From positions 186,001 through 250,000 of the forward strand of contig JAMPGX010000001.1 in NCBI GenBank assembly GCA_023663725.1: a stretch of DNA of 64,000 nt. The letters run 5' to 3'. The position numbers were made by a program, and so were the translations under genes. Every line of letters begins with the position of its first letter. Positions within the stretch are counted from its first letter, which is position 1. The stretch is from a bacterium (GTDB taxonomy: Bacteria > Bacillota > Clostridia > Lachnospirales > Lachnospiraceae). The notes under the pieces are model-generated. The model saw only the letters and a list, made by a program, of their open reading frames with translations, did not search any database and was not told the origin of the DNA. This document shows, piece by piece, positions 1 to 64,000 of this stretch.

Positions 1-390
1 GAAGTACACCCTCTGATCCTTACCCGTATTGCCGCCGAAGGTAAAACGCTTGCCGATATTCTTGAACGTGCCCACCACGTTCTCACCCAGGTTGCCATAG
101 AACAGGCTGGCCTCGGTCGAAGTGTCATAGACGAACTCACCCGCGTCCGCACAGAACTCCACGATCTCCCCCTGATCCACGATGATCATGCACTGCCCCT
201 CGTTGACAGCGATAATGGAGCCATTGGTGATGATGTTGTCCACTCCCTTATTGCTGTTTTTGTTGTTGGTGCGAACCTTTCCCTTGCTCACCAGCACGTC
301 GTTGGGAAGCGCATCACAGTAGAAAAACTCTCTCCACTGATCCGCCATCATGCTGCTGATCGCGTCTTTTGCCGCTTTGATTAAGCCCAT
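1..390 (-). CDS. SPFH-domain (YdjI-type) protein, C-terminus outside window
   Basis: The first 130 residues are present; the gene runs off the left edge of the window. It starts at the ATG at 390, preceded by a strong GAGGAGG site. The sequence has the hallmarks of the 'SPFH domain / virion core' family common in Firmicutes: a start MGLIKAAKDAI, then DQWREFFYCD, repeated VxKGKVR and GSIIAVNEGQC blocks, and KRFTFGGNTGKDQRVYF near the cut. Family members are cytoplasmic or membrane-peripheral stomatin/prohibitin-like proteins with no signal peptide; the role of the family is poorly defined. The downstream neighbour cannot be seen. Confidence 0.85.
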   Translation of the reverse strand, partial: MGLIKAAKDAISSMMADQWREFFYCDALPNDVLVSKGKVRTNNKNSNKGVDNIITNGSIIAVNEGQCMIIVDQGEIVEFCADAGEFVYDTSTEASLFYGNLGENVVGTFKNIGKRFTFGGNTGKDQRVYF

Positions 391-612
391 ATGTATTTCC
401 TCCTCAAAATATTTGTTTACAGGTAAAAAAGATCATAGTTTATTTTAACAGATTTCCGGCGATTCCTCAACCGATTTGTGTAACATTTTCAGAAACATTT
501 TCCAGGAAATATTTTTCTTTACAAAACAGCGGGAATCCGATACACTGAAATCAGTTTCTTTTATACCCATATAACCATAAAATTAGTATACATCAACGAG
601 GACAGACAGACC

Positions 613-1098
613 ATGAGTAAAAAAGCCACAAAAGCCGCCGATAACATGTATTATCTCGCACGTTGCGAGGCCGCTGAAAAGAGCGACGACTTCTCCAGCA
701 GGGAAAAGGCTGCGGAGATCGTCGGCATCGACCGCACCCGCCTTGCCAGGATCGAGCTGGACACTATTGCGCCCTATCCCGAGGAGGTCAAGGCCATGGC
801 CGAGTCCTACAACACTCCGGAGCTGTGCAATGCCTACTGCGCCAGAGAGTGTCCCATCGGCAGAGACAGCGTCCCTGAGGTCACTATCGACGATTTCGAC
901 AGGCTGGCGCTGAAGGTCCTGGGCTCCCTGAAGGACATAGACGGACTTCGGGCCTCCCTGATCGCGATATCCGAGGACGGATACATCGACGAGTCCGAGA
1001 GGCCCGCTTTTCAACACATATTGGATTCTCTGGAGAAGATCAGCGCCAACGCCACGGCGCTGCGCCTCTGGGCGGAGAAGAATATCCGCCTCAAATAG
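613..1098 (+). CDS. Helix-turn-helix (XRE-like) protein
   Basis: This 161-residue protein begins at an ATG behind a GAGG site. Residues about 30-75 form a Cro/CI-like helix-turn-helix: SSREKAAEIVGIDRTRLARIE followed by YPEEVKAMAESYNTPELCN, where regulators of this family choose position within a helical bundle. A CNAYCARECPIG segment gives a small Cys cluster (residues 76-84) that could bind metal, but this is inference. The C-terminal half is helical and acidic. It stands alone, divergent from the SPFH gene. Likely a DNA-binding regulator; targets unknown. Confidence 0.7.
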   Translation: MSKKATKAADNMYYLARCEAAEKSDDFSSREKAAEIVGIDRTRLARIELDTIAPYPEEVKAMAESYNTPELCNAYCARECPIGRDSVPEVTIDDFDRLALKVLGSLKDIDGLRASLIAISEDGYIDESERPAFQHILDSLEKISANATALRLWAEKNIRLK

Positions 1099-1110
1099 AT
1101 TCCGCGGCGA

Positions 1111-2145
1111 TTACTTTTTGGCCGCGTTCTCCGCATAGACTGTAGTCACCAGATCCTCGTAGGGAACCCGCTTTTCCAGCACCTTGGAGTCCTCCAGAAT
1201 ATTCTGCAGCAGATCAAAGGAGGACTTCTCGAAGATCAGATTCTCTTTCCAGGTATCCTGATCATAATATCTGGCCACGATAGTCACCAGTGCCTGCTTG
1301 TCGGTCTCCGCGAACTGAGGGGCAATCACGTCCGCGATCTCCTGCGGACTGTGGGACTGCACAAAGTCCATCCCCTTCTGCAGCGCATTGGTAAACGCCT
1401 GGATGGTCTCGCCATTTTGATCGATGTAACTCTTTTTGGCGCTGAATGCCGTATAGGGCACATAGCCGGAATCTTCGCCCAGAGAGGCCACCACATAGCC
1501 GTCCCCCTTCTGTTCCAGCGCGGTGGCGTGAGGCTCAAACTCTACTGTGAAATCCGCGTCCCCGCCGGAGAAGGCCGCCGCCGTAGAGCCAAAGTCAATG
1601 CTCTGATCAATCCGCACATCCGCCGCCGGATCAATATTATTCTTGCGCAGGATATACTCAAACACCATCTGAGGCATCCCACCCGCTCTGCCGCCGAGCA
1701 CATCCTTATCCCTGAGCATATTCCAGGAGAAATCCTCAATCGGCTCCCTGGACACCAGGAAATTGCCAGCCCGCTGCGTCAGCTGGGCAAAATTCACCAC
1801 ATAGTCATCGGTGCCGCCCACATAAGTATAGATCGTGGACTCGCTGCCCATAAATCCGATATCCGCATCGCCGGTCAGCACGGCCGTCATGGTCTTGTCG
1901 GCTCCAAAGCCGGTCACCAATGTCACCTCGAGCCCCTCTTCCCGAAAATATCCCTCCTCGATTGCCACGTACATCGGCGCGTAGAAGATGGAGTGGGCCA
2001 CCTCATTCAGCGTGACCTTCTTGAGATTGCCACTATCGCCTGCCTCATCCTGTGCGTTGCCACAGCCAGTCAACAGACCGGCTACCAGCATGGCAGCCAG
2101 CGTCAGCGAGGCCGCTCTACTCAACTTGCTCTTTCTTTTTGTCAA
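1111..2145 (-). CDS. NitT/TauT-type ABC transporter substrate-binding lipoprotein
   Basis: A 344-residue exported lipoprotein. The signal peptide has a lipobox LLTGC near residue 28, and the mature part is an NMT1/SsuA-like periplasmic-binding fold (NEVAHSIFYAPMYVAIEEGYF, then GADKTMTAVLTGDADIGFMG and an FSGGDADFTVEFEP segment). Such proteins bring small molecules such as pyrimidine precursors, sulfonates or nitrate-type ligands to an ABC permease. I read the start as the TTG at 2145, nine bases after GGGAGG. No permease or ATPase gene lies next to it, so it is an orphan or works with a distant transporter. Confidence 0.85.
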   Translation of the reverse strand: MTKRKSKLSRAASLTLAAMLVAGLLTGCGNAQDEAGDSGNLKKVTLNEVAHSIFYAPMYVAIEEGYFREEGLEVTLVTGFGADKTMTAVLTGDADIGFMGSESTIYTYVGGTDDYVVNFAQLTQRAGNFLVSREPIEDFSWNMLRDKDVLGGRAGGMPQMVFEYILRKNNIDPAADVRIDQSIDFGSTAAAFSGGDADFTVEFEPHATALEQKGDGYVVASLGEDSGYVPYTAFSAKKSYIDQNGETIQAFTNALQKGMDFVQSHSPQEIADVIAPQFAETDKQALVTIVARYYDQDTWKENLIFEKSSFDLLQNILEDSKVLEKRVPYEDLVTTVYAENAAKK

Positions 2146-2246
2146 CTTTTCTATCCTCCCTCTTCGGATGACTGATGCTTTATGATATGTCTGAGAAAGG
2201 AAAAAAGTGCCTTTTTTTAAAAATTAGCAAAATGCCGCACAGTAAA

Positions 2247-2281
2247 AGGACGTGACCTCACATCTCCCCAAGTCACGTCCT
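2247..2281 (-). terminator. Rho-independent terminator after the GGDEF/EAL gene
   Basis: A perfect 10-bp stem (AGGACGTGAC with GTCACGTCCT) around a 15-nt loop, followed on the minus strand by TTTTAC. It lies just past the stop of the minus-strand gene at 2307. Confidence 0.75.
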
Positions 2282-2306
2282 CATATATGTACAGCCTGTC
2301 TGTCCG

Positions 2307-4733
2307 TCATGCGCCCTGGCTCTCCGGCCTCTCCACCCATTTCTCGAAATCCGCAATAGGAACCGGCCTGGAGAACACATAGCCCTGTGCCTTGTCATAG
2401 CCGTAATCCCGCAGGAAATCAATCTGCTGCTGAGTCTCCACGCCCTCGAAGATAATATCCTTGCCGGCGGCCCGCACAAGCTGGCCGATGCGATTGATAT
2501 ACTGCTGCTCCTGATCGGTCTCATAATGATCGATGAAGCTTTTGTCCACCTTGACGATATCCACATTGGCGTCTATCAACATACCCAGCGAGGAATAACC
2601 GATACCAAAATCATCCATTGCAATCTTCAGTCCATGCTCCCGCAGCTGCGTCATCTGCTGCACCATGCCCATCTGATTGCCGGAGATACAGCTCTCCGTC
2701 ACCTCGATCTCTATGTATCTGGGCTCCACCTCATACTCCCGCAGCATTCCCACCACCTTGTCGCAGAAATGCTGGTCTCGAAAATGTACACGGGAAAAAT
2801 TTACCGAGACAGGAATCATCCGCCTGCCCTCCTGCCCCCATCGCCGGAGACATTCCAACACCTGCCGTAGCACGCAGAAATCCACATTGACAATATAGCC
2901 CACTTCCTCCAATACCGGAATAAACTGATCCGGATACCTCATGCTGCCATCCGCATTGCGCCATCTGACCAGCGCCTCCGCACCGATCACCTCTCCCGTA
3001 TTCATGGAGAACTTGGGCTGGAGATAAGCCTCCACCTCCCCTTTGTCTATGGCGTCATGGATACTGGCCACCACCTTGAGCTTCTCCGCTCTGGTCTGAC
3101 GAAGACGCTCCGTATAGACCATCACATGATTCAGATAATCGTCCTTGATGATCTTACGGGCATGGTTGGCCGCGTCTATCATGGTAAAAATCTCCGCCTC
3201 CGGATTGTCTATGAAATACAGGCCCGCTCTCACCTGCAGATCCCCCATGGGATATCTGCTATGGAGATAAGCTGAGAAACGCTCTATCGAATGCTGCACC
3301 TGATTCTCTATCGCCGTCCTGCTCTCTCCCGTCACCAGGATCACAAAACGATCCGCATACACTCTGCCACAGATACAGCGCTTCGCATTCATATACCGCA
3401 GCCATCTGGCCATATCCTTAAGCAGCTGATCCCCCTCGCCATATCCAAAATTCTCATTTAGATAGGCAAAATTACTGATGTCGATATATATCATGGCATA
3501 GATGAGACCGGTGTCAAACTGATACAGGGCACGGCGTGCCTCTCTTAAAAAGGCCCCATAGTGATACAGTCCCGTCAGCTCGTCCCGCCGCAAAGCCTCG
3601 ATATGCTCCTGATTCTGCCGGTTCTGAAACCTCAGAGACACAAAGGAGCCAATCACTCTACTCAATTGAATCAAAGTATTCAATTCCCTCTCTGGCATCT
3701 GCTCTACGGCATGGTGTCTGTTACAGTTAATATAACCGATAGGATGTCCATTGCTGTACAGCAGCAGATTGATAAAACTGCCTATCTCCTTCTCCCTGAA
3801 AAAGCCCATGTCCTTGACCGAATAGCCGCTCTGCTCCACATCACAGGTGACATTGACCCCATTCCGGTCAAAGTTGGAGAAGAAATCGTCCCACAGGTCA
3901 AAGGCATTGATCTCCTCCGGATGGCGCAGAACACCTTCCCCACGTCTCCATCTGTTGGACACCATGGTACTGTTGTCGCCGATAAATTCAGAGATTATCA
4001 CCTCGTCATAGCCATAATGCCATCCGACCTGCTTGATCAACATATCCAGACCGCTGTCCAGATCCGCCGTATCAGATAACAGACTCACAGCAAAAGCAAT
4101 GAAACTGCTGTCACACAGGGGGACCTCCCGTTCCCGTACATCTTCAAAAGGCAGGAAAACCTCACCCCCCATGCTCTCCTCATAGATCACAAAGGACAAC
4201 CGGCAGCGCACGCCATAGGATACCGCCTTTCTGACACAGGACAAAAGCTTCTCCGGGTTCCTCTCCCCCTCCGGGACATGGTATACACCCATAGTAATCC
4301 TGCATTGCAGTCTCTCCCTGCGTCCAAAGTAGCGGTTCTGCAGCTTTTCCCTCACCTGACGTCCGTGCTCCTCAATCTCCTGAGCATCCTCCCACTGCAC
4401 GAACACCATCAGAGTATCCCTGTCAATCCGGCATAGCACTACCTCATCCAACAGTTGAAAATAGCGCCGCAAGAGAACCGCCTGGTCCTCCAGCACCGCC
4501 ATTGCAAATGAATAACCATATTCTTCTGTCAACTGTGAAACATTGCCAACATGTAACATAACCACGTGATAGACACCATGTGGGCTCTTTTCCATGATAC
4601 CATTGATTTGTTTTTGAGCAGTAGAGAATGTAAAGAGAGCTGTCAGTGCATCTACTCCCCCATTATCGCCTCGCTGATCCACCGATACGTCGACCAGTCC
4701 TGTTCTGCTGTCCTTCCGCCTCTGATTCTTCAT
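2307..4733 (-). CDS. GGDEF-GAF-GGDEF-EAL protein, probable c-di-GMP phosphodiesterase
   Basis: About 808 residues, no membrane segments. In order: a degenerate GGDEF-like domain (about 25-180; the signature site reads RIDRDTLMV), a GAF-like sensor (about 210-375), a second GGDEF domain (about 385-545; signature site RVYADRF instead of GGDEF), and an EAL domain (about 555-800). The EAL residues are intact: GAEALVRW, SVNFS, EIEVTES, MDDFGIGYSSL, IVKVDKSFI and FEGVET. I infer c-di-GMP hydrolysis, with both GGDEF domains inactive as cyclases and possibly regulatory. The start is set at the ATG at 4733 behind GGGGTG; an ATG four codons upstream is also possible. Confidence 0.88.
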   Translation of the reverse strand: MKNQRRKDSRTGLVDVSVDQRGDNGGVDALTALFTFSTAQKQINGIMEKSPHGVYHVVMLHVGNVSQLTEEYGYSFAMAVLEDQAVLLRRYFQLLDEVVLCRIDRDTLMVFVQWEDAQEIEEHGRQVREKLQNRYFGRRERLQCRITMGVYHVPEGERNPEKLLSCVRKAVSYGVRCRLSFVIYEESMGGEVFLPFEDVREREVPLCDSSFIAFAVSLLSDTADLDSGLDMLIKQVGWHYGYDEVIISEFIGDNSTMVSNRWRRGEGVLRHPEEINAFDLWDDFFSNFDRNGVNVTCDVEQSGYSVKDMGFFREKEIGSFINLLLYSNGHPIGYINCNRHHAVEQMPERELNTLIQLSRVIGSFVSLRFQNRQNQEHIEALRRDELTGLYHYGAFLREARRALYQFDTGLIYAMIYIDISNFAYLNENFGYGEGDQLLKDMARWLRYMNAKRCICGRVYADRFVILVTGESRTAIENQVQHSIERFSAYLHSRYPMGDLQVRAGLYFIDNPEAEIFTMIDAANHARKIIKDDYLNHVMVYTERLRQTRAEKLKVVASIHDAIDKGEVEAYLQPKFSMNTGEVIGAEALVRWRNADGSMRYPDQFIPVLEEVGYIVNVDFCVLRQVLECLRRWGQEGRRMIPVSVNFSRVHFRDQHFCDKVVGMLREYEVEPRYIEIEVTESCISGNQMGMVQQMTQLREHGLKIAMDDFGIGYSSLGMLIDANVDIVKVDKSFIDHYETDQEQQYINRIGQLVRAAGKDIIFEGVETQQQIDFLRDYGYDKAQGYVFSRPVPIADFEKWVERPESQGA

Positions 4734-5001
4734 TACACACCCCATTATCCGCTCATGGCAGATAACATTTTATCATGTATATTATAGTCCTTTTCCCTAC
4801 GACTGTCAATTGAGCGGTACTATTTTACTATTATATTAGGCGTAGTCTATTCATACAGGTTCCCTGAAAATCCGTCTGCATTTTATTGTATTCAGATTAC
4901 TTTTTTTATATATTTTTCCCACAGAATATGATATACTAACAATTAATATTAATTTATGCTGATTCAGCAAACTATGAGAGCACGGAGGTGTCATTTGGAC
5001 G

Positions 5002-5874
5002 ATGAAGAAACAGCAGGTTAATTATGTCGCAAAGAACTTTGTCCCGCTTGAGGCGGACATTCTATGCGAATGCAAAAATATATCGTCCGCCGTCAATGAC
5101 GCCCCCATTATTCACAATCACGACGGATATGAGCTCTTTCTGATGCTGGATGGCCATGTTCTGATGTACACGGAGGGCGATGGTAAAATACTGGAAAGAG
5201 GAGATCTGATATGCTTTGAAGCTCACGCCTTTCATCACGCCAAGATACTTGAGTATGACGTATACAACAGGGTAGTCATCAATTTTAGAGAATCCAAACT
5301 GAAGAAGCTCTCCAGCGAAAAGACGGACCTGGGGCGCTGTTTTCATGCGGCTACCTGGGGTGAACTGCATTTTGTCCGCCTTGATGAGGCCGAGATACAG
5401 GAGCTGGTATCCTACGCCGAAATGCTGGAAGGCGCACTGAAGGATTCCCGCTTTGGCGCAGATCTGTTGTCCAATTCGCTGCTGATACAGATACTGATCA
5501 TGGTCAACCGCCGCATGGCAGTCACTCCCATAACAGAATACGTCGGGAAAATGCCCCGCCTGGTATCGGATACCTTTGCCTATATCGACCAACACCTCAC
5601 GGAGGATCTGACCCTCGACGTGTTGGAAAAGCAATTTCAGTACAACGGCACCTATATCAGCCGGTGTTTTAAGAAGGTGGCGGGGATACCGCTCCAGCAA
5701 TATATTATCGCCAAACGTATCACTCTGGCACAGCAGTATCTGCAACAGGGGATCAGCCCCTGCGACGCGTGCTATATGTCGGGCTTCAACAATTATTCCA
5801 ATTTCTCCCGAACCTTTCTGCAAAACGTGGGAATGCCGCCCAAAAAGTATCAGATTGACAAATTCGGCAGTTGA
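5002..5874 (+). CDS. AraC-family transcriptional regulator
   Basis: A 290-residue regulator. Residues about 30-130 are an AraC-type cupin (HNHDGYELFLMLDG, LERGDLICFEAHAFHHAK), and the last 100 residues hold the two helix-turn-helix motifs (LTLDVLEKQFQYNGTYISR; CDACYMSGFNNYSNFSRTF and the closing GMPPKKYQ). Start ATG at 5002 follows GGAGGTG by 11 bases. It is convergent with a sugar-binding lipoprotein gene, which is a common pairing, and may regulate carbohydrate uptake; this is inference. Confidence 0.92.
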   Translation: MKKQQVNYVAKNFVPLEADILCECKNISSAVNDAPIIHNHDGYELFLMLDGHVLMYTEGDGKILERGDLICFEAHAFHHAKILEYDVYNRVVINFRESKLKKLSSEKTDLGRCFHAATWGELHFVRLDEAEIQELVSYAEMLEGALKDSRFGADLLSNSLLIQILIMVNRRMAVTPITEYVGKMPRLVSDTFAYIDQHLTEDLTLDVLEKQFQYNGTYISRCFKKVAGIPLQQYIIAKRITLAQQYLQQGISPCDACYMSGFNNYSNFSRTFLQNVGMPPKKYQIDKFGS

Positions 5875-5889
5875 TTCTATCAGCCTAAA

Positions 5890-5919
5890 AAGGAGGGGTA
5901 TCCGAAGATACCCCTCCTT
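5890..5919 (-). terminator. Terminator with UUCG loop
   Basis: A 13-bp stem (AAGGAGGGGTATC and its complement) closed by a TTCG tetraloop when read on the minus strand and followed there by TTTTTAGG. It ends the minus-strand lipoprotein gene and can also serve the convergent AraC gene. Confidence 0.8.
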
Positions 5920-5941
5920 CATCATTTCCGTGCTAACTGAC

Positions 5942-7438
5942 CTATTTGTTTGCCTCATCGAGGAACGCCTGCCAGCTGAATCTGACCGCTTCCGCCGCCT
6001 GTGCGGGAGTGTTGTTCTTGTCAATTTTCCAGATAATATCCGTTGTGTTGATACCAGGAATCAACGCGTCATAGGCGGGACGTCCGCAGGACATCAGCTT
6101 AGTAACCGTAGAGTCCACAGCATCCGTATCCCTGAAGTTCTGCAGGGCCGCAGATCTCCATGTGACATAATCCTCGTATCCAGGAGTAGGATCGGTGAAG
6201 ATATCCCATGCAAACGCAACCTTCCATGCTTTCTCCGCGTCATAGCAGGCGGGAATAACATAGGGATTGTCAGAGCATACATTCACATAATCCGTTCCAT
6301 TGGGTCCCTTGGGGAAGCAGACATATCCAAAGTCATCTTCCATGCCTTCATTGAAGCCGCCTGCTCTCCACAGCTCAGCGGGCAGGAAACAGGCCTTACC
6401 AGTCTGGAACATAGTCAGGAAATAATCCCAGGAGGCATCCTCAGGATACGACTTGGATGCATCGTATCTCTCCCACATATCCCATGCCCAGTTAAGAGCG
6501 GAAAGCGCCTCGTTATTCTCTACCGTATTGATATAGTTGCCGTTCTCATCCTGGCTGATGAAGCTGCCTCCGTTAGAGTAAACCGCCATTGTGTACCACA
6601 CGGTGTTGTAGGCAGCCATGGCGAAGGTATCAACCATACCGTCGTTGTCAGCATCTGACTCTACCTGAGCGCACACCTCTTCAAATTTGTCCCATGTCCA
6701 CTCACCGCTCTCCTGCCACTTATATATCTGCTGGGGATCGATGTTGGCCTCTGAGAGAATTCTCTTGTTAAAATAGACTCCTCTTCCGCCCAGCATCTCG
6801 CCGATATGTGTGCGGAAGCCATAGATAGCGCCCTTCTTACTGTACTGATCGAGAATGGCGGAAACCCACTTCTCCTCTGAGAAATCAAAGCAATCCAGCG
6901 TGGATACATCATACATCAGCTCACTGTTCATGGCCGCGATAAACTCGTCGCCCGTGCGCAGGGCAAACACATAGTAATTGTCATCCCCTCCGGTTGTAAC
7001 ATAGTTGGCGAAGTCTTCCGGCGTGGATTCCCAGCTGCTGATCGCCTGCTCTTTGACAGTGAAATTGTATGTCTCCTGCGCCCACTCCAGATACTCCTGG
7101 CGCGCCTCAGCGTATCCGTCCGCCGCCTCTTCTCCATTATCCTCATCCGTGCTCCACCAGTCACGAATAATGACCTCAATTCCCCCAAGGTCTATCGGAT
7201 TGCCATTTTCATCGGTTCTGACAGAATAGGCACCCACTCCCTCTTCCTCGGAGGAGGACTCGGTCTCCGGCTCAGAGCTCTCTGTGGAATCCGACGCAGC
7301 AGGCTCTGTGCTGTCCTGAACCTCTGAACTATCGCTCCCCTCATTGGGCGCAGGTTGCGTTCCGCAGCCGACTACGCTTATTGCCATAGCGGTTACGAGA
7401 ACAGTGGCAAGCAATTTTTGTAACGTCTTTTTCTTCAT
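5942..7438 (-). CDS. ABC transporter extracellular sugar-binding lipoprotein
   Basis: A 498-residue exported lipoprotein: MKKKTLQKLLATVLVT signal peptide, lipobox VVGCG, then a Ser/Glu-rich linker (residues about 28-70) typical of Gram-positive binding proteins, then an extracellular solute-binding domain of the type used for oligosaccharides (KGPNGTDYVNVCSDNPYVI, MWERYDASKSYPEDASWDYF). The start is the ATG at 7438 behind GGGAGG rather than an upstream in-frame codon. No permease genes are adjacent. The nearby AraC gene may control it. Confidence 0.88.
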   Translation of the reverse strand: MKKKTLQKLLATVLVTAMAISVVGCGTQPAPNEGSDSSEVQDSTEPAASDSTESSEPETESSSEEEGVGAYSVRTDENGNPIDLGGIEVIIRDWWSTDEDNGEEAADGYAEARQEYLEWAQETYNFTVKEQAISSWESTPEDFANYVTTGGDDNYYVFALRTGDEFIAAMNSELMYDVSTLDCFDFSEEKWVSAILDQYSKKGAIYGFRTHIGEMLGGRGVYFNKRILSEANIDPQQIYKWQESGEWTWDKFEEVCAQVESDADNDGMVDTFAMAAYNTVWYTMAVYSNGGSFISQDENGNYINTVENNEALSALNWAWDMWERYDASKSYPEDASWDYFLTMFQTGKACFLPAELWRAGGFNEGMEDDFGYVCFPKGPNGTDYVNVCSDNPYVIPACYDAEKAWKVAFAWDIFTDPTPGYEDYVTWRSAALQNFRDTDAVDSTVTKLMSCGRPAYDALIPGINTTDIIWKIDKNNTPAQAAEAVRFSWQAFLDEANK

Positions 7439-7671
7439 CTTGTTCCTCCCGTATAAGTGAACTAAAGTTACCATACCAGCCCCGCCCTGATCTCCGGCCT
7501 CCCCTCCAAACGGATTTACAGTGGCGTTGAGATCGTCGCGTGGGGAATAGTATTAAGATAAACTTAGCATAACACGTGAATTCTTGTGTTTATACACAAA
7601 ATCCAACCTGTTTTTTTGCATTATCTGATATTTTTGTACAAAGAATATACAAATATGTCTGTCTCCGCAGA

Positions 7672-7700
7672 TTGCTGACCGAGGTCAACTGTGTTATAAT
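7672..7700 (+). promoter_or_regulatory. Promoter with internal palindrome for the phospholipase C-like gene
   Basis: TTGCTG, a 17-base spacer and a perfect TATAAT. The inverted repeat TGACC-GA-GGTCA (7676-7687) overlaps the -35 box and spacer and could be an operator. Confidence 0.65.
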
Positions 7701-7732
7701 CCTGTTAAAATCAACGAAATGGAGGAATTCCC

Positions 7733-8404
7733 ATGGCAGGCACCGTCACCCACCTGGTCATTGCCGACCGGCTGTTAGAACCACTGAATATTCAGAATCC
7801 CGCTCTGTTCTACTGTGGCAACCTGGCCCCCGATGCTATCATGGCCAGGGAGGGGTATCAGCGGGAGATGAAACGCCACACACACTTCAAGGACGATATC
7901 CGCTTGAACGATCTGCATCTGCCGGAGTGCTATCAGCGGTATCGCCGCACCCTGCTCTCCTTCGCGGAGCGCCATCTGCGCTGTGACCACCCAGATTACG
8001 AATTATATCTGGGCTATGTGACCCATATCCTGGCGGACGAGGTATTTATTCTGACTCTGCGGGACGCCCATGTCCAAAGACTGAGAGACGCTGGCAGAGC
8101 CCTGGATGACCCAACCTATTTCGCCGCCTTTGGTCACGACGTGGATGTAAACGACTGGCAGCTGGTGAGGGAATACCGCTTCCTGCATCCTATGCCGGAT
8201 ACTCTGCTCTCACTTCGGCAGTACGAGATCACCGACTATATCACCTGCCAGGAGCTCCAGGACAGCAAGGCGTTCATCATACAGAAGAATTTCCTGACTG
8301 CCCACGAACAGGAGCCCACCGCAGTGTTTCCCTTTTCGGAGAATCAGGAATATATCGGCAATGCCTGCCGCTACATCCAGAAGGCAATCAGAGATCTGAC
8401 CTGA
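7733..8404 (+). CDS. Zinc-dependent phospholipase C family protein
   Basis: A 223-residue protein with the family start MAGTVTHLVIADRL, then FYCGNLAPDAI and HTHFKDD, and a second His/Asp-containing helix GYVTHILADEVF. These match the zinc-ligand pattern of the PLC/PlcC-like fold. There is no signal peptide, so it would act inside the cell or on an internal substrate; many such Firmicutes proteins have no tested activity. Start ATG behind TGGAGG. Its last 34 bases overlap the end of the convergent membrane gene. Confidence 0.85.
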   Translation: MAGTVTHLVIADRLLEPLNIQNPALFYCGNLAPDAIMAREGYQREMKRHTHFKDDIRLNDLHLPECYQRYRRTLLSFAERHLRCDHPDYELYLGYVTHILADEVFILTLRDAHVQRLRDAGRALDDPTYFAAFGHDVDVNDWQLVREYRFLHPMPDTLLSLRQYEITDYITCQELQDSKAFIIQKNFLTAHEQEPTAVFPFSENQEYIGNACRYIQKAIRDLT

Positions 8405-10392
8405 TAAAACAGAGCCGGATTAGCGCTCTGAATGGAGTCCTCGCTGTGCGCGAATATCCGCAAAAAGGCAAAGGTAAGCGTCGCACAGCAGGCCGCCACC
8501 ACCAGACCTCGCAAAATGCGGCTGCTTCCCCCCGTCCTAACCCGCATATCCTGCCAGGACAGTATGACAAGTACGCTGCCGATCATACCCATCCAGACAA
8601 AATCCCCAAAATATCTGGTCAGAAGCCCTGCCATCTGCGCGTCCACCACCGCCAGAGCGACCATCGCCAGTTGGCTGACCCACACCAGGCGATAGCAGCA
8701 CTGCTCCACAAAAATCTCCCTTTTTCTCAGCCCCCAAAGACCAAAGCACAGCACCGGAAACAGCCACAGCGCGCCTCCCACCATCATCTCCGACAGCGTT
8801 AAGCCCTGATACACCGTCTCAACCCGAAAGTCCTGCAAAAACGGAAAAACCCCTCCTATGCGGGGCGGCTGCAACAGATATGAGAAGATTCCCAGGCCAC
8901 ATCTGCCCCAGACCCAGCCCCGATGGGTCATGTCATTGGTGGTCAGATTATAGCTGGCTCCAAAGTCCCATACCGCTCCAAAGCGCAGCCCATTGTACCA
9001 CATGATTCCAGCCGCAACCACCCCAAAGGGCAGGCACAACGCCAGAGTCTGCGCCATCCCTCTTCTGGAAAACAGTCTCCTCTCCCGCAGAATCGCCCTG
9101 CCAAACAGCACTGGCGCCATGGCCAGAATCAACAACATCTGCGGCCTGCACCCGGCAATCAGGGCAATACACAGAGACCCCGCCCCCAGCCTCCATGCAC
9201 AATAACCGTCCTCCCTGACGGCCGATATCCAGAACGCCAGTCCCCACACGCCGCAAACGATGCCTGAGAGCACAGGCACCAGATAGAGATCCGGCTTGTA
9301 TACCGCATATCCCAGGCAGGACGCGGCCCCCATGGTCACTGTCAATAACAGATACAGTATATACGGCGTATGAGGAAACCATCTGCGGATCATTTGCCAC
9401 AGCAGATAGGCGCAGCCTGCCATCAGCAACCCTCCCAATATAAAGATCACATGCATATGGGGCAGATGCACACCCGTCAACGCATAGTAGGGCAGATAGA
9501 ACATCAACACAGGTACTATCCCAAAGTACACATAATAACGACCGTTATAATATGCGTGGTCCCACTTGAAATTCTCATATCCTATCCCTGCTGCCGCCCT
9601 CGCCGACGGATCGTAGGGATTGTCCAAGGCCTGCAGCGCCGGCGCCTCCCCGACATCAGTTCTCCCCTCCAACAGGGACTCCGCCAGCCGATAGTACTGC
9701 TGATGATGCTCCATATAATCCGGCCAGGCCAACGCGCCGGTATTCCACCGGAGCATCCTGCCCAAAAATAACAGTTGTATCGCTATGCAGACAGCCGTGA
9801 ATATCCACTGGCGCCTCTTCGTCAGATCTGTCCACACTTCATAACATCTGCTGGAGGGCCGTAATAGATACAGACAGCAAATCCCTGCCGTCAGGATAAG
9901 ATAACGCTGCCAGGAAAAGAACAGAGGGACTGTGGCATTGAGTACCACAGTATTAAGCCCTCCTTCCCGGATGGCTTCTCCCCGCATTCCACGAATCATC
10001 ACCTTCAATTGATATACATCGCCGCTGAAATGCAGGCGCAAATACTGACTGCGTGGCACATCCCCCCGCACAACACGGGACGGAGCATACAGATAAGCGG
10101 AATTGGCTTCATCCACAGCCGCCACCGTGATCTCTGCCTGCTGCTCCGGTTCCAGCCTGAAGGCCAGATATGTCACTGGCTCATGAATCTCTGAGAATTC
10201 CACTACAGCCTCCTCACCGCAGACCTCATAATGGCGCACTGCGCCCTCAACAGGCCTGTACAGAAGAGACTCCCAATGCTTATAATTCATCACAAACAGC
10301 TCACAGAGCAGCACTGCCAGACAGATCACCGCTATGGCCGCCTTATCGCGCGCCCGGCAAGCGCGCCCTGACCTCTCCTTCTCCACCACCAT
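8371..10392 (-). CDS. Large polytopic membrane protein
   Basis: About 673 residues. One N-terminal membrane helix, then a soluble beta-rich part (about 45-145, IHEPVTYLAFRLEPEQQ), then ten or more hydrophobic helices. The layout resembles GT-C glycosyltransferase-like proteins, but I see no catalytic motif that settles it. It is the last gene of a minus-strand operon: its start lies inside the end of the previous gene (60-base overlap). I prefer the ATG at 10392; the ATG at 10401 is an alternative. Confidence 0.75.
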   Translation of the reverse strand: MVVEKERSGRACRARDKAAIAVICLAVLLCELFVMNYKHWESLLYRPVEGAVRHYEVCGEEAVVEFSEIHEPVTYLAFRLEPEQQAEITVAAVDEANSAYLYAPSRVVRGDVPRSQYLRLHFSGDVYQLKVMIRGMRGEAIREGGLNTVVLNATVPLFFSWQRYLILTAGICCLYLLRPSSRCYEVWTDLTKRRQWIFTAVCIAIQLLFLGRMLRWNTGALAWPDYMEHHQQYYRLAESLLEGRTDVGEAPALQALDNPYDPSARAAAGIGYENFKWDHAYYNGRYYVYFGIVPVLMFYLPYYALTGVHLPHMHVIFILGGLLMAGCAYLLWQMIRRWFPHTPYILYLLLTVTMGAASCLGYAVYKPDLYLVPVLSGIVCGVWGLAFWISAVREDGYCAWRLGAGSLCIALIAGCRPQMLLILAMAPVLFGRAILRERRLFSRRGMAQTLALCLPFGVVAAGIMWYNGLRFGAVWDFGASYNLTTNDMTHRGWVWGRCGLGIFSYLLQPPRIGGVFPFLQDFRVETVYQGLTLSEMMVGGALWLFPVLCFGLWGLRKREIFVEQCCYRLVWVSQLAMVALAVVDAQMAGLLTRYFGDFVWMGMIGSVLVILSWQDMRVRTGGSSRILRGLVVAACCATLTFAFLRIFAHSEDSIQSANPALFYQVRSLIAFWM

Positions 10393-12479
10393 ATCCCCCA
10401 TGCTCCCAGCGTCAATAATGTGGCCCCTTCCGCCACTCGAAAATACCAGAATCCTTGGTATTGCAGCTCTACACGGCTGGTACCCTCCCTCAGTCGGACC
10501 CTCACCACATGATTATCCCCATCCACAACCTCCAGCCTCTGTCCCAGTCCGTCCCGAGCTTCATATCCTCCGTAATACAGCAGAGGAACCTCCACCCAGT
10601 CTCCCGCATGGGCATCCTGCAACTGGAGACTGATGCGGGTCCCCTGCTTCTCATATCCGGTCAAACCCACGGAGCCACCAGTGATATATCGCCCGGGCGT
10701 CAACCGACTTTTATCTGTTCCCCACGGGAAATATTCGTCATCATACCCTGCGGTAGCATAACTGTCCACGGCTCTTCCCTGCTTCAGCGCGGGTTCAAGG
10801 CCGGTGGTATAGGCGGTTCCCCAGTAAATGAAGGCCAGGCTGCATATGCCAAGCGCCGCCCAGATAGTCAGACGCCGCTCCTGCTCCCCACGTCCGGCCA
10901 TAATCCCCGCCGCTGCCAGACAGAACATGGGAGAAGCCAGGCTCAGGAACCGCCAGGGCATCCGCACTGTACCGCAGAATGCATTGATCAGCTTGACGCG
11001 CTGTAACAGCTGCCAGGGAAACAGCGTGCTGGACATCAGGAGCAGCGCCATCCCCATCGCCGTCAGCACACCGTAATATTTCTCCTTGTCGTCCTCCCCC
11101 CTTTTTCCCCTAAGGAAGAACACCGCGCACAGCGCCATCGCCCCAGTCACACCTACCCCCAGAGAAAGGGACATATTCCCCCGCAGCCCATGCTCCAGCA
11201 GCTGCGAATAACCGAAGCTGGTATTGAAGACATTGAACAGCTCTGTGGGAAACACTGCATTCTGATAAAATTCCGTATTCTCCGGAGTATGCTTGATCGC
11301 CAGGTCCGTCCCCAGATAATAAGTCAGAAAAGGGATCAGATACCACAGGTTTAAAAACAGTGTGAGTGTTCCCGCCTTCACAAATCCCAGAAAGCGCTCC
11401 TTTGTAGCAAGCGCACGCCAATAGATCCCAGCCGCCACCGCTATCGTGATCGCCGCAAAGATCGTGCTGATCATATGAGACTGGAAAATGCCGCTACAGC
11501 CCAATGCCAACACCCACCATTTCCTGGGTTCTCCGGCAAGCAGCAGGTACAGTCCGTAGAGCAACACCGGAAAGAAAGCCATGGCCAGCGCCTCCCCCAG
11601 AGCGGCCCGATAATAGAGATTGATGATCCGCCAGGTGGACAGCGTGTACAGAATGGAGGCCAGCATTCCCGCATACCGAGATTTGGCGACACCCTTCGCG
11701 CAGACATACATAATCCATGCTGTCATACCGTTCACAGCAAACAGAAAAGTGTTGTAAGCCATCACCGGAGACGCTCCCATGAGTCGGAGGATCGCCGGAA
11801 AATACAAAAAAAGCTCCGGGTAAACGCCAGGCGTTATATATCCGTAGCCATTATTATGGGTGGGATGGAGTCTCACGGGAAATTGTCCCTCCAAAAGGCC
11901 GTCCTTGATCCCCTCTATCCGGTACAGGTGAAAATTCAGATCATGTCCCTGCCCCACTACATTGGCATACAGGGGATAGCTGGCCAGCACTGTCACTGCC
12001 AGCAGCACACAGAATACCAGAGACTGCGGTGCGGAATCACTCCTCCGTCGGTTCCACCCCAGAGCCAGCACCAGCGCTCCAAGGCCCAGGCTCAGAAGAA
12101 AATAATCCCTGTATATGGCGCCTCCCCTGACATGAACTACCTCCAGGTAATTGATGCTGCCCTCCTGTCCCCCATAGAGAACAATATCGCTCTCATCCTT
12201 TTTCAAATGAATGGAAAACGGCTCCTGTGCATCGCCAGTCCCCAGCAGAGTACCCTCCCCGTTATATACATAGACCGGACCCGTCCCTCCTGCGAGCAGC
12301 TCATATTCTCCCTTGGGCAGAGTCAGATGCGGCTGATAGCTTTGCCAGAGCCCCTGCGCCTCCACATAGCTCTCCGCCGTCAGCTCCATCCGCAGAGTTC
12401 TCTGCCCATATGCATTCATCCACATAAGCGCCACCGTCAATGCCGACAGCAGCAACACCGATTGCAATCCCTTTTTCAT
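10332..12479 (-). CDS. Membrane protein with 6-pyruvoyl-tetrahydropterin synthase-related (YfhO-like) domain
   Basis: About 715 residues. The start is the ATG at 12479 (MKKGLQSVLLL) with GGCGAGAG upstream. After an N-terminal helix and a soluble segment come many membrane helices containing DLNFHLYRIEGIKDGLL, FPVRLHPTHNNGYGY and VYPELFLYFPAI, the pattern of the PTPS-related membrane family, related to YfhO-like glycosyl transfer proteins. The C-terminal soluble portion is beta-rich. It overlaps the next gene and follows the PHP gene by 26 bases, so it is within an operon, probably for envelope polysaccharide modification (inference). Confidence 0.82.
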   Translation of the reverse strand: MKKGLQSVLLLSALTVALMWMNAYGQRTLRMELTAESYVEAQGLWQSYQPHLTLPKGEYELLAGGTGPVYVYNGEGTLLGTGDAQEPFSIHLKKDESDIVLYGGQEGSINYLEVVHVRGGAIYRDYFLLSLGLGALVLALGWNRRRSDSAPQSLVFCVLLAVTVLASYPLYANVVGQGHDLNFHLYRIEGIKDGLLEGQFPVRLHPTHNNGYGYITPGVYPELFLYFPAILRLMGASPVMAYNTFLFAVNGMTAWIMYVCAKGVAKSRYAGMLASILYTLSTWRIINLYYRAALGEALAMAFFPVLLYGLYLLLAGEPRKWWVLALGCSGIFQSHMISTIFAAITIAVAAGIYWRALATKERFLGFVKAGTLTLFLNLWYLIPFLTYYLGTDLAIKHTPENTEFYQNAVFPTELFNVFNTSFGYSQLLEHGLRGNMSLSLGVGVTGAMALCAVFFLRGKRGEDDKEKYYGVLTAMGMALLLMSSTLFPWQLLQRVKLINAFCGTVRMPWRFLSLASPMFCLAAAGIMAGRGEQERRLTIWAALGICSLAFIYWGTAYTTGLEPALKQGRAVDSYATAGYDDEYFPWGTDKSRLTPGRYITGGSVGLTGYEKQGTRISLQLQDAHAGDWVEVPLLYYGGYEARDGLGQRLEVVDGDNHVVRVRLREGTSRVELQYQGFWYFRVAEGATLLTLGAWGIWWWRRRGQGALAGRAIRRP

Positions 12480-12505
12480 CTCTCGCCGTCCTGTACATAT
12501 GCCTC

Positions 12506-13216
12506 TCAAACATTGACTACCTCGCCGATTCTGGCGACATCTGTGTTGACAATCAGCTCCATGGGGAAATGCATCTCCCTGATCAACTGATCCGCCCATG
12601 CAAAATCCCCTATCGACGAGGAGATATGACTGTCAGTCCCCAGTATGACACTGGCCTCATAGCGCATACAGAGCTTCAGCATCTCGCAGATATTTTCCCT
12701 CGCCCCCCGCCTGGAGGACAGCGGATGCAGCGAAGAATTGTTGACCTCCAGCATCGTATGCGCTGCGGCCGCCGCTCTGACCAGCTGCTCATAGTCCATC
12801 GGGTAGCGGGAATCGTCGGGATGTCCCAGTATCTTGACCAGCGGATTCTCCATGGCGCGTATCGCAGCCAGCGTGTTCTCCATGGCAGAACCCGGCGTCA
12901 AAATCAACGTATGCATACTGGCGATGCAGTAATCCACCCGCTCCAAAATAGGAGCATCCAGATCCAGATGCCCCTCATAATCCGTAATATTGGCTTCTAT
13001 CCCGCAGTAAAGTCTCAGCTCCCCGTACTGTCTCGGTATAATCTTATAATTGTTAAAATAGAGCGGGCTCGGCCCCCCATCCACAGCCGGGCCATGCTCG
13101 CTGAGCCCTAGAAATCGAAGTCCTTTTCTCCTGGCCTCCGCAATGTTCTCCTGTAACGTGCTGTACGCATGGCCGCTGGCTATGGTATGCGTATGCATAT
13201 CCATCACATAGGTCAT
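12506..13216 (-). CDS. PHP-domain phosphatase (YcdX type)
   Basis: A 236-residue PHP protein with all metal-binding blocks: MDMHTHTIASGHAYST at the start, LSEHGP, GIEANI, SMHTL, LGHPDDSRYP, and GTDSH near the end. The YcdX/YdjE-like subfamily is a trinuclear-zinc phosphatase or phosphoesterase in the cytoplasm. Start ATG at 13216 behind AAGGAGAAG. It shares an ATGA overlap with the upstream DUF1836 gene, so the two are translationally coupled. Confidence 0.92.
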   Translation of the reverse strand: MTYVMDMHTHTIASGHAYSTLQENIAEARRKGLRFLGLSEHGPAVDGGPSPLYFNNYKIIPRQYGELRLYCGIEANITDYEGHLDLDAPILERVDYCIASMHTLILTPGSAMENTLAAIRAMENPLVKILGHPDDSRYPMDYEQLVRAAAAAHTMLEVNNSSLHPLSSRRGARENICEMLKLCMRYEASVILGTDSHISSSIGDFAWADQLIREMHFPMELIVNTDVARIGEVVNV

Positions 13217-13848
13217 TCTCTCTTCTCCTTCTTGTCCTTTTTGTCTGGCTCCGCCTTATATCCTGCCAGATCATCCACCATCTTTTCAATCAAAAGCTTC
13301 TTGACATATACGTCAAAGCTCAGCAGGCAGATAAAGGAAAACTTCTGCAAAAACTCCTGATCCTCCCTGGGAGCGTCCTGAAAAGTCTGCTGGGCCTTGA
13401 GGTAACTACGCCTCACATCCTCCTTCAGCAGCTCTACCTCCTCCTTCTCCATGCCAAAGACTTCCTGATACACATCTTCCAGGCTAAAGCTCCCTGCCCC
13501 TCCAAAATATTTCTGTGTGATAGGCCTTAATAGGACCTGAATATCATTGATCGACATGACGCCTTTAAAATAGTAGATAAAGATGAGCACCAGCACATGC
13601 TCCTTGGAATACTTTTTCCGGATCGGGGGCGGCAATAGGTCATTCTTGGCGTAATTGTTGATCATAGTCTTGGTCAGCACCTTGTCGTCGCCGGGATTGC
13701 GGGTAGTGGTTCTCAGCCTGCTGTCCATAAAGGTAGTCACCTGATCCATATACAGGTCAATGTCAGGAATATCCTCCGGATGGATATGTTCAATCCGGTC
13801 AAGACTCTCCATAATGCTATTTAACAAATTCTCCGTATCAATCGTCAT
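13213..13848 (-). CDS. DUF1836 family protein
   Basis: A 211-residue protein of the DUF1836 family, widespread in Clostridia. Seen: IPDIDLYMDQVTTFMD, then VLTKTMINNYAKNDLLPPP and KKYSKEHVLVLIFIYYFKG, a MerR-like helix-turn-helix block, so a DNA-binding role is likely. The true start is the ATG at 13848 with GGAGG five bases upstream, not the cluster of ATGs further up. First gene of the operon that runs down to 8371. Confidence 0.88.
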   Translation of the reverse strand: MTIDTENLLNSIMESLDRIEHIHPEDIPDIDLYMDQVTTFMDSRLRTTTRNPGDDKVLTKTMINNYAKNDLLPPPIRKKYSKEHVLVLIFIYYFKGVMSINDIQVLLRPITQKYFGGAGSFSLEDVYQEVFGMEKEEVELLKEDVRRSYLKAQQTFQDAPREDQEFLQKFSFICLLSFDVYVKKLLIEKMVDDLAGYKAEPDKKDKKEKRE

Positions 13849-13954
13849 CTCTTCCTCCACGTGCATTCTCATACGCACACACTCAGACTTGCCTGTTCCT
13901 TTCCAATGCAGAAATCAATACCCAATAGTTTACATCTGGATTTCATTGACTTAT

Positions 13955-13983
13955 ATTATATAGTATTAAAAACTACATGACAA
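13955..13983 (-). promoter_or_regulatory. Promoter of the DUF1836-PHP-membrane protein operon
   Basis: On the minus strand TTGTCA, 17 bases, then a perfect TATAAT. It is placed about 105 bases upstream of the operon's first start codon, in the divergent gap with yerC. Confidence 0.65.
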
Positions 13984-14026
13984 CCTTTTTCTCCAAAACG
14001 AAACAAAAAAGTTATCCGCTCCCATA

Positions 14027-14055
14027 TTTACTTTACAACTTTAATATGATAAAAT
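14027..14055 (+). promoter_or_regulatory. Promoter of the yerC gene
   Basis: TTTACT, 17 bases, TAAAAT, ending 36 bases before the start codon of the plus-strand gene. Confidence 0.5.
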
Positions 14056-14091
14056 GAGTAAAATAAATCCAGAAAACAGAAAGGCTTGGCG

Positions 14092-14397
14092 ATGAATATG
14101 AATAAAAAGATTAAGACTGAAGCAGTCGATAGATTATTTGAAGCGATTCTCTGTCTGCGGAGCAAAGATGAGTGCTATACCTTTTTTGAAGACCTCTGCA
14201 CAGTCAATGAACTCCTGTCCCTGTCACAGCGCTTTGAGGTTGCCGCCATGCTGGACGACCACAAGACTTATCTGGAAATCGCGGAGAAAACGGGGGCTTC
14301 CACCGCGACAATCAGCAGGGTAAATCGGTCTCTGAATTATGGCAATGACGGTTACGAAATGGTATTTAAGAGAATGACCTCCCCCAGCGGACAGTAG
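14092..14397 (+). CDS. yerC: YerC/YecD-type TrpR-like DNA-binding protein
   Basis: A 101-residue helical protein matching the TrpR-like YerC/YecD family over its whole length: LRSKDECYTFFEDLCTVNEL, LSQRFEVAAML, then the recognition helix region EIAEKTGASTATISRVNRSL. The family binds DNA as a dimer; specific targets are not known. The ATG at 14092 is chosen because AAAGG lies seven bases upstream; a TTG two codons earlier is possible. Confidence 0.93.
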   Translation: MNMNKKIKTEAVDRLFEAILCLRSKDECYTFFEDLCTVNELLSLSQRFEVAAMLDDHKTYLEIAEKTGASTATISRVNRSLNYGNDGYEMVFKRMTSPSGQ

Positions 14398-14422
14398 CTG
14401 CATCAAGACAGCTATCAATCAA

Positions 14423-14450
14423 GGGCAGATGGCACTGGCGCCATCTGCCC
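14423..14450. terminator. Inverted repeat between convergent yerC and bactofilin genes
   Basis: An 11-bp perfect stem GGGCAGATGGC with a six-base loop. Neither strand has a good T-run, so it is a hairpin that may end transcription from both sides. Confidence 0.4.
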
Positions 14451-14457
14451 TCTCCTG

Positions 14458-14973
14458 TCACACCTCGCTGTTTGTCTCCTGACTGCCATCCTCGAAGACG
14501 GCTGTCTGCCCGTTATCCTCCTGCATGTCCCTCTCCGCCTGTACCTCCCGCAGAGCCTCCTGCAGAGCTGCTTTAGCCGAGCGCCTTCCTTCCTTGATCG
14601 CTTTCTTGACTGCCGGATTCTTTCTGCGCGGCGCGTCCTGATTCATATCGCATCTTCCCTGGAAGATGGCATTCTCATCGATCACAATGACATTAGTGGT
14701 AATATCTCCGATAACCTTGGCTGTAACCGTAAGCTCTACCTTGCTCTTGGCCTGGATATTGCCTACGACATCGCCGCCAATGATCGCTTCATCCGCATCA
14801 ATATTGCCGTCTATCCGAGCGCCTGACCCCATAATCAATAGCCCTGCCACACTGACATCCCCCAGAATCTCGCCGTCTATCCGAGCGCTCTGATTCACGG
14901 TAAAATCTCCATTGACCACACAACCCGGTCCCAGAATCGTCGTTATCACTGTGTTATCCTTTTTTCCTGTCAT
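14458..14973 (-). CDS. Bactofilin (polymer-forming cytoskeletal protein)
   Basis: A 171-residue bactofilin. The central repeat core shows the beta-helix pattern: GCVVNGDFTVNQSARIDGEI, GDVSVAGLLIMGSGARIDG, ADEAIIGGDVVGNIQ and AKVIGDITTNVIVI. Bactofilins polymerise without nucleotide, usually near the membrane, and shape the wall or stalk. The charged helical tail after residue 115 (KKAIKEGRRSAKAALQEAL) is variable in the family. It is the second gene after a LytM-like membrane protein, an often-seen pairing. Confidence 0.92.
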   Translation of the reverse strand: MTGKKDNTVITTILGPGCVVNGDFTVNQSARIDGEILGDVSVAGLLIMGSGARIDGNIDADEAIIGGDVVGNIQAKSKVELTVTAKVIGDITTNVIVIDENAIFQGRCDMNQDAPRRKNPAVKKAIKEGRRSAKAALQEALREVQAERDMQEDNGQTAVFEDGSQETNSEV

Positions 14974-15026
14974 ATTGTCTATCCTCCCATTCTTCCGCTT
15001 TTGCGGATCAATTCACTTCTCTCTTA

Positions 15027-15779
15027 TTACCCGCTGATCTCAATCATCTGCATGGGGTTAATGAATACGCCGTCCTTCTGAATCTGGTAATGTAATCTGG
15101 TATTGTTCTCCCCGATCAGAAACAGGGTAGACCTCTGAACCACAGAATCGCCTACCTTAACCAGACATTCGCCCTTGTTGCGATAGACTGTCACATATCC
15201 GTTACCATGCTCTACCGTCACGCGGCTCCCATAGTCCGGATCCTCCTCCACCGCTGTCACGACGCCGTTTGCCGTGACCACCACTGTAGTTCCAGCTGGG
15301 CCATTCAGGATGCAGGCGGGCTCTCCCTCCGTTATCTCCTCTATGGCTGCGGAACCAGTTATCGGGAATATGCTCGGTGTGCTCTGCCAGGCCATCTGCT
15401 CCATGAGCTGCTTCTCGGACTCCGTCTTCTGATTGACGGTATCACTCAGAATATCTATCTTGCCATTCAGCGCAATAACCTCACTCTCCAGTTCGAGTCT
15501 CCTCGCCTCCGCCGTCTCCAGCTCCTCTGTCAGCTGCCGATTCTGCTCCTTCACTTCTTCAATTTGTTTATCAGCACTCTCCCTGATCATGGCCCTGTAC
15601 TGCCCCTCGTAGGCAACGCTCCCCAGCACATATCCGATTCCCACGCATAGCACAGTCACAATGATCCAGATTGCATACCGACTCAAACGCACCTGACGCA
15701 CCCCTATGTCAACTGCGTTCGAAGCCACAATCACCACACGGTTTGTCTTGCGTTTATGCTTTCGGGTCTTCATCCGCAT
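15027..15779 (-). CDS. Membrane-anchored M23 (LytM-like) protein, apparently catalytically degenerate
   Basis: A 250-residue protein with a basic cytoplasmic start, one membrane helix (about 33-55), a coiled coil (about 65-115) and a C-terminal LytM fold. The fold is recognisable from VEHGNGYVTVYRNKGECLVKVGDSV and LHYQIQKDGVFINPMQMI. The conserved zinc-binding H(x)nD of the first motif and the YxH are absent (the latter reads YRN), so it probably does not cut peptidoglycan and may regulate a partner, as degenerate LytM factors do. Start ATG at 15779 with GGAGG six bases upstream. Upstream partner of the bactofilin gene. Confidence 0.82.
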   Translation of the reverse strand: MRMKTRKHKRKTNRVVIVASNAVDIGVRQVRLSRYAIWIIVTVLCVGIGYVLGSVAYEGQYRAMIRESADKQIEEVKEQNRQLTEELETAEARRLELESEVIALNGKIDILSDTVNQKTESEKQLMEQMAWQSTPSIFPITGSAAIEEITEGEPACILNGPAGTTVVVTANGVVTAVEEDPDYGSRVTVEHGNGYVTVYRNKGECLVKVGDSVVQRSTLFLIGENNTRLHYQIQKDGVFINPMQMIEISG

Positions 15780-15925
15780 CAACCACCTCCAATTAACAAA
15801 CTCTATTCTATCACAGACATTTCATTTTCACAACAAAAATTAATAAATTTGTAACATTTTGCTCACGCTTAGCCCTGCAAAATCTAATATTTTATATTTT
15901 TCTGTAAAAAATCTTACAAAAAGTC

Positions 15926-15954
15926 TTTACAACTCCTAATTCCTGTGCTATTCT
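15926..15954 (+). promoter_or_regulatory. Promoter of the cold-shock gene
   Basis: TTTACA, a 17-base spacer and TATTCT. Only about 45 untranslated bases separate it from the start codon. Confidence 0.6.
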
Positions 15955-16001
15955 ATAAATGTTGTAATAGTGCAACGTACATTTTTTTGGAGGTATCTAC
16001 A

Positions 16002-16202
16002 ATGAACAAAGGTACAGTAAAGTGGTTTAACAACCAAAAGGGTTATGGTTTCATCTCTGATGAGTCTGGCAATGATGTATTCGTACACTACTCCGGACTG
16101 AACATGGAAGGCTTCAAGTCTCTTGAAGAGGGCCAGGCAGTTGAGTTCGAGGTTGTAAACGGCGAGAAGGGTCCTCAGGCTGTAAACGTAACCAAGTTAT
16201 AA
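16002..16202 (+). CDS. cspA: Cold-shock domain protein (Csp)
   Basis: A 66-residue single cold-shock domain with intact RNP1 and RNP2 motifs: KGYGFISD and VFVHYSGL. It binds single-stranded RNA/DNA as a chaperone. Start ATG at 16002, behind TTGGAGG. The gene stands alone with its own promoter and terminator. Confidence 0.97.
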
Positions 16203-16305
16203 GAAGTAATGCACATTTATAATCAGTAACACGATGTACCTGTTCTTAATATAATGCCAAATTGTTTTATGAATAGCAATATCGTTTTATGGGATTAGAG
16301 ACAAA

Positions 16306-16333
16306 GAGCTGACACAGAGCTGTCAGCTCTTTT
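16306..16333 (+). terminator. Terminator of the cold-shock gene
   Basis: Stem GAGCTGACA with TGTCAGCTC around CAGAGC, followed by TTTTCTTT on the plus strand. The stem overlaps the end of the convergent hisA-like gene. Confidence 0.75.
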
Positions 16334-17105
16334 CTTTGCATATTTCTAAAACCTTCTCCCATTGCATTTTTCCCCCAAAGAGCTCGAGGGCGCTGCCAAT
16401 CGTCACATTCAGGCGATCCTGCCCCAGCTGTTTGAGAAGACGCAGCTCCTCATAGCTATGTACTCCTCCCGCATAAGTAATGGGAAGTCCTCCCCAGGCC
16501 CCCAACATGGCGGCCAGCTCGCGTTCGATACCTGCAGCCTTACCCTCCACATCGACGGCATGAATCAGGAATTCACTGCAGCTGACTGACAGTCGGTTAA
16601 GCAACATTTCCGTCAACGCCTCCTGCGTCGCTTTCTGCCATCTATCCGTCACAATCCGATATTCTCCATCAATCCTGCGACAACTCAGATCCAATACCAG
16701 ACGATCTCTGCCTATGGACAGCTCCAGCTCCTTCAACCGCTCATAATCTACCCGTCCATCATGAAATACATAGGAGGTCACGATGACATGGCTGGCTCCG
16801 GCGTCCAGGTACTCCCGCGCATTGCCGGTATGTATTCCGCCGCCCACCTGCAGACCGCCGGGATAGGCCCGCAGAGCCGCCAAAGCCTGTCGACGCGTCT
16901 CCTCATAGTAGACACTGTCCGCGCCGTTCAGCAGAATAATATGCCCGCCACGTATCCCCGCCTGCCTGTACATCTCTGCGTAAAAGGCCGCATCCTGTCC
17001 TGACACATAATTCTCCTGAGCCATATCTCCCTGATCCTGTAAGCTACCTCCCACAATCTGTTTGACTTTACCGTTATGAATATCAATACAAGGTCGAAAT
17101 TCCAT
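16323..17105 (-). CDS. hisA: Eukaryotic-type HisA: ProFAR isomerase
   Basis: A 260-residue (beta/alpha)8-barrel enzyme for the fourth step of histidine synthesis (opening and isomerising ProFAR to PRFAR). Sequence blocks FRPCIDIHNGKVKQIVGGS, GGHIILLNG, GGLQVGGGI, SHVIVTSYVF and TYAGGVHSYEEL place it in the branch that resembles fungal and plant HIS6 rather than the usual bacterial HisA. It is isolated from any other his gene in the window. The start is the ATG at 17105; no strong ribosome site precedes it. Confidence 0.85.
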   Translation of the reverse strand: MEFRPCIDIHNGKVKQIVGGSLQDQGDMAQENYVSGQDAAFYAEMYRQAGIRGGHIILLNGADSVYYEETRRQALAALRAYPGGLQVGGGIHTGNAREYLDAGASHVIVTSYVFHDGRVDYERLKELELSIGRDRLVLDLSCRRIDGEYRIVTDRWQKATQEALTEMLLNRLSVSCSEFLIHAVDVEGKAAGIERELAAMLGAWGGLPITYAGGVHSYEELRLLKQLGQDRLNVTIGSALELFGGKMQWEKVLEICKEKS

Positions 17106-17264
17106 AATCTTCCTCCATCGTTTGTCTATTTTTCAGACAGCGCCATTAAAAAAACTCCAAAATTTACCTCCTGAGGCAATCGCAGCCTCATGTCTCTGTA
17201 TAAATAACTCGCAGTTACACATAATATGTGCAGAGCCAAAAAAACCATTCAGGAGGAGTTAATA

Positions 17265-17852
17265 ATGAAAAAGCGCAATTATGGGAAAAAGTTAATTGTA
17301 ATCGGTATGCTGCTGGCCTATATGTGTATGGCCATGGCATGCTCCAACAAGAAAAATAACAGTACTGACGATATGGCTAACAATCAGACCAACAGTCAGA
17401 ACGGCTCCGGCACCACGGCCAACAACACAGGGAACGGCTCCGGCAGCAACAACAGTAACGGCGGAAACAGCGCGAACGGCACCACTGGAGGCAATGGCGG
17501 CGGTTCCACTGGCGACAGCACAAACGGTACTACTGGCGGCAACAATGGCAACATGAACGGTACTACCGGCGGCAACAACGACAGCATGAACAGCTCTACA
17601 GACGGCTCTACTGTAGGTGATGCCATCGATGATGCGACGGACGATGCCGGCAATGTCGTAGGCGGCATTGTAGGTGACGTAACTGACGGTGTGTCCGATA
17701 TCATAGGCGATATGGCAGGAGACAACACCGGCGACGTCTCAGATCCAGCCATTGGAAATGGTGGCTCTGGCACTGGCACTACGGGAAGTAACACCTCCGG
17801 CACTACTTCTGGAACAAGCTCCGCAGGGACTGCGACAGGATCCAGCCGATAG
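17265..17852 (+). CDS. Low-complexity Gly/Asn/Ser/Thr-rich lipoprotein
   Basis: A 195-residue secreted protein. The signal peptide (MKKRNYGKKLIVIGMLL) ends in a lipobox AMAC at residues 23-26. The rest is almost entirely Gly, Asn, Ser, Thr and Asp, with loose repeats such as NGTTGGN and GDVTDGVSDIIGD. I know of no enzyme family that matches. It looks like an extended, low-order surface protein. Start ATG at 17265 with AGGAGGAG upstream; downstream terminator present. Confidence 0.7.
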   Translation: MKKRNYGKKLIVIGMLLAYMCMAMACSNKKNNSTDDMANNQTNSQNGSGTTANNTGNGSGSNNSNGGNSANGTTGGNGGGSTGDSTNGTTGGNNGNMNGTTGGNNDSMNSSTDGSTVGDAIDDATDDAGNVVGGIVGDVTDGVSDIIGDMAGDNTGDVSDPAIGNGGSGTGTTGSNTSGTTSGTSSAGTATGSSR

Positions 17853-17868
17853 TTTGACCTGACCGGTC

Positions 17869-17903
17869 AAAAGGCCACAGGTGTAAAAGCCTGTGGCCTT
17901 TTT
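17869..17903 (+). terminator. Terminator after the lipoprotein gene
   Basis: Stem AAAAGGCCACAGG with CCTGTGGCCTTTT around GTGTAAAA, followed by TTATC. The convergent dapB ends six bases beyond it. Confidence 0.75.
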
Positions 17904-17908
17904 ATCCT

Positions 17909-18673
17909 CTATGCGTGCGCCTCAATCACATGACTCATATCGTACATGCCCGCAGGCTTGCCCGCCAAGAATTTGCCAGCCTGAACTGCACCCTTGGCAA
18001 AGACCGCCTTGGAATAGGCCGTGTGAGAAAATGTAATCACCTCGTCCTCTCCGGCGAATATCACATCATGATCTCCAACGATAGTTCCCCCGCGAACGGC
18101 GCTGATGCCGATCTCTCTCTTATCCCGCTTTTCCCTTCTCTGACTCCTGTCAAAGACATACTCATAGACATCCCCGCACTGTGCGTTGATAGAATCCGCC
18201 AGAGCCAGCGCTGTCCCGCTGGGAGCATCTACCTTCTGATTGTGATGCTTCTCCACAATCTCAATATCATATCCCGCGGGCGCCAGCACGCCGGCAGCAT
18301 CCCTGAGCAGCTTCAACAGCAGATTGATGCCCAAGGACATGTTGGCGGACTTCAGGACTGCCACGCGATTGGATGCCTCCGCAACCCTTTCAAGCTGCTG
18401 CGGGCTAAGCCCCGTGGTGCACAGCACACAGGGAAGCCCATGCGCCACACAGTAATCCAGCATCTTATCCACCGCAGGCGCCGACGAAAAATCAATCAGC
18501 GCGTCCGCCTCCACATCACACTTGTCTATATCCGTATACACAGGGTAGGGATTGTGTCCGTCATCCCTCACATCAATCCCTGCCACCAACTCCGCCTCAG
18601 GGTCCTGCGCCACAATGCCACTGATCACCTGGCCCATCTTACCATTGCAGCCATGCATAATTAACCGAATCAT
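17909..18673 (-). CDS. dapB: 4-hydroxy-tetrahydrodipicolinate reductase
   Basis: A 254-residue NAD(P)H-dependent enzyme of lysine/diaminopimelate synthesis. The N-terminal nucleotide-binding motif reads MHGCNGKMGQVISG; the signature EKHHNQKVDAPSGTAL and the loop GISAVRGGTIVGDHDVIF are present. It acts after DapA in the same pathway and lies directly downstream of dapA, with 44 bases between them, in one operon. Start ATG at 18673; an AGAGGGAG site precedes it. Confidence 0.96.
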   Translation of the reverse strand: MIRLIMHGCNGKMGQVISGIVAQDPEAELVAGIDVRDDGHNPYPVYTDIDKCDVEADALIDFSSAPAVDKMLDYCVAHGLPCVLCTTGLSPQQLERVAEASNRVAVLKSANMSLGINLLLKLLRDAAGVLAPAGYDIEIVEKHHNQKVDAPSGTALALADSINAQCGDVYEYVFDRSQRREKRDKREIGISAVRGGTIVGDHDVIFAGEDEVITFSHTAYSKAVFAKGAVQAGKFLAGKPAGMYDMSHVIEAHA

Positions 18674-18717
18674 TTTGTTCTCCCTCTTCCTATTGATAAG
18701 TGCGTCCTTAAAATGCC

Positions 18718-19605
18718 TTATTTGAGAATGCCGTATTCCCGCATGGCTTTCTCAAGCCGGGCCGAGGTCGCCTCCTCCATATCCGTCAGCGGCAGCCGCA
18801 GGGAACCTGCCTCCATGCCCATCAGGTTAAGAGCCTTCTTCACCGGTATCGGATTGACCTCACAGAACAGAGCGCCGCACAGATCCATGGCCTCCAACTG
18901 CAGCTGGCGGCTTCCCGCCACATCCCCCTCAAAGAATCTGGCGCAGATATCATGCGTCTGTCGAGGAGCTACATTGGCCAGCACGGAGATCACCCCTTTG
19001 CCGCCCAGAGACAGGATGGGTACGATCTGATTGTCATTGCCGGAATAGATATCCACGCTCCCCTTGGCCAGAGCCGCAAGCTGAGCGATCTGAACGATAT
19101 TGTCGCTGGCCTCCTTCACTCCCACGATATTCTCGCAGTCCTGGCACAGACGCACAACCGTCTGAGGCAGGATATTGCAGCCGGTACGACTGGGCACATT
19201 GTACAGCAGAATCGGCACCTTCACAGAGTCGGCCACCTTCTTGAAATGTGTATACAAGCCGTTCTGAGTCGCCTTGTTATAGTAGGGAGATACCAGTAGC
19301 AGGCCGTCCACACCATATTTTTCCGCCTCCTGGGACAGATATATCGCTGTCTCCGTACAGTTCGAACCCGTTCCCGCGATCACGGGAATCCTGCCCTTTA
19401 CCGTCTCCACACAGTGCCGGATCACATCCAGATGCTCCTCATGGCTCATCGTGGACGCCTCCCCCGTGGTGCCGCAGACAATGATAGCGTCCGTGCCCTC
19501 CGACACCTGGAACTCCACCAGCTCGGTAAACTTCTCGTAATTTATACTCCCGTCCTCGCGCATTGGTGTTACAATCGCCACCCCTGATCCTGTAAATATT
19601 GCCAT
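18718..19605 (-). CDS. dapA: 4-hydroxy-tetrahydrodipicolinate synthase
   Basis: A 295-residue class I aldolase that condenses pyruvate with aspartate semialdehyde, the first committed step to diaminopimelate and lysine. Motifs seen: VCGTTGEASTM, YNVPSRTG (with catalytic Tyr), and GVKEASDNI, whose Lys forms the Schiff base. Start ATG at 19605 with GGAGGAG upstream, since the longer upstream frame has a non-conserved extension. First gene of the dapA-dapB operon. Confidence 0.96.
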   Translation of the reverse strand: MAIFTGSGVAIVTPMREDGSINYEKFTELVEFQVSEGTDAIIVCGTTGEASTMSHEEHLDVIRHCVETVKGRIPVIAGTGSNCTETAIYLSQEAEKYGVDGLLLVSPYYNKATQNGLYTHFKKVADSVKVPILLYNVPSRTGCNILPQTVVRLCQDCENIVGVKEASDNIVQIAQLAALAKGSVDIYSGNDNQIVPILSLGGKGVISVLANVAPRQTHDICARFFEGDVAGSRQLQLEAMDLCGALFCEVNPIPVKKALNLMGMEAGSLRLPLTDMEEATSARLEKAMREYGILK

Positions 19606-20062
19606 ACTCTCTCCTCCATTCTGCTGCTGCCGCAGCTTTGCATCGCTGCCCGCGCACAATCTGATCCCGCTGCATCGGCCAAGATGCACGCCTCTCTGCC
19701 CGCGGGAATAAAAATGCCGGCACACACGCGCCGACGAATCATATCACGAAATTATTCCTGATATTACACGATAGCGCCCCATCCAGTTACACAGATGACA
19801 GTCATACAATTATTCACTGTATGCCCAAGGATACAGCTGCCAACCCACTGTTCCTTTCGGCGTATGTTCCTTTCCTCTCTCTTCCTATGTGGTGGCCACA
19901 TCCAAAAGAGTACTCATAAAATACGCAACCTCTATCTCATTTTTTATATCATAGCATTGACTCCCGCCTTTGTCAATGCAAAAATCCTGACCTTCTGTGG
20001 AATCGTTGTATGAAAGCAACGCGGCGGAAGGACATTCCGGCAAATCTGCCGACAAAATACAA
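19606..20062. other. 457-bp stretch without a gene upstream of dapA
   Basis: No open frame with a credible start. I looked for a lysine riboswitch on the minus strand ahead of dapA and could not find its conserved core. A short palindrome, ATGTGG-TGG-CCACAT, lies at 19887-19901. I see no other clear structure. Confidence 0.5.
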
Positions 20063-20097
20063 ATGTGCCCGTACATAGAAAATATACACGGGCACAT
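20063..20097 (-). terminator. Terminator after the cobalamin adenosyltransferase gene
   Basis: Stem ATGTGCCCGT with ACGGGCACAT around a 15-base loop, followed on the minus strand by TTGTATTTTG. It overlaps the stop codon of the minus-strand gene. Confidence 0.65.
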
Positions 20098-20585
20098 CAA
20101 TCGAATTTCATAGTCTCTATCCGAGAGACCTCGTCCGCCAGAACGAGAATCTCCTGAACCAAGCTGGCTCCTGTCAGTATCACATCGGTCTCGCGGCGGC
20201 ACTCCAGCAATTCCTTCAGTTCCTCCACCGTGATGATCTCCTTCTCAATCAGTCCCAGAACCTCGTCCAAAATCAACAGGTCACACCCCGCTACAGATAG
20301 AACCTTCTTGGCATAAGCCACACCGTTGCGGATATTGACACATTCCTCTCTCTTTCTCTCCTCGGAAAGCTCCATGTAGTTTTCGTTGGATTTTTCAAAA
20401 TGAAAGAGCTTTATCTCAGGCTCCATACGGCGGATAAAAGGGCTGTCAGCCAGTCCTCTCCCCTTCAGGAACTGAATAATCACAACCGTCTTCCCCTCCG
20501 CCGCCGTCTGCAGAGCCCTGCCCAGGGCGGCGGGGGACTTTCCCCTTCCATCACCTGTATATATGTAGATGTTTCCTCTTTCCAT
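20097..20585 (-). CDS. cobO: Cob(I)yrinic acid a,c-diamide adenosyltransferase (CobO/BtuR type)
   Basis: A 162-residue P-loop enzyme that adds the 5'-deoxyadenosyl group to corrinoids. The start IYIYTGDGRGKSPAALGRAL carries the family's modified Walker A; the pattern LLILDEVLGLIEK and VILTGAS are also family features. The start is the ATG at 20585 with GAGG upstream; the ATG four codons earlier is less good. It stands alone here, so it likely serves salvage of B12 rather than a local pathway. Confidence 0.85.
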   Translation of the reverse strand: MERGNIYIYTGDGRGKSPAALGRALQTAAEGKTVVIIQFLKGRGLADSPFIRRMEPEIKLFHFEKSNENYMELSEERKREECVNIRNGVAYAKKVLSVAGCDLLILDEVLGLIEKEIITVEELKELLECRRETDVILTGASLVQEILVLADEVSRIETMKFD

Positions 20586-20749
20586 ATGATTCCTCATGCA
20601 TACCGCAAACCATATTGCGATATAACTCTTTTCCCTCTATCTGATGTACCTGCGTCTCCACTTCAACATGAGCCGATTGCGACGCATTTTATTCATTATA
20701 CCTTGTTTTACAGATTTTGGCAACCGCAAGTTGACCCCCTCGCACCGCT

Positions 20750-21400
20750 TCACTGTTCAGACTGTTCCGTCTCCTCTTCAACTAATTCCATCTTGCTGAC
20801 AGAAACCTCGAAGGCAACCCTCTTTTCCACATGCTCCTCGTCCAGCTTCTTCATATATTCCCTGCTCTGAATGCGCCCCCAGATCGCACAGCGCTCTCCC
20901 ACATGGAAGCTGCTGGCATAGCGGGCATTCCGTCCCCAGCAGATACAGGGGATATAATCCGACTTGCCGTAAGGCCTGTTCACCGCCAACAGAACGTCAG
21001 CGATCTCCCTGCCCAGAGGCGTCTTGCGGTAGATCGGTTCCTTGCAAATATAGCCATCCAGATAGATCTGATTGGTCTTGGAGCTCTCCTCAATCTCCTC
21101 CACAAAATCAATCTCTCTGGCAAAAACAGACAATACCAGACGGTTTTTGCGCTCCTCATGGCGATTGTAGGAGCGAAACTGACCGTTTACGCAGATATTT
21201 TTCCCCTTATAGTCCGCGCTCACATCAATCAATCTCTCCGATACCATCAGCGGAATGATGTCGAAGCTCTCGCTGAGCCTCTGCACCTTCACATCAACCA
21301 TGTAGAATCCCTCCCCAAAGATCTCATGGCTGTAGGAAAAATCACTGATGATCTCGCCCATCACCGTCACCTGATTGTTTTCAATTACCTTATCTGTCAT
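20750..21400 (-). CDS. Single-stranded DNA-binding (two OB-fold) protein
   Basis: A 216-residue protein with two OB-fold segments. The first is at about 5-95 (VTVMGEIISDFSYSHEIFGE and the strand pattern after it); the second, about 108-195, is nearer to a normal SSB fold: IYLDGYICKEPIYRKTP, IADVLLAVNRPYGKSDYIPC and YASSFHVGERCAIWGRIQS. Probable ssDNA-binding, perhaps in plasmid/phage-like or repair processes, but not the main SSB. Start ATG at 21400 with AAGGGAG upstream. Confidence 0.75.
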   Translation of the reverse strand: MTDKVIENNQVTVMGEIISDFSYSHEIFGEGFYMVDVKVQRLSESFDIIPLMVSERLIDVSADYKGKNICVNGQFRSYNRHEERKNRLVLSVFAREIDFVEEIEESSKTNQIYLDGYICKEPIYRKTPLGREIADVLLAVNRPYGKSDYIPCICWGRNARYASSFHVGERCAIWGRIQSREYMKKLDEEHVEKRVAFEVSVSKMELVEEETEQSEQ

Positions 21401-21527
21401 TTTGTGTTCTCCCTTCGTACACATTAAGAATTTGTCCGGCACACCGCGCCTGTAATGTAATATATTTATACCGCATTTTCCAGTATTTGAGAAGTCCTTT
21501 TCGGCAAAAAATTTCGACAATCTTCTG

Positions 21528-21556
21528 TTGCGTACCCGCGCAAATAGTGATATACT
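21528..21556 (+). promoter_or_regulatory. Promoter of typA
   Basis: TTGCGT, a 17-base spacer and TATACT, about 107 bases before the start codon. Confidence 0.55.
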
Positions 21557-21663
21557 GTAACAGTTTGAGATATATTTCCAAGGCATCTATACAGGATATG
21601 CACTGTCAGGCTTGACAGCCCTTTAGTGCCGTCGCGCAGCGACTTATATAGGGAGGAATTTTT

Positions 21664-23496
21664 ATGAGGCAAAAAAGAGAAGACATCCGCAATGTAGCCA
21701 TCATCGCTCATGTGGACCACGGCAAGACTACTCTGGTGGACGAACTGCTCAAGCAGAGCGGTGTGTTTCGGGCGGGCCAGGAGGTGGCAGAGCGGATCAT
21801 GGATTCCAACGATATCGAGCGGGAACGAGGCATCACCATCCTGTCCAAAAATACCGCCGTCACCTATAAAGACACCAAGATCAACATCATCGACACCCCG
21901 GGCCATGCGGACTTCGGCGGCGAAGTGGAGCGGGTTCTGAAGATGGTCAACGGCGTGATTCTGGTCGTGGACGCCTTTGAGGGGGCCATGCCCCAGACCA
22001 AGTTCGTGCTGCGCAAGGCATTGGAGCTGAAATTGCCCGTCATTGTCTGTATCAACAAGATCGACAGGCCCGAGGCCCGTCCCAATGAAGTCATCGACGA
22101 GGTGCTGGAGCTGTTCCTGGAGCTGGACGCGGACGACGCTCAACTGGACTGCCCCTTTGTATTCGCCTCCGCCAAGTCCGGTATCGCCTCCCTGGATGCG
22201 GAGCAGCCCGGCACAGATATGACGCCGCTGTTTGAGACGATTCTGGACTATATTCCCGCTCCCGAGGGAGACCCTGACGCCGGCACCCAGGTGCTGATCA
22301 GCACCATCGATTACAATGAGTATGTGGGACGCATCGGCGTGGGCAAGGTGGACAACGGTGTGATCCGTGTGAATCAGGAGGTGGTGATCGTCAACCATCA
22401 CGAGCCGGACAAGCAGACCAAGGTCAAGGTCAGCAAGCTCTATGAGTTCGACGGTCTGAACAAAGTGGATGTAAAGGAGGCCGGCATCGGCTCCATCGTG
22501 GCGATCTCCGGCATAGCTGACATCCATATCGGAGACACCCTCTGCTCCCCTGAAGCCGCCATACCCATTCCCTTCCAGAAGATCAGCGAGCCCACTATCG
22601 CCATGCATTTCATGGTCAACGACTCCCCGCTGGCAGGTCTGGAGGGCAAATTCGTGACCAGCCGCCATATTCGGGACAGATTGTTCCGTGAGCTCAACAC
22701 AGACGTGTCCCTGCGGGTGGAGGAGACAGATTCCACAGACACCTTCAAGGTATCGGGGCGAGGCGAGCTGCATCTGTCTGTACTGATTGAAAATATGCGA
22801 CGGGAGGGCTTTGAGTTCGCCGTCAGCAAAGCGGAGGTATTGTATAAGACCGACGAGGCCGGACACAGGCTGGAGCCGATGGAGCTGGCCTATATCGACG
22901 TGCCCAACGAGTACGCGGGAACTGTGATTGAGAAGCTGGGCCAGAGAAAGGGCGAGCTGCGGAACATGGGTTCTATCACTGGCGGCACCTACACCCGCCT
23001 GGAGTTCTCCATCCCCTCCAGGGGACTCATCGGCTACCGCGGTGAGTTCATGACCGACACCAAGGGCAACGGCATCCTGAATACCGTGTTCGACGGCTAC
23101 GGACCCTACAAGGGGGATATCGCCTACCGCGGACAGGGCTCCCTGATCGCTTTTGAGGCCGGAGAATCCATCACCTACGGCCTGTACAACGCTCAGGAGA
23201 GGGGCATCCTCTTCATCGGCCCCGGCGAAAAGGTGTACAGCGGCATGGTGGTGGGACAGACCGGCAAGAGCGAGGATATCGAGATCAATGTCTGCAAGAA
23301 AAAACAACTGACCAACACCCGCTCCTCCAGCGCAGACGAGGCCCTGCGGCTGACGCCGCCCAAGATCATGAGCCTGGAGCAGGCGCTGGACTTCATCGAC
23401 ACCGACGAGCTGTTGGAGATCACCCCCTCCAAGCTGCGGATACGCAAAAAGATACTGGACCCCACACTGCGCAAGAGGGCGAATTTCAAGAAATAA
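21664..23496 (+). CDS. typA: Ribosome-associated GTPase TypA/BipA
   Basis: A 610-residue translational GTPase. G1 reads [16 protein letters not shown]2/switch I includes ERGITI, G3 is [12 protein letters not shown], and G4 NKIDRPEAR. The C-terminal part contains the BipA block [20 protein letters not shown]. It binds ribosomes and is needed under stress or cold, and in ribosome assembly. Start ATG at 21664 behind GGGAGG. Confidence 0.97.
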
Positions 23497-23507
23497 GAGT
23501 AAGAGAA

Positions 23508-23555
23508 AAAGGCTTTGAGCACTGTCTGCTGACAGTATTCAAAGCCTTTGTTTTA
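23508..23555 (+). terminator. Terminator of typA
   Basis: Long stem AAAGGCTTTGA..ACTGTC closing on TGCT, followed by GTTTTATCG. Confidence 0.75.
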
Positions 23556-23585
23556 TCGTTTTGCCTGACGGTCTGACACACCTGC

Positions 23586-24260
23586 TCATTGCCATTCAAC
23601 TGTCCCCACATGAAATACAGTGTACTCTGAAAATACTTTTCTCATATTCTCCTCTCTGGTTGTTGGCAATATTACAATACAACCATTCTGTATAAGTATC
23701 TGGACGCTGTGCTTTATCTGTTCTTTGAGATGCTCTACATCCTGCGAATTCATCCAGGGATAGCAAAATATCTTTTTGCCATAGGCAAAGCCGATAGCTA
23801 TGGATGCTTTCCACCTTTCGCCGCTTACTCTCCCGATAGTGCGTCCAACTCTTTCCTCAGATACGCGAAACATTTCCTGAATCGCGTCAGCGTCTTTCTG
23901 ACAATGAGTTGCCAAAATCCCATTTCTAATCTGTTCCTTGACCGTTTTTCTCCTGAATGGAGAGCGAGCACCATATATATCATATCCGACATACCAACTG
24001 CTTTTTATGATATGATCTATCGTCTCTTCCTTGCCATCTATAAATATTTTCCCCTCACAGTAGTTTGTGTTCCCTGTCAGAGCACAGCTTAATGCAGCGC
24101 CTCCCTCTCCAAATTCGCCAATAATACCGTAGAGATTGCCTGCACGAAACTCAAAATTATGGTGAGACAGGCTGTCTCTAACAATGCCATGATGAAACAG
24201 ATCACACTCTCTCCCTGCCGAAAAATCGCGTAAAATCACCTTCTCCATATGCGCCGTCAA
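23586..24260 (-). CDS. ABC-type ATPase-like protein with degenerate nucleotide site
   Basis: A 224-residue protein laid out like an ABC ATPase: an N-terminal strand set (MEKVILRDFSAGRE), a Walker A position reading GEFGEGGAAL (the Lys-Thr/Ser is missing), and a signature/Walker B area RVSGERWKASIAIGFAYGKKIFCYPWMNS in two pieces with a non-standard LSGG. ATP hydrolysis is therefore doubtful. The start I prefer is the TTG at 24260, with GGAGGAG six bases upstream; an ATG at 24278 is an alternative. No permease is nearby, so it may be a bacteriocin-immunity or regulatory remnant of a transporter (inference). Confidence 0.6.
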   Translation of the reverse strand: MTAHMEKVILRDFSAGRECDLFHHGIVRDSLSHHNFEFRAGNLYGIIGEFGEGGAALSCALTGNTNYCEGKIFIDGKEETIDHIIKSSWYVGYDIYGARSPFRRKTVKEQIRNGILATHCQKDADAIQEMFRVSEERVGRTIGRVSGERWKASIAIGFAYGKKIFCYPWMNSQDVEHLKEQIKHSVQILIQNGCIVILPTTREENMRKVFSEYTVFHVGTVEWQ

Positions 24261-24460
24261 TAAAATCTCCTCCGTCATGTATGGTATAAAACCTGATTTT
24301 TCACAGCCCCCAATTGCGAAACTCTTTCCGCGAGTGACGGGACTGGTCAATATATACAAAAACGGGCTCCGATGCAGTGGCAAGTCGCCCTTATTTTGTA
24401 TATATTGCCCATTCCCTGTTCCAGAAAAGAGTCGTTTCACAATCAACTACTAAGTTCACT

Positions 24461-24703
24461 AGACAATTGTAAAACAGCCTTTTGCCAGTACCGAATTGTG
24501 CATATGGTATATTCCAAAAGCAGGCTTCGTGTTACGGTTTGCAACCGTAACACCACGAACTGTCGGTACTTAGCGAGGTTTGCCGAATTCATTCGGCACG
24601 AGCTTAGTACCGCTACAGTGAGAACGAAGCGAAAGCGTGCCTGCGTTGGAATATACCATGTGCACAATGACACTCGCAAAATAACTGGCTCTCGCAATAG
24701 TCT
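24461..24703. mobile_element. Fold-back (MITE-like) structured element, copy 1
   Basis: A 243-bp non-coding element whose two ends are long imperfect inverted repeats (GAATTGTGCATATGGTATA.. near the left, and ..TATACCATGTGCACAAT near the right). Interior hairpins include GTGTTACGGTT-TGC-AACCGTAACAC and TGCCGAAT-TC-ATTCGGCA. It shares core sequence with the copy at 36446-36671. Flanks ACTAAGTTCACT (24449-24460) and ACTAACTCCACG (24704-24715) match at 9 of 12 positions, consistent with an old 12-bp target duplication. No protein is encoded. Confidence 0.7.
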
Positions 24704-24721
24704 ACTAACTCCACGTTCTCA

Positions 24722-24898
24722 TCAATCAGAAATAATGCTATACTGCATCCACTCGTACAGGAGCCTGGTCCCCTCCGTGATCTCCGGTGGCAGCAGCGCC
24801 CTGGCCACCAGCTTCAGCTCCTCGGAATCCTCGTCAATCCTCTTTAGATGAGCATAGTCGCCATCAATGCCAACCACCTGATATTGAAATGCTTTCAT
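24722..24898 (-). CDS. Small conserved protein downstream of the GH9 gene
   Basis: A 58-residue acidic protein, MKAFQYQVVGIDGDYAHLKR... ending EWMQYSIISD. It starts at the ATG at 24898, five bases after GGGAGG, and follows the GH9 gene's stop by 13 bases, so it is cotranscribed. Sequence features: VVGIDGDYAHLKRIDEDSEE and LVARALLPPEITEGTRL. I recognise the style from other Lachnospiraceae but know no proven function. Confidence 0.75.
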   Translation of the reverse strand: MKAFQYQVVGIDGDYAHLKRIDEDSEELKLVARALLPPEITEGTRLLYEWMQYSIISD

Positions 24899-24911
24899 CA
24901 TATCCTCCCGT

Positions 24912-26579
24912 CTATGCCGTCTGCATCGCCAGGTTGCGCAGATATGCTGTCACAAACACCGCGGAAGAATTCCAGTAGATCGTGATCTCGTTTAACGAAT
25001 AGCACTCCATCCGGTCCAGATAACATTTCATGGGCGGCGTCCCTGCCGGAATCTCCCGAATACCCAACTCGTCTCCGGGTCTTCCGTTGGGTCCGCCGGA
25101 TACCCATCCCGCCATAGGCTCGTCTATGCCGTCCGCCTCCGTCGTGCGCAGATGAGGATGCCTGTACGCATGTTCCCCGTACCCTGTGACAAAGCTGTAA
25201 CCCGTGATATTTCTGCCCAGCAGATAGTCGATCTGAGCCCGAATCGTCTCCTGATAGGAGGCAATGCGGGAAGCGGCATCCGCCTGCGCCGTCCCGTCTG
25301 TCTCCAGCGTCCTGATCGCCAGCGCCAACAGGATACCTCTGTTGGTAACGACCATATTGCTGCCCCAGCAGAAATCCCTGACGCCCATAGCCATACCAAA
25401 TGCGTTGCCTGTCCTCAGAGCAGCCAGCCTGTCCGCCTCTGCCAGCACAGCGCTGCGGAAAATCTGTGTCGTCTCCTCCCCCGCAACCTTTTCAGAGTCC
25501 GTGAGAACTGCCATGGCCGCGAAGCCGGCCACATCCGTCCAGCCAAAATCCGTCACAGACATCCCCGTCGCCAATATCCTGCGCAGCTCCGCCACATACT
25601 CCTGCGTGTCCTCCCGCCGCCAGGATGCCAGCAGCAGCATCTCTGCCGCCGCCCACAGGCGCTCGTCCGCGTCGGACCTGTCCCCGTATTCTCCGGTGTT
25701 GCTGCCCTTGGGATTGGTAAACAATACGGGCTGAGGATTCTCTGTCAGCCACTTCCAGGCCAGCCTTGCCGCCGCCTCCATCTGCCCTGCGAACTCGCTG
25801 TCCACGCAGTCATATGTTCTGGCGGCCAGCGCCATGCATGCGCAGAAATCCGCCACGGCCAGAGAAGACACCGCAAAGGCGTAGAACGGGTCAGCGTCCT
25901 CCTCCGGCATGATAAACGGCGCATGACTCCAGGCTGTCAGCTTGTGATATACGCCGCCATCCTGCCGCTGCAGCTTCAGCATCCACTCCAACTCATAGCG
26001 GCACTCGTTCAGCACATCCGCCGCGCCGTTGCCGCTCTCAGGGATGTTCAGCTCCTCCGCAAAAGCCTGCGGATACAGCTTGTAAGCGTACAGGAGATGA
26101 GCGACTGCCACCGCTCCGGGCGTAATATAACGCCCATAATCTCCCGCGTCATGCCAGCCGCCCTGGGCCTTGAGCATATGCCCAGACTCCCCGTAGACCT
26201 CGCTGTCCGCCATATGACAGGCCGCGTGGACATAGGGCCCCGCGTACTTTTCCTCCAGCGCGCAGCCACAGCGCTGGTAATACAGCGCCTTGATCATGGC
26301 GTTATGTACGCCTGCCAGCACATCCTGGCCTATCGCAAAGGTATCGCTCTTCTCGCCGGCTCCCTCCAGATAGTATCTCCCCGCCTCCTGCACACTGCCA
26401 AAATCCACGGAATATAAGGTTTCGCCGCACAGAGGGTCCTCAATTGCCGCACCGGTTTCCCCCTCCCAGACTGTCTTTCCCGTCACGCTCCTGAGCACAT
26501 AGCTTCCCGGCTGGGATACCACCGCCCTCTTGGTGGCTGTAACCGCCTCATACCCCACCTGATTCACCATAATCGCCAT
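24912..26579 (-). CDS. Glycoside hydrolase family 9 enzyme (cytoplasmic cellodextrinase type)
   Basis: A 555-residue GH9 enzyme with an N-terminal Ig-like CelD domain (about 1-80) and the (alpha/alpha)6 catalytic domain. Catalytic motifs: GGWHDAGDYGRY holding the nucleophile-side Asp pair, HAYRHPHLR, and the general acid in NEITIYWNSSAV. There is no signal peptide, so it probably cleaves short beta-1,4-glucans after uptake. Start ATG at 26579 with AGGAGG nine bases upstream. The small protein 24722-24898 is downstream in the same operon. Confidence 0.93.
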   Translation of the reverse strand: MAIMVNQVGYEAVTATKRAVVSQPGSYVLRSVTGKTVWEGETGAAIEDPLCGETLYSVDFGSVQEAGRYYLEGAGEKSDTFAIGQDVLAGVHNAMIKALYYQRCGCALEEKYAGPYVHAACHMADSEVYGESGHMLKAQGGWHDAGDYGRYITPGAVAVAHLLYAYKLYPQAFAEELNIPESGNGAADVLNECRYELEWMLKLQRQDGGVYHKLTAWSHAPFIMPEEDADPFYAFAVSSLAVADFCACMALAARTYDCVDSEFAGQMEAAARLAWKWLTENPQPVLFTNPKGSNTGEYGDRSDADERLWAAAEMLLLASWRREDTQEYVAELRRILATGMSVTDFGWTDVAGFAAMAVLTDSEKVAGEETTQIFRSAVLAEADRLAALRTGNAFGMAMGVRDFCWGSNMVVTNRGILLALAIRTLETDGTAQADAASRIASYQETIRAQIDYLLGRNITGYSFVTGYGEHAYRHPHLRTTEADGIDEPMAGWVSGGPNGRPGDELGIREIPAGTPPMKCYLDRMECYSLNEITIYWNSSAVFVTAYLRNLAMQTA

Positions 26580-26696
26580 TTCTGCAATCCTCCTGTTTTC
26601 GCTCTACCTATCTTGGGCGCTCCGCCGAGGGTCCGGCATCCGCCTTTGTGTCCCTCTTAGTATAGCAAATAAATGACTGGTTGAAAAGTCCTTAAT

Positions 26697-26862
26697 CTAG
26701 TGTACTGGCATGCTCATTTTCGAACTAACAGTGCCGAATATATCGTCACTCTGTAAGGCGGAGGAAGGAGGCGATGCGGTGGCATCGTTGACTGACGACA
26801 ACGCAGCAGATGGCGATATAGGCGGTGCTGTTGGTTCAAAAATGAGCGTGTCAGCACACTAG
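26697..26862. mobile_element. 166-bp fold-back element with 40-bp terminal inverted repeats
   Basis: The ends read CTAGTGTACTGGCATGCTCA and, on the other side, the complement of CTAGTGTGCTGACACGCTCA; the pairing extends over about 40 bp with seven differences, mostly G-T compatible. The interior folds further (ATATATCG..CGATATA). Both ends are CTAG, which could also be a 4-bp target duplication. It reaches into the 3' end of the neighbouring gene. No protein; unrelated in sequence to the element at 24461. Confidence 0.65.
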
Positions 26863-27138
26863 GCTCTCGACGCTCTCCCATCTATGTACTGGACAGCCAT
26901 TCTTTTTCATGGCCGCCCGCAGCTCCACATAGCATCCACAGCTGCGACACATACCCTCCAGCAACAGATCGCAGGCCTTACAGAGAGCCAGTCTCTCCTC
27001 ATATAAGTCCTCCGGCGTCTTCAGCTCCGGCTCAATATTGGCTATGTATTCCTGCAGATTTTTAAAATATTCCTCCTGACCGATCATATCCCTGGTCAGA
27101 CACTTCCGACAATATCTCTGATTATGGGCTTCCTCCAT
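26851..27138 (-). CDS. Cys-rich DUF6171-like protein
   Basis: A 95-residue protein with two zinc-ribbon-like Cys groups: RYCRKCL near the start and CKACDLLLEGMCRSCGCYVELR near the end, plus a later CPVHRW. This looks like the DUF6171 family of small Cys-rich proteins. The last residues (LVC) and stop codon lie inside the terminal inverted repeat of the element at 26697-26862, so the original C-terminus was probably replaced. Confidence 0.7.
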   Translation of the reverse strand: MEEAHNQRYCRKCLTRDMIGQEEYFKNLQEYIANIEPELKTPEDLYEERLALCKACDLLLEGMCRSCGCYVELRAAMKKNGCPVHRWESVESLVC

Positions 27139-27283
27139 AAGATGCCTCCATGCTCACCGCTAGGCGAAACTTCTTTCTATATTCATTCTATATATGAAAA
27201 AGCATAACATCAGCCTCGGCAAAAATCAACCTCCATTCCCTGTGCCGCTACGCTATCACGCAGACAAAATGTACCCACAGCTA

Positions 27284-28004
27284 TTAGTTTTCCAGAGAAT
27301 ACTCCCTGACCAGAATAAACGGCGTAAACTGCCGGCCCTGGCCCGCCGGATTATCTGCCACCAGCTTTGTGAGCTTTGCCCCTGGCCAACTCCGAAGCTG
27401 CCTGCTTTTCCCCAGAAGCTCAATCCCCAGATCATTGGCATCTACAATCACCATTGTAACGCCCGTCTTCTGCCAGACCTCATCACAGACCCTGTCCGGC
27501 TCGCTGGGAATGCGAATGCCAATATGTTCATACTCAGAGATGTCTTTCCCATAGAAACCGTCCAATCTCCTAATCTCCTCACCCAGCATCCGATAAAAGG
27601 TGCCATGAACTCCGCGCAGCGCGTCAACACCTGCACGGACAGCCGCCCACAGGACTTTTCTAAGGCCGCACAGGTTGATGGCAAACTGCATTTTCATCGG
27701 CAGTCCCATGCCCGGCCCGGCAGAAGTCTGATGGACAAAGCGGGACAATATCCGGGCCCAGAATCCGGGCCTGACCTCCTCCTCCGTAATGACTCTCCCC
27801 TGACAGAGAGCGATAATCTTCTCACTGGAAAAAAAGAATGTCTCCCGGCTCGTAAATCGGTTTCACATATTTTTCAATCAGATCGATATAGCTCTCACCG
27901 ATCCTGACAAAGTGTGTCGCAATCGCATGGCGGGCATAGCTTCTGCCGCAGACCGAAACGACCACCTGTTTTCTCTCGTTGGCATAAAAATCTGTATATT
28001 CCAT
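27284..28004 (-). pseudogene. CofE-like (F420-0:L-glutamate ligase family) gene with frameshift
   Basis: Two frames form one protein. Residues 1-60 (MEYTDFYANERKQVV.. to ..YEPGDILFF) match the N-terminus of CofE-domain proteins; the frame then stops. Shifting by one base within the run of seven A's at 27829-27835 (T's on the coding strand) restores ..GDILFSSEKIIALCQGR.. and joins the rest (GMGLPMKMQFAINLCG, GTFYRMLGEEIRRLDGFYG, TMVIVDANDLG, GQGRQFTPFILVRE). It is therefore either a pseudogene, a homopolymer sequencing error or a slippery phase-variable site. Start ATG at 28004. Confidence 0.75.
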
Positions 28005-28149
28005 AGTAGATGATTCTCCTCTGTGCTTGATTTGTTCTGGTACTGATCAGACTATATCAAGCCAGCCTCTAAATCATCTTTAACGCTCAAAAAAACAGGG
28101 AATTCGGGCCCCTTACCTCTCAAGGTATCACGCATTTCCTGTTTATCGT

Positions 28150-28773
28150 TTAACATGCAGTTCCAAAAGCTCCCTCGCAATTGTTACAGCTATAACCTAG
28201 AAATTTTTCAACTGCAACCAGATACTCTTTTGTAATGTGATCTTTTAAACAGCCAATAAAAATAAAGTCACCCTCTAAGATATCATTGGCGACGTCCTCA
28301 GTCAGACTCACTCCACAATGGTACTCAAAGTGCTTCAAGATATCCATACCAATAAGAACATTTGATGTTCTGTCATAGCTAACTCCGATATGTCCGACTG
28401 GTATGCTATAGCCATTAACATAAAACTGTGTAACAGGCACATCAAATTTGAGTACTGAACACTCCAAAAAATCTCCACATCTAAACAAGTCTGTCTGTTC
28501 CCTCCGAAACAGCCTTGTGTCATTGGCGCCAAATCCAAGACTCATATCCAGCTTCGCTTCTATCGCCTGCTTCTTATAGGCCATCGCTGTTTTCTTATCC
28601 AGGCCCACTGATGGCGACTGCAATGAAATACTGGTGTTTTCACAGCCAGTATCTATCTTCGCGTTTCCTGACAAGGCAAGCCTGTGTGTCATCAGACCAA
28701 GTTCAAATTCAACGACAAAAGCATTCCTGCGAACTTCCCCAAGCTTTGACAGGACAAAATTCTTATTCATCAT
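28150..28773 (-). CDS. Retropepsin-like (clan AA) aspartyl protease-type protein
   Basis: A 207-residue protein with the aspartyl protease catalytic triad in AKIDTGCENTSIS (D-T-G) and the later conserved block VLIGMDILKHFEYHCG, the pattern of single-domain retroviral-type proteases (clan AA). Such proteins are active as dimers. It has no membrane helix or signal. Its C-terminus carries Cys pairs (GYSCNNCEGAFGTAC). It follows the 28763-29008 gene with an 11-base overlap, so the two are coupled. Substrate unknown. Confidence 0.65.
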   Translation of the reverse strand: MMNKNFVLSKLGEVRRNAFVVEFELGLMTHRLALSGNAKIDTGCENTSISLQSPSVGLDKKTAMAYKKQAIEAKLDMSLGFGANDTRLFRREQTDLFRCGDFLECSVLKFDVPVTQFYVNGYSIPVGHIGVSYDRTSNVLIGMDILKHFEYHCGVSLTEDVANDILEGDFIFIGCLKDHITKEYLVAVEKFLGYSCNNCEGAFGTAC

Positions 28774-29008
28774 AGGTCACATCCTCGTCCATATCCAGGC
28801 TGTCGTTATATATACAACGACAGCCTGACAGTATCAGTTCTGTCGAATGCGCGTCCCTCTCCTCAGTAACATATGCAATATCTCCTGATAACTTGTTCAG
28901 ACTACCGGATGCATTGGACAGAATAATATAAACATCAGTAATACCCCTGAGTTCGTCATATGTGACTCTACGCCCTACATATAAATCTTCCAAAACTAGT
29001 CGTCTCAT
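28763..29008 (-). CDS. Small hypothetical protein upstream of the retropepsin-like gene
   Basis: An 81-residue protein, MRRLVLEDLYVGRRVTYDEL.. with a Tyr/Asp-rich C-terminus (DMDEDVTYDE). Start ATG at 29008, four bases after GGCAGG; a GTG six codons upstream is less likely. It overlaps the protease-like gene by 11 bases. No family assignment. Confidence 0.55.
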   Translation of the reverse strand: MRRLVLEDLYVGRRVTYDELRGITDVYIILSNASGSLNKLSGDIAYVTEERDAHSTELILSGCRCIYNDSLDMDEDVTYDE

Positions 29009-29100
29009 AAAACCTGCCTTTCTCACTACTACAACTTTGATCTGTCAGCAGCGTACATTATTCTTCACCTGCCCTATATTTATTTTATCACAGGTCTACT

Positions 29101-29337
29101 ATGCTTACAACCAAATATACTGAAAATTCGTTGACGGTTTGGTTGCCACAATATCTGCCTCTTATATCATTCACTTTGTTTCACAATGGAGTTGCTCTCG
29201 AAATAATTTGCAGGATCATAGGACATACGACTATTAAGATGATCAGGAAGTACACATCACAAAAAGACATTATATTCTCAGCTATTGGAAAAGTGGCGGA
29301 ATCCCTATTTAAAAGCTTTCCCGCCACTCAATCTCAA
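29101..29337 (+). pseudogene. Integrase (tyrosine recombinase) C-terminal remnant at tRNA-Arg
   Basis: The frame FHNGVALEIICRIIGHTTIKM..RKYTSQKDIIF matches the last 50 or so residues of phage integrases, with GHTTIKMIRKYT corresponding to the H-x-x-x-x-x-x-x-x-Y end of the catalytic domain. The Arg-His-Arg part is absent, so it is not functional. It abuts the 3' end of the tRNA, the usual attachment site for such elements, and marks a lost integrative element. Confidence 0.6.
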
Positions 29338-29411
29338 CGTGCGTTAGAGGATTCGAACCCCCGACCTTTTGGTCCGTAGCCAAACGCTCTATCCAGCTGA
29401 GCTAAACGCAC
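29338..29411 (-). tRNA. tRNA-Arg (anticodon ACG)
   Basis: Cloverleaf on the minus strand: acceptor GTGCGTT/AACGCAC, D-stem GCTC/GAGC, anticodon stem TTTGG/CCAAA with loop CTACGGA (anticodon ACG), T-arm GGGGG TTCGAAT CCTCT (with G-T pairs). The discriminator is G; CCA is not encoded. Confidence 0.95.
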
Positions 29412-29468
29412 ATCTGTTGCAGATTCTCTCTGCAACACTATATATTCTACTAATATCTGCTTCAGTTG

Positions 29469-30938
29469 TCAATAGCTTTTTTGAATTTTTTTCGTTTCAT
29501 CATTCAGATTTTCTACAATTGCCGTCACCTCGGACACCATATTGCTATTTTTCTCGCAGGCGTCGTAGGTCTCACTGGAATGGGCAGACACCTCCTCCGT
29601 GATGGCGGAGATCGTCTGAATGCTCTCCACGATGCCCGCATTGGCGGTCTCCAGCTCGACGACCGTATTTCTCATAGCTGTGGTCTGCTGCTCAATATTC
29701 TTCGTCATACCCGCGATCTTTTCAAAGCTGCCCATGACCTCCCTGGCCGTCACAGCGTGAGAACTGTTGCTGTCTGTCACCTGATCAATAGCGGAGGACA
29801 CCTCCTTTAACTCTGCGTTGATATTCTGAATCAGCTCCGTGATACTGACTGTGGCAGACTTGGTCTGATTGGCCAGGGAAGATATCTCGCTGGCTACCAC
29901 GGCAAACCCTCTGCCCGCATCCCCTGCTCTGGCGGCCTCTATGCTGGCATTCAGGGACAGCAGGCTGGTCTGGCTCGTGATACCGGTAATCATCTCAATG
30001 ATGGTGTTCATCTTCTCCGTCTGAACATTCAGATCCTCCATCCTGCTGATAACCATATTATTGGCTTCTATGGATTTCTGCACCTGCTCCGTCATAGCGT
30101 CAATATTCTTCTGGCCCTCCCGAATCATCTCGGAGGCATCATCCACACCCTTGTCAATGCTCTCGGCATTATCCTTGACCTTGGAGATATGATTCTGTAT
30201 CTCCTCGGTACGGCTGAGCTGCTGTTGAATAGATTCCGCTGTCTCAGTGCTTCCCTGCGTCACCTCCTTCATCGAGCCCTGAATATGCGTTACAGATTGA
30301 TCGAGCTGCTCCATCTTCTCCGTCACCTGCTCGATTCCCTGACTGATCTGCTCCGCGAGCTGCAGGGTACTGCTGAGCATCTGCGTAGATTTATCCTTCT
30401 CCGCATTCAGACTAGACAGCTTGCTCTGATTGAGCTTATTCAAACACATAGTAGTGATAACGCAAAAAATAGAAATCAATGTGATACTGGCAACTCTGAT
30501 CTCCACGTCCGCAATCTGCTCAGTCGTATACCCTTCAGTCATGGCCACGTATATAATGTCAACTATATTGAGCGCGCACATACTTCCGCAGTACAGAGCC
30601 GTAAAACGCACATTGGAGTACAGCAACAGCACAACAAACATCGGAATCGCATACACAAAATTGGTAATGCTGTTAGCCGTAAATATGGCAAATGCATACA
30701 AGATGCCATAACACACTGCGATAACGTGCATAATCAGCCCGCTGTCAGGCTCCCTTTTAAACAGGATCCACTCCACAATTACCGGCACCAGACATATGGC
30801 CAGAAATACACATATGTAACCCACGCCTCTGGCGCCCTTTAACAACTCCACCATATAAGCCAGGGCCAGTACTACATCTATGATCGTATGGCACATAATG
30901 GCCGTTCGGTTGATATACGCTTTCTCTGACAGTTTCAT
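29469..30938 (-). CDS. Methyl-accepting chemotaxis protein
   Basis: A 489-residue receptor. The N-terminal 190 residues are membrane helices (about six), without a recognisable extracellular sensor domain. The cytoplasmic part is the coiled-coil signalling domain with the hairpin tip [20 protein letters not shown]. Ligands are unknown; a polytopic input region suggests sensing of membrane state or a small hydrophobic signal. Start ATG at 30938 behind GGGGGAAGGA. No chemotaxis operon in the window. Confidence 0.9.
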
Positions 30939-31043
30939 TTCCTTCCCCCTGATCCCTATTGTATTTTCTATAAATAATAATAAATAATATATAAGTTATA
31001 CCATATTTAACAAAAAAAAGATAGGTTAATTCTGTCTTTTTTC

Positions 31044-31072
31044 GTGTCAATTTTGAAAGAGTATGCTATAAT
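31044..31072 (+). promoter_or_regulatory. Promoter of the sufC-sufB pair
   Basis: GTGTCA, 17 bases, then TGCTATAAT, an extended -10, about 56 bases upstream of sufC. Confidence 0.6.
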
Positions 31073-31127
31073 GAATAAAATGTGCGTCATTGGCGCATGG
31101 AGCAATGGGCAAACTCAGGAGGTATTT

Positions 31128-31859
31128 ATGCTGCAATTGGAGAATCTCTCCTATCAGGTGGCGGACGAATCCGACTCCCGCAAGGAGATCATTAAAAATA
31201 TGAACCTGACCATAGGCGACCACCGCTTTATCGTGATCACCGGACCAAACGGCGGCGGCAAGTCCACGTTGGCCAAGCTGATCATGGGTATCGAAAGGCC
31301 CACCGGAGGACGAATCCTGTTTAACGGACAGGATATCACAGAGTTGTCTGTCACAGAGAGGGCCAGATGCGGTATCAGCTTTGCCTTTCAACAGCCGGTG
31401 CGCTTCAAGGGAATCAAGGTCAAAGACCTGATCACCCTGGCCGCTGGGAATTCCCTCTCCACCGCCGGAGCCTGCGAGTATCTGTCCAAGGTAGGACTCT
31501 GCGCCCGAGACTATATCGGCAGGGACGTGGACGCCAGCCTCTCCGGTGGAGAGCTAAAGCGCATCGAGATCGCCACAGTGCTGGCACGCAATACCCCCCT
31601 GTCCGTATTTGACGAGCCTGAGGCGGGCATTGACCTGTGGAGCTTCAACAATCTGATTAAGGTCTTTGAGGAACTGCACGACACGGGGACCGATCGCTCC
31701 CTGATCATCATCTCCCATCAGGAGCGCATCCTGAATATCGCGGATGAGATCGTCGTGATTGCGGAGGGTCAGGTGAAAGCCCAGGGACGCAAGGAAAATA
31801 TCCTGCCGGAGCTGCTGCAGGATACCGGAAGCTGCCGCTTCTATCAGGAAGTGCAGTGA
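31128..31859 (+). CDS. sufC: Fe-S cluster assembly ATPase SufC
   Basis: A 243-residue cytosolic ABC ATPase. Walker A GPNGGGKSTLAKL, Q-loop FAFQQP, signature LSGGELKRIEIA and Walker B LSVFDEPEAG are intact. SufC drives conformational change of the SufB/SufD scaffold in iron-sulfur cluster assembly. Start ATG at 31128 with AGGAGG upstream. sufB follows after 17 bases; no sufD, sufS or sufU gene is adjacent. Confidence 0.93.
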   Translation: MLQLENLSYQVADESDSRKEIIKNMNLTIGDHRFIVITGPNGGGKSTLAKLIMGIERPTGGRILFNGQDITELSVTERARCGISFAFQQPVRFKGIKVKDLITLAAGNSLSTAGACEYLSKVGLCARDYIGRDVDASLSGGELKRIEIATVLARNTPLSVFDEPEAGIDLWSFNNLIKVFEELHDTGTDRSLIIISHQERILNIADEIVVIAEGQVKAQGRKENILPELLQDTGSCRFYQEVQ

Positions 31860-31876
31860 GACAGGAGGTGTTCTAA

Positions 31877-32794
31877 ATGGATGCAATACAGAAGGAGCTG
31901 CTCGAGCAGGTGGCTGGGCTTCACGAGATGCCCGCCGGAGCTTATAATATTCGGGCGAACGGTGAGGCCGTGGCCCGAAGCACCACTGCTCATATTGATA
32001 TCGTCACCAAGACGGACAAAGCGGGCATTGATATTGTCATACAGTCCGGCACCAAAAAGGAGAGCGTTCACATTCCGGTGATCCTGAGCCAGAGTGGATT
32101 GACCGAGATGGTCTACAACGATTTCCATGTGGGGGACGACTGCGACGTGACTATCGTGGCGGGCTGCGGCATCCACAACAGCGGCGATCAGATGTCCCGA
32201 CACGACGGCGTCCACACCTTTTACATTGGGAAGAATTCCCATGTCAAATATGTGGAAAAACACTACGGCTCCGGGGAGGGCACCGGAGAGCGGATCATGA
32301 ACCCTGAGACTGTGGTGATACTGGGCGAAAACAGCTTCATGGAGCTGGAGACCGTACAGATACGGGGCGTGGACTCCACCAAGCGCTCCACGAAAGCGAC
32401 ACTGGCGGACGGAGCCAGGATCATCGTCACCGAGAAGCTGATGACCCACGGAAAGCAGTACGCGGAGACCTCCTTTGACGTAGATCTGGATGGCGAAGGC
32501 TCCAGCGCCAATGTGATCTCGCGGGCGGTGGCTAAGGATGATTCCCGCCAGCTCTTCCTGGCCAAGATAAACGGCAACAACCGCTGCGCCGGTCACTCCG
32601 AATGCGACGCGATCATCATGGATAACGCCAGGATCAGCGCTATTCCAGAGATCACCGCCAACCATCTGGACGCGGAGCTGATTCACGAGGCCGCCATCGG
32701 CAAGATCGCCGGAGACCAGATCGTCAAGCTGATGACGCTGGGACTGACGGAGACCGAGGCCGAGGCGCAGATCGTGAACGGATTCCTCAAATAG
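31877..32794 (+). CDS. sufB: SufB/SufD-family Fe-S scaffold protein
   Basis: A 305-residue SufBD-type protein, shorter than standard SufB (about 465), since the N-terminal extension is lacking. The beta-helix core is seen in THDGVHTFYIGKNSHVKYVEKH-like spacing (blocks HTFYIGKNSHVKYVEKHYG and FDVDLDGEGSSANVISRAVAK), the Cys/His-rich end includes NNRCAGHSECDAIIMD. With sufC it forms the two-gene set known as the SUF-like minimal system (SMS). Start ATG behind AGGAGG. Confidence 0.9.
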   Translation: MDAIQKELLEQVAGLHEMPAGAYNIRANGEAVARSTTAHIDIVTKTDKAGIDIVIQSGTKKESVHIPVILSQSGLTEMVYNDFHVGDDCDVTIVAGCGIHNSGDQMSRHDGVHTFYIGKNSHVKYVEKHYGSGEGTGERIMNPETVVILGENSFMELETVQIRGVDSTKRSTKATLADGARIIVTEKLMTHGKQYAETSFDVDLDGEGSSANVISRAVAKDDSRQLFLAKINGNNRCAGHSECDAIIMDNARISAIPEITANHLDAELIHEAAIGKIAGDQIVKLMTLGLTETEAEAQIVNGFLK

Positions 32795-32815
32795 CCGCAA
32801 CCGACCGGTATAGTC

Positions 32816-32856
32816 AAAGTGCGGTATTTCCCTCGATCTGGGAAATACCGCACTTT
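32816..32856. terminator. Bidirectional terminator hairpin after sufB
   Basis: A perfect 17-bp stem (AAAGTGCGGTATTTCCC and its complement) with a 7-base loop, between convergent genes; the T-runs are short on both sides. Confidence 0.65.
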
Positions 32857-32883
32857 GCTGGAAAAGCTTTATCGTCTTCCTCC

Positions 32884-33345
32884 TTAACACGCCGCATAAT
32901 TTTTCATCTCCGCGCCCCTGTCAAATGCCTCCAATTCTTCCCTCGGAATATCGCCCTTGCCGTCATATCGGTAATAACGGCCATGGTCCGCCCGAAATTC
33001 CAGCACACAGTAATCCTCATCCTCCACACCGCCAGGATAATAACGCTCATCCCCCTCATTCCACAACAGTTCTCTGTATTCCCGCTCAAAATGAACAGTG
33101 ACCTTACCGGCGAGACATACTCCCTCAAATGCCGTGCAATCAACAAAGTACAGACACGCTCTGTCGTTTTTCAATAATGCCTGCACATGCATGGAAGAGG
33201 TGTTAGTGGAGATATAATGTACTCCCAGCCCCTTGTGCCAGGTACTAAAGACTTGCCTGATACTGGGATTGCCCTCCCCGTCAAGAAAACCGAGACCTGC
33301 GGACCCTGCCTTCTTGACCAGGTCATTGATTTCTTCTAATGTCAT
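32884..33345 (-). CDS. Pyridoxamine 5'-phosphate oxidase-like flavin-binding protein
   Basis: A 153-residue split-barrel protein: GLGFLDGEGNPSIRQVFSTW, HYISTNTSSMHVQALLKNDRACLYFVD and LAGKVTVHFE are typical of the PPOX/FMN-binding family. Substrate unknown. Start ATG at 33345 behind AAGGAG. It is 46 bases downstream of the MarR regulator gene, on the same strand, so probably under its control. Confidence 0.85.
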   Translation of the reverse strand: MTLEEINDLVKKAGSAGLGFLDGEGNPSIRQVFSTWHKGLGVHYISTNTSSMHVQALLKNDRACLYFVDCTAFEGVCLAGKVTVHFEREYRELLWNEGDERYYPGGVEDEDYCVLEFRADHGRYYRYDGKGDIPREELEAFDRGAEMKNYAAC

Positions 33346-33391
33346 ATTGACTCCTTCCTGCCCGCTTGAGCGAGCGCACAAACGATAACTG

Positions 33392-33859
33392 TTATTCTCC
33401 GCAAAGATTTCTTTTGTGTCCACTGCCTTCTTCTTTTTCCAGATTTCGCAGGACTCTCTCCAGGCCGTCGTCGAGAGCAAGTATCTCCTCTTCGGTAAAT
33501 CCCCTGTAAAACAGACGGCTCATATCGTCCGACACCTCCTGATACTTCCGCTCCAAATTCCTGGCCTGAGGAGTGAGACAAATGCGTATCTGCCTCCGGT
33601 CTTTTGCGTCATAGCACCGCACCACATGTCCCTGGCTTTCCAGCCGGTCAAGCATACCGGTCAGCGTAGTCTTGGCCAGCCCTGTCCTCTTAGCCAGTTC
33701 TACGATGGGCAAATCATCCTCCTGCCACAGGACATAAAGTATACGTCCCTGCGCACCGTTGAACTCCTCAATCCCCGCTTCTATGAGCAGTCTGCCGAAA
33801 ATACGCCCCTGAATCTGCTTAATCTGTGAAATCAAAAAACCGCCCCTTGTCTCGATCAT
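33392..33859 (-). CDS. MarR-family transcriptional regulator
   Basis: A 155-residue winged-helix repressor type protein. The helix-turn-helix and wing are seen in PIVELAKRTGLAKTTLTGML DRLESQG and VVRCYDAKDRRQIRICLT. Start ATG at 33859 behind AGGAGG. A near-perfect palindrome over its promoter suggests autoregulation. Confidence 0.92.
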   Translation of the reverse strand: MIETRGGFLISQIKQIQGRIFGRLLIEAGIEEFNGAQGRILYVLWQEDDLPIVELAKRTGLAKTTLTGMLDRLESQGHVVRCYDAKDRRQIRICLTPQARNLERKYQEVSDDMSRLFYRGFTEEEILALDDGLERVLRNLEKEEGSGHKRNLCGE

Positions 33860-33875
33860 TTTTCCTCCTATAACG

Positions 33876-33897
33876 AATAGTACTATATAGAACTATT
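33876..33897 (-). promoter_or_regulatory. Palindromic operator in the MarR promoter
   Basis: AATAGTACTATATAGAACTATT is symmetric at 20 of 22 positions. The minus-strand -35 TTGACA (33901-33906) and -10 TACTAT flank and overlap it, so a dimer bound here would block RNA polymerase. Confidence 0.7.
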
Positions 33898-34018
33898 AAT
33901 TGTCAAGTATTTTTTCTGCAATACAGTTTTGTCCGATTCATTCTGCGGCAAGCAAGACCGCCGGACAAACAGTCTACATTTACACAGTTTTCATTTACAT
34001 GGAAACAAATAATGGGGC

Positions 34019-35320
34019 TTAAGCCCTCACCATCTGAGACAGAAACAGCAACACCATCGCCGCTATGACAAAGCGCAGCAATTTGTCGTACAGACCCTCT
34101 CCCGCCGGCGGACGCAGCCGTTGCTGTGCGCTGCCTGACGCGGCGAACTGCTCCCTCTCCCAGTACTGCCTTGCGTACCTGAATACCTCATCGGCGCCCA
34201 TATCGCTCTTGTTGACGCTGCAGCTCCCGCCGTCCAGAAACGACAGATTTCGCACCCAGCCCTTCTTGGGGTCCGATACCCAGCCGCTTTTGATCTCCAT
34301 TACCACATCGAACGAAAAGACCTGAAGCATCCCTCTCTCATCCACCAGATAGTGCCTGGTGACGGTAAAATCCTTAGTCTTAACCAGCGGTTCCTCCAGA
34401 AAATACTCCTTGCAGAACTTAGATAGGACCTGCTTTCTGTCCCCCCATCTGGCAAAGCGGGCCATATTGTCCACCATGGGCCGCAGGGCCATCAGCAGAT
34501 ACAGCATAAATGCCAACACAATGAGCGCCGGAAACCACACCTTCAGCGCAAAGCTGTCCACCTCACCTGACATCCAGAAGGCAAAGCAAAGCGCTGGAAT
34601 CCAGATCGCCAGCGCGCCTCTCACGGTGGCATTCTGACACAGGAGTCCATACAGCAGAAAGCTTACTGTGGGATGATGCCCCTCCCGGTACGGAAAACGG
34701 GAAATCCGCATCGACCAGATCTGTGTGAGTCCCGCCAGCACAATCAGCGCCGTCTTCAGCGCCAGCGCCACTGTCCCGTACAGAAACAGGTACAGCGGCA
34801 GGTTATATCCCAGCCCTGCCAGCGATCTGCCCGCCAGCGCAAGCAGATCGACTCCTCCAACCAGTCCGGCAATGCCCACGACTGTCAGAAGCGCCGCCAT
34901 GAGGAAGTCCAGGCTGTAAGAGAAGATCCACCGGACAACGTTCAAGCGGTTCTCCCGATTCTTTCTCCAGAGCCGCCAGGTCAGGCACCAGAGGATGGCA
35001 AACAGACCCGCAAGACACAGCAGTTCCGTGTACAGGCGGGGAGACAGGGCCTGCGTCCACACTCTCTCCAGCTCAGCGCTGGCGGGCATCTGCAGGAGGA
35101 TGGCAATGAGCGATGCCGCCATAATCGTGATGGTCCCCGGCAAAAGCATGACCATCAAAGTCTCCATTCCCGTCTTTTTCTTCACCAGCGCATACAGGTC
35201 CATCAGGTACAGAGCGATATTGAGATACAACAGCACCATCACCAGCCAGAACGCCACCCAACTCACGCCCTTGCTCTCCGCTATTTTGCTAATATCCTGG
35301 AACAATTCCACCAGCCGCAT
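34019..35320 (-). CDS. Polytopic membrane protein of unknown function
   Basis: A 433-residue protein with about ten hydrophobic helices, a soluble segment (about 300-380: KTKDFTVTRHYLVDERGMLQVFSFD) and a final C-terminal helix. Start ATG at 35320 behind GGGGGG. It is followed (in transcription sense preceded) by the propeller-like gene at 35367, 46 bases away. No family assignment. Confidence 0.7.
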   Translation of the reverse strand: MRLVELFQDISKIAESKGVSWVAFWLVMVLLYLNIALYLMDLYALVKKKTGMETLMVMLLPGTITIMAASLIAILLQMPASAELERVWTQALSPRLYTELLCLAGLFAILWCLTWRLWRKNRENRLNVVRWIFSYSLDFLMAALLTVVGIAGLVGGVDLLALAGRSLAGLGYNLPLYLFLYGTVALALKTALIVLAGLTQIWSMRISRFPYREGHHPTVSFLLYGLLCQNATVRGALAIWIPALCFAFWMSGEVDSFALKVWFPALIVLAFMLYLLMALRPMVDNMARFARWGDRKQVLSKFCKEYFLEEPLVKTKDFTVTRHYLVDERGMLQVFSFDVVMEIKSGWVSDPKKGWVRNLSFLDGGSCSVNKSDMGADEVFRYARQYWEREQFAASGSAQQRLRPPAGEGLYDKLLRFVIAAMVLLFLSQMVRA

Positions 35321-35366
35321 ACTGTCCCCCCTCTACGCACGGCATTTATCATCTGCCACAGATATT

Positions 35367-36416
35367 TTACTGGAAAAAAGCCTCCACGTCCGTGGCATAG
35401 CACCACTTCGCGGACGTGAATTTGCCGAAAATATACTTGTTGGAGGCGGACTCACACATCGTATACAGCCTGCCATCGACTATCTCGATCTCCTCCGACA
35501 TGGGGGCAATCACACCGTCCTTGAGCAGAGCCGCGCTGTCCAGCGCATATAAGGGCAGCTCCATACCCAGCAGCGCTATATTCCCCTGCAGCTGCAGCCG
35601 TGACTCATCGTACTGATAGATATGAGACTGCGCCGTTCCCCAGGAGGAGGACACATAGATCCGGCCCCCGTCAAAGCACATGCCCTGCGCCAGATCGGGC
35701 AACGTATAGGCCTTGACTGGTACAGGGTCAATACCATACTGCGCCTGTGCGTCCAGCGTATATTCCACCGCCAGAGCCTGCTGATAATCGCCTGCCAGCG
35801 TAGTATATTTGTGGCTCTCCGGCGTCTGATAGTTGGGATTGCGGTAGAACTCGCCAGTCACCAGCCTGTTTCCATCCACCGTCACAAAGGCCGGACCGAT
35901 ATAATCCGTATCCGACACCGCCGTCTGGAATGTCCCTATAGCCGCCACGCTCTCCCCATCCGCCGCATCATAGATACTCTGGCGGGAAAAAACGAGCAGT
36001 CTGCGCTCTCCGCCGTCCGCCACATAGATATAATCGCCATATACGGCAATGCCGCCTGCATGTCCCGTGTAATCCGAGCCGTCTGTCAGCGCCATGCGGA
36101 TTGTCTTGTCGGGCTTCCTTGCCCCCGCAGCAATAATATAGATCGGGGAGGCGACATTGTCCTTCTGATAACCGTCTACCAGAAAACGCTCACTCTGCCC
36201 GTCATAGGCAATTCCCTGCGCCACAAAACCACTGCCGCAGTCTGGGATGATAAAACCGCGCTCCGATGCCTGATAATACGCCCGCACCGGTATCCGAAAA
36301 TACAGCCTTGCGCCAAGCAGCACCAACGCTGCCAACAGCGCCAGCACACCTAAAGTCCACAGCAGATAACTCCACCACTGCTTTTTCTTCATCCTCTTCA
36401 TTGTCCTGTCTGTCAT
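35367..36416 (-). CDS. Membrane-anchored beta-propeller-like protein
   Basis: A 349-residue protein with a basic N-terminus, one membrane helix (about 15-40) and a long extracytoplasmic beta-rich domain of repeated blades (GGIAVYGDYIYVADGGERRLLVF; AQGMCFDGGRIYVSSSWGTAQ; EIEIVDGRLYTMCESASNK). I infer a propeller fold; no catalytic residues can be named. Start ATG at 36416 behind AAGGAG. Probably in one operon with the membrane protein at 34019. Confidence 0.7.
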   Translation of the reverse strand: MTDRTMKRMKKKQWWSYLLWTLGVLALLAALVLLGARLYFRIPVRAYYQASERGFIIPDCGSGFVAQGIAYDGQSERFLVDGYQKDNVASPIYIIAAGARKPDKTIRMALTDGSDYTGHAGGIAVYGDYIYVADGGERRLLVFSRQSIYDAADGESVAAIGTFQTAVSDTDYIGPAFVTVDGNRLVTGEFYRNPNYQTPESHKYTTLAGDYQQALAVEYTLDAQAQYGIDPVPVKAYTLPDLAQGMCFDGGRIYVSSSWGTAQSHIYQYDESRLQLQGNIALLGMELPLYALDSAALLKDGVIAPMSEEIEIVDGRLYTMCESASNKYIFGKFTSAKWCYATDVEAFFQ

Positions 36417-36445
36417 ATTAGCTCCTTACCTAATGATCTGATATT

Positions 36446-36671
36446 AGTTGATTGCGAAACCCTGATTTTATCAGTACCGAATTGTGCATATTGTATATTC
36501 CATAAGTAGGCCCTTTCGAACCGTCGGTACCTAGGGTTGCTAGCAACCCTCGATGCTGTATTTTGGCATCTTATGTACCGCTACGGTGAGAACGGAGCGA
36601 GAGCGTGCCTACGTTGGGATACACAATGTGCACAATGACACTGGCAAAGTAACCGAGTTTCGCAATCGGCT
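36446..36671. mobile_element. Fold-back (MITE-like) structured element, copy 2
   Basis: A 226-bp non-coding element, similar in core to that at 24461-24703, including TCAGTACCGAATTGTGCATA on the left and a right end with TGCACAATGACACTGGCAAA. The stem pairs AGTAGGC/GCCTAC here and AGCAGGC/GCCTGC in copy 1, so the pairing is preserved although the bases changed. It is flanked by an exact 12-bp direct repeat ATGATCTGATAT (36433-36444 and 36672-36683). The hairpins in the middle differ between copies (AGGGTTG..CAACCCT here). Confidence 0.75.
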
Positions 36672-36723
36672 ATGATCTGATATCATCAATCTATGGATTA
36701 ATATGCCCTGATGTCACCAGATC

Positions 36724-37416
36724 TCATACCTCACTGTTGAAACGATATCCAATACCCTTCACCGTCTGGATATATCGTGGACTGCTGGAGTTTTTCTCTA
36801 TCTTCTTTCTCAGACGGCTGACGACTGCTGTGATATTGCAGTCATCACAGTCATAGGGCTCCCCCCATGCCTCCTCGCATATGCTCTTTTTGGTCACAAG
36901 CTTGCCCTGATTTCCCGCGCAGAAAAGCAACAGGCCAAACTCCTTAGGCGACAGAGAAAATGTGCCTTTTTCCGTAGTGACGCTGCGTGCTTCCAGATCA
37001 ATCGCCATACCCTCAAAGCACAGATATTTCATCTCTTCCTCCCCTGTTCTATTCCAGGTATAGCGGCGGAGCAGAGAATGAATGCGGGCGGTCAGCTCCT
37101 CCCGTTCAAAGGGCTTGGACAGGCATTCATCCGCCCCTGCGCGCAGGCCGCGCACTTTGGAAAAGTTGTCGCCATGGGCTGTAAGTATCAGAATAGGCAG
37201 ACTGCTCTCTTCCCTGATCTTTTCCAGCGTCTCAAAGCCGTCCAAGCCCGACATCATCATATCCAGTATGACAAGCTGATAGGCTTTTGTCTGCAACCGT
37301 TCCAGACCACTCCTGCCGCTGTAACTGCAGTCCACCTTGATATTCTCCCCCTGAATTGCGCGCTTGATCATGACGCATAGCTCTCTGTCTTCATCAATAA
37401 CTAAAATGTGCTTCAT
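36724..37416 (-). CDS. OmpR-family response regulator (orphan)
   Basis: A 230-residue response regulator. Receiver domain with phospho-accepting Asp in LVILDMMMSGLDG, acidic DEDRELC and switch TAHGDN and K of SKPF; a winged-helix domain (about 130-228) ending in YIQTVKGIGYRF. No histidine kinase is beside it. Start ATG at 37416 with AAAGG nine bases upstream. Confidence 0.9.
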   Translation of the reverse strand: MKHILVIDEDRELCVMIKRAIQGENIKVDCSYSGRSGLERLQTKAYQLVILDMMMSGLDGFETLEKIREESSLPILILTAHGDNFSKVRGLRAGADECLSKPFEREELTARIHSLLRRYTWNRTGEEEMKYLCFEGMAIDLEARSVTTEKGTFSLSPKEFGLLLFCAGNQGKLVTKKSICEEAWGEPYDCDDCNITAVVSRLRKKIEKNSSSPRYIQTVKGIGYRFNSEV

Positions 37417-37635
37417 TGTCTGCATCCTTTCATCCGTTTTCTCCTGATTATTATAACGCCCCAGAGAGCTTTTTTCAACGTCGCATTTCTCAAGACTGTC
37501 CCTTCACGCTCCGCGGGCAAATTACCAATTGACTTTGCCCATTCCTTATCTTATAATGAAAATGTATCCGGGGAAGACACCCATACCAACAAACGCAGAT
37601 ACAAGAACACAAATACCAATCAGGGGAGGACACCC

Positions 37636-38706
37636 ATGGAAAAAAACAGGCAGACTGTATCCGTTCTGGATGAACAGGATACTGTGATTGGTCATACCTA
37701 TCCAAAAAGAGCAAAAGGACTTGTCAAAAAACGTCGGGCAGAGTTTGTTTCCGACAATGCAATCCGTCTACACAGGCAATGCCCGACATATGAGAATATG
37801 GAGGACAAAGAGATGGATCAAACCAATTTCATAACCGTACACCCCACAGTGTGGCGCAAGAATCCCGATGGAGCCAATAAGACTGTCAGTGACCGCTTTA
37901 TGATCAGCAATCCGCTGTTCGGCGCCGTTGCTAACGCTTCCAGTTTAGTCGAGGTCTTATCTGTCGGCACATGGAACTGGGACAACCCCAGTTATGTCAC
38001 CAATGGCTTTCAGGAGCTTACGCCGAATACAGAATATCACTTTGTGTTCTGGCTGAACGGCGGCGAGAATGACCGCAGCGATGAGACCTGCCAGCTACAG
38101 ATTCTGTTCACCGATGACAATATCACCGCCTCCAACAGAGAGTTTACACAGGGTATGTGTTTCCGCTTAAACCGCGGATATATCAAACCGCTGAAAAAGT
38201 ATAAGGGCTGGGAATACTATGATATACCGTTCACTACAACCCAGGCCAGGTACACTCAATTTCAGTTTGTGGCGGACAGAGCGCCAATGGCGCTGATGGA
38301 CGCTGTTGAGCCTGACTTGTACAGAGATTTACAGGATGTGACCGATCCCTATGAGAAGCGGCGCCCTCAGCGCCACAACATTATTTTCGAGGACGGCTGG
38401 CCGGTGAACAGATGGTATTCCACTGAAAATTTGGCCCAGGGAAAAGGCGATGATGAGGCAGCTGTTAAGGGGTTTCCGTTTGATTCCCAATTCAATTTTA
38501 AGCCGCCTATGTTCAATAACTTTAACTGGTCTGGCCTGACGGAGGATATCGCCAGTGAAGTCATGGACAATCTGGACTTGGATGAACTACAGGAGAATAT
38601 GGGAGAAGAAATCAGGGAGTCCATTTTAGAACAGCTGAACATAGATTCCTTGCGCAATGAGATTATGGAATCTGTCAGAAGATCCCTGTTACATCCATCT
38701 AACTAA
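37636..38706 (+). CDS. Conserved hypothetical protein with KRAKGLVKKRRAEFV N-terminal motif
   Basis: A 356-residue protein. The first 40 residues (VLDEQDTVIGHTYPKRAKGL and VKKRRAEFVSDNAIRLH) form a small motif seen at the N-terminus of many Clostridia proteins. The middle is beta-rich (HFVFWLNGGEND, YYDIPFTTTQARYTQFQFVAD), and the last 50 residues are acidic repeats (MDNLDLDELQENMGEEI RESILEQLNIDSL). No catalytic motif. Start ATG at 37636 behind GGGGAGG. Confidence 0.7.
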   Translation: MEKNRQTVSVLDEQDTVIGHTYPKRAKGLVKKRRAEFVSDNAIRLHRQCPTYENMEDKEMDQTNFITVHPTVWRKNPDGANKTVSDRFMISNPLFGAVANASSLVEVLSVGTWNWDNPSYVTNGFQELTPNTEYHFVFWLNGGENDRSDETCQLQILFTDDNITASNREFTQGMCFRLNRGYIKPLKKYKGWEYYDIPFTTTQARYTQFQFVADRAPMALMDAVEPDLYRDLQDVTDPYEKRRPQRHNIIFEDGWPVNRWYSTENLAQGKGDDEAAVKGFPFDSQFNFKPPMFNNFNWSGLTEDIASEVMDNLDLDELQENMGEEIRESILEQLNIDSLRNEIMESVRRSLLHPSN

Positions 38707-38714
38707 GCAATAGC

Positions 38715-38753
38715 GTACAGCCCCCATTCCCACAAAGGGAATGAGGGCTGTAC
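38715..38753. terminator. Bidirectional terminator hairpin
   Basis: Stem GTACAGCCC..CATTCCC with its complement around ACAAA, between convergent genes (ends at 38706 and 38759). Confidence 0.7.
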
Positions 38754-38758
38754 TTATC

Positions 38759-39574
38759 TTATACTGTAAAATCAAACCGTCCGCCATGAACCTGCCGCTC
38801 CTGCGCAGGTACCTCGTCCCAGTTTACATTCTGGATATTCCTGAGCAGTTCATCCACACTCGAACCAGTGACATGCACGCGCTGTACCGTTTGTGTTGCT
38901 GTTCCATCCTGTGAAGCCAGCTTTTCAGCGGCCAGGCGCTCGGCCTCCTTCTTCTCATCAGTTCGCTCCTGTGCCTTTTTCGCTGCGGCCTTCTGATCGG
39001 CTTTCTTTTTCTCCGCTTTCTTGGCCAGCCGAGTCTCGAATTCTTTCTGTGCTTTCGCTCGGTTCACCGCCTGCTTCTCATGAAGCTTGGTATTCGCCCT
39101 CTCGATATCCGCATAGAACTGCTTCACGCCATAGGGGTCGATGGACACTCCCAGATGCAGCACGTCCCCCTCATCCAGCTGAATCTTCTCCTTCATCTCC
39201 TTCATCTGCTCTACAGCATCATCCAACTGATCGGTGTACTGCTTGCGCACTTCGGGGTCCGCCGCCATCTCCTCCAACTCGTCGGGATCAAGCAACACGC
39301 CAAACTCCTTGGCGCTTCTGGACAGATAGGAGGACGCCTCCTCCTCTGAGTCGTACTTGGCGACAATGAAATCCATGTCGCGGTACTGCTTCTGCAGATC
39401 TTTTAACAGGGCCTTAGCCGCATCGCTGAGCTCATTTGTGTTAGTCTTTCTGACATTTCCGCCGCGCTGCGTGCTGCCTGCCCTGTCCGTCTTGGTCTGC
39501 TCCCTTTTCCTCTGGACAGCGCCGCTCATGTAGCTGGTCTGCTGATAAGCGCCGTAGCCATTTACTTTGCTCAT
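38759..39574 (-). CDS. DUF6033-like protein
   Basis: A 271-residue soluble protein, start ATG at 39574 behind GAGG. N-terminal part: SKVNGYGAYQQTSY; then LSDAAKALLKDLQKQYRDMDFIVAKYDSEEEA, SSYLSRSAKEFGVLLDPDELEEMA (typical of the DUF6033 family), and a Lys/Ala-rich coiled segment (about 185-235). Often annotated as a hypothetical protein in Lachnospiraceae. Function not known. Confidence 0.72.
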   Translation of the reverse strand: MSKVNGYGAYQQTSYMSGAVQRKREQTKTDRAGSTQRGGNVRKTNTNELSDAAKALLKDLQKQYRDMDFIVAKYDSEEEASSYLSRSAKEFGVLLDPDELEEMAADPEVRKQYTDQLDDAVEQMKEMKEKIQLDEGDVLHLGVSIDPYGVKQFYADIERANTKLHEKQAVNRAKAQKEFETRLAKKAEKKKADQKAAAKKAQERTDEKKEAERLAAEKLASQDGTATQTVQRVHVTGSSVDELLRNIQNVNWDEVPAQERQVHGGRFDFTV

Positions 39575-39762
39575 ACTTCCTCTTTTCTGCGCCGCTTTGA
39601 TCTTCAGACTCGCGAATGCGGCGCCGACGCAAGTCTGAGGAGAACCGCCTTGAAGCGTACAGTCCGTTCTCCTGCACTCCATTGCCATTTATCGTAAATC
39701 CATTTACGATCAGATGATTAAAAAAATAATTACTTTATCTCATATATCGGCATACTCCGTAG

Positions 39763-39795
39763 AAAAATTTACCATGGGCAGGAGCTGTCCATGGT
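39763..39795 (-). terminator. Terminator after the GNAT gene
   Basis: Stem ACCATGG with CCATGGT, followed on the minus strand by AAATTTTTCT. Confidence 0.65.
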
Positions 39796-39810
39796 CGTTT
39801 GATGCTATCC

Positions 39811-40398
39811 CTACTTATTAGAACGGTTTCTATACTGTCCGCCTTTTCCCGTGACGCTCTCCCTGTATTTCTGCGTGTTGGAATCCTTAATAACCCCCAT
39901 ACACAGGCAGAAAACCAGTCCGATGGCAAAGCCTAACCACACATTGTTTAAGACAATTCCCAGAATCATACCCACTATTATCCCCACAACAACATATACA
40001 CCTGTCCATACCGTTTTCGCTTTGACAATGGAATATGTCTCCACATTACCCTCTTTGCCGCGAAATACAAATCCCGCCTTTTGAAGCGCATTCACACCCT
40101 TGTCGTTTTCATGCTCCACATGGGAGATAACTTCGTATATGTTTCTGTGCAGAAATGCCCAGTTTACCATCATTTTGATTACTTCCGTACCGAGCCCCCG
40201 ATTCCTGTATCTCTGCGCAAGCTCCACCTTAAGAGGAATGGCGCCCAGAAGCTTCTCCCCTGCAAAGGACGCCGTCCCAATTTGTTCTTTCTCTCCCTTC
40301 CTGAAGGCAACAATCCAATCGGACTCCCACAGATCCTCCTCGTTCGACGGTGTAATTGTTATTGTATCGGATTTCAGCCAAAAATTGTTTTTCTTCAT
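39811..40398 (-). CDS. GNAT acetyltransferase with C-terminal membrane domain
   Basis: A 195-residue protein. Residues about 1-125 form a GNAT N-acetyltransferase: acetyl-CoA loop QRYRNRGLGTEVIK and NDKGVNALQKAGFVFRG. Residues about 130-175 are two membrane helices (VWTGVYVVVGIIVGMILG; LGFAIGLVFCLCMGV). A GNAT tethered to the membrane is unusual. Start ATG at 40398 behind GGAGG. Confidence 0.82.
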   Translation of the reverse strand: MKKNNFWLKSDTITITPSNEEDLWESDWIVAFRKGEKEQIGTASFAGEKLLGAIPLKVELAQRYRNRGLGTEVIKMMVNWAFLHRNIYEVISHVEHENDKGVNALQKAGFVFRGKEGNVETYSIVKAKTVWTGVYVVVGIIVGMILGIVLNNVWLGFAIGLVFCLCMGVIKDSNTQKYRESVTGKGGQYRNRSNK

Positions 40399-40566
40399 AT
40401 CGCCCTCCGCACCTCTTTTTCTATTCCCATTATAACTCAAGGCACCGCACATGGAAAGGTTTTTTTAGTAGCTACAGGCTTGACATACTCCCTTCGAAAA
40501 AACGAGTTGCCGCCCTCATTTTTTTCATTCTAAGTAGCCGTCTATTTTAGCGACGGGCACATTTCG

Positions 40567-41031
40567 CTATGGATTCAATTGGAGTTCCAGCAGTTTAACT
40601 ACCTTGTTGCATATGTTCATACGATGCTGATGAGCGCCATAAATACCCAGAATATATATCACTACATAGCATAGCAGATGTATCATATTCCCCCTAAAGG
40701 CACTTATGCCTATGCACATCCCCAAAAACAGATGCCACCATATCAATACACACCAAACTCCCCACGTTTTGCTGTAAAATACATTACAGCTACAGCCTTC
40801 CCCTTTTTCAAGTACTTTCATATGAATGCGTGGAGACAGCATGTCATGCCTTCCAATTGATAGGTAGCAAAAAGAAATTGTATTTTCATTATACTCTGCT
40901 CGACACAGCTTTTTCCCTGCTGTAAAAATATTGAAAAATTGATCCTCTAGCACAATATCTCTTACTTTTTCCTCTATTTCAGCTTTCTGCAGATTTGTAT
41001 TGATTTTCTCTATGTAATACTGCTTTGACAA
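40567..41031 (-). CDS. Small membrane protein of unknown function
   Basis: A 154-residue protein with a soluble N-terminal half and two C-terminal hydrophobic helices (VWCVLIWWHLFLGMCIG; IHLLCYVVIYILGIYGA). It starts with a TTG at 41031, immediately after the stop of the upstream gene at 41032, behind GGAGG. Probably translated with its neighbour. No family. Confidence 0.6.
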   Translation of the reverse strand: MSKQYYIEKINTNLQKAEIEEKVRDIVLEDQFFNIFTAGKKLCRAEYNENTISFCYLSIGRHDMLSPRIHMKVLEKGEGCSCNVFYSKTWGVWCVLIWWHLFLGMCIGISAFRGNMIHLLCYVVIYILGIYGAHQHRMNICNKVVKLLELQLNP

Positions 41032-41490
41032 TTATTTCTCCTCCACTTCAATCACCTTCATTTGCGGCAGCAATCTACTGCTCATGACGGCATTTCCGCC
41101 ATATTCCCCAACAAATTCGATCATGATATTCCTTATGGTTGAATTCCCTTTAATGATTATCGTATTGCTGCCATCTTCCACAAAAAAGGCTTCCAGATGA
41201 TTCTCCTTTAACAGTCCCATATCTACTTCTTCCTGAAAGTCACCCAGAATACGAACTGTCTTGTCATCACCGCTCCTGTTTCTCAGTGACACGATGCAGT
41301 ATATATGCACTTCCTGATCTATCACCTCAAACTCATCCAAATAGCTTTCATCCGCAATGACAGTCACTTTACTTCTGGAGGCAATAAACACACAGCCTCC
41401 GATTATTACCGCTGTGCCTAACAAAATAGCGCTGATGATTGTGTATGCTCTCTTATTTTTTGCGAAGATATGCCTCAACAATATTCCCAC
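41032..41490 (-). CDS. Small membrane-anchored protein of unknown function
   Basis: A protein of about 150 residues: one N-terminal helix (about 15-38) and an extracytoplasmic beta-rich domain (VTVIADESYLDEFEVIDQE to MKVIEVEEK). Start uncertain: GTG at 41490 or, better placed after AAGGTGG, a TTG at 41481. Coupled to the next gene with zero spacing. Function unknown. Confidence 0.55.
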   Translation of the reverse strand: MGILLRHIFAKNKRAYTIISAILLGTAVIIGGCVFIASRSKVTVIADESYLDEFEVIDQEVHIYCIVSLRNRSGDDKTVRILGDFQEEVDMGLLKENHLEAFFVEDGSNTIIIKGNSTIRNIMIEFVGEYGGNAVMSSRLLPQMKVIEVEEK

Positions 41491-41562
41491 CTTCCTGACT
41501 TTCCCGCCGTCAGATTGTTATTTGCCAGCGATATTCGCATGTGCTCTTCTCTATGTCAAATG

Positions 41563-42036
41563 CTATGCTTCGTCCCAGCTATACGATTCCAGGTCATACA
41601 AGAGGTGGAGATGATATCCCTTTTGCTCAAGTCTTTTTACCAATACCTGCATACCTGAAATCCACATCTCATCATGTTCCGCATAGGCCTGCGCCAAATA
41701 TCTGTTTAGATAGTGCTCAATCACTTGTGGATTAATCGTTTCCAATAGAGCGATTGTCTGATGAAAGGTCGGCCAATTTTCATCCTGCAGCAACTCAAAT
41801 AAGACATCAATTCCCCTGATTTTATCTTCCTCGGGCATTTTTTCCAATATATAAAGAAAATTCAACCAACAGAATTTAGACGAGCACTTTAATACATCAA
41901 AGTATTCATTCAAATCAATACTTTTGTCAGCGACGATGATCTGTGCTATCGTTTCAATCGCTTCGTCACTGATATCTCTATCGTGATATATATCGTATTC
42001 GTCTTGTTTTAACAACTCGTCAATCCTGATAGCCAT
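41563..42036 (-). CDS. Helical repeat protein, DUF5071-like
   Basis: A 157-residue soluble protein, start ATG at 42036 behind GGAGGTG. The block VLFELLQDENWPTFHQTIALL resembles the DUF5071 family, found in several immunity-like proteins near toxin loci; the assignment is tentative. Its neighbours toward the CRISPR array are toxin-locus relics, which supports an immunity-type origin. Confidence 0.5.
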   Translation of the reverse strand: MAIRIDELLKQDEYDIYHDRDISDEAIETIAQIIVADKSIDLNEYFDVLKCSSKFCWLNFLYILEKMPEEDKIRGIDVLFELLQDENWPTFHQTIALLETINPQVIEHYLNRYLAQAYAEHDEMWISGMQVLVKRLEQKGYHLHLLYDLESYSWDEA

Positions 42037-42687
42037 CACGGGCACCTCCACAAATCTCAACGAAAGTATTTTCTGTCTCTTATTCAATATCATTTGTGAC
42101 GCCCGGCAATCCTCTTGATCTTCTCCATAGGTAACACCACTATGACAATAGGACGACCTGCTCAAAAACTGCTGTTATCTGCTGCTCTCTAAACTGAATC
42201 CCCTCACTCCAGACGGAAAACCCTTCCACTGTACGCCACTCTATTTCTGATATTTTTATTTTATACTATTTATAAAGAAATCGTCAACGATTTCTTCCCT
42301 TTTTCCATGCATCTGTATGTAGTGACTACTTTTCTATTTATTATACCAATTTATATACTACTGTTTTCATAAATCCGATCATATCTGTTTTAAGATATTT
42401 TCCTCTGAACTGTTAGGAATTTACAGCTTTCCAAAAAGCGCTAGGCACTCGTCTCAAAGAACTTTTTTATCGAACTATTAATTTAGGATGAACTCGACAA
42501 GCATATGTAAAATATATGGCGTTTGAAAGCTTATGATTGAAAAAAATCATCTTGAGATATGTATCATGTATCTATTCAAGGTGATTTCTCTCCAATTGTA
42601 TAGGGCTGACTTCTTATGAAAAATCCGTATGTAAGTTTCCTCCTGTTACTGCGTTTTGAGAGTAGGTGTAGTTGGCAAAGAAAACAT
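42037..42687. other. 650-bp AT-rich stretch with no gene
   Basis: No believable coding frame. One perfect hairpin, AAGAAATCG-TCAA-CGATTTCTT (42275-42296), precedes CCCTTTTT on the plus strand. I see no promoter, repeat or RNA I can name. Confidence 0.5.
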
Positions 42688-42706
42688 ATTTCAATCCACA
42701 TTCCGG
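42688..42706. repeat. CRISPR-repeat-like fragment outside the array
   Basis: ATTTCAATCCACATTCCGG matches the array repeat at 17 of 19 positions from the repeat's first base, in the same orientation. It sits exactly where the homology of the neighbouring DUF7694-type pseudogene breaks off. It is about 750 bp beyond the leader-distal end of the array. Confidence 0.5.
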
Positions 42707-42990
42707 CTTTGTCAATCAATCTATCCTCTCTCGGAAATACTTCTATTGCAGTCCGCTTTCTTCCTGCTAAGTCATTCTTGATTTTCTGCTTTTCAGACCA
42801 AGAAATATCCATTGCCTCTATTTCTTATACTTCTTATACGGAAATGTTCCACAACGCCAATATCCGTCTTGACTAGGCGTATCATTATGATATATTTTCT
42901 GTCAAGTCGATAGCACCCGTCTGAATCTCCGCACCAACCGTCACCATATTTTATATCTTTTGGCGATAATTCTCTTATCCATTTGCTCAT
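42699..42990 (-). pseudogene. DUF7694-type gene, frameshifted and truncated
   Basis: N-terminal frame MSKWIRELSPKDIKYGDGWC.. to ..GVVEHFRIRSIRN; a one-base insertion near 42831 then moves the homology to the frame EAMDISWSEKQKIKND..TAIEVFPREDRLIDKAGM. The usual continuation of the family (tyr/his-Leu-Trp) is missing, because at 42699 the sequence becomes CRISPR-repeat-like. It is an inactivated gene. Confidence 0.65.
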
Positions 42991-43043
42991 GTTCCCTACC
43001 TTCTACCACAATTTTACAGCAGATTCGATAAGAATTGTACAAA

Positions 43044-43235
43044 TTATAATTTATCGAGAATCGCTTCACATATCTTTCCTTTATCAGTGATTGTATAATC
43101 TGCATCAAACCCTGACTTTTGAAGCTTTTCAGAAACAATATTTTCAATTTCCACAAGCATATCATCAGATAAATTTTCAAAATCCACATCAATACCTAAC
43201 GATTTCATAAAATCTATCTCCGTTTTATTAAACAT
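43044..43235 (-). CDS. Small acidic protein, possible immunity-locus partner
   Basis: A 63-residue protein (MFNKTEIDFMKSLGI DVDFENLSDDM.. ending EAILDKL). It starts two bases after the stop of the toxin-relic frame at 43238. Such small acidic proteins are often encoded next to contact-dependent or secreted polymorphic toxins. Function not proven; may no longer be expressed since its upstream partner is broken. Confidence 0.55.
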   Translation of the reverse strand: MFNKTEIDFMKSLGIDVDFENLSDDMLVEIENIVSEKLQKSGFDADYTITDKGKICEAILDKL

Positions 43236-43237
43236 TA

Positions 43238-43459
43238 TTAATCCTCTCTTTTCTCATATTTTCTTTTGGTAGCGCTTCCGTTCTTCCAGACTGTAATAAC
43301 ATTTCCAGTATCTGGATTTATATTTACAGTGGCGTTTTCGCCTATAAACCTCTGGCTCTTTCTTCCATTATCATCAATCAAAACATCCCGAATATCTAAT
43401 GGATTTTTCGAAGCATTGATAGTGACTCTGGTTTTGGAGTTTCTTCATGTCTCGGTTCC
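43238..43459 (-). pseudogene. C-terminal remnant of a polymorphic toxin domain
   Basis: Read on the minus strand, the frame KTRVTINASKNPLDIR..NINPDTGNVITVWKNG SATKRKYEK matches the end of secreted toxin C-terminal nuclease-like domains (a pattern ending in I-T-V-W-K...KYE). One base has been lost near 43430: the upstream codons EPRHEETPK are in a different frame. The rest of the gene is gone; the CRISPR array begins directly upstream. Confidence 0.55.
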
Positions 43460-46400
43460 ATTTCAATCCACACTCCCGCACGGGGAGTGACACCGCTTTG
43501 ACCGCACCCGATAGCGTCAACTACATCATTTCAATCCACACTCCCGCACGGGGAGTGACTATATTATAGCCTTGATTATACATTGGACACTATAATTTCA
43601 ATCCACACTCCCGCACGGGGAGTGACCGGAGCCGGCTCGTGTCTGAGTAGCCAGGCCAGGGAATTTCAATCCACACTCCCGCACGGGGAGTGACGTGAAC
43701 AAAGGTGGTCATTGTGGCTATCGGTGCAATTTCAATCCACACTCCCGCACGGGGAGTGACTACATCACAAATTCATATCATGTAAATGTCAGAATTTCAA
43801 TCCACACTCCCGCACGGGGAGTGACATTTATAACGGCTACGATACTCTGGCAACGGTAATTTCAATCCACACTCCCGCACGGGGAGTGACATTCTTTCCG
43901 GCATGTCTATTTATGAGATCATTATTTCAATCCACACTCCCGCACGGGGAGTGACACAGGTGTGATAAAGACAAGCTTTATAATTTGCAGAATTTCAATC
44001 CACACTCCCGCACGGGTGTGACGTTACATAATCCATTATGTTGCACGCCAGCAGCAATTTCAATCCACACTCCCGCACGGGGAGTGACAAAAACGATATA
44101 AATACCGTTATCAATCGCTGAAAATTTCAATCCACACTCCCGCACGGGGAGTGACAACTACTGCTACTCGCACGGATGGCACTGGAATATTTCAATCCAC
44201 ACTCCCGCACGGGGAGTGACCCCCGGCAGGCTCTACCCCAGGGGGGGGGATAAATTTCAATCCACACTCCCGCACGGGGAGTGACTTTTGCCATTCAATG
44301 GCTTTGATTTCTGTCATTTGATTTCAATCCACACTCCCGCACGGGGAGTGACTCTACATCATCAAGATAAGGCCGGCCACCTGCGCCATTTCAATCCACA
44401 CTCCCGCACGGGGAGTGACAATTAACACACTAGCATAATTATGGCGATCTGTGGATTTCAATCCACACTCCCGCACGGGGAGTGACGTCATGCGGATACA
44501 TCATAAGGCTGTCACCGACAAATTTCAATCCACACTCCCGCACGGGGAGTGACTGTCGCTGCTCCGGCGGACAAGCCGATAGTGGATAAATTTCAATCCA
44601 CACTCCCGCACGGGGAGTGACAACGGGGCTAAAAAGGGATGGTGATCGGTTTTTCCCATTTCAATCCACACTCCCGCACGGGGAGTGACATGTAAGCCTT
44701 GAATATCCAGTCCAATACCTACAATTTCAATCCACACTCCCGCACGGGGAGTGACTCAATCAAGATTATAGCCATACAACAATACAAAAATTTCAATCCA
44801 CACTCCCGCACGGGGAGTGACCCGGAAATGTTCGAGGTGGTCACTCAGAATCGCAAATTTCAATCCACACTCCCGCACGGGGAGTGACCATTTATCATTT
44901 GCTATATTCCCATCATCTTCCAGAATTTCAATCCACACTCCCGCACGGGGAGTGACCATTCTTCCACAAAGGCATCCACGTTCCCTGCCTATTTCAATCC
45001 ACACTCCCGCACGGGGAGTGACCATAGTCCCTCCTTTCCGGGACTCTGTAAGAAGCAATTTCAATCCACACTCCCGCACGGGGAGTGACACTCCCTGGAG
45101 CAGTTAAAGATTGATCAAGATCAGATTTCAATCCACACTCCCGCACGGGGAGTGACGATTTGGCGGATGATCTGGAGACCCAGCAGCGCAAGATTTCAAT
45201 CCACACTCCCGCACGGGGAGTGACATCTGGTTACAATTTAATTCTTGGTCGTGATGATTTCAATCCACACTCCCGCACGGGGAGTGACGCCAACTCCTTG
45301 AGTGTCATTCCTTTTTCATGGCATTTCAATCCACACTCCCGCACGGGGAGTGACGCGGAAAAAGGCTGGAATGATATCATGATAGGCAATTTCAATCCAC
45401 ACTCCCGCACGGGGAGTGACATATTTTTTAATATCATTGTATGTATAATAATCACATTTCAATCCACACTCCCGCACGGGGAGTGACGTGTGACTCCTTT
45501 CTCCCTGCTTGCTGCCGGATGTATTTCAATCCACACTCCCGCACGGGGAGTGACTTGCCATGCAGCGCTTCATCCTGCTTGCTTGCCAATTTCAATCCAC
45601 ACTCCCGCACGGGGAGTGACTGATGAGTTACAGGATAGATATGAGTGTGGAGCAAATTTCAATCCACACTCCCGCACGGGGAGTGACGATGTTTGCATTC
45701 TGCATGTCAATAGCTTGGCCGATTTCAATCCACACTCCCGCACGGGGAGTGACTTTATCTGGCAGTACCTCAAAATACTCCTGTAAATTTCAATCCACAC
45801 TCCCGCACGGGGAGTGACTATTGTGGTCGTCGGAATTATTAAATTATTTAAATTTCAATCCACACTCCCGCACGGGGAGTGACTAAGCCTGTTTTTACTC
45901 TTAATTCTTGGATTTCTATTTCAATCCACACTCCCGCACGGGGAGTGACTGTTCTGGATACCGCTCTGTGCGTTCAGGATAGCAATTTCAATCCACACTC
46001 CCGCACGGGGAGTGACAGAGTATACAAAGAATGGTGTTGTTGTAGATTGCGATTTCAATCCACACTCCCGCACGGGGAGTGACGGCGATTAGAGGATTAT
46101 GGTGCATTCTTGCGGAGATTTCAATCCACACTCCCGCACGGGGAGTGACATAGCGCTTATCATGATAGCGAGTTGGTGATTGATATTTCAATCCACACTC
46201 CCGCACGGGGAGTGACCCCATCCGTTCATGCAGTTGCCGCCACCGTTGCCGATTTCAATCCACACTCCCGCACGGGGAGTGACGAATGGTAAGTGGATAT
46301 TCGATAAACTTTGAATCATTTCAATCCACACTCCCGCACGGGGAGTGACGGTTCGCCCCATATGTCTGTAAGACTGGATTTCATATTTCAATCCACACTC

Positions 46401-48534
46401 CCGCACGGGGAGTGACCGAGGTGGTAAAAATGGCCGGGAAAGCAGTAAGCGATTTCAATCCACACTCCCGCACGGGGAGTGACATATGCAGACGCAACGG
46501 GAATTACCTTTCCCAGAATTTCAATCCACACTCCCGCACGGGGAGTGACCCATTGTCCTTGCGTGTTATGGTATGCGGCGCTCTATTTCAATCCACACTC
46601 CCGCACGGGGAGTGACCATATCTATACCCCCTTGAATAAAGTTAATATATATTTCAATCCACACTCCCGCACGGGGAGTGACACTCTTCGCCTATGATTG
46701 TCCCCCATATGGGGGCATTTCAATCCACACTCCCGCACGGGGAGTGACCTGCTGGCGGATGTATTTTACCAGCGGGAGTAGATTTCAATCCACACTCCCG
46801 CACGGGGAGTGACACTCTTCGCCTATGATTGTCCCCCATATGGGGGCATTTCAATCCACACTCCCGCACGGGGAGTGACGTTTCGGATATATGTATCATT
46901 AAGAGACTATGTAATTTCAATCCACACTCCCGCACGGGGAGTGACATAAATGTACGGATTTTAGAGTGGTAGTGATCCCATTTCAATCCACACTCCCGCA
47001 CGGGGAGTGACCGCCTGGCTTGCCTTGGTGCCAATAGCTTGTTCTAAAATTTCAATCCACACTCCCGCACGGGGAGTGACGATTACACCCTGTTCAAATG
47101 TTGTGGGCTTTTCCATTTCAATCCACACTCCCGCACGGGGAGTGACTATTTCCTGCTGCCGTTGATCTTCTGGGATCTTCGATTTCAATCCACACTCCCG
47201 CACGGGGAGTGACAGATCTGGAATCGCTGGAAAATATTCGCTTTGTAATTTCAATCCACACTCCCGCACGGGGAGTGACCCGGCTCTCGCTTATTATCGC
47301 CCAGTACGGCCATATTTCAATCCACACTCCCGCACGGGGAGTGACCATAGTCTCTTAATGATACATATATCCGAAACAGATTTCAATCCACACTCCCGCA
47401 CGGGGAGTGACGAAATTCCAAGCCCGTTATATCTTTCTTGTTCTATTTCAATCCACACTCCCGCACGGGGAGTGACGCTGGCTGCATATATAGTCAAAAG
47501 ACCGGATGAGATTTCAATCCACACTCCCGCACGGGGAGTGACGCAGGTGTCAGAGCGTTGGCACAAAGAGAGGATGATTTCAATCCACACTCCCGCACGG
47601 GGAGTGACCTGTAGTCTCGTTCCTAGATCCCAGTCATTTGAATTTCAATCCACACTCCCGCACGGGGAGTGACCCGAACCTCTGGGGCATATAATCCCAG
47701 GCTTTCAAATTTCAATCCACACTCCCGCACGGGGAGTGACGCCCCTGTATTTGCGCGCTTCTCCTGATCTTTCCCATTTCAATCCACACTCCCGCACGGG
47801 GAGTGACTCCTTTTGATTTTTGCCGTCCTCAAAGTATAGCCTATTTCAATCCACACTCCCGCACGGGGAGTGACCGGCTACATGGTTAGGGTTGTATTCG
47901 TTTGCCTATTTCAATCCACACTCCCGCACGGGGAGTGACCTCCCTACCCTGTCCCAGCATTTTCGATACGGCAATTTCAATCCACACTCCCGCACGGGGA
48001 GTGACGATGTTTGCCGTGTTGTCGCCTAGAGATAGATTTTATTTCAATCCACACTCCCGCACGGGGAGTGACCGGATCATTCGCCTGGCTCTCTTCAACT
48101 GCTTCCTATTTCAATCCACACTCCCGCACGGGGAGTGACAACATTGATTCTGTCCTTTCGTGCAATTTAAGGAGATTTCAATCCACACTCCCGCACGGGG
48201 AGTGACGACGACAATCTATCTTTGTCAGAGCATATTAAAATTTCAATCCACACTCCCGCACGGGGAGTGACCCTCCCCAAAGGGTGCATCCGTCAGTTAA
48301 AAAGAGATTTCAATCCACACTCCCGCACGGGGAGTGACTTTTCATTGAGCGTATCCCATGCTCCGCCAGAAATTTCAATCCACACTCCCGCACGGGGAGT
48401 GACGGCGACTCGTGGCGCTGCCAGGTGAGGCCAAGGATTTCAATCCACACTCCCGCACGGGGAGTGACGTTTGCTGCCAATGTAATCATGGAATATGAAA
48501 CGATTTCAATCCACACTCCCGCACGGGGAGTGAC
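43460..48534 (-). CRISPR. Type I-C CRISPR array: 77 repeats, 76 spacers
   Basis: A 32-base repeat beginning ATTTCAATCCACACTCCCGC on the plus strand; in crRNA orientation it starts GTCACTCC and ends GTGGATTGAAAT, the I-C type. Spacers are 32-37 nt. One repeat differs: the ninth from the left (43992-44022) is 31 bases and ends GGGTGTGAC. The spacer at 46683-46716 is identical to that at 46814-46847. Transcription should run from the leader at 48535-48699 leftwards, so the newest spacers are near 48500. Repeats at both ends are intact. Confidence 0.97.
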
Positions 48535-48699
48535 AGCAAAAATACATAACTAAGTCTTCACTAATAACAAATTAACTTGTATATAATCCCCAAATTTCCA
48601 TACCTGCGCTTTTCATACATATACAATCTTCTCCTTTTAAGGTACATTTTTAGGTGCGAAACCCTCTGGAAAAACATGTTCACTTGGCATCCGCACCTA
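48535..48699 (-). promoter_or_regulatory. CRISPR leader
   Basis: A 165-bp AT-rich, gene-free segment between the stop of cas2 and the first repeat (leader end). On the minus strand it ends ...TTAGTTATGTATTTTTGCT before the repeat. It should hold the array promoter and integration signals; I cannot place the -10 box with confidence. Confidence 0.75.
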
Positions 48700-48990
48700 T
48701 CAGAAGATAATCGGAGCATCCAGATTTGGCACCGCCTTATTGCCATAGTGCTCAATACGGTTTTGGTATGCATTCCCCATACGGTAAAACCGCAAGCTGT
48801 CTTCCGCTTCATTGATTATTTTCAGAAGACCACTTTTAAATGAGACAAATTGAGCCTCATCCATAATGCACTCAAACACCGAGTTCTGGACGCGCTGACC
48901 ATAATTCTGACATTGTTTGGCGACCTTCCGCAATCTGGCTCTTCCTGCAGACGTTTCAGTAGACACATCATAAGTGACAACGATAAGCAT
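48700..48990 (-). CDS. cas2: Cas2, CRISPR adaptation endonuclease-like subunit
   Basis: A 96-residue protein, start ATG at 48990 behind GGAGGG. The ferredoxin-fold start MLIVVTYDVSTETSAGRARL contains the conserved catalytic-type Asp (YD). Cas2 forms the core of the Cas1-Cas2 integrase. It is the last gene before the leader and array. Confidence 0.96.
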   Translation of the reverse strand: MLIVVTYDVSTETSAGRARLRKVAKQCQNYGQRVQNSVFECIMDEAQFVSFKSGLLKIINEAEDSLRFYRMGNAYQNRIEHYGNKAVPNLDAPIIF

Positions 48991-49037
48991 CCTGCTTCCC
49001 TCCATGACAAATGCTACATAAATATAGTGTCTTCGCA

Positions 49038-50069
49038 TCATTTCCACAAAAATGGCGGGTATCCGTCCAAGTCACCTCTTATGAATCTTGCCAGAAGCAA
49101 TGCCTGCACATAGGGGACAAGTCCCCACTCAATGCTCTCCTGCAAATAGGGATGCGTTAGCTTTTCTGCCTTTTTGTTCTGCCACGCGGACAGGACCTTT
49201 TTCCTCCCTGCTTCATTCAGGAAAACCGCCTTATTCTCTTTTTGCTCAAAATCCGAGGCATCAACCATTTTCTTGTTGATACAGGACAGGACAAAGCGGT
49301 CGGCATAAGGCGCTCTGAGCTCCTCCATCAGATCCAGCGCCAGAGAACAACGCCCCGGTCGGTCCGTATGCATAAAGCCCGCATAGGGATCTAACCCCAC
49401 CGTCTCCAGAGCAGCTACACACATACCGGTTAAGAGCGCATAGGTAAAGGAGAGCAACGCATTAACCTTGTCCAGCGGTGGGCGCCTGTTTCTGGTATCG
49501 AAGAAAAACTCTTCTCGCTGCTGCAAAATCAACTGGTCAAACTGGGAAAAATAGCGCGAAGCCGCCTCCCCCTCAATTCCCCGCAGCATATCTACAGAAT
49601 CCGCCTCTTTTGCCATCTGCAGAGTTTCCTTCAACTGCATGGAAACAAGACTGAGCTTTTCCGTATCCAGTCTCTCTTCATAGTCGCGTACAGCTCTACC
49701 GATCACACTTCGCTGATTAAATATTTTTCCAATCATGAAATTCCTGGCGATCTCCAAGGTCTGCCCTCGGTCGTCCGCCATCCGATACTGCGTTCTTCTC
49801 AGCAGGATATTGCCATATGCTTTTCCCGTCACCTTAGCCCTGAACCTGCCTGAAGGTGCCAGAAATGTCATGGAGATATTGCGGTTCGCGCATTTCTCCA
49901 TGAGAGCCGGGCTTGCACCTGCATATCCGCACGTCACAATCGCTTCAAAATTGTGTAGCGGCAGCCTCCCTACCTCTTTCCTATTTTGAGAAATAATCAC
50001 ATTTTCCCCATCCAGCGACAGATAATATTCGTTGGAAGTAATATATAACGTGTTCAGCAATTTCCTCAT
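49038..50069 (-). CDS. cas1: Cas1 integrase (type I-C)
   Basis: A 343-residue protein, the normal length for I-C Cas1. Metal-binding residues are seen in EGEAASRYFSQF (Glu), YAGFMHTDRPGRCSLALDLMEELR split as FMHTDRPG (His) and LALDLMEE (Asp). It inserts new spacers at the leader. Start ATG at 50069, GAGGAT 10 bases upstream. Unlike the usual tight packing, 211 bases separate it from cas4. Confidence 0.96.
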   Translation of the reverse strand: MRKLLNTLYITSNEYYLSLDGENVIISQNRKEVGRLPLHNFEAIVTCGYAGASPALMEKCANRNISMTFLAPSGRFRAKVTGKAYGNILLRRTQYRMADDRGQTLEIARNFMIGKIFNQRSVIGRAVRDYEERLDTEKLSLVSMQLKETLQMAKEADSVDMLRGIEGEAASRYFSQFDQLILQQREEFFFDTRNRRPPLDKVNALLSFTYALLTGMCVAALETVGLDPYAGFMHTDRPGRCSLALDLMEELRAPYADRFVLSCINKKMVDASDFEQKENKAVFLNEAGRKKVLSAWQNKKAEKLTHPYLQESIEWGLVPYVQALLLARFIRGDLDGYPPFLWK

Positions 50070-50280
50070 AATAAATGCATCCTCGCGCCTTTTTTTATTG
50101 CAGTTGCCACATCTGATATTGTAGACAAATAGTGTGAAATAAAATTTCACATCCTAATTTAAATGTCCGCTAAAGTGGACAGATGGGAGTTAGCGTGAAG
50201 CTCTCCCCTGAATGTACCGCCTGCTCCTACCTACTCTAAGAGTGGCCCCGTCTTTGATTCAATACAGTCTCAGTTTATTC
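50070..50280 (-). other. 211-bp gap between cas4 and cas1 with inverted repeats
   Basis: No gene. On the plus strand TGTGAAAT-AAA-ATTTCACA (about 50131-50149) and TGTCC-GCTAAAG-TGGACA (about 50164-50181) can fold. Cas4 and cas1 are normally adjacent in I-C operons, so this could hold an internal promoter or attenuator. Confidence 0.5.
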
Positions 50281-51015
50281 TCAGTCCTCAAATTGAGAGA
50301 TATACTGTTTCACATCTTTCCGATTTTCCAGCCTGGGCAGACAGACCTCCCGCAGTGAACACGCCTCGCACTTTTTTGTCTTCTTTACCTTGGGAGTGTA
50401 TCCCCTCTCGTAGAGCTGATGCATCTCCTGAAGCAGCCGCCGACACTCCTCCCGCAAATCATCGGTAATCTCCACACATTCTCTTCTGCGGGTCTCCCCG
50501 TAAAAGAGGTAGGCTTGCGGGATTTCCGTCAAAAACATTTCTTCCAGACAAATGACCTGAGCCGTCAGTTGCATCCTGTCCTCGTCAGTGATTTTCGACT
50601 TGCCCCGTTTGTACTCAACCGGATACAGAATATACGTTTCGTCTTCCCGCATATCGCTTTTCCTGACAAAAATATCGCCTTGCTCATCACGCAGCAGTGA
50701 ACTCCCACGGCTTCCGCGACTGGGCAAGTATATTCCGTCCTCCGCCCGTACAAATTCCACCACATCGCACTCCCCGCTTACACCCAGCGTTCTGGAATGC
50801 ACGGGCATCCCTCTGGAGACGATCACATCTCTCCTCTTCTCCCTGGAATACCCGTCATGCACCTTCTCGTGGAAAAGACTGCCCTTCACCGTGAGGACAT
50901 TCTCCTCCCACTGCTGCTCGATGTGGATTAAGGCCCACTGCCTCCTGCAGAATGTAAAATGCTGCAGACCCGCAAGCTGCAGGAAATCCTCCTCCCTGTA
51001 CTCAGTTTCCCTCAT
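50281..51015 (-). CDS. cas4: Cas4 (type I-C, RecB-like nuclease)
   Basis: A 244-residue PD-(D/E)XK nuclease with an iron-sulfur site: a Cys in LQHFTFCRRQW and the C-terminal group KKCEACSLREVCLP. Catalytic residues lie in SGECDVVEF and YPVEYKRGKS. Cas4 trims prespacers and selects for PAM. Start ATG at 51015, inside the end of cas7 (14-base overlap). Confidence 0.95.
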   Translation of the reverse strand: MRETEYREEDFLQLAGLQHFTFCRRQWALIHIEQQWEENVLTVKGSLFHEKVHDGYSREKRRDVIVSRGMPVHSRTLGVSGECDVVEFVRAEDGIYLPSRGSRGSSLLRDEQGDIFVRKSDMREDETYILYPVEYKRGKSKITDEDRMQLTAQVICLEEMFLTEIPQAYLFYGETRRRECVEITDDLREECRRLLQEMHQLYERGYTPKVKKTKKCEACSLREVCLPRLENRKDVKQYISQFED

Positions 51016-51862
51016 AGATCTCAACCTTCAAATCCGGCATCTCAGCCACCGTTATCTCAAAATCATCTGGACTCTTGGGAATCTCCACCTCAGGCTTTTT
51101 ATGTACCTGCAAGCTCCTGTGTACCTTGGCGGAGGAATACTGTCCCAGGAAGCAATTGTGTTTCCACCAGATCACCTTGCACACCTCCATGCTGCCGTCA
51201 GGTCTGGCGGAGGAAGCGTCATTCTCAAAAAGCGTCACCAATATCTGCCGGATCACCTCCGCATCCTCGTCGGAAAAACCGGTCTTTTCCGCCAACTGAT
51301 GATTAATGCTGCCGTAGGTAATATACATACCAAAGTCAACTCTGTGCTTCATCCCCATCGTATCCGAGGACTTCTTGTCGCTGGGCTCGCTGTTGACGCT
51401 CTTCGTGATCTGCATGGACGAAATGTCTACTGGCAACACACTCACAGCCGTCTGTATGGACACCGGCCCTCTCACGCCCACCGAGACGCCGTCCTCATCC
51501 TTCCCCTTGCTCTTAAAGGCAAACACCTGGCCAAACGCGCGCACATCCATCCATTTTTTGCAGGCTACCGCCGCATATTTCTCCTTATCCTTGCCCGCCT
51601 CCTTGAGCTCCGGCGCGGCGCCCGCCCTCTCGCTCAGGCTCCTGAAGCCGTCCATGCTCTTCTCATCGGACTGGACGAACACCGGGTATCCCATATCCAT
51701 CATACGGTTGCGGATCTTCCTCTTGAGACATACATCAGATACTTCCCCAAAACCGTCGTAAGTCTCCCTGGGCCTGTTCCCGTTTAACGGATCGCCGTTA
51801 GGATTGGCATTCTTCACGCTGAATACCACTGCAAAATCAATCTTATTTGTAAATTCGCTCAT
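51002..51862 (-). CDS. cas7: Cas7/Csd2, Cascade backbone subunit (type I-C)
   Basis: A 286-residue RAMP-fold protein. The start IDFAVVFSVKNANPNGDPLNGNRPRE is diagnostic of Csd2; later GVRGPVSIQTAVSVLP and WWKHNCFLGQYSSAKVHRSL match. It polymerises along the crRNA. Start ATG at 51862 with GGATGG upstream; 45 bases after cas8c. Confidence 0.96.
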   Translation of the reverse strand: MSEFTNKIDFAVVFSVKNANPNGDPLNGNRPRETYDGFGEVSDVCLKRKIRNRMMDMGYPVFVQSDEKSMDGFRSLSERAGAAPELKEAGKDKEKYAAVACKKWMDVRAFGQVFAFKSKGKDEDGVSVGVRGPVSIQTAVSVLPVDISSMQITKSVNSEPSDKKSSDTMGMKHRVDFGMYITYGSINHQLAEKTGFSDEDAEVIRQILVTLFENDASSARPDGSMEVCKVIWWKHNCFLGQYSSAKVHRSLQVHKKPEVEIPKSPDDFEITVAEMPDLKVEIYEGN

Positions 51863-51907
51863 CTGTTTACCATCCTTTCTTTTCTGCGTACCATGGTTGT
51901 TTTTCGC

Positions 51908-52297
51908 TCAATCTTTTGTCTCTTCGCTCTCCGTCTTCCTGAAATAATCCCGATACTCGATAATCTGACTGCTGTAGCCCTGCAAAAATGTGGGCTCCAG
52001 CTTTCCTTTTTCGGCGAGATCCAGTCTGGCTGTCAGTCTGTCCATCTGTTCTATATAGAAGGTTTTTTTCGCTGACTTCAACTTCATCACATACGGCTGC
52101 AATTGATTCCTGATCGTTGTCCAGGTTTCCACCGGATACCTCTGAAACCGGATAAAATACTTCTCTGCCGCCGTACTTCTGCCCTCCTTACTGCCGCCGC
52201 TTCCCATTGCCAGAGCGCTTCTCTCCAGCATCTCCGCGGTGGCCAGCAGTTGCCCGAAGATATAGCTTCTATCCTTGCTCTCCACATCCAAACTCAT
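51908..52297 (-). CDS. cas11: Cas11c, small Cascade subunit from internal start in cas8c
   Basis: Within cas8c, a perfect GGAAGGAGG site lies eight bases before the ATG at 52297, in frame. It would give a 129-residue, mostly helical protein (start [18 protein letters not shown]). In type I-C, Cas11c is known to be made from such an internal start. Based on the sequence and the known pattern; expression is not shown here. Confidence 0.8.
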   Translation of the reverse strand: MSLDVESKDRSYIFGQLLATAEMLERSALAMGSGGSKEGRSTAAEKYFIRFQRYPVETWTTIRNQLQPYVMKLKSAKKTFYIEQMDRLTARLDLAEKGKLEPTFLQGYSSQIIEYRDYFRKTESEETKD

Positions 52298-53743
52298 ACG
52301 GTGTTCCTCCTTCCCGTCTCCTCTTTCTATTTGCCACTTTCTCAGCAGCGCGCACGTGACCGTCACTGCCCTGTTCCACTCCCAATAGTCCTTATAATGC
52401 ATAGGATTTACCGCTTTCTGCAGAGCCGACAGCACGATGTCATAGGGGAGTCTCCTGCCCTCGACGATACAGGGCAAGAGCCGTTCCCGTATGCTCTTAT
52501 TCCATTTTTCGTTCTTATCTCCTGCCACCAGCTTCACGATCTCCGGCAGAGAGGGGGACCAGGGTACAAAGGTCTGAAGCTTATTGGACCGGTTCAGCCA
52601 GCAGACCTCCTTTTTCCATCTGGAAATATTGCGGATAAATTGCTTGGCTCCATATTTCTGATAGAACGGCACGGACAACCGGCCTGTGGTTGCCGCCTCC
52701 ACCCCCATGACCATTACGGTATCCTTATCTGCGGGAGGTTCGCCGGGACCCCATATGGCTTTTCTCACCCAGTCGGCATACGCTTCATCCGTGAAAGCCT
52801 GATCCTCGTCCTCCCAGTACAACTCGGCAAAGGGATTTTTCATTTCCGGCTTTTCTATCGACCACACCACGAAAACCTGCTCGCCCATTTTCATCTGATA
52901 AGCAGTCTGCCTGGCAATCAGCCAGCGCAGCGCGCTGTGGGCCTTCTGAGAAATCTCATAGCTCACGGAAGCCACCTGACGGCTATCGCTGAAGCGCCCC
53001 TTGTATGTCAGTACTCCCGACGCATCATTGGAGGAGATCAGTTTGGCCTTGTCGCCGGTATTCCGTATTTTGGCGGGATGCTTCTCGGAGCAGGGGACTG
53101 TCTCGCCAGACACATAGCACAGCTCCCTGTCACTCTGGCCGGCCAGACAGTGCGCAATATAACTCTCAAACACCTGCTGGTCGCAGTACAGCCTGCTCTC
53201 CGGCTGGTCCGGTATCTCCACAGCGAAACGTACAAACCAATCCTCCAGCGCTATCCCCTGTTGCTTTTCCGCGATAATAGCGCCGTCCTCAAAAGCAAAT
53301 AATCCCGCTTCCAACAAGTCATGCATCAAAGTCCCCCTGCTCAGATACCGGTAGACCGATCCGATCCTGGGCAGGCCGTACTCGGACTCCGCCCAGTCCT
53401 TCAACTGCGCGAGATAGATTGTGTTCTTCTCCCTTTTGGCCCCCTGCACATAGTCCCCATAATCTCCGGCAATGTATTCCAGCTTATCGCACAGCGGGTG
53501 GGGAAAAACAGCCTTGCCGCTCCTGCTGCCGGAATCCTCCGTCACCGGAATGACAGTCACCGCATCCTCCTTGTCCACTCTGCAGGCTCTGACAAAATCT
53601 CCCTCCTCATCCAGAGTCACCTCCAGTTGAGCATTCTGTGTCAGATGAGCGATGGGCAGTAGCAGCGGCTGCCCTTCCCTGATCACTCCTGCCTCACTCT
53701 TGCAGGCTTCATAGGTCAGGTACAAATCAGTCATCCAGCTCAT
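51908..53743 (-). CDS. cas8c: Cas8c/Csd1, large Cascade subunit
   Basis: A 611-residue protein, start ATG at 53743 six bases after GGAGGTG. Family segments: [37 protein letters not shown], and [15 protein letters not shown]. It recognises the PAM and recruits Cas3. Its 3' part also encodes Cas11c. It overlaps the end of cas5c by 17 bases. Confidence 0.95.
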
Positions 53744-54461
53744 CCAGCACACCTCCCCCCGCAAAAGTGACATTCCCTTTTTTCAGACTGAATTCCTTGG
53801 CTCTGCGCCCTGTCAGAATCCGGCGTATCGGACACTCCTCCGGGGCGGGAAACGCGATAATTCCTTCCCGCATCTCCGGATGAAAAAATCTGGCGGTCAA
53901 CATATTTTTTTCCTCGTGCCTCACCGCCTCGTCCGGATAAGTAAAGCCGTGGAACATCAGCCCCAACGGGAACTCTCCGCACCCGTCATACGCCCCCTGG
54001 CCGCTGTCAAAATCGCAGGGCTCCACATAGCCCTGACACTCCCTGGTTCCGAGAAAGATATCCCTTCTTCCCCCCTTCTCCAGAGCGCGCTTCGCAATAA
54101 AGTAATGCTTGTTTTCATCCCTGTCTCCTGCCAGGTCCGGCCGGTTCTCATTCCATATAAAATGCGCCTGCACCCGGTATTCCACATCCGTCAGATACGT
54201 GTAGATGGACAGGGTATTGCCTCCGCCATAGTCTATGGGCCGCACGGCCTGAGACTCTGAACGGATGGGCTTCATGACGCGCACTCTGTCCACCACCCAG
54301 ACCAGAGTCGGCTTCCAGTAGATGCTTTCCAGCACGCCCTTCAGCGCCTGGTAAGTGGGGACCTGATAGGTGAATTTCTCACCGCCCATTCTGCTGACAG
54401 GATCTGTAAACAGCGCCCGCCGGCCTGTCAGCGCAAATGTAATACTGTTCTCTTTCTCCAT
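53727..54461 (-). CDS. cas5c: Cas5c, crRNA-processing endoribonuclease
   Basis: A 244-residue protein. Family marks: [35 protein letters not shown] and [13 protein letters not shown]. In type I-C systems, which lack Cas6, Cas5c cuts the repeat and stays on the 5' handle of crRNA. Start ATG at 54461 behind AAGGAGG. 31 bases downstream of cas3. Confidence 0.95.
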
Positions 54462-54492
54462 GCTCCTCCTTCCTGCCGGATACAGTAATCGC

Positions 54493-56994
54493 TCAGTACA
54501 TCTGTATCGGCATATTCCCGCTGATCTCTCCGGTTATACCGGCCTTTTCGTCGTAGTACATATCATTCAGAACATACATCCCCATCTCATCCTCCCATTG
54601 CACAACCCCCTTTCCCAGCTCTTTTATCTCATGATCGCGCAGGTTTACCACATATTGCTGCGCTTCCTTCAACAAGCTTTTTATCCGCCTGTACTCCGCA
54701 TTTCCGGGTTTTGTATTTCTCTGTATTTCATCCCAGATCTCTTTTCCCCTGCCTATGGGAACGAACACTGAGCTCCCCCCTTCCTCTATCACACGGAACT
54801 GCTCTGCCGCCGTCTTGAACGCCTGATTTAACCCTCTCGGTTCATAGGATTTATGCTCCACGCCAGACCGAACCAAGCTGCCATTGTCCGCCAACAGACC
54901 GTATAGGGTATGGCCACTTGGCGCTAAAACCGGATAAATCATTTCGCTCCTTCTCTTCCAGAAATAGTAACGGAAATAAGTTTGTATCGCCTTCTCCGAC
55001 AACAATTCGCCGTCAAAACCCGCGGGATTTTCAGCGAACTCCCTCAGCAGCCTATCCGAAGCTTCCGCTCCAACTTTGATATCTTTTAGCTGCTTCAGCG
55101 ACTCCAATTTTTCACAGGGATTGACAATATAGACGGTCTCCACGCCCCGCAGTCCCTCCCTGTTGCACCGCCCCGCCGCCTGCACGATGGAATCCATCCC
55201 CGCCAGAGAGCGCACCACACAGGAAAAATCGAAGTCGATGCCCGCCTCGATCAATTGGGTGCTGACCACGATGATTCTTTCTCCGTCAGACAAAGCCCTG
55301 CGAATTTCATCGATGATACTTTTTCTGTGTGCCGCATAGAGCTTTGTGGAGAGATAATACACCTGATATGCTTCCCCCGCCCTCTTTTGCACCGCGCCGT
55401 ACAGGGCAAGCGCACAGTTCCTGGTGTTCAGGATCGCCAGCAGATTACCCCTTTCCTGCGCCTTTTCCCAGATAAAATCCGCCAGCTCCTCCTCGGTATA
55501 GCCGCCTGTTTTCAATTGCGGCTCCACCCGCACCCGCCTGAAGATGTCTCCAGCCTCCGAAGGCAGCTCCGCCAGAGCCGCAGACGCCGCGATTCTCGCA
55601 GGGTATGTCGGCTTCACCGTCTCCCCCAGCAGCGGCTGTGTGGCGGTACACAGCACACAAGTACAGCCGCAGAACTCTGTCAGATAGTTGATCAGGCTGT
55701 TGAACAGAGCGATCTGCTTCACCGGAAGAGTCTGAACCTCGTCAAAAAGTATCACTGCATTCTGAAACTGATGGGCAGGACGCAGATTCCTTGTGCCAGA
55801 CGCAAAAAAGGTATTCAGGAAACGAACCATCGTAGTCAGGACAATGGGCTCTTCCATTCTCTGCGCCCAGAAATCCCCATCCGTCGAAATATCCCCCCTG
55901 CTCCCGTGTGGATCACCGCTGTGCTCCACCTGGGAGTGCAGCTCCAGAATACTGTTTTTCACCAGATCGTCCATGGCGCTATCGCCGGCGTTTTCTCCAC
56001 GCAGCGCCTTTCTTACGCTTTTTGCGGTCTGGTCAATAACGGACAGATAGGGAATGATATAGAATATCCTATCCTTATCCTGCCGGATACAGTGGGACAG
56101 GGCAAAACGGGTCACAGCCAGAGTTTTTCCCGCCCCGGTAGGACAGGAGAGCGTATAGATGCCGCCCTTCCTCGCTCCTGCTTCCCCGCAGCGGTCAGAG
56201 ATATAATTTCTCCATACATTGATGGGTTTAGGAGACTGACCGATCCGCTGTATCTCCTTCTCAAGATTGTTCAGGCAATGTGCAAACAGCGCCTTCGCGG
56301 GCGCTATGCGCTCATGATGTCCGCCGCGCCAGTCGGCTGCTGGCGACTCCAGTTCTCCGCCGGTCGCGCTGTCCAGCCAGTCCGCGTCAATCAGGGACGA
56401 AAGCAGCATCTTTTCCGCCATCCCCAGAAAGAAACCGGTCTCCGCCGGTTTATCCGAACGTTCTATTATCTCCTGAAACAACGCTTCTGCCTCCGCATAG
56501 GCCTGCCGCAAAAGCTTTTCAAAACTCTCATGAGATATAACCGCCTCCCAGAAATACTCCTCCGCCTCGGCCAATTCTGTCTCGTCGCATTGCATCCTGG
56601 CCCGGTATCCGTCCTCTCCCTGGGGAGATATATTGTCCGACAATGCGGTATGATGGGAAAATATCGCCTCACACATCGCCTGCAGCGCAAGGCTTCGAAA
56701 CAGATTATCCTGTTTGCCCGCTAGCTTATTCAGGAGCACCGCACCTGCGGATGCGTGACCGCCTGTCTGTCCCGGATCGGAGCCGCCTGAGCGTATGACA
56801 TCCATCCTGTGTTGAAACGATGCGCCGGCCTTGCCCAGATCATGCAACAGACCGACCAGATATCCCATGGCCGGACACTGCATCTTCCGCGTATTTTCAC
56901 AGCATAACAGGGCCACCTGAGTCAAATGCGCCGTCAAGTCCTGTTCTGTGATTCCATTCTCCGTATGCGTGATATGTGCAATCTTTGTTTTCAC
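54493..56994 (-). CDS. cas3: Cas3 helicase-nuclease (type I-C)
   Basis: About 833 residues. HD nuclease motifs [17 protein letters not shown] and FSHHTALSD; helicase motifs [14 protein letters not shown] (Walker A), [11 protein letters not shown] (DEVQ-type motif II), [21 protein letters not shown] and [10 protein letters not shown]. It unwinds and degrades Cascade-bound DNA. I prefer the GTG start at 56994 (GAGAGGT six bases upstream; protein [14 protein letters not shown]); a GTG at 57045 is possible and would abut kwaB. Confidence 0.95.
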
Positions 56995-57047
56995 TATCGT
57001 ACCTCTCCCGCTTATCCTTACGATCTTGTTTTGAGGAGTTTCCACCG

Positions 57048-57920
57048 TCAGCTTACAGACCGTTTTGAGTTTGTAATATATGTGGCATTGGAAAATGACC
57101 CCTTATATACTTCCTCGTCCAGAAAACCCAATATAATCTTCATATCCTTTTTTCCCATGGGAATCACGATTTTTTCATCCCTGATCACGACATTGATCCC
57201 TGTCCGCTTCCCGATTCTCTGAATCTCACGGGCCGAATATTTCTCCAGTACTCCCGAATCCAGAATAGACGCTATCTTTTTGCGGACCCGACTGTCTGCT
57301 TGTCCAATGAATAGTTCCGCATTATCCATTGCCAGCTCCTTCAACTGTGTAAATCTCTCCACCTCGCCCTGCGTCGCCTGACGGTAATAGGCCATCAGGC
57401 TGAATATCTGCCTTGCCATAAAGAAGGACTTAAACAACAGTTTTCCGTCCTCATAGATACAGTCTATCTCATCAGATATGGATATCCCGAAACGCTTCTC
57501 CTGTACAAAAGTGTCCCTGTCAAAGAACAGATTAATGCCCTTTACACTGATGTACTGCTCCCTCTTAAACTTTTGGAATGCAATGATTGTCCTGTTGTCA
57601 CAGACTTCCCCGACAAAGACGGCCTTGATCTTGTCCGCATTGCTTTCATTGGGAATGAACGATTCGATGCCTGCCGGCGTTTCCACTGCTCTTCGTATCT
57701 CCGCCTCCAATTCATAGTCTGGGATATATAGCATTTCATCCGCATCAGGACTGTAATTTCCGTCAAAAGGAATCTGCTCCACACCCTCCAGCATGACACG
57801 GTAAGCTTGGACATAGCTCTGACATATGGCGGCCTGCGCTTTTCTGTCTGTCTCTATTTTACATATCTCCAGCTTTTCATTGTCCTGTAGCAAAACCATC
57901 ACTGACGCATTTTCAAACAT
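57048..57920 (-). CDS. kwaB: KwaB-like protein (DUF4868), Kiwa defence
   Basis: A 290-residue soluble protein. The middle (about 110-200) has the DUF4868 signature: KGINLFFDRDTFVQEKRFGI, SDEIDCIYEDGKLLFKSF and MARQIFSLMAYYRQAT QGEVERF. The ends are mixed. In Kiwa, KwaB works with the membrane protein KwaA against phage. Start ATG at 57920 behind GGGGAGG. It is directly downstream of the kwaA-like gene (67-base gap) and directly upstream of cas3, same strand. Confidence 0.78.
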   Translation of the reverse strand: MFENASVMVLLQDNEKLEICKIETDRKAQAAICQSYVQAYRVMLEGVEQIPFDGNYSPDADEMLYIPDYELEAEIRRAVETPAGIESFIPNESNADKIKAVFVGEVCDNRTIIAFQKFKREQYISVKGINLFFDRDTFVQEKRFGISISDEIDCIYEDGKLLFKSFFMARQIFSLMAYYRQATQGEVERFTQLKELAMDNAELFIGQADSRVRKKIASILDSGVLEKYSAREIQRIGKRTGINVVIRDEKIVIPMGKKDMKIILGFLDEEVYKGSFSNATYITNSKRSVS

Positions 57921-57987
57921 ATGTATTCCTCCCCATATAATGATAGCATTCCCTCGCTCGGTTCCCCGTAAGGCAGATCCGTGACCG

Positions 57988-58518
57988 TTATTGATCCCCC
58001 TCTATGTATTCCAGCATCAAGGTATCGCTGATACGGACAACCTGGGTAACCTGCTCGATACTTCTCATTCCCCGCCTCCTGCTGATCAGCACACATGCCG
58101 TCCCTGTAGACAGATTCGCTCTGTAACAATGATAACCTGCCAATAGTAAGACGGGACAAAATCCCAGGTCACCCACCCTTATCAGTACGGCAAAAATACT
58201 CACTGCAATCAATATCCATACGATAATGTCATTTTTCCACACAATTCCTACCAGTGGAATCAAATACGCAACAAAGCTTACCAGAACAGATGAATCGTCC
58301 TGCGATATGCTGTCAATCGTAATTTTTAATACAGGCAATTTCTTTTCACACAATTTGATAAAAATATAGGTGTAAATCATGTTGACTAAACCGAAAAGTC
58401 CCAACAGTATGCAGACTACTATGTTTGTACCTTGCAGGAAAAGAGTAATCGCCAAAAAGACACAGACTGGCGCAACACAACTCATTTTATAGATTAGCTT
58501 TTGAAATCCGTTAATCAT
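57988..58518 (-). CDS. kwaA: KwaA-like membrane protein, Kiwa defence
   Basis: A 176-residue protein with four membrane helices (about 11-30, 32-54, 77-94 and 97-115) and a short cytoplasmic tail. The segment VLVSFVAYLIPLVGIVWK and the block FCPVLLLAGYHCYRANL followed by ACVLISRR match the pattern typical of KwaA-like proteins. Start ATG at 58518 behind GGGGG. First gene of the island operon. Assigned mainly from size, topology, these motifs and the KwaB-like neighbour. Confidence 0.72.
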   Translation of the reverse strand: MINGFQKLIYKMSCVAPVCVFLAITLFLQGTNIVVCILLGLFGLVNMIYTYIFIKLCEKKLPVLKITIDSISQDDSSVLVSFVAYLIPLVGIVWKNDIIVWILIAVSIFAVLIRVGDLGFCPVLLLAGYHCYRANLSTGTACVLISRRRGMRSIEQVTQVVRISDTLMLEYIEGDQ

Positions 58519-58887
58519 CGCTTTTTGCCCCCAATTCTAAAACCTCATGACAAAAAATTCCAATATATGATATAATATGTTTTAGTGTAATAGCTTGTAT
58601 TTTATACTGTTATATATTTGCTAATCCTTTATGTCAATTATGAATCTTATACCATAGTTTACCATAAAGTATATTATGTGTCAACAGATAATACTTTCAT
58701 TATTGAAAGATTTATTTATGTCCTTTTGCATTTATTCCGAACGCTTATAAAGATTCGCCATACCATATATAAAAGCATCATCATTTTCAAAACTTTACTT
58801 CTGATTCTGCATATGATAGAATCTACATGTCAGTTTAGGCTGCGGGTTGAAATAATAAAGAAAGCATTAACGTCATCGGGCAACAAC
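58519..58887. other. AT-rich non-coding stretch upstream of kwaA
   Basis: No gene seen. It must contain the promoter for the Kiwa-cas transcript if that is one unit; candidates such as the TTACAC / TATATT pair near 58570-58600 on the minus strand are weak. Confidence 0.4.
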
Positions 58888-58922
58888 TACTTTACCCCCT
58901 CATCTCCTGAGGGGGTAAAGTA
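58888..58922. terminator. Strong hairpin between the AAA-like pseudogene and the island
   Basis: A perfect 14-bp stem TACTTTACCCCCTC with its complement around ATCTCCT. No T-run on either strand, so possible terminator or boundary hairpin. Confidence 0.5.
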
Positions 58923-58951
58923 TTCTCCCGCTATTTACCTACCATTTATCC

Positions 58952-59672
58952 TTATCTCCCAATCAACACCTTGCTTCCCTCAAAGGCAAAACCGTATTTC
59001 CTGATTACTCTGGTAATTCCCGTCATGACAGCTCTCTCGATATAAGGATTGGTCTTAAACGTTGCGTTAAACAGGCTTCTGGTAAACGCAGCCAACTCCT
59101 CCCAATATCCATAGACATATGCCTCCTGCATGGGCGTATCATATTCGTCCAAAAGAAAAATTACCTTCTTCCCATAATACCGCATTAGGAACCTGACAGC
59201 GCTTTCAGAGCATCCGTCGCTATATGGGCTTCCATGTCAAAAGAAACCTTCCGATAATATTTCTTTTCATCCTCCCTCAGAGTCCCGCTATCCAAGAGGA
59301 AATCAAACCGATTATACAACTCCGCAATGAGAAAGAAAAGCTTCTTCTGCGCACTCAGAAAAGTCGTTTCCTTTATAGGAGCAAAGCTGATAAAGATCAC
59401 TGGATATGTCCCCTGAAGCTGCCGATATCTCTCCTCTTTCCAGATATCCAGCCCCTCAAACAGATCATTCCTACCGGCATATTCCACGGAAAAGAATTTC
59501 TCCAGCATACTCATGGTCAGCGTCTTCCCAAAACGCCTGGGACGGGTAATCAGCGTTACCTCATCCTCCGCCTCCCACCACTCTCTGATGAAAGCCGTCT
59601 TGTCCACATAGAAAATATTACGCACCGCAGCTTTTCAAAATCCTGACATCCAATACTCACTGTCCTCGGCAT
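58952..59672 (-). pseudogene. AAA-ATPase-like / PD-(D/E)XK family gene, frameshifted and internally deleted
   Basis: Three pieces belong together. ATG at 59672 begins MPRTVSIGCQDFEKLR; the frame shifts to NIFYVDKTAFIREWW..ITRPRRFGKTLTMSML (Walker A-type) and again after ATDALKALS to FLMRYYGKKVIFLLDEYDTPMQEA. Then MTGITRV joins directly to IRKYGFAFEGSKVLIG, although the intact family has about 300 residues between. So two one-base losses plus a large in-frame deletion have removed the nuclease domain. Confidence 0.8.
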
Positions 59673-59772
59673 ATCTGCCTCCTTTTAGACAGTCCCTATA
59701 TGGTACTTGCAAATCATTCGCTTTGCTCCATTTATCTCATTTATTGCATTGTAACATACCCCTTTTTCCTCG

Positions 59773-60486
59773 TCAATCAAATAAAATCTCCTCCACCGTC
59801 ACAAAGGTATACCCCTCCTCCAGCAGTTCGTCCACCGCCTGCAACGCTGCTTTCACAGAACTGTCGTAGTAGTCGTGCATCAGGATGATGTCGTTTTCTC
59901 CCGTCTTGCTCACGATCTTCCTCGCGACACAGTCCGCATTGCTGGAGCACCAGTCCAATGGATCTACGGTCCAAAGCACGGGAAACATATTCAGTTCGCT
60001 CTCAAAACTCTTATCCCAGGAGCCGTAGGGGGGCCGGACGTAGATCACCTCCTGTCCCGTGATCTCCTTCAATATCTCGTTGGTCTTTACCAGTTCTTCC
60101 TTGAAGATATCTCGATTTCCCTTTCTCAGTTGGATATGGCTGTAGGTATGGTTGCCGATCAGATGTCCCTCCTCCTGCATACGCTTTATAATATCAGGAT
60201 GCAACTGCGCGTGCTCCCCAGTCACAAAAAAAGTCGCCACCACTCCCCGCTCCTTAAGGCCGTCCAGCAACTGTTCCGTGTATCTGGGGTGAGGGCCGTC
60301 ATCAAAGGTAAGCGCAATCCTGCGTATCTCCCGCTCCGCGCCCTCCTGCTCCTCCACCTCGCCTATCACCGCCGCCTGGCGCCAATTCGGGTTTTCCTTG
60401 AATCCATATACTCCTATTAACATCAGACACAGCAATATGTCCCCCAAAGCCAGCGCTTTCCCGATTTCCTTCATACTCACTCTCAT
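59773..60486 (-). CDS. Polysaccharide deacetylase (peptidoglycan/chitin-type)
   Basis: A 237-residue protein with one N-terminal membrane helix (about 10-28) and a NodB-fold domain. Metal motifs: ALTFDDGPHPRYT (catalytic Asp pair) and IGNHTYSHIQL; later RPPYGSWD and the closing ILMHDYYDSS. It would deacetylate wall or extracellular glycan from outside the membrane. Start ATG at 60486 behind GGGGGC; upstream ATGs give poor extensions. Confidence 0.9.
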   Translation of the reverse strand: MRVSMKEIGKALALGDILLCLMLIGVYGFKENPNWRQAAVIGEVEEQEGAEREIRRIALTFDDGPHPRYTEQLLDGLKERGVVATFFVTGEHAQLHPDIIKRMQEEGHLIGNHTYSHIQLRKGNRDIFKEELVKTNEILKEITGQEVIYVRPPYGSWDKSFESELNMFPVLWTVDPLDWCSSNADCVARKIVSKTGENDIILMHDYYDSSVKAALQAVDELLEEGYTFVTVEEILFD

Positions 60487-60641
60487 GTCGAAGCCCCCTT
60501 GCGACTCAAATCCTTTATCAGAAAAATGTCCGCTGTTTTCATAGAAATATATGTATTTCGACTTATCCATATTCACAATCAAGCAAAGACAGGGCCACAC
60601 ACAGACATGTGTGAAGCCCTGTCAATTTAGTACAATTTGAT

Positions 60642-61841
60642 TCATACTCCCACCGACTCGCAGAGATTCATATGCGCAATATATTCCGCTCCAAAATCCT
60701 GCTGCTCGGCCAAGTTGATCACCTGCGCTCTCTGCCTCAGCCGCTCGGTACGCCCACAGACACCCTTATCCGCAGCCCAGAGCCACGCTCCGGCCAGAGC
60801 CGTGTTTCCCGCGGCTGTCACCCGTCCAGACAATTCCTGCGGCAGCAGTCCCAGCGCTATAGCCGCCCCAACTTCCAGAAAGTATCCGAATCCTCCCGCC
60901 AGATATACCTTCTGAATCTGCTTCAGCTCTGTCAGTCCATACTGCTCCGCCAACATATGGATGCCTGTAAAGATCGCCGCCTTAGCCATCTGAAGCTGTC
61001 GGATACGGTCCTGCGTAATTCGCACATTTCCAATGGTAACTCCCTGCTCAAAATAGGGTTCCGCCAGCAGTCCCGTCTCGTCCACCAGACCCAGCTCCAA
61101 CAGTCTGGCAGTCAGGGCAACCATATCCGCTCCCCAGATATCGCCCCCGCCCTCAAAAGCAGGACCGGCGGCAGTGCTGGTGCAGATCAGCCTGTCCTTG
61201 CAGCCCAACGCAAGCTCTCCGTTGGTTCCCAGATCCACCAGCAGCGTGATATCCTCCGTCTGGTCCATCCCACACGCCAGTATGCCTGCCACGATATCTC
61301 CGCCCACGAAGGCGGATAACCCCGGCAGCGTCACGGCCTCCACTCCCTCCACCGTCAGCCTCTCCTCCGATAGATAGTCTGCCCGAAAAGGAGCCGCTCC
61401 AAGCGGCGTCGGGTCATGTCCCACCAGCAGATACAGCATAGTCGTATTGCCTGCGATGACCAGCCGCTCCGGATTCCCCCCCTGCTGCCGGCATTGCCTG
61501 ATTCCCTCCTCCAGAGCCTGTCTTGCCAACTGCTGCAGCTGCCGTCTCACCATCGGGTTCTCCGCGGCCTGAATGCGGGAGACGACATCCGCCCCCAGAC
61601 ATCTCTGCGGATTGGCGCATACATACTGCCCCCCTTTTTTCCCCATCCGGTCATACCACTCCATCGCAACGGTGGTGGTGCCCAGATCAGCAATCGCAAA
61701 CTCTCCCACAGGTCGCAGGGCTATCTGCTCTGACAACTGAAAAGAAGCTGTAATCACCCGCAATTTATCTTCCAGGTCTCCCCCGGGCGCACAACAGCCG
61801 CAACCGGTACACACCTGGCATCTGCTTCCCTGCCAAGCCAT
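60642..61841 (-). CDS. Short ASKHA-domain protein with N-terminal Cys cluster
   Basis: A 399-residue protein, start ATG at 61841 behind GAGGAGG. The ASKHA (actin-like ATPase) core of RACE-type corrinoid activators is seen in IADLGTTTVAMEWYD, VIAGNTTMLYLLVG, VDLGTNGELALG and STAAGPAFEGGGD. The [2Fe-2S] domain normal for these activators is missing; a small CQVCTGCGCC cluster replaces it. Role as corrinoid-enzyme activator is inference. Confidence 0.8.
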   Translation of the reverse strand: MAWQGSRCQVCTGCGCCAPGGDLEDKLRVITASFQLSEQIALRPVGEFAIADLGTTTVAMEWYDRMGKKGGQYVCANPQRCLGADVVSRIQAAENPMVRRQLQQLARQALEEGIRQCRQQGGNPERLVIAGNTTMLYLLVGHDPTPLGAAPFRADYLSEERLTVEGVEAVTLPGLSAFVGGDIVAGILACGMDQTEDITLLVDLGTNGELALGCKDRLICTSTAAGPAFEGGGDIWGADMVALTARLLELGLVDETGLLAEPYFEQGVTIGNVRITQDRIRQLQMAKAAIFTGIHMLAEQYGLTELKQIQKVYLAGGFGYFLEVGAAIALGLLPQELSGRVTAAGNTALAGAWLWAADKGVCGRTERLRQRAQVINLAEQQDFGAEYIAHMNLCESVGV

Positions 61842-61911
61842 GTGCTGCACCTCCTCTTTGTGTCTTCCGTTACATCCGCCATTCATATCAGCGGCGCGGT
61901 CTGCGCCGCGT

Positions 61912-62085
61912 TCAGACAAACTGATTCTTCTCCCGATCATAGCGATAGCCAATGCCGGAAAGCTTCTCCTCAATCTCCTCCTGCCCGATATCCATATCCT
62001 CGCACATGGCCTCCAGGCTCGAATAGTAATCTCTGAGCTTCAGATTGACAAAGCTCAACAACATAACAGGGTCCTTGGGTATCAT
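61912..62085 (-). CDS. DUF4250 small protein
   Basis: A 57-residue protein, MIPKDPVMLLSFVNLKLRDY followed by a helical half and YDREKNQFV, a DUF4250 member. Start ATG at 62085 behind GGAAGGAGG. It overlaps the stop of the GH1-PMI fusion by four bases (ATGA), so it is translationally coupled. Function unknown. Confidence 0.85.
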   Translation of the reverse strand: MIPKDPVMLLSFVNLKLRDYYSSLEAMCEDMDIGQEEIEEKLSGIGYRYDREKNQFV

Positions 62086-64000
62086 AAAGCCTCCTTCCTC
62101 TCCATTGCGGTAGAAGCAATAATCTCCATATCGCCCAGCATTTCCACGCGTCCATAGCCCGCGGGAATCAACAATTGCGCTCCCTTTCCCACGCTGTAGC
62201 CCTCGATAATGCCTGTTCCCTCTATCACGCTGACGATCAGGAAGGGATGCTCCTGATGAAATTGGAAGGAATCCTTCACCACCAGCTTCCACACCTTGTA
62301 ATAGGCGCTCTCCGCCAGCAGATTCCAGGTATTCGGCGGCTGCGGCTGCCCTCTCTTGATCGCCGTCCGCTCCGTCTCATCCGGCACATTGATCACGTCA
62401 ATGCTCTGAGCCAGATGAAGCTGGCGGGGCTTACCGTCCACCAGGCGTCCATAATCATAGATCCGGTAGGTGATATCGCTGCTCTGCTGCGTCTCCAGAA
62501 TCAGGAAACCGCCCGTGATGGCATGCACTGTGCCAGGGTTGATCTGAATCACATCCCCCTTTCGCACCGGCACCCGACGAATCAACTCCTCATAGCGCCC
62601 CTGCTCCACCATCTCCCTCAGCTCCGCGCGGCTATGGGCATGGTGTCCCACCACCAGCTCCGCGCCCTCCTCGCAGTCCATGATATACCAGCACTCAGTC
62701 TTTCCAAATGGCGCCTTCTCTTTTTCCCGTGCATAGGTATCGTCGGGATGTACCTGGATACTCAGATCGCTCTTCGCGTCGATGATCTTGACCAGCAGGG
62801 GAAACTCCTCATAGGAGAGATTCCCGAACATCTCTCTGTGCTCTCTGTACAGTCTGGACAGAGTCTGCCCCGCATATCTCCCCTGGCTGACGCGGCAGTC
62901 CCCGTGAGGGTGGGCGCTGACAGCCCAACACTCCCCGATGGCTTCGCCGTCCGCGTGATAGGGGAACTGTGTCACCAGCCGCCGTCCGCCCCACACACAT
63001 TCCTTCAGAACCGGCTCCAGATGCAGGATCTCTCCGCCAGTCCTGTTCATAGCCAGCGCCGCACCGTTAGTGTCCATAATCTTCTGATACCAGCGAGCAC
63101 TGTCCTTGACAATGCGCTGCTGGTTGCGATAGTCCACATACACCAGACCGAAGCGCTCGTGATAACCGTTAGTCCACTCAAAATTGTCCAGAAATGTCCA
63201 CAGGAAATACCCTCTGACATCCACGCCCTCGTCTACGGCCCGCTGCAACTGGTACAGGTATTTTTCCAGAAAATCAATGCGGTTCGGATCATGCACCTTG
63301 CCGTCCAGCGACACCGTATCATGACAGGAGATGCCATTTTCCGTGATATACAGAGGCATATGATAGCGCTCGTACAGGAACTTGCAGCTATAGTAGAGGC
63401 ATTCCGGCGTCACTGGCCACTGGATCGCCGTCTTGGGAAAGCCCGGATAACGGTTCACATATTCCACGCCGCCGTCCGAAGCCCGCCGCACCATATACCC
63501 ATTGTAGACATTCTGTCCCATGAAATCCAGAGGTTGGGAGATCAGCTCCATATCCTCCTCGGTGATCTCAGGCAGATACTCGGCAAAGCGCTCAAGGCCC
63601 TCCTGCGGATAATGCCCCAGCAGCACAGGGTCGCTGTACCAGGACACATTCCAGGTCCAATTGTCCATCGGATTACGCAGTCCAAAATATACCTCCCGTG
63701 CCGCCTCGATATCCTCCGGGCTGTCAGTGGCGGGGATAGCCACGCCGCAGGTAGGCGCAAATCCCACCTTGACAGGCCCCCTGGCATATTTTCTCAGATT
63801 GATTACCGCCTGCCCGTGCGCTTTGAGGGCATTGTGGGCAACCTGAAAGGTCTCCCTGTAGGAGAGCTTCAGTCCCGGCGCAGCCTCTCCGCGCAGATGC
63901 CCCAACCCCACAAAGCACTGAGGCTCATTCAGCGTAAAAAAGTACTGGCAGTCCTCGGAGAAATTCTCCGCCACCACCCTCGCGTACTCTCCAAACCATT
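62082..64000 (-). CDS. GH1 beta-glucosidase fused to type I mannose-6-phosphate isomerase (5' end outside window)
   Basis: The 5' end lies outside the window; about 639 residues are seen. First comes the GH1 domain with acid/base TLNEPQCF and nucleophile ITENGISC. From about residue 320 follows a type I phosphomannose isomerase cupin: PVLKECVWGGRRLV, zinc ligands SIQVHPDD, the block GTVHAITGGFLI, and PRQLHLAQSIDV. One protein would thus release sugars from glycosides and interconvert mannose-6- and fructose-6-phosphate. Operon with the DUF4250 gene. Confidence 0.9.
   Translation of the reverse strand, partial: WFGEYARVVAENFSEDCQYFFTLNEPQCFVGLGHLRGEAAPGLKLSYRETFQVAHNALKAHGQAVINLRKYARGPVKVGFAPTCGVAIPATDSPEDIEAAREVYFGLRNPMDNWTWNVSWYSDPVLLGHYPQEGLERFAEYLPEITEEDMELISQPLDFMGQNVYNGYMVRRASDGGVEYVNRYPGFPKTAIQWPVTPECLYYSCKFLYERYHMPLYITENGISCHDTVSLDGKVHDPNRIDFLEKYLYQLQRAVDEGVDVRGYFLWTFLDNFEWTNGYHERFGLVYVDYRNQQRIVKDSARWYQKIMDTNGAALAMNRTGGEILHLEPVLKECVWGGRRLVTQFPYHADGEAIGECWAVSAHPHGDCRVSQGRYAGQTLSRLYREHREMFGNLSYEEFPLLVKIIDAKSDLSIQVHPDDTYAREKEKAPFGKTECWYIMDCEEGAELVVGHHAHSRAELREMVEQGRYEELIRRVPVRKGDVIQINPGTVHAITGGFLILETQQSSDITYRIYDYGRLVDGKPRQLHLAQSIDVINVPDETERTAIKRGQPQPPNTWNLLAESAYYKVWKLVVKDSFQFHQEHPFLIVSVIEGTGIIEGYSVGKGAQLLIPAGYGRVEMLGDMEIIASTAMERKEAL

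What the first reader, a model, noticed from the sequence alone, without database searches (positions are those of the whole stretch)
57048..58518. Kiwa-like pair placed as the head of a type I-C cas operon
KwaA-like and KwaB-like genes lie on the same strand as cas3 with gaps of 67 and about 50 (or 2) bases and no visible terminator between them. If one transcript covers all, a membrane defence would be made with the CRISPR effector. Whether this pairing is common is unknown to me.
Basis: partly seen in the sequence, partly recalled or inferred. Interest (0 to 1): 0.8.

Follow-up and report, generated by a model that had tools for sequence, protein, structure and literature searches.

The report
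Kiwa genes inside CRISPR-repressed cas operon
In this gut bacterium the genes of a second antiviral system, Kiwa, sit at the start of the CRISPR gene cluster, just behind a switch through which the CRISPR machinery appears to hold its own genes (and so Kiwa too) in check, which could make Kiwa a back-up that comes on when a virus disables CRISPR.

Summary
KwaA and KwaB are Kiwa homologues (PADLOC E 1e-25 and 1e-78) and lie 67 and 53 bases apart, head to tail, directly before a complete type I-C cas set with 76 exact repeats. The same order occurs in one further species of the genus, under purifying selection, but in no other I-C operon tested: the pairing is rare.

The main finding lies outside the given coordinates. 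Before kwaA, on the other strand, is a lone degenerate I-C repeat with a guide (58829-58870). The guide matches one place in the 64 kb: a TTC-flanked site over the -35 box of the promoter before kwaA; in its first 17 positions it differs only at 6, 12 and 17. Four relatives without kwaAB carry the same device before cas3, each with its own guide and target. This is the anatomy of CreR, the crRNA-like RNA by which Cascade represses its own cas promoter; a review lists it for I-B, I-E and V-A. kwaAB thus sits between a CRISPR-autorepressed promoter and cas3. Most likely Kiwa is made with the Cas proteins and derepressed when Cascade is titrated or blocked by anti-CRISPRs. Transcription and repression are inferred, not measured.

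The parts
57988..58518 (-). kwaA, membrane protein of Kiwa (176 aa; two to three long hydrophobic stretches)
   Evidence: PADLOC KwaA 1.3e-25; 9mrg_A E 0.0036; hydropathy
57048..57920 (-). kwaB (DUF4868), 290 aa, no hydrophobic stretch
   Evidence: PADLOC KwaB 1.5e-78; PF16162 2.1e-10
54493..56994 (-). cas3 (I-C), GTG start
   Evidence: PADLOC Cas3c 2.8e-174; start by comparison
53727..54461 (-). cas5c
   Evidence: TIGR01876 1.4e-74
51908..53773 (-). cas8c
   Evidence: TIGR01863 1.3e-95
51002..51862 (-). cas7c
   Evidence: TIGR02589 1e-101
50281..51024 (-). cas4
   Evidence: PADLOC Cas4c 1.4e-88
49038..50069 (-). cas1 (start by the reading)
   Evidence: TIGR03640 1.1e-142
48700..48990 (-). cas2
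   Evidence: PF09827 9.1e-26
43461..48534 (-). CRISPR array, 76 exact 31-base repeat matches; crRNA sense taken as minus
58656..58684 (-). promoter-like site P1 of the operon: TTGACA, 17, TAAACT
58670..58707 (-). target of the guide: PAM TTC 58707-58705, protospacer 58704-58670, over the -35 box of P1
   Evidence: 0 of 2000 dinucleotide shuffles; letters checked
58829..58853 (+). degenerate I-C repeat, crRNA-like RNA gene (CreR type)
58854..58870 (+). guide, first 17 bases
58794..58822 (+). promoter-like site of the guide RNA: TTTACT, 17, TAGAAT; similar in relatives
58888..58922 (.). 15-pair hairpin, likely terminator of the guide RNA and barrier to the upstream gene; tail poor in T and not flagged by the terminator scan
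58609..58637 (-). second promoter-like site P2: TTGACA, 17, TATAAC, after the target (status open)

Best explanation
kwaA-kwaB-cas3-cas5c-cas8c-cas7c-cas4-cas1-cas2 is one operon whose promoter (58684-58656) is repressed by the I-C Cascade itself. A divergently transcribed crRNA-like RNA (CreR type; degenerate repeat 58829-58853, guide from 58854) leads Cascade to a TTC-flanked site over the -35 box. The match ends after about 18 positions, too short to license Cas3 cutting (recalled rule). kwaAB stands between this switch and cas3 in two species of the genus. When anti-CRISPR proteins, a high crRNA load or loss of Cas proteins empties the CreR-Cascade complex, the operon is derepressed and Kiwa (membrane KwaA with DNA-binding KwaB, which blocks injected phage DNA) is made together with fresh Cas proteins: a back-up against phages that disable CRISPR. 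Shown here: gene identities, order and conservation; the guide-target match; matching guide and target changes between species. Inferred: transcription of the RNA, Cascade binding, repression, Kiwa activity, and the back-up role.
For: Kiwa and I-C assignments. Same kwaA-kwaB-cas order in a second species with pN/pS 0.30 and 0.17. Guide and target: 14 of the 15 counted positions (1-17 without 6 and 12) in the window, one site in 64 kb, 0 of 2000 shuffles; the same for G1143, G1163, G1192 and G434, each guide scoring highest in its own region. Other I-C loci: 9 of 35, against 0 of 175 shuffled regions. The hits depend on ignoring every sixth position: 14, 12 and 7 of 43 regions at scores 13, 14, 15, other phases at most 5, 2 and 0. 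Repeat hairpins: 69 pairs in 13 loci, shuffle maximum 27. The RNA folds as hairpin, open guide, terminator hairpin. Switch before kwaA, no repeat in the kwaB-cas3 gap. CreR and CrePA as described in reviews.
Against: No expression or binding data. P2 (58637-58609, 11 of 12) lies after the target and might escape repression. The second kwaAB contig ends 70 bases before kwaA, so its switch is unseen. Of seven relatives with full upstream DNA, G1141 has the repeat but no target, and G1175 and G1209 show neither. G434's target has TTT, not TTC. Release by anti-CRISPRs is taken from other CRISPR types.
Confidence: 0.62

Rival explanations
1. Passenger: kwaAB landed in the cas operon as in any defence island. 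It is co-transcribed, but the CreR-type switch serves Cas dosage only and Kiwa gains no special back-up role.
For: The same switch exists without kwaAB in four relatives; kwaAB beside I-C is rare; Kiwa is known to lie in a CRISPR-linked defence island of S. thermophilus (PMC11514479, passages).
Against: The placement between switch and cas3 puts it under the switch whatever the reason; order kept and genes under purifying selection in two species.
Confidence: 0.25
2. Kiwa is not under the switch: P2 (58637-58609) or another promoter after the target drives kwaAB constantly, perhaps the cas genes too.
For: P2 matches 11 of 12 and lies 33 bases past the protospacer.
Against: P2 lacks the T at the end of the -10 box, usually the most constant base (recalled); in the four relatives the target lies at or over the -35 box (read by eye), as it does for P1.
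Confidence: 0.09
3. The repeat and its match are a chance or decayed remnant without function.
For: Single degenerate repeat; G1141 shows that such elements decay.
Against: 0 of 2000 shuffles in each of five loci, guide and target changing together between species, the phase control, and 9 of 35 further loci against 0 of 175 shuffled regions.
Confidence: 0.04

Closest known systems
Kiwa (KwaA-KwaB)
   Same: Both proteins, order kwaA-kwaB
   Different: Divergent branch below NCBIfam cut-offs; embedded before cas3 behind a CRISPR-type switch
CreR, crRNA-like autorepressor of cas operons (reviews PMC12737573, PMC13131331)
   Same: Degenerate repeat, guide partly matching the promoter at the head of the cas operon with a PAM
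   Different: Type I-C, where the review passage seen names I-B, I-E and V-A; the operon carries a second defence system
CrePA, protein toxin under a CRISPR guide (PMC12737573, section)
   Same: A defence protein whose promoter is held down by Cascade with a crRNA-like RNA and which anti-CRISPRs would release
   Different: The effector is Kiwa, not the KilA-N toxin CreP, and shares the promoter with cas
CR3 defence island of S. thermophilus (PMC11514479, passages)
   Same: Kiwa near a CRISPR locus
   Different: There it is part of a variable island; the passages seen report no shared cas operon or guide control

Membership tests
Kiwa | KwaA and KwaB homologues as a gene pair | tested here: met
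   PADLOC and Pfam hits
Kiwa | NCBIfam equivalog cut-offs | tested here: not met
   39 of 100 and 22 of 200 bits
Kiwa | KwaA in the membrane | tested here: met
   Hydrophobic stretches in KwaA, none in KwaB; hydropathy only
Kiwa | KwaA-KwaB complex and anti-phage activity | not testable with these tools
Type I-C CRISPR-Cas | cas3, cas5c, cas8c, cas7c, cas4, cas1, cas2 and array | tested here: met
CreR | Degenerate repeat plus guide outside the array | tested here: met
CreR | Partial guide match with PAM at the cas operon promoter | tested here: met
CreR | RNA made, bound by Cascade, represses cas | not testable with these tools
   Needs RNA and reporter experiments
CrePA | KilA-N toxin CreP with its own guide-repressed promoter | tested here: not met
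   The genes behind the switch are kwaA and kwaB; it may work like CrePA but is not one

The most novel reading that the evidence does not exclude
CRISPR-gated Kiwa: a whole innate anti-phage system is wired into a CreR-autorepressed type I-C operon, so that any loss of free Cascade, above all through phage anti-CRISPRs, switches Kiwa on. The head of I-C operons may be a slot where such back-up systems are loaded.
Probability: 0.5. Interest if true: 0.85.

Novelty: new variant of a known kind. Interest (0 to 1): 0.74.

Why it matters
It gives a concrete, testable link between adaptive and innate phage defence: one RNA guide could set the dose of both. It points to crRNA-like autorepression in type I-C (14 guide-target pairs in 43 regions of one family) and suggests that placing a back-up defence behind the CRISPR switch is a way to answer anti-CRISPR phages without a toxin.

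Tried and rejected
That the pairing is common: rejected. KwaB was found in 6 of 397 family genomes, 11 of 391 class genomes, 9 of 383 order genomes and 1 of 61 genus genomes; these samples overlap in part and each includes the window's own. Cas1 was searched in 16 KwaB genomes: 9 have it, and only that of L002 has it beside KwaB; some KwaB contigs are short (down to about 7 kb), so a neighbour beyond the contig end cannot be excluded. I-C cas genes were searched by tblastn in the DNA around 15 of these KwaB genes and around the 6 new ones of the order search: none. Other CRISPR types were not searched in those 6. 38 of 397 family genomes have a Cas3 match at 1e-80, and the only one with KwaB too is the window's own; DNA was read for 29 of the 37 others.

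A phage or plasmid origin: no close relative of kwaB or kwaA in IMG/VR by near-exact peptide patterns; 2 distant phage hits and 1 plasmid hit for KwaB. The array has no megablast match in the phage collection. The genome scan by exact peptide patterns found one relative (L002) and reaches close relatives only.

Upstream alignment of the window with G434 alone was weak (5 of 500 shuffles) and was replaced by the guide-target test. A first shuffle test took the wrong repeat for the window and G1163 and is superseded. The pattern search in 7 genomes missed the known copies in G434 and G1143, so its negatives mean nothing. The DNA search for the upstream region found nothing in G1190, G397 and G1209 and one 25-base match in G1175.

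Full report
Observation. NCBIfam's Kiwa cut-offs are not reached. They head a complete type I-C set on the same strand with 76 exact repeats. Gaps are 67 and 53 bases and a ribosome-binding sequence is visible before each gene. cas3 most likely starts at GTG 56994, as the relatives show. The scan finds no terminator in either gap.

Conservation. A second species of the same genus (L002; the same sequence is held as G1190 and G835; RpoB 95% identical to the window's genome) has the order kwaA-kwaB-cas3-cas5c-cas8c-cas7c-cas4-cas1. Synonymous sites are near saturation in kwaA and kwaB while pN/pS is 0.30 and 0.17; the cas genes give 0.08 to 0.28. So the join is old and kept, and is not an assembly artefact of one genome.

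Rarity. Among 138 genomes of the genus 19 have an I-C Cas3 match at 1e-80, ten of them close (58-100% identity). kwaAB is present in two of the ten; seven with full upstream DNA lack it and one is cut off 151 bases before cas3. No kwaAB lies within the roughly 1.5 kb read before the nine distant ones, one of which has only 189 bases. In 397 family genomes 38 have this Cas3 and 6 have KwaB, and only the window's own has both. In 16 KwaB genomes tested for Cas1, only that of L002 has it beside KwaB.

The switch. In five of the seven close relatives without kwaAB a degenerate repeat lies before cas3 on the other strand. The window has the same element, but before kwaA: repeat 58829-58853 on the plus strand, guide from 58854, preceded by a promoter-like site 58794-58822. 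The guide AATAAAGAAAGCATTAA meets TTC|AATAATGAAAGTATTAT at 58704 on the minus strand, with mismatches at 6, 12 and 17 and no match beyond 18. It is the only such site in the 64 kb at score 12 or more. The protospacer covers the -35 box of the promoter 58684-58656. G1143, G1163, G1192 and G434 have their own guides and own targets (TTC in three, TTT in G434), at or over a -35 box by eye. In none of the five loci did any of 2000 dinucleotide shuffles reach the observed score, and each guide scores highest in its own region. G1141 keeps the repeat but has no target and has lost the RNA's -10 box. G1175 and G1209 show no such repeat within 600 bases and no pair within 1000.

Generality and controls. 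Of 38 further I-C loci (9 of the genus, 29 of the family), 35 have 150 or more bases upstream; 9 of the 35 have a guide-target pair at score 13 or more, and 0 of 175 plainly shuffled regions do. Over all 43 regions the hits depend on ignoring every sixth position: 14, 12 and 7 regions at scores 13, 14 and 15, against at most 5, 2 and 0 for the five other phases. Mismatches over the 14 pairs: position 6 in 11, 12 in 9, 18 in 11, all other positions 0 to 4. Because the score leaves these positions free, their mismatches are what absence of constraint gives; the phase control is the test. The flank is TTC in 9 and TTT in 5 of the 14; in L031 and L043 the guide runs with cas, and in L023, L024 and L031 the target is on the other strand. 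That Cascade leaves every sixth base unpaired, and that TTC is the I-C PAM, is recalled. Repeat hairpins have 4 to 9 pairs with changing sequence, 69 pairs in 13 loci against a shuffle mean of 8.4 and maximum of 27 (L023 and L024 were left out because their repeats do not fit the GTC start). The window's RNA folds as hairpin, open guide, terminator hairpin (z -3.7).

Reading. CreR is a crRNA-like RNA that leads Cascade to the promoter of its own cas operon; repression is relieved by competing crRNAs or by anti-CRISPRs (PMC12737573, passages). A review passage lists it in I-B, I-E and V-A (PMC13131331); the primary papers could not be read. The related CreA RNAs have one or two degenerate repeats and a guide partly matching a promoter, with TTC as PAM in haloarchaea (PMC9458426, passages). 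CrePA is a toxin under the same kind of guide, released by anti-CRISPRs (PMC12737573, section). Kiwa forms membrane KwaA tetramers with KwaB dimers; KwaB binds injected DNA and stops replication and late transcription (PMC12904381, passages). Put together, the window's Kiwa genes stand behind a CRISPR-autorepressed promoter and would be released with the cas genes when Cascade is blocked. That is inference from anatomy.

Limits. There are no expression data. A second promoter-like site P2 (58637-58609) lies after the target. The second kwaAB contig ends 70 bases before kwaA, so its switch is unseen. Kiwa near CRISPR as such is known (PMC11514479, passages). The listings showed no paper on Kiwa in a cas operon or under CreR; the one paper with both 'Kiwa' and 'cas operon' speaks of them apart (PMC12935923, passages). 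Most subscription papers, including the Kiwa and CreR originals, are not held, so this is no proof of novelty.

The slot. Three other I-C operons have a defence-like gene 110-138 bases before cas3: PDC-S19 (L022), a PD-Lambda-2_B-like gene (L038) and a GmrSD/HEC-06-like gene (L050). No guide-target pair was detected in these three.

Noticed in passing
58952-59625: Upstream on the same strand, a broken PF09820 AAA-ATPase-like gene in two frames (E 1.5e-25 and 1.5e-10).
   Followed up: partly
L019, L021, L023, L024, L027, L031, L036, L040, L043, upstream of cas3: Guide-target pairs of CreR type before nine further type I-C cas3 genes.
   Followed up: partly
L022:370-1347, L038:278-1375, L050:4027-5388: Other defence-like genes (PDC-S19, PD-Lambda-2_B-like, GmrSD-like) stand directly before I-C cas3, as if the operon head were a slot.
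   Followed up: partly
L009:6153-9452 with kwaAB at 9564-10970: In G106 the nearest complete kwaAB relative without cas is followed by an 1100-aa protein with an AAA domain and a weak Mrr-like nuclease start.
   Followed up: no
58548-58537, minus strand: In the leader before kwaA a mini-ORF ATG AGG TTT TAG with a rare arginine codon, faintly like CreT toxins (recalled); no ribosome-binding sequence seen, probably chance.
   Followed up: no
19764-19942: Lysine riboswitch, minus strand (RF00168, E 9.3e-31).
   Followed up: no
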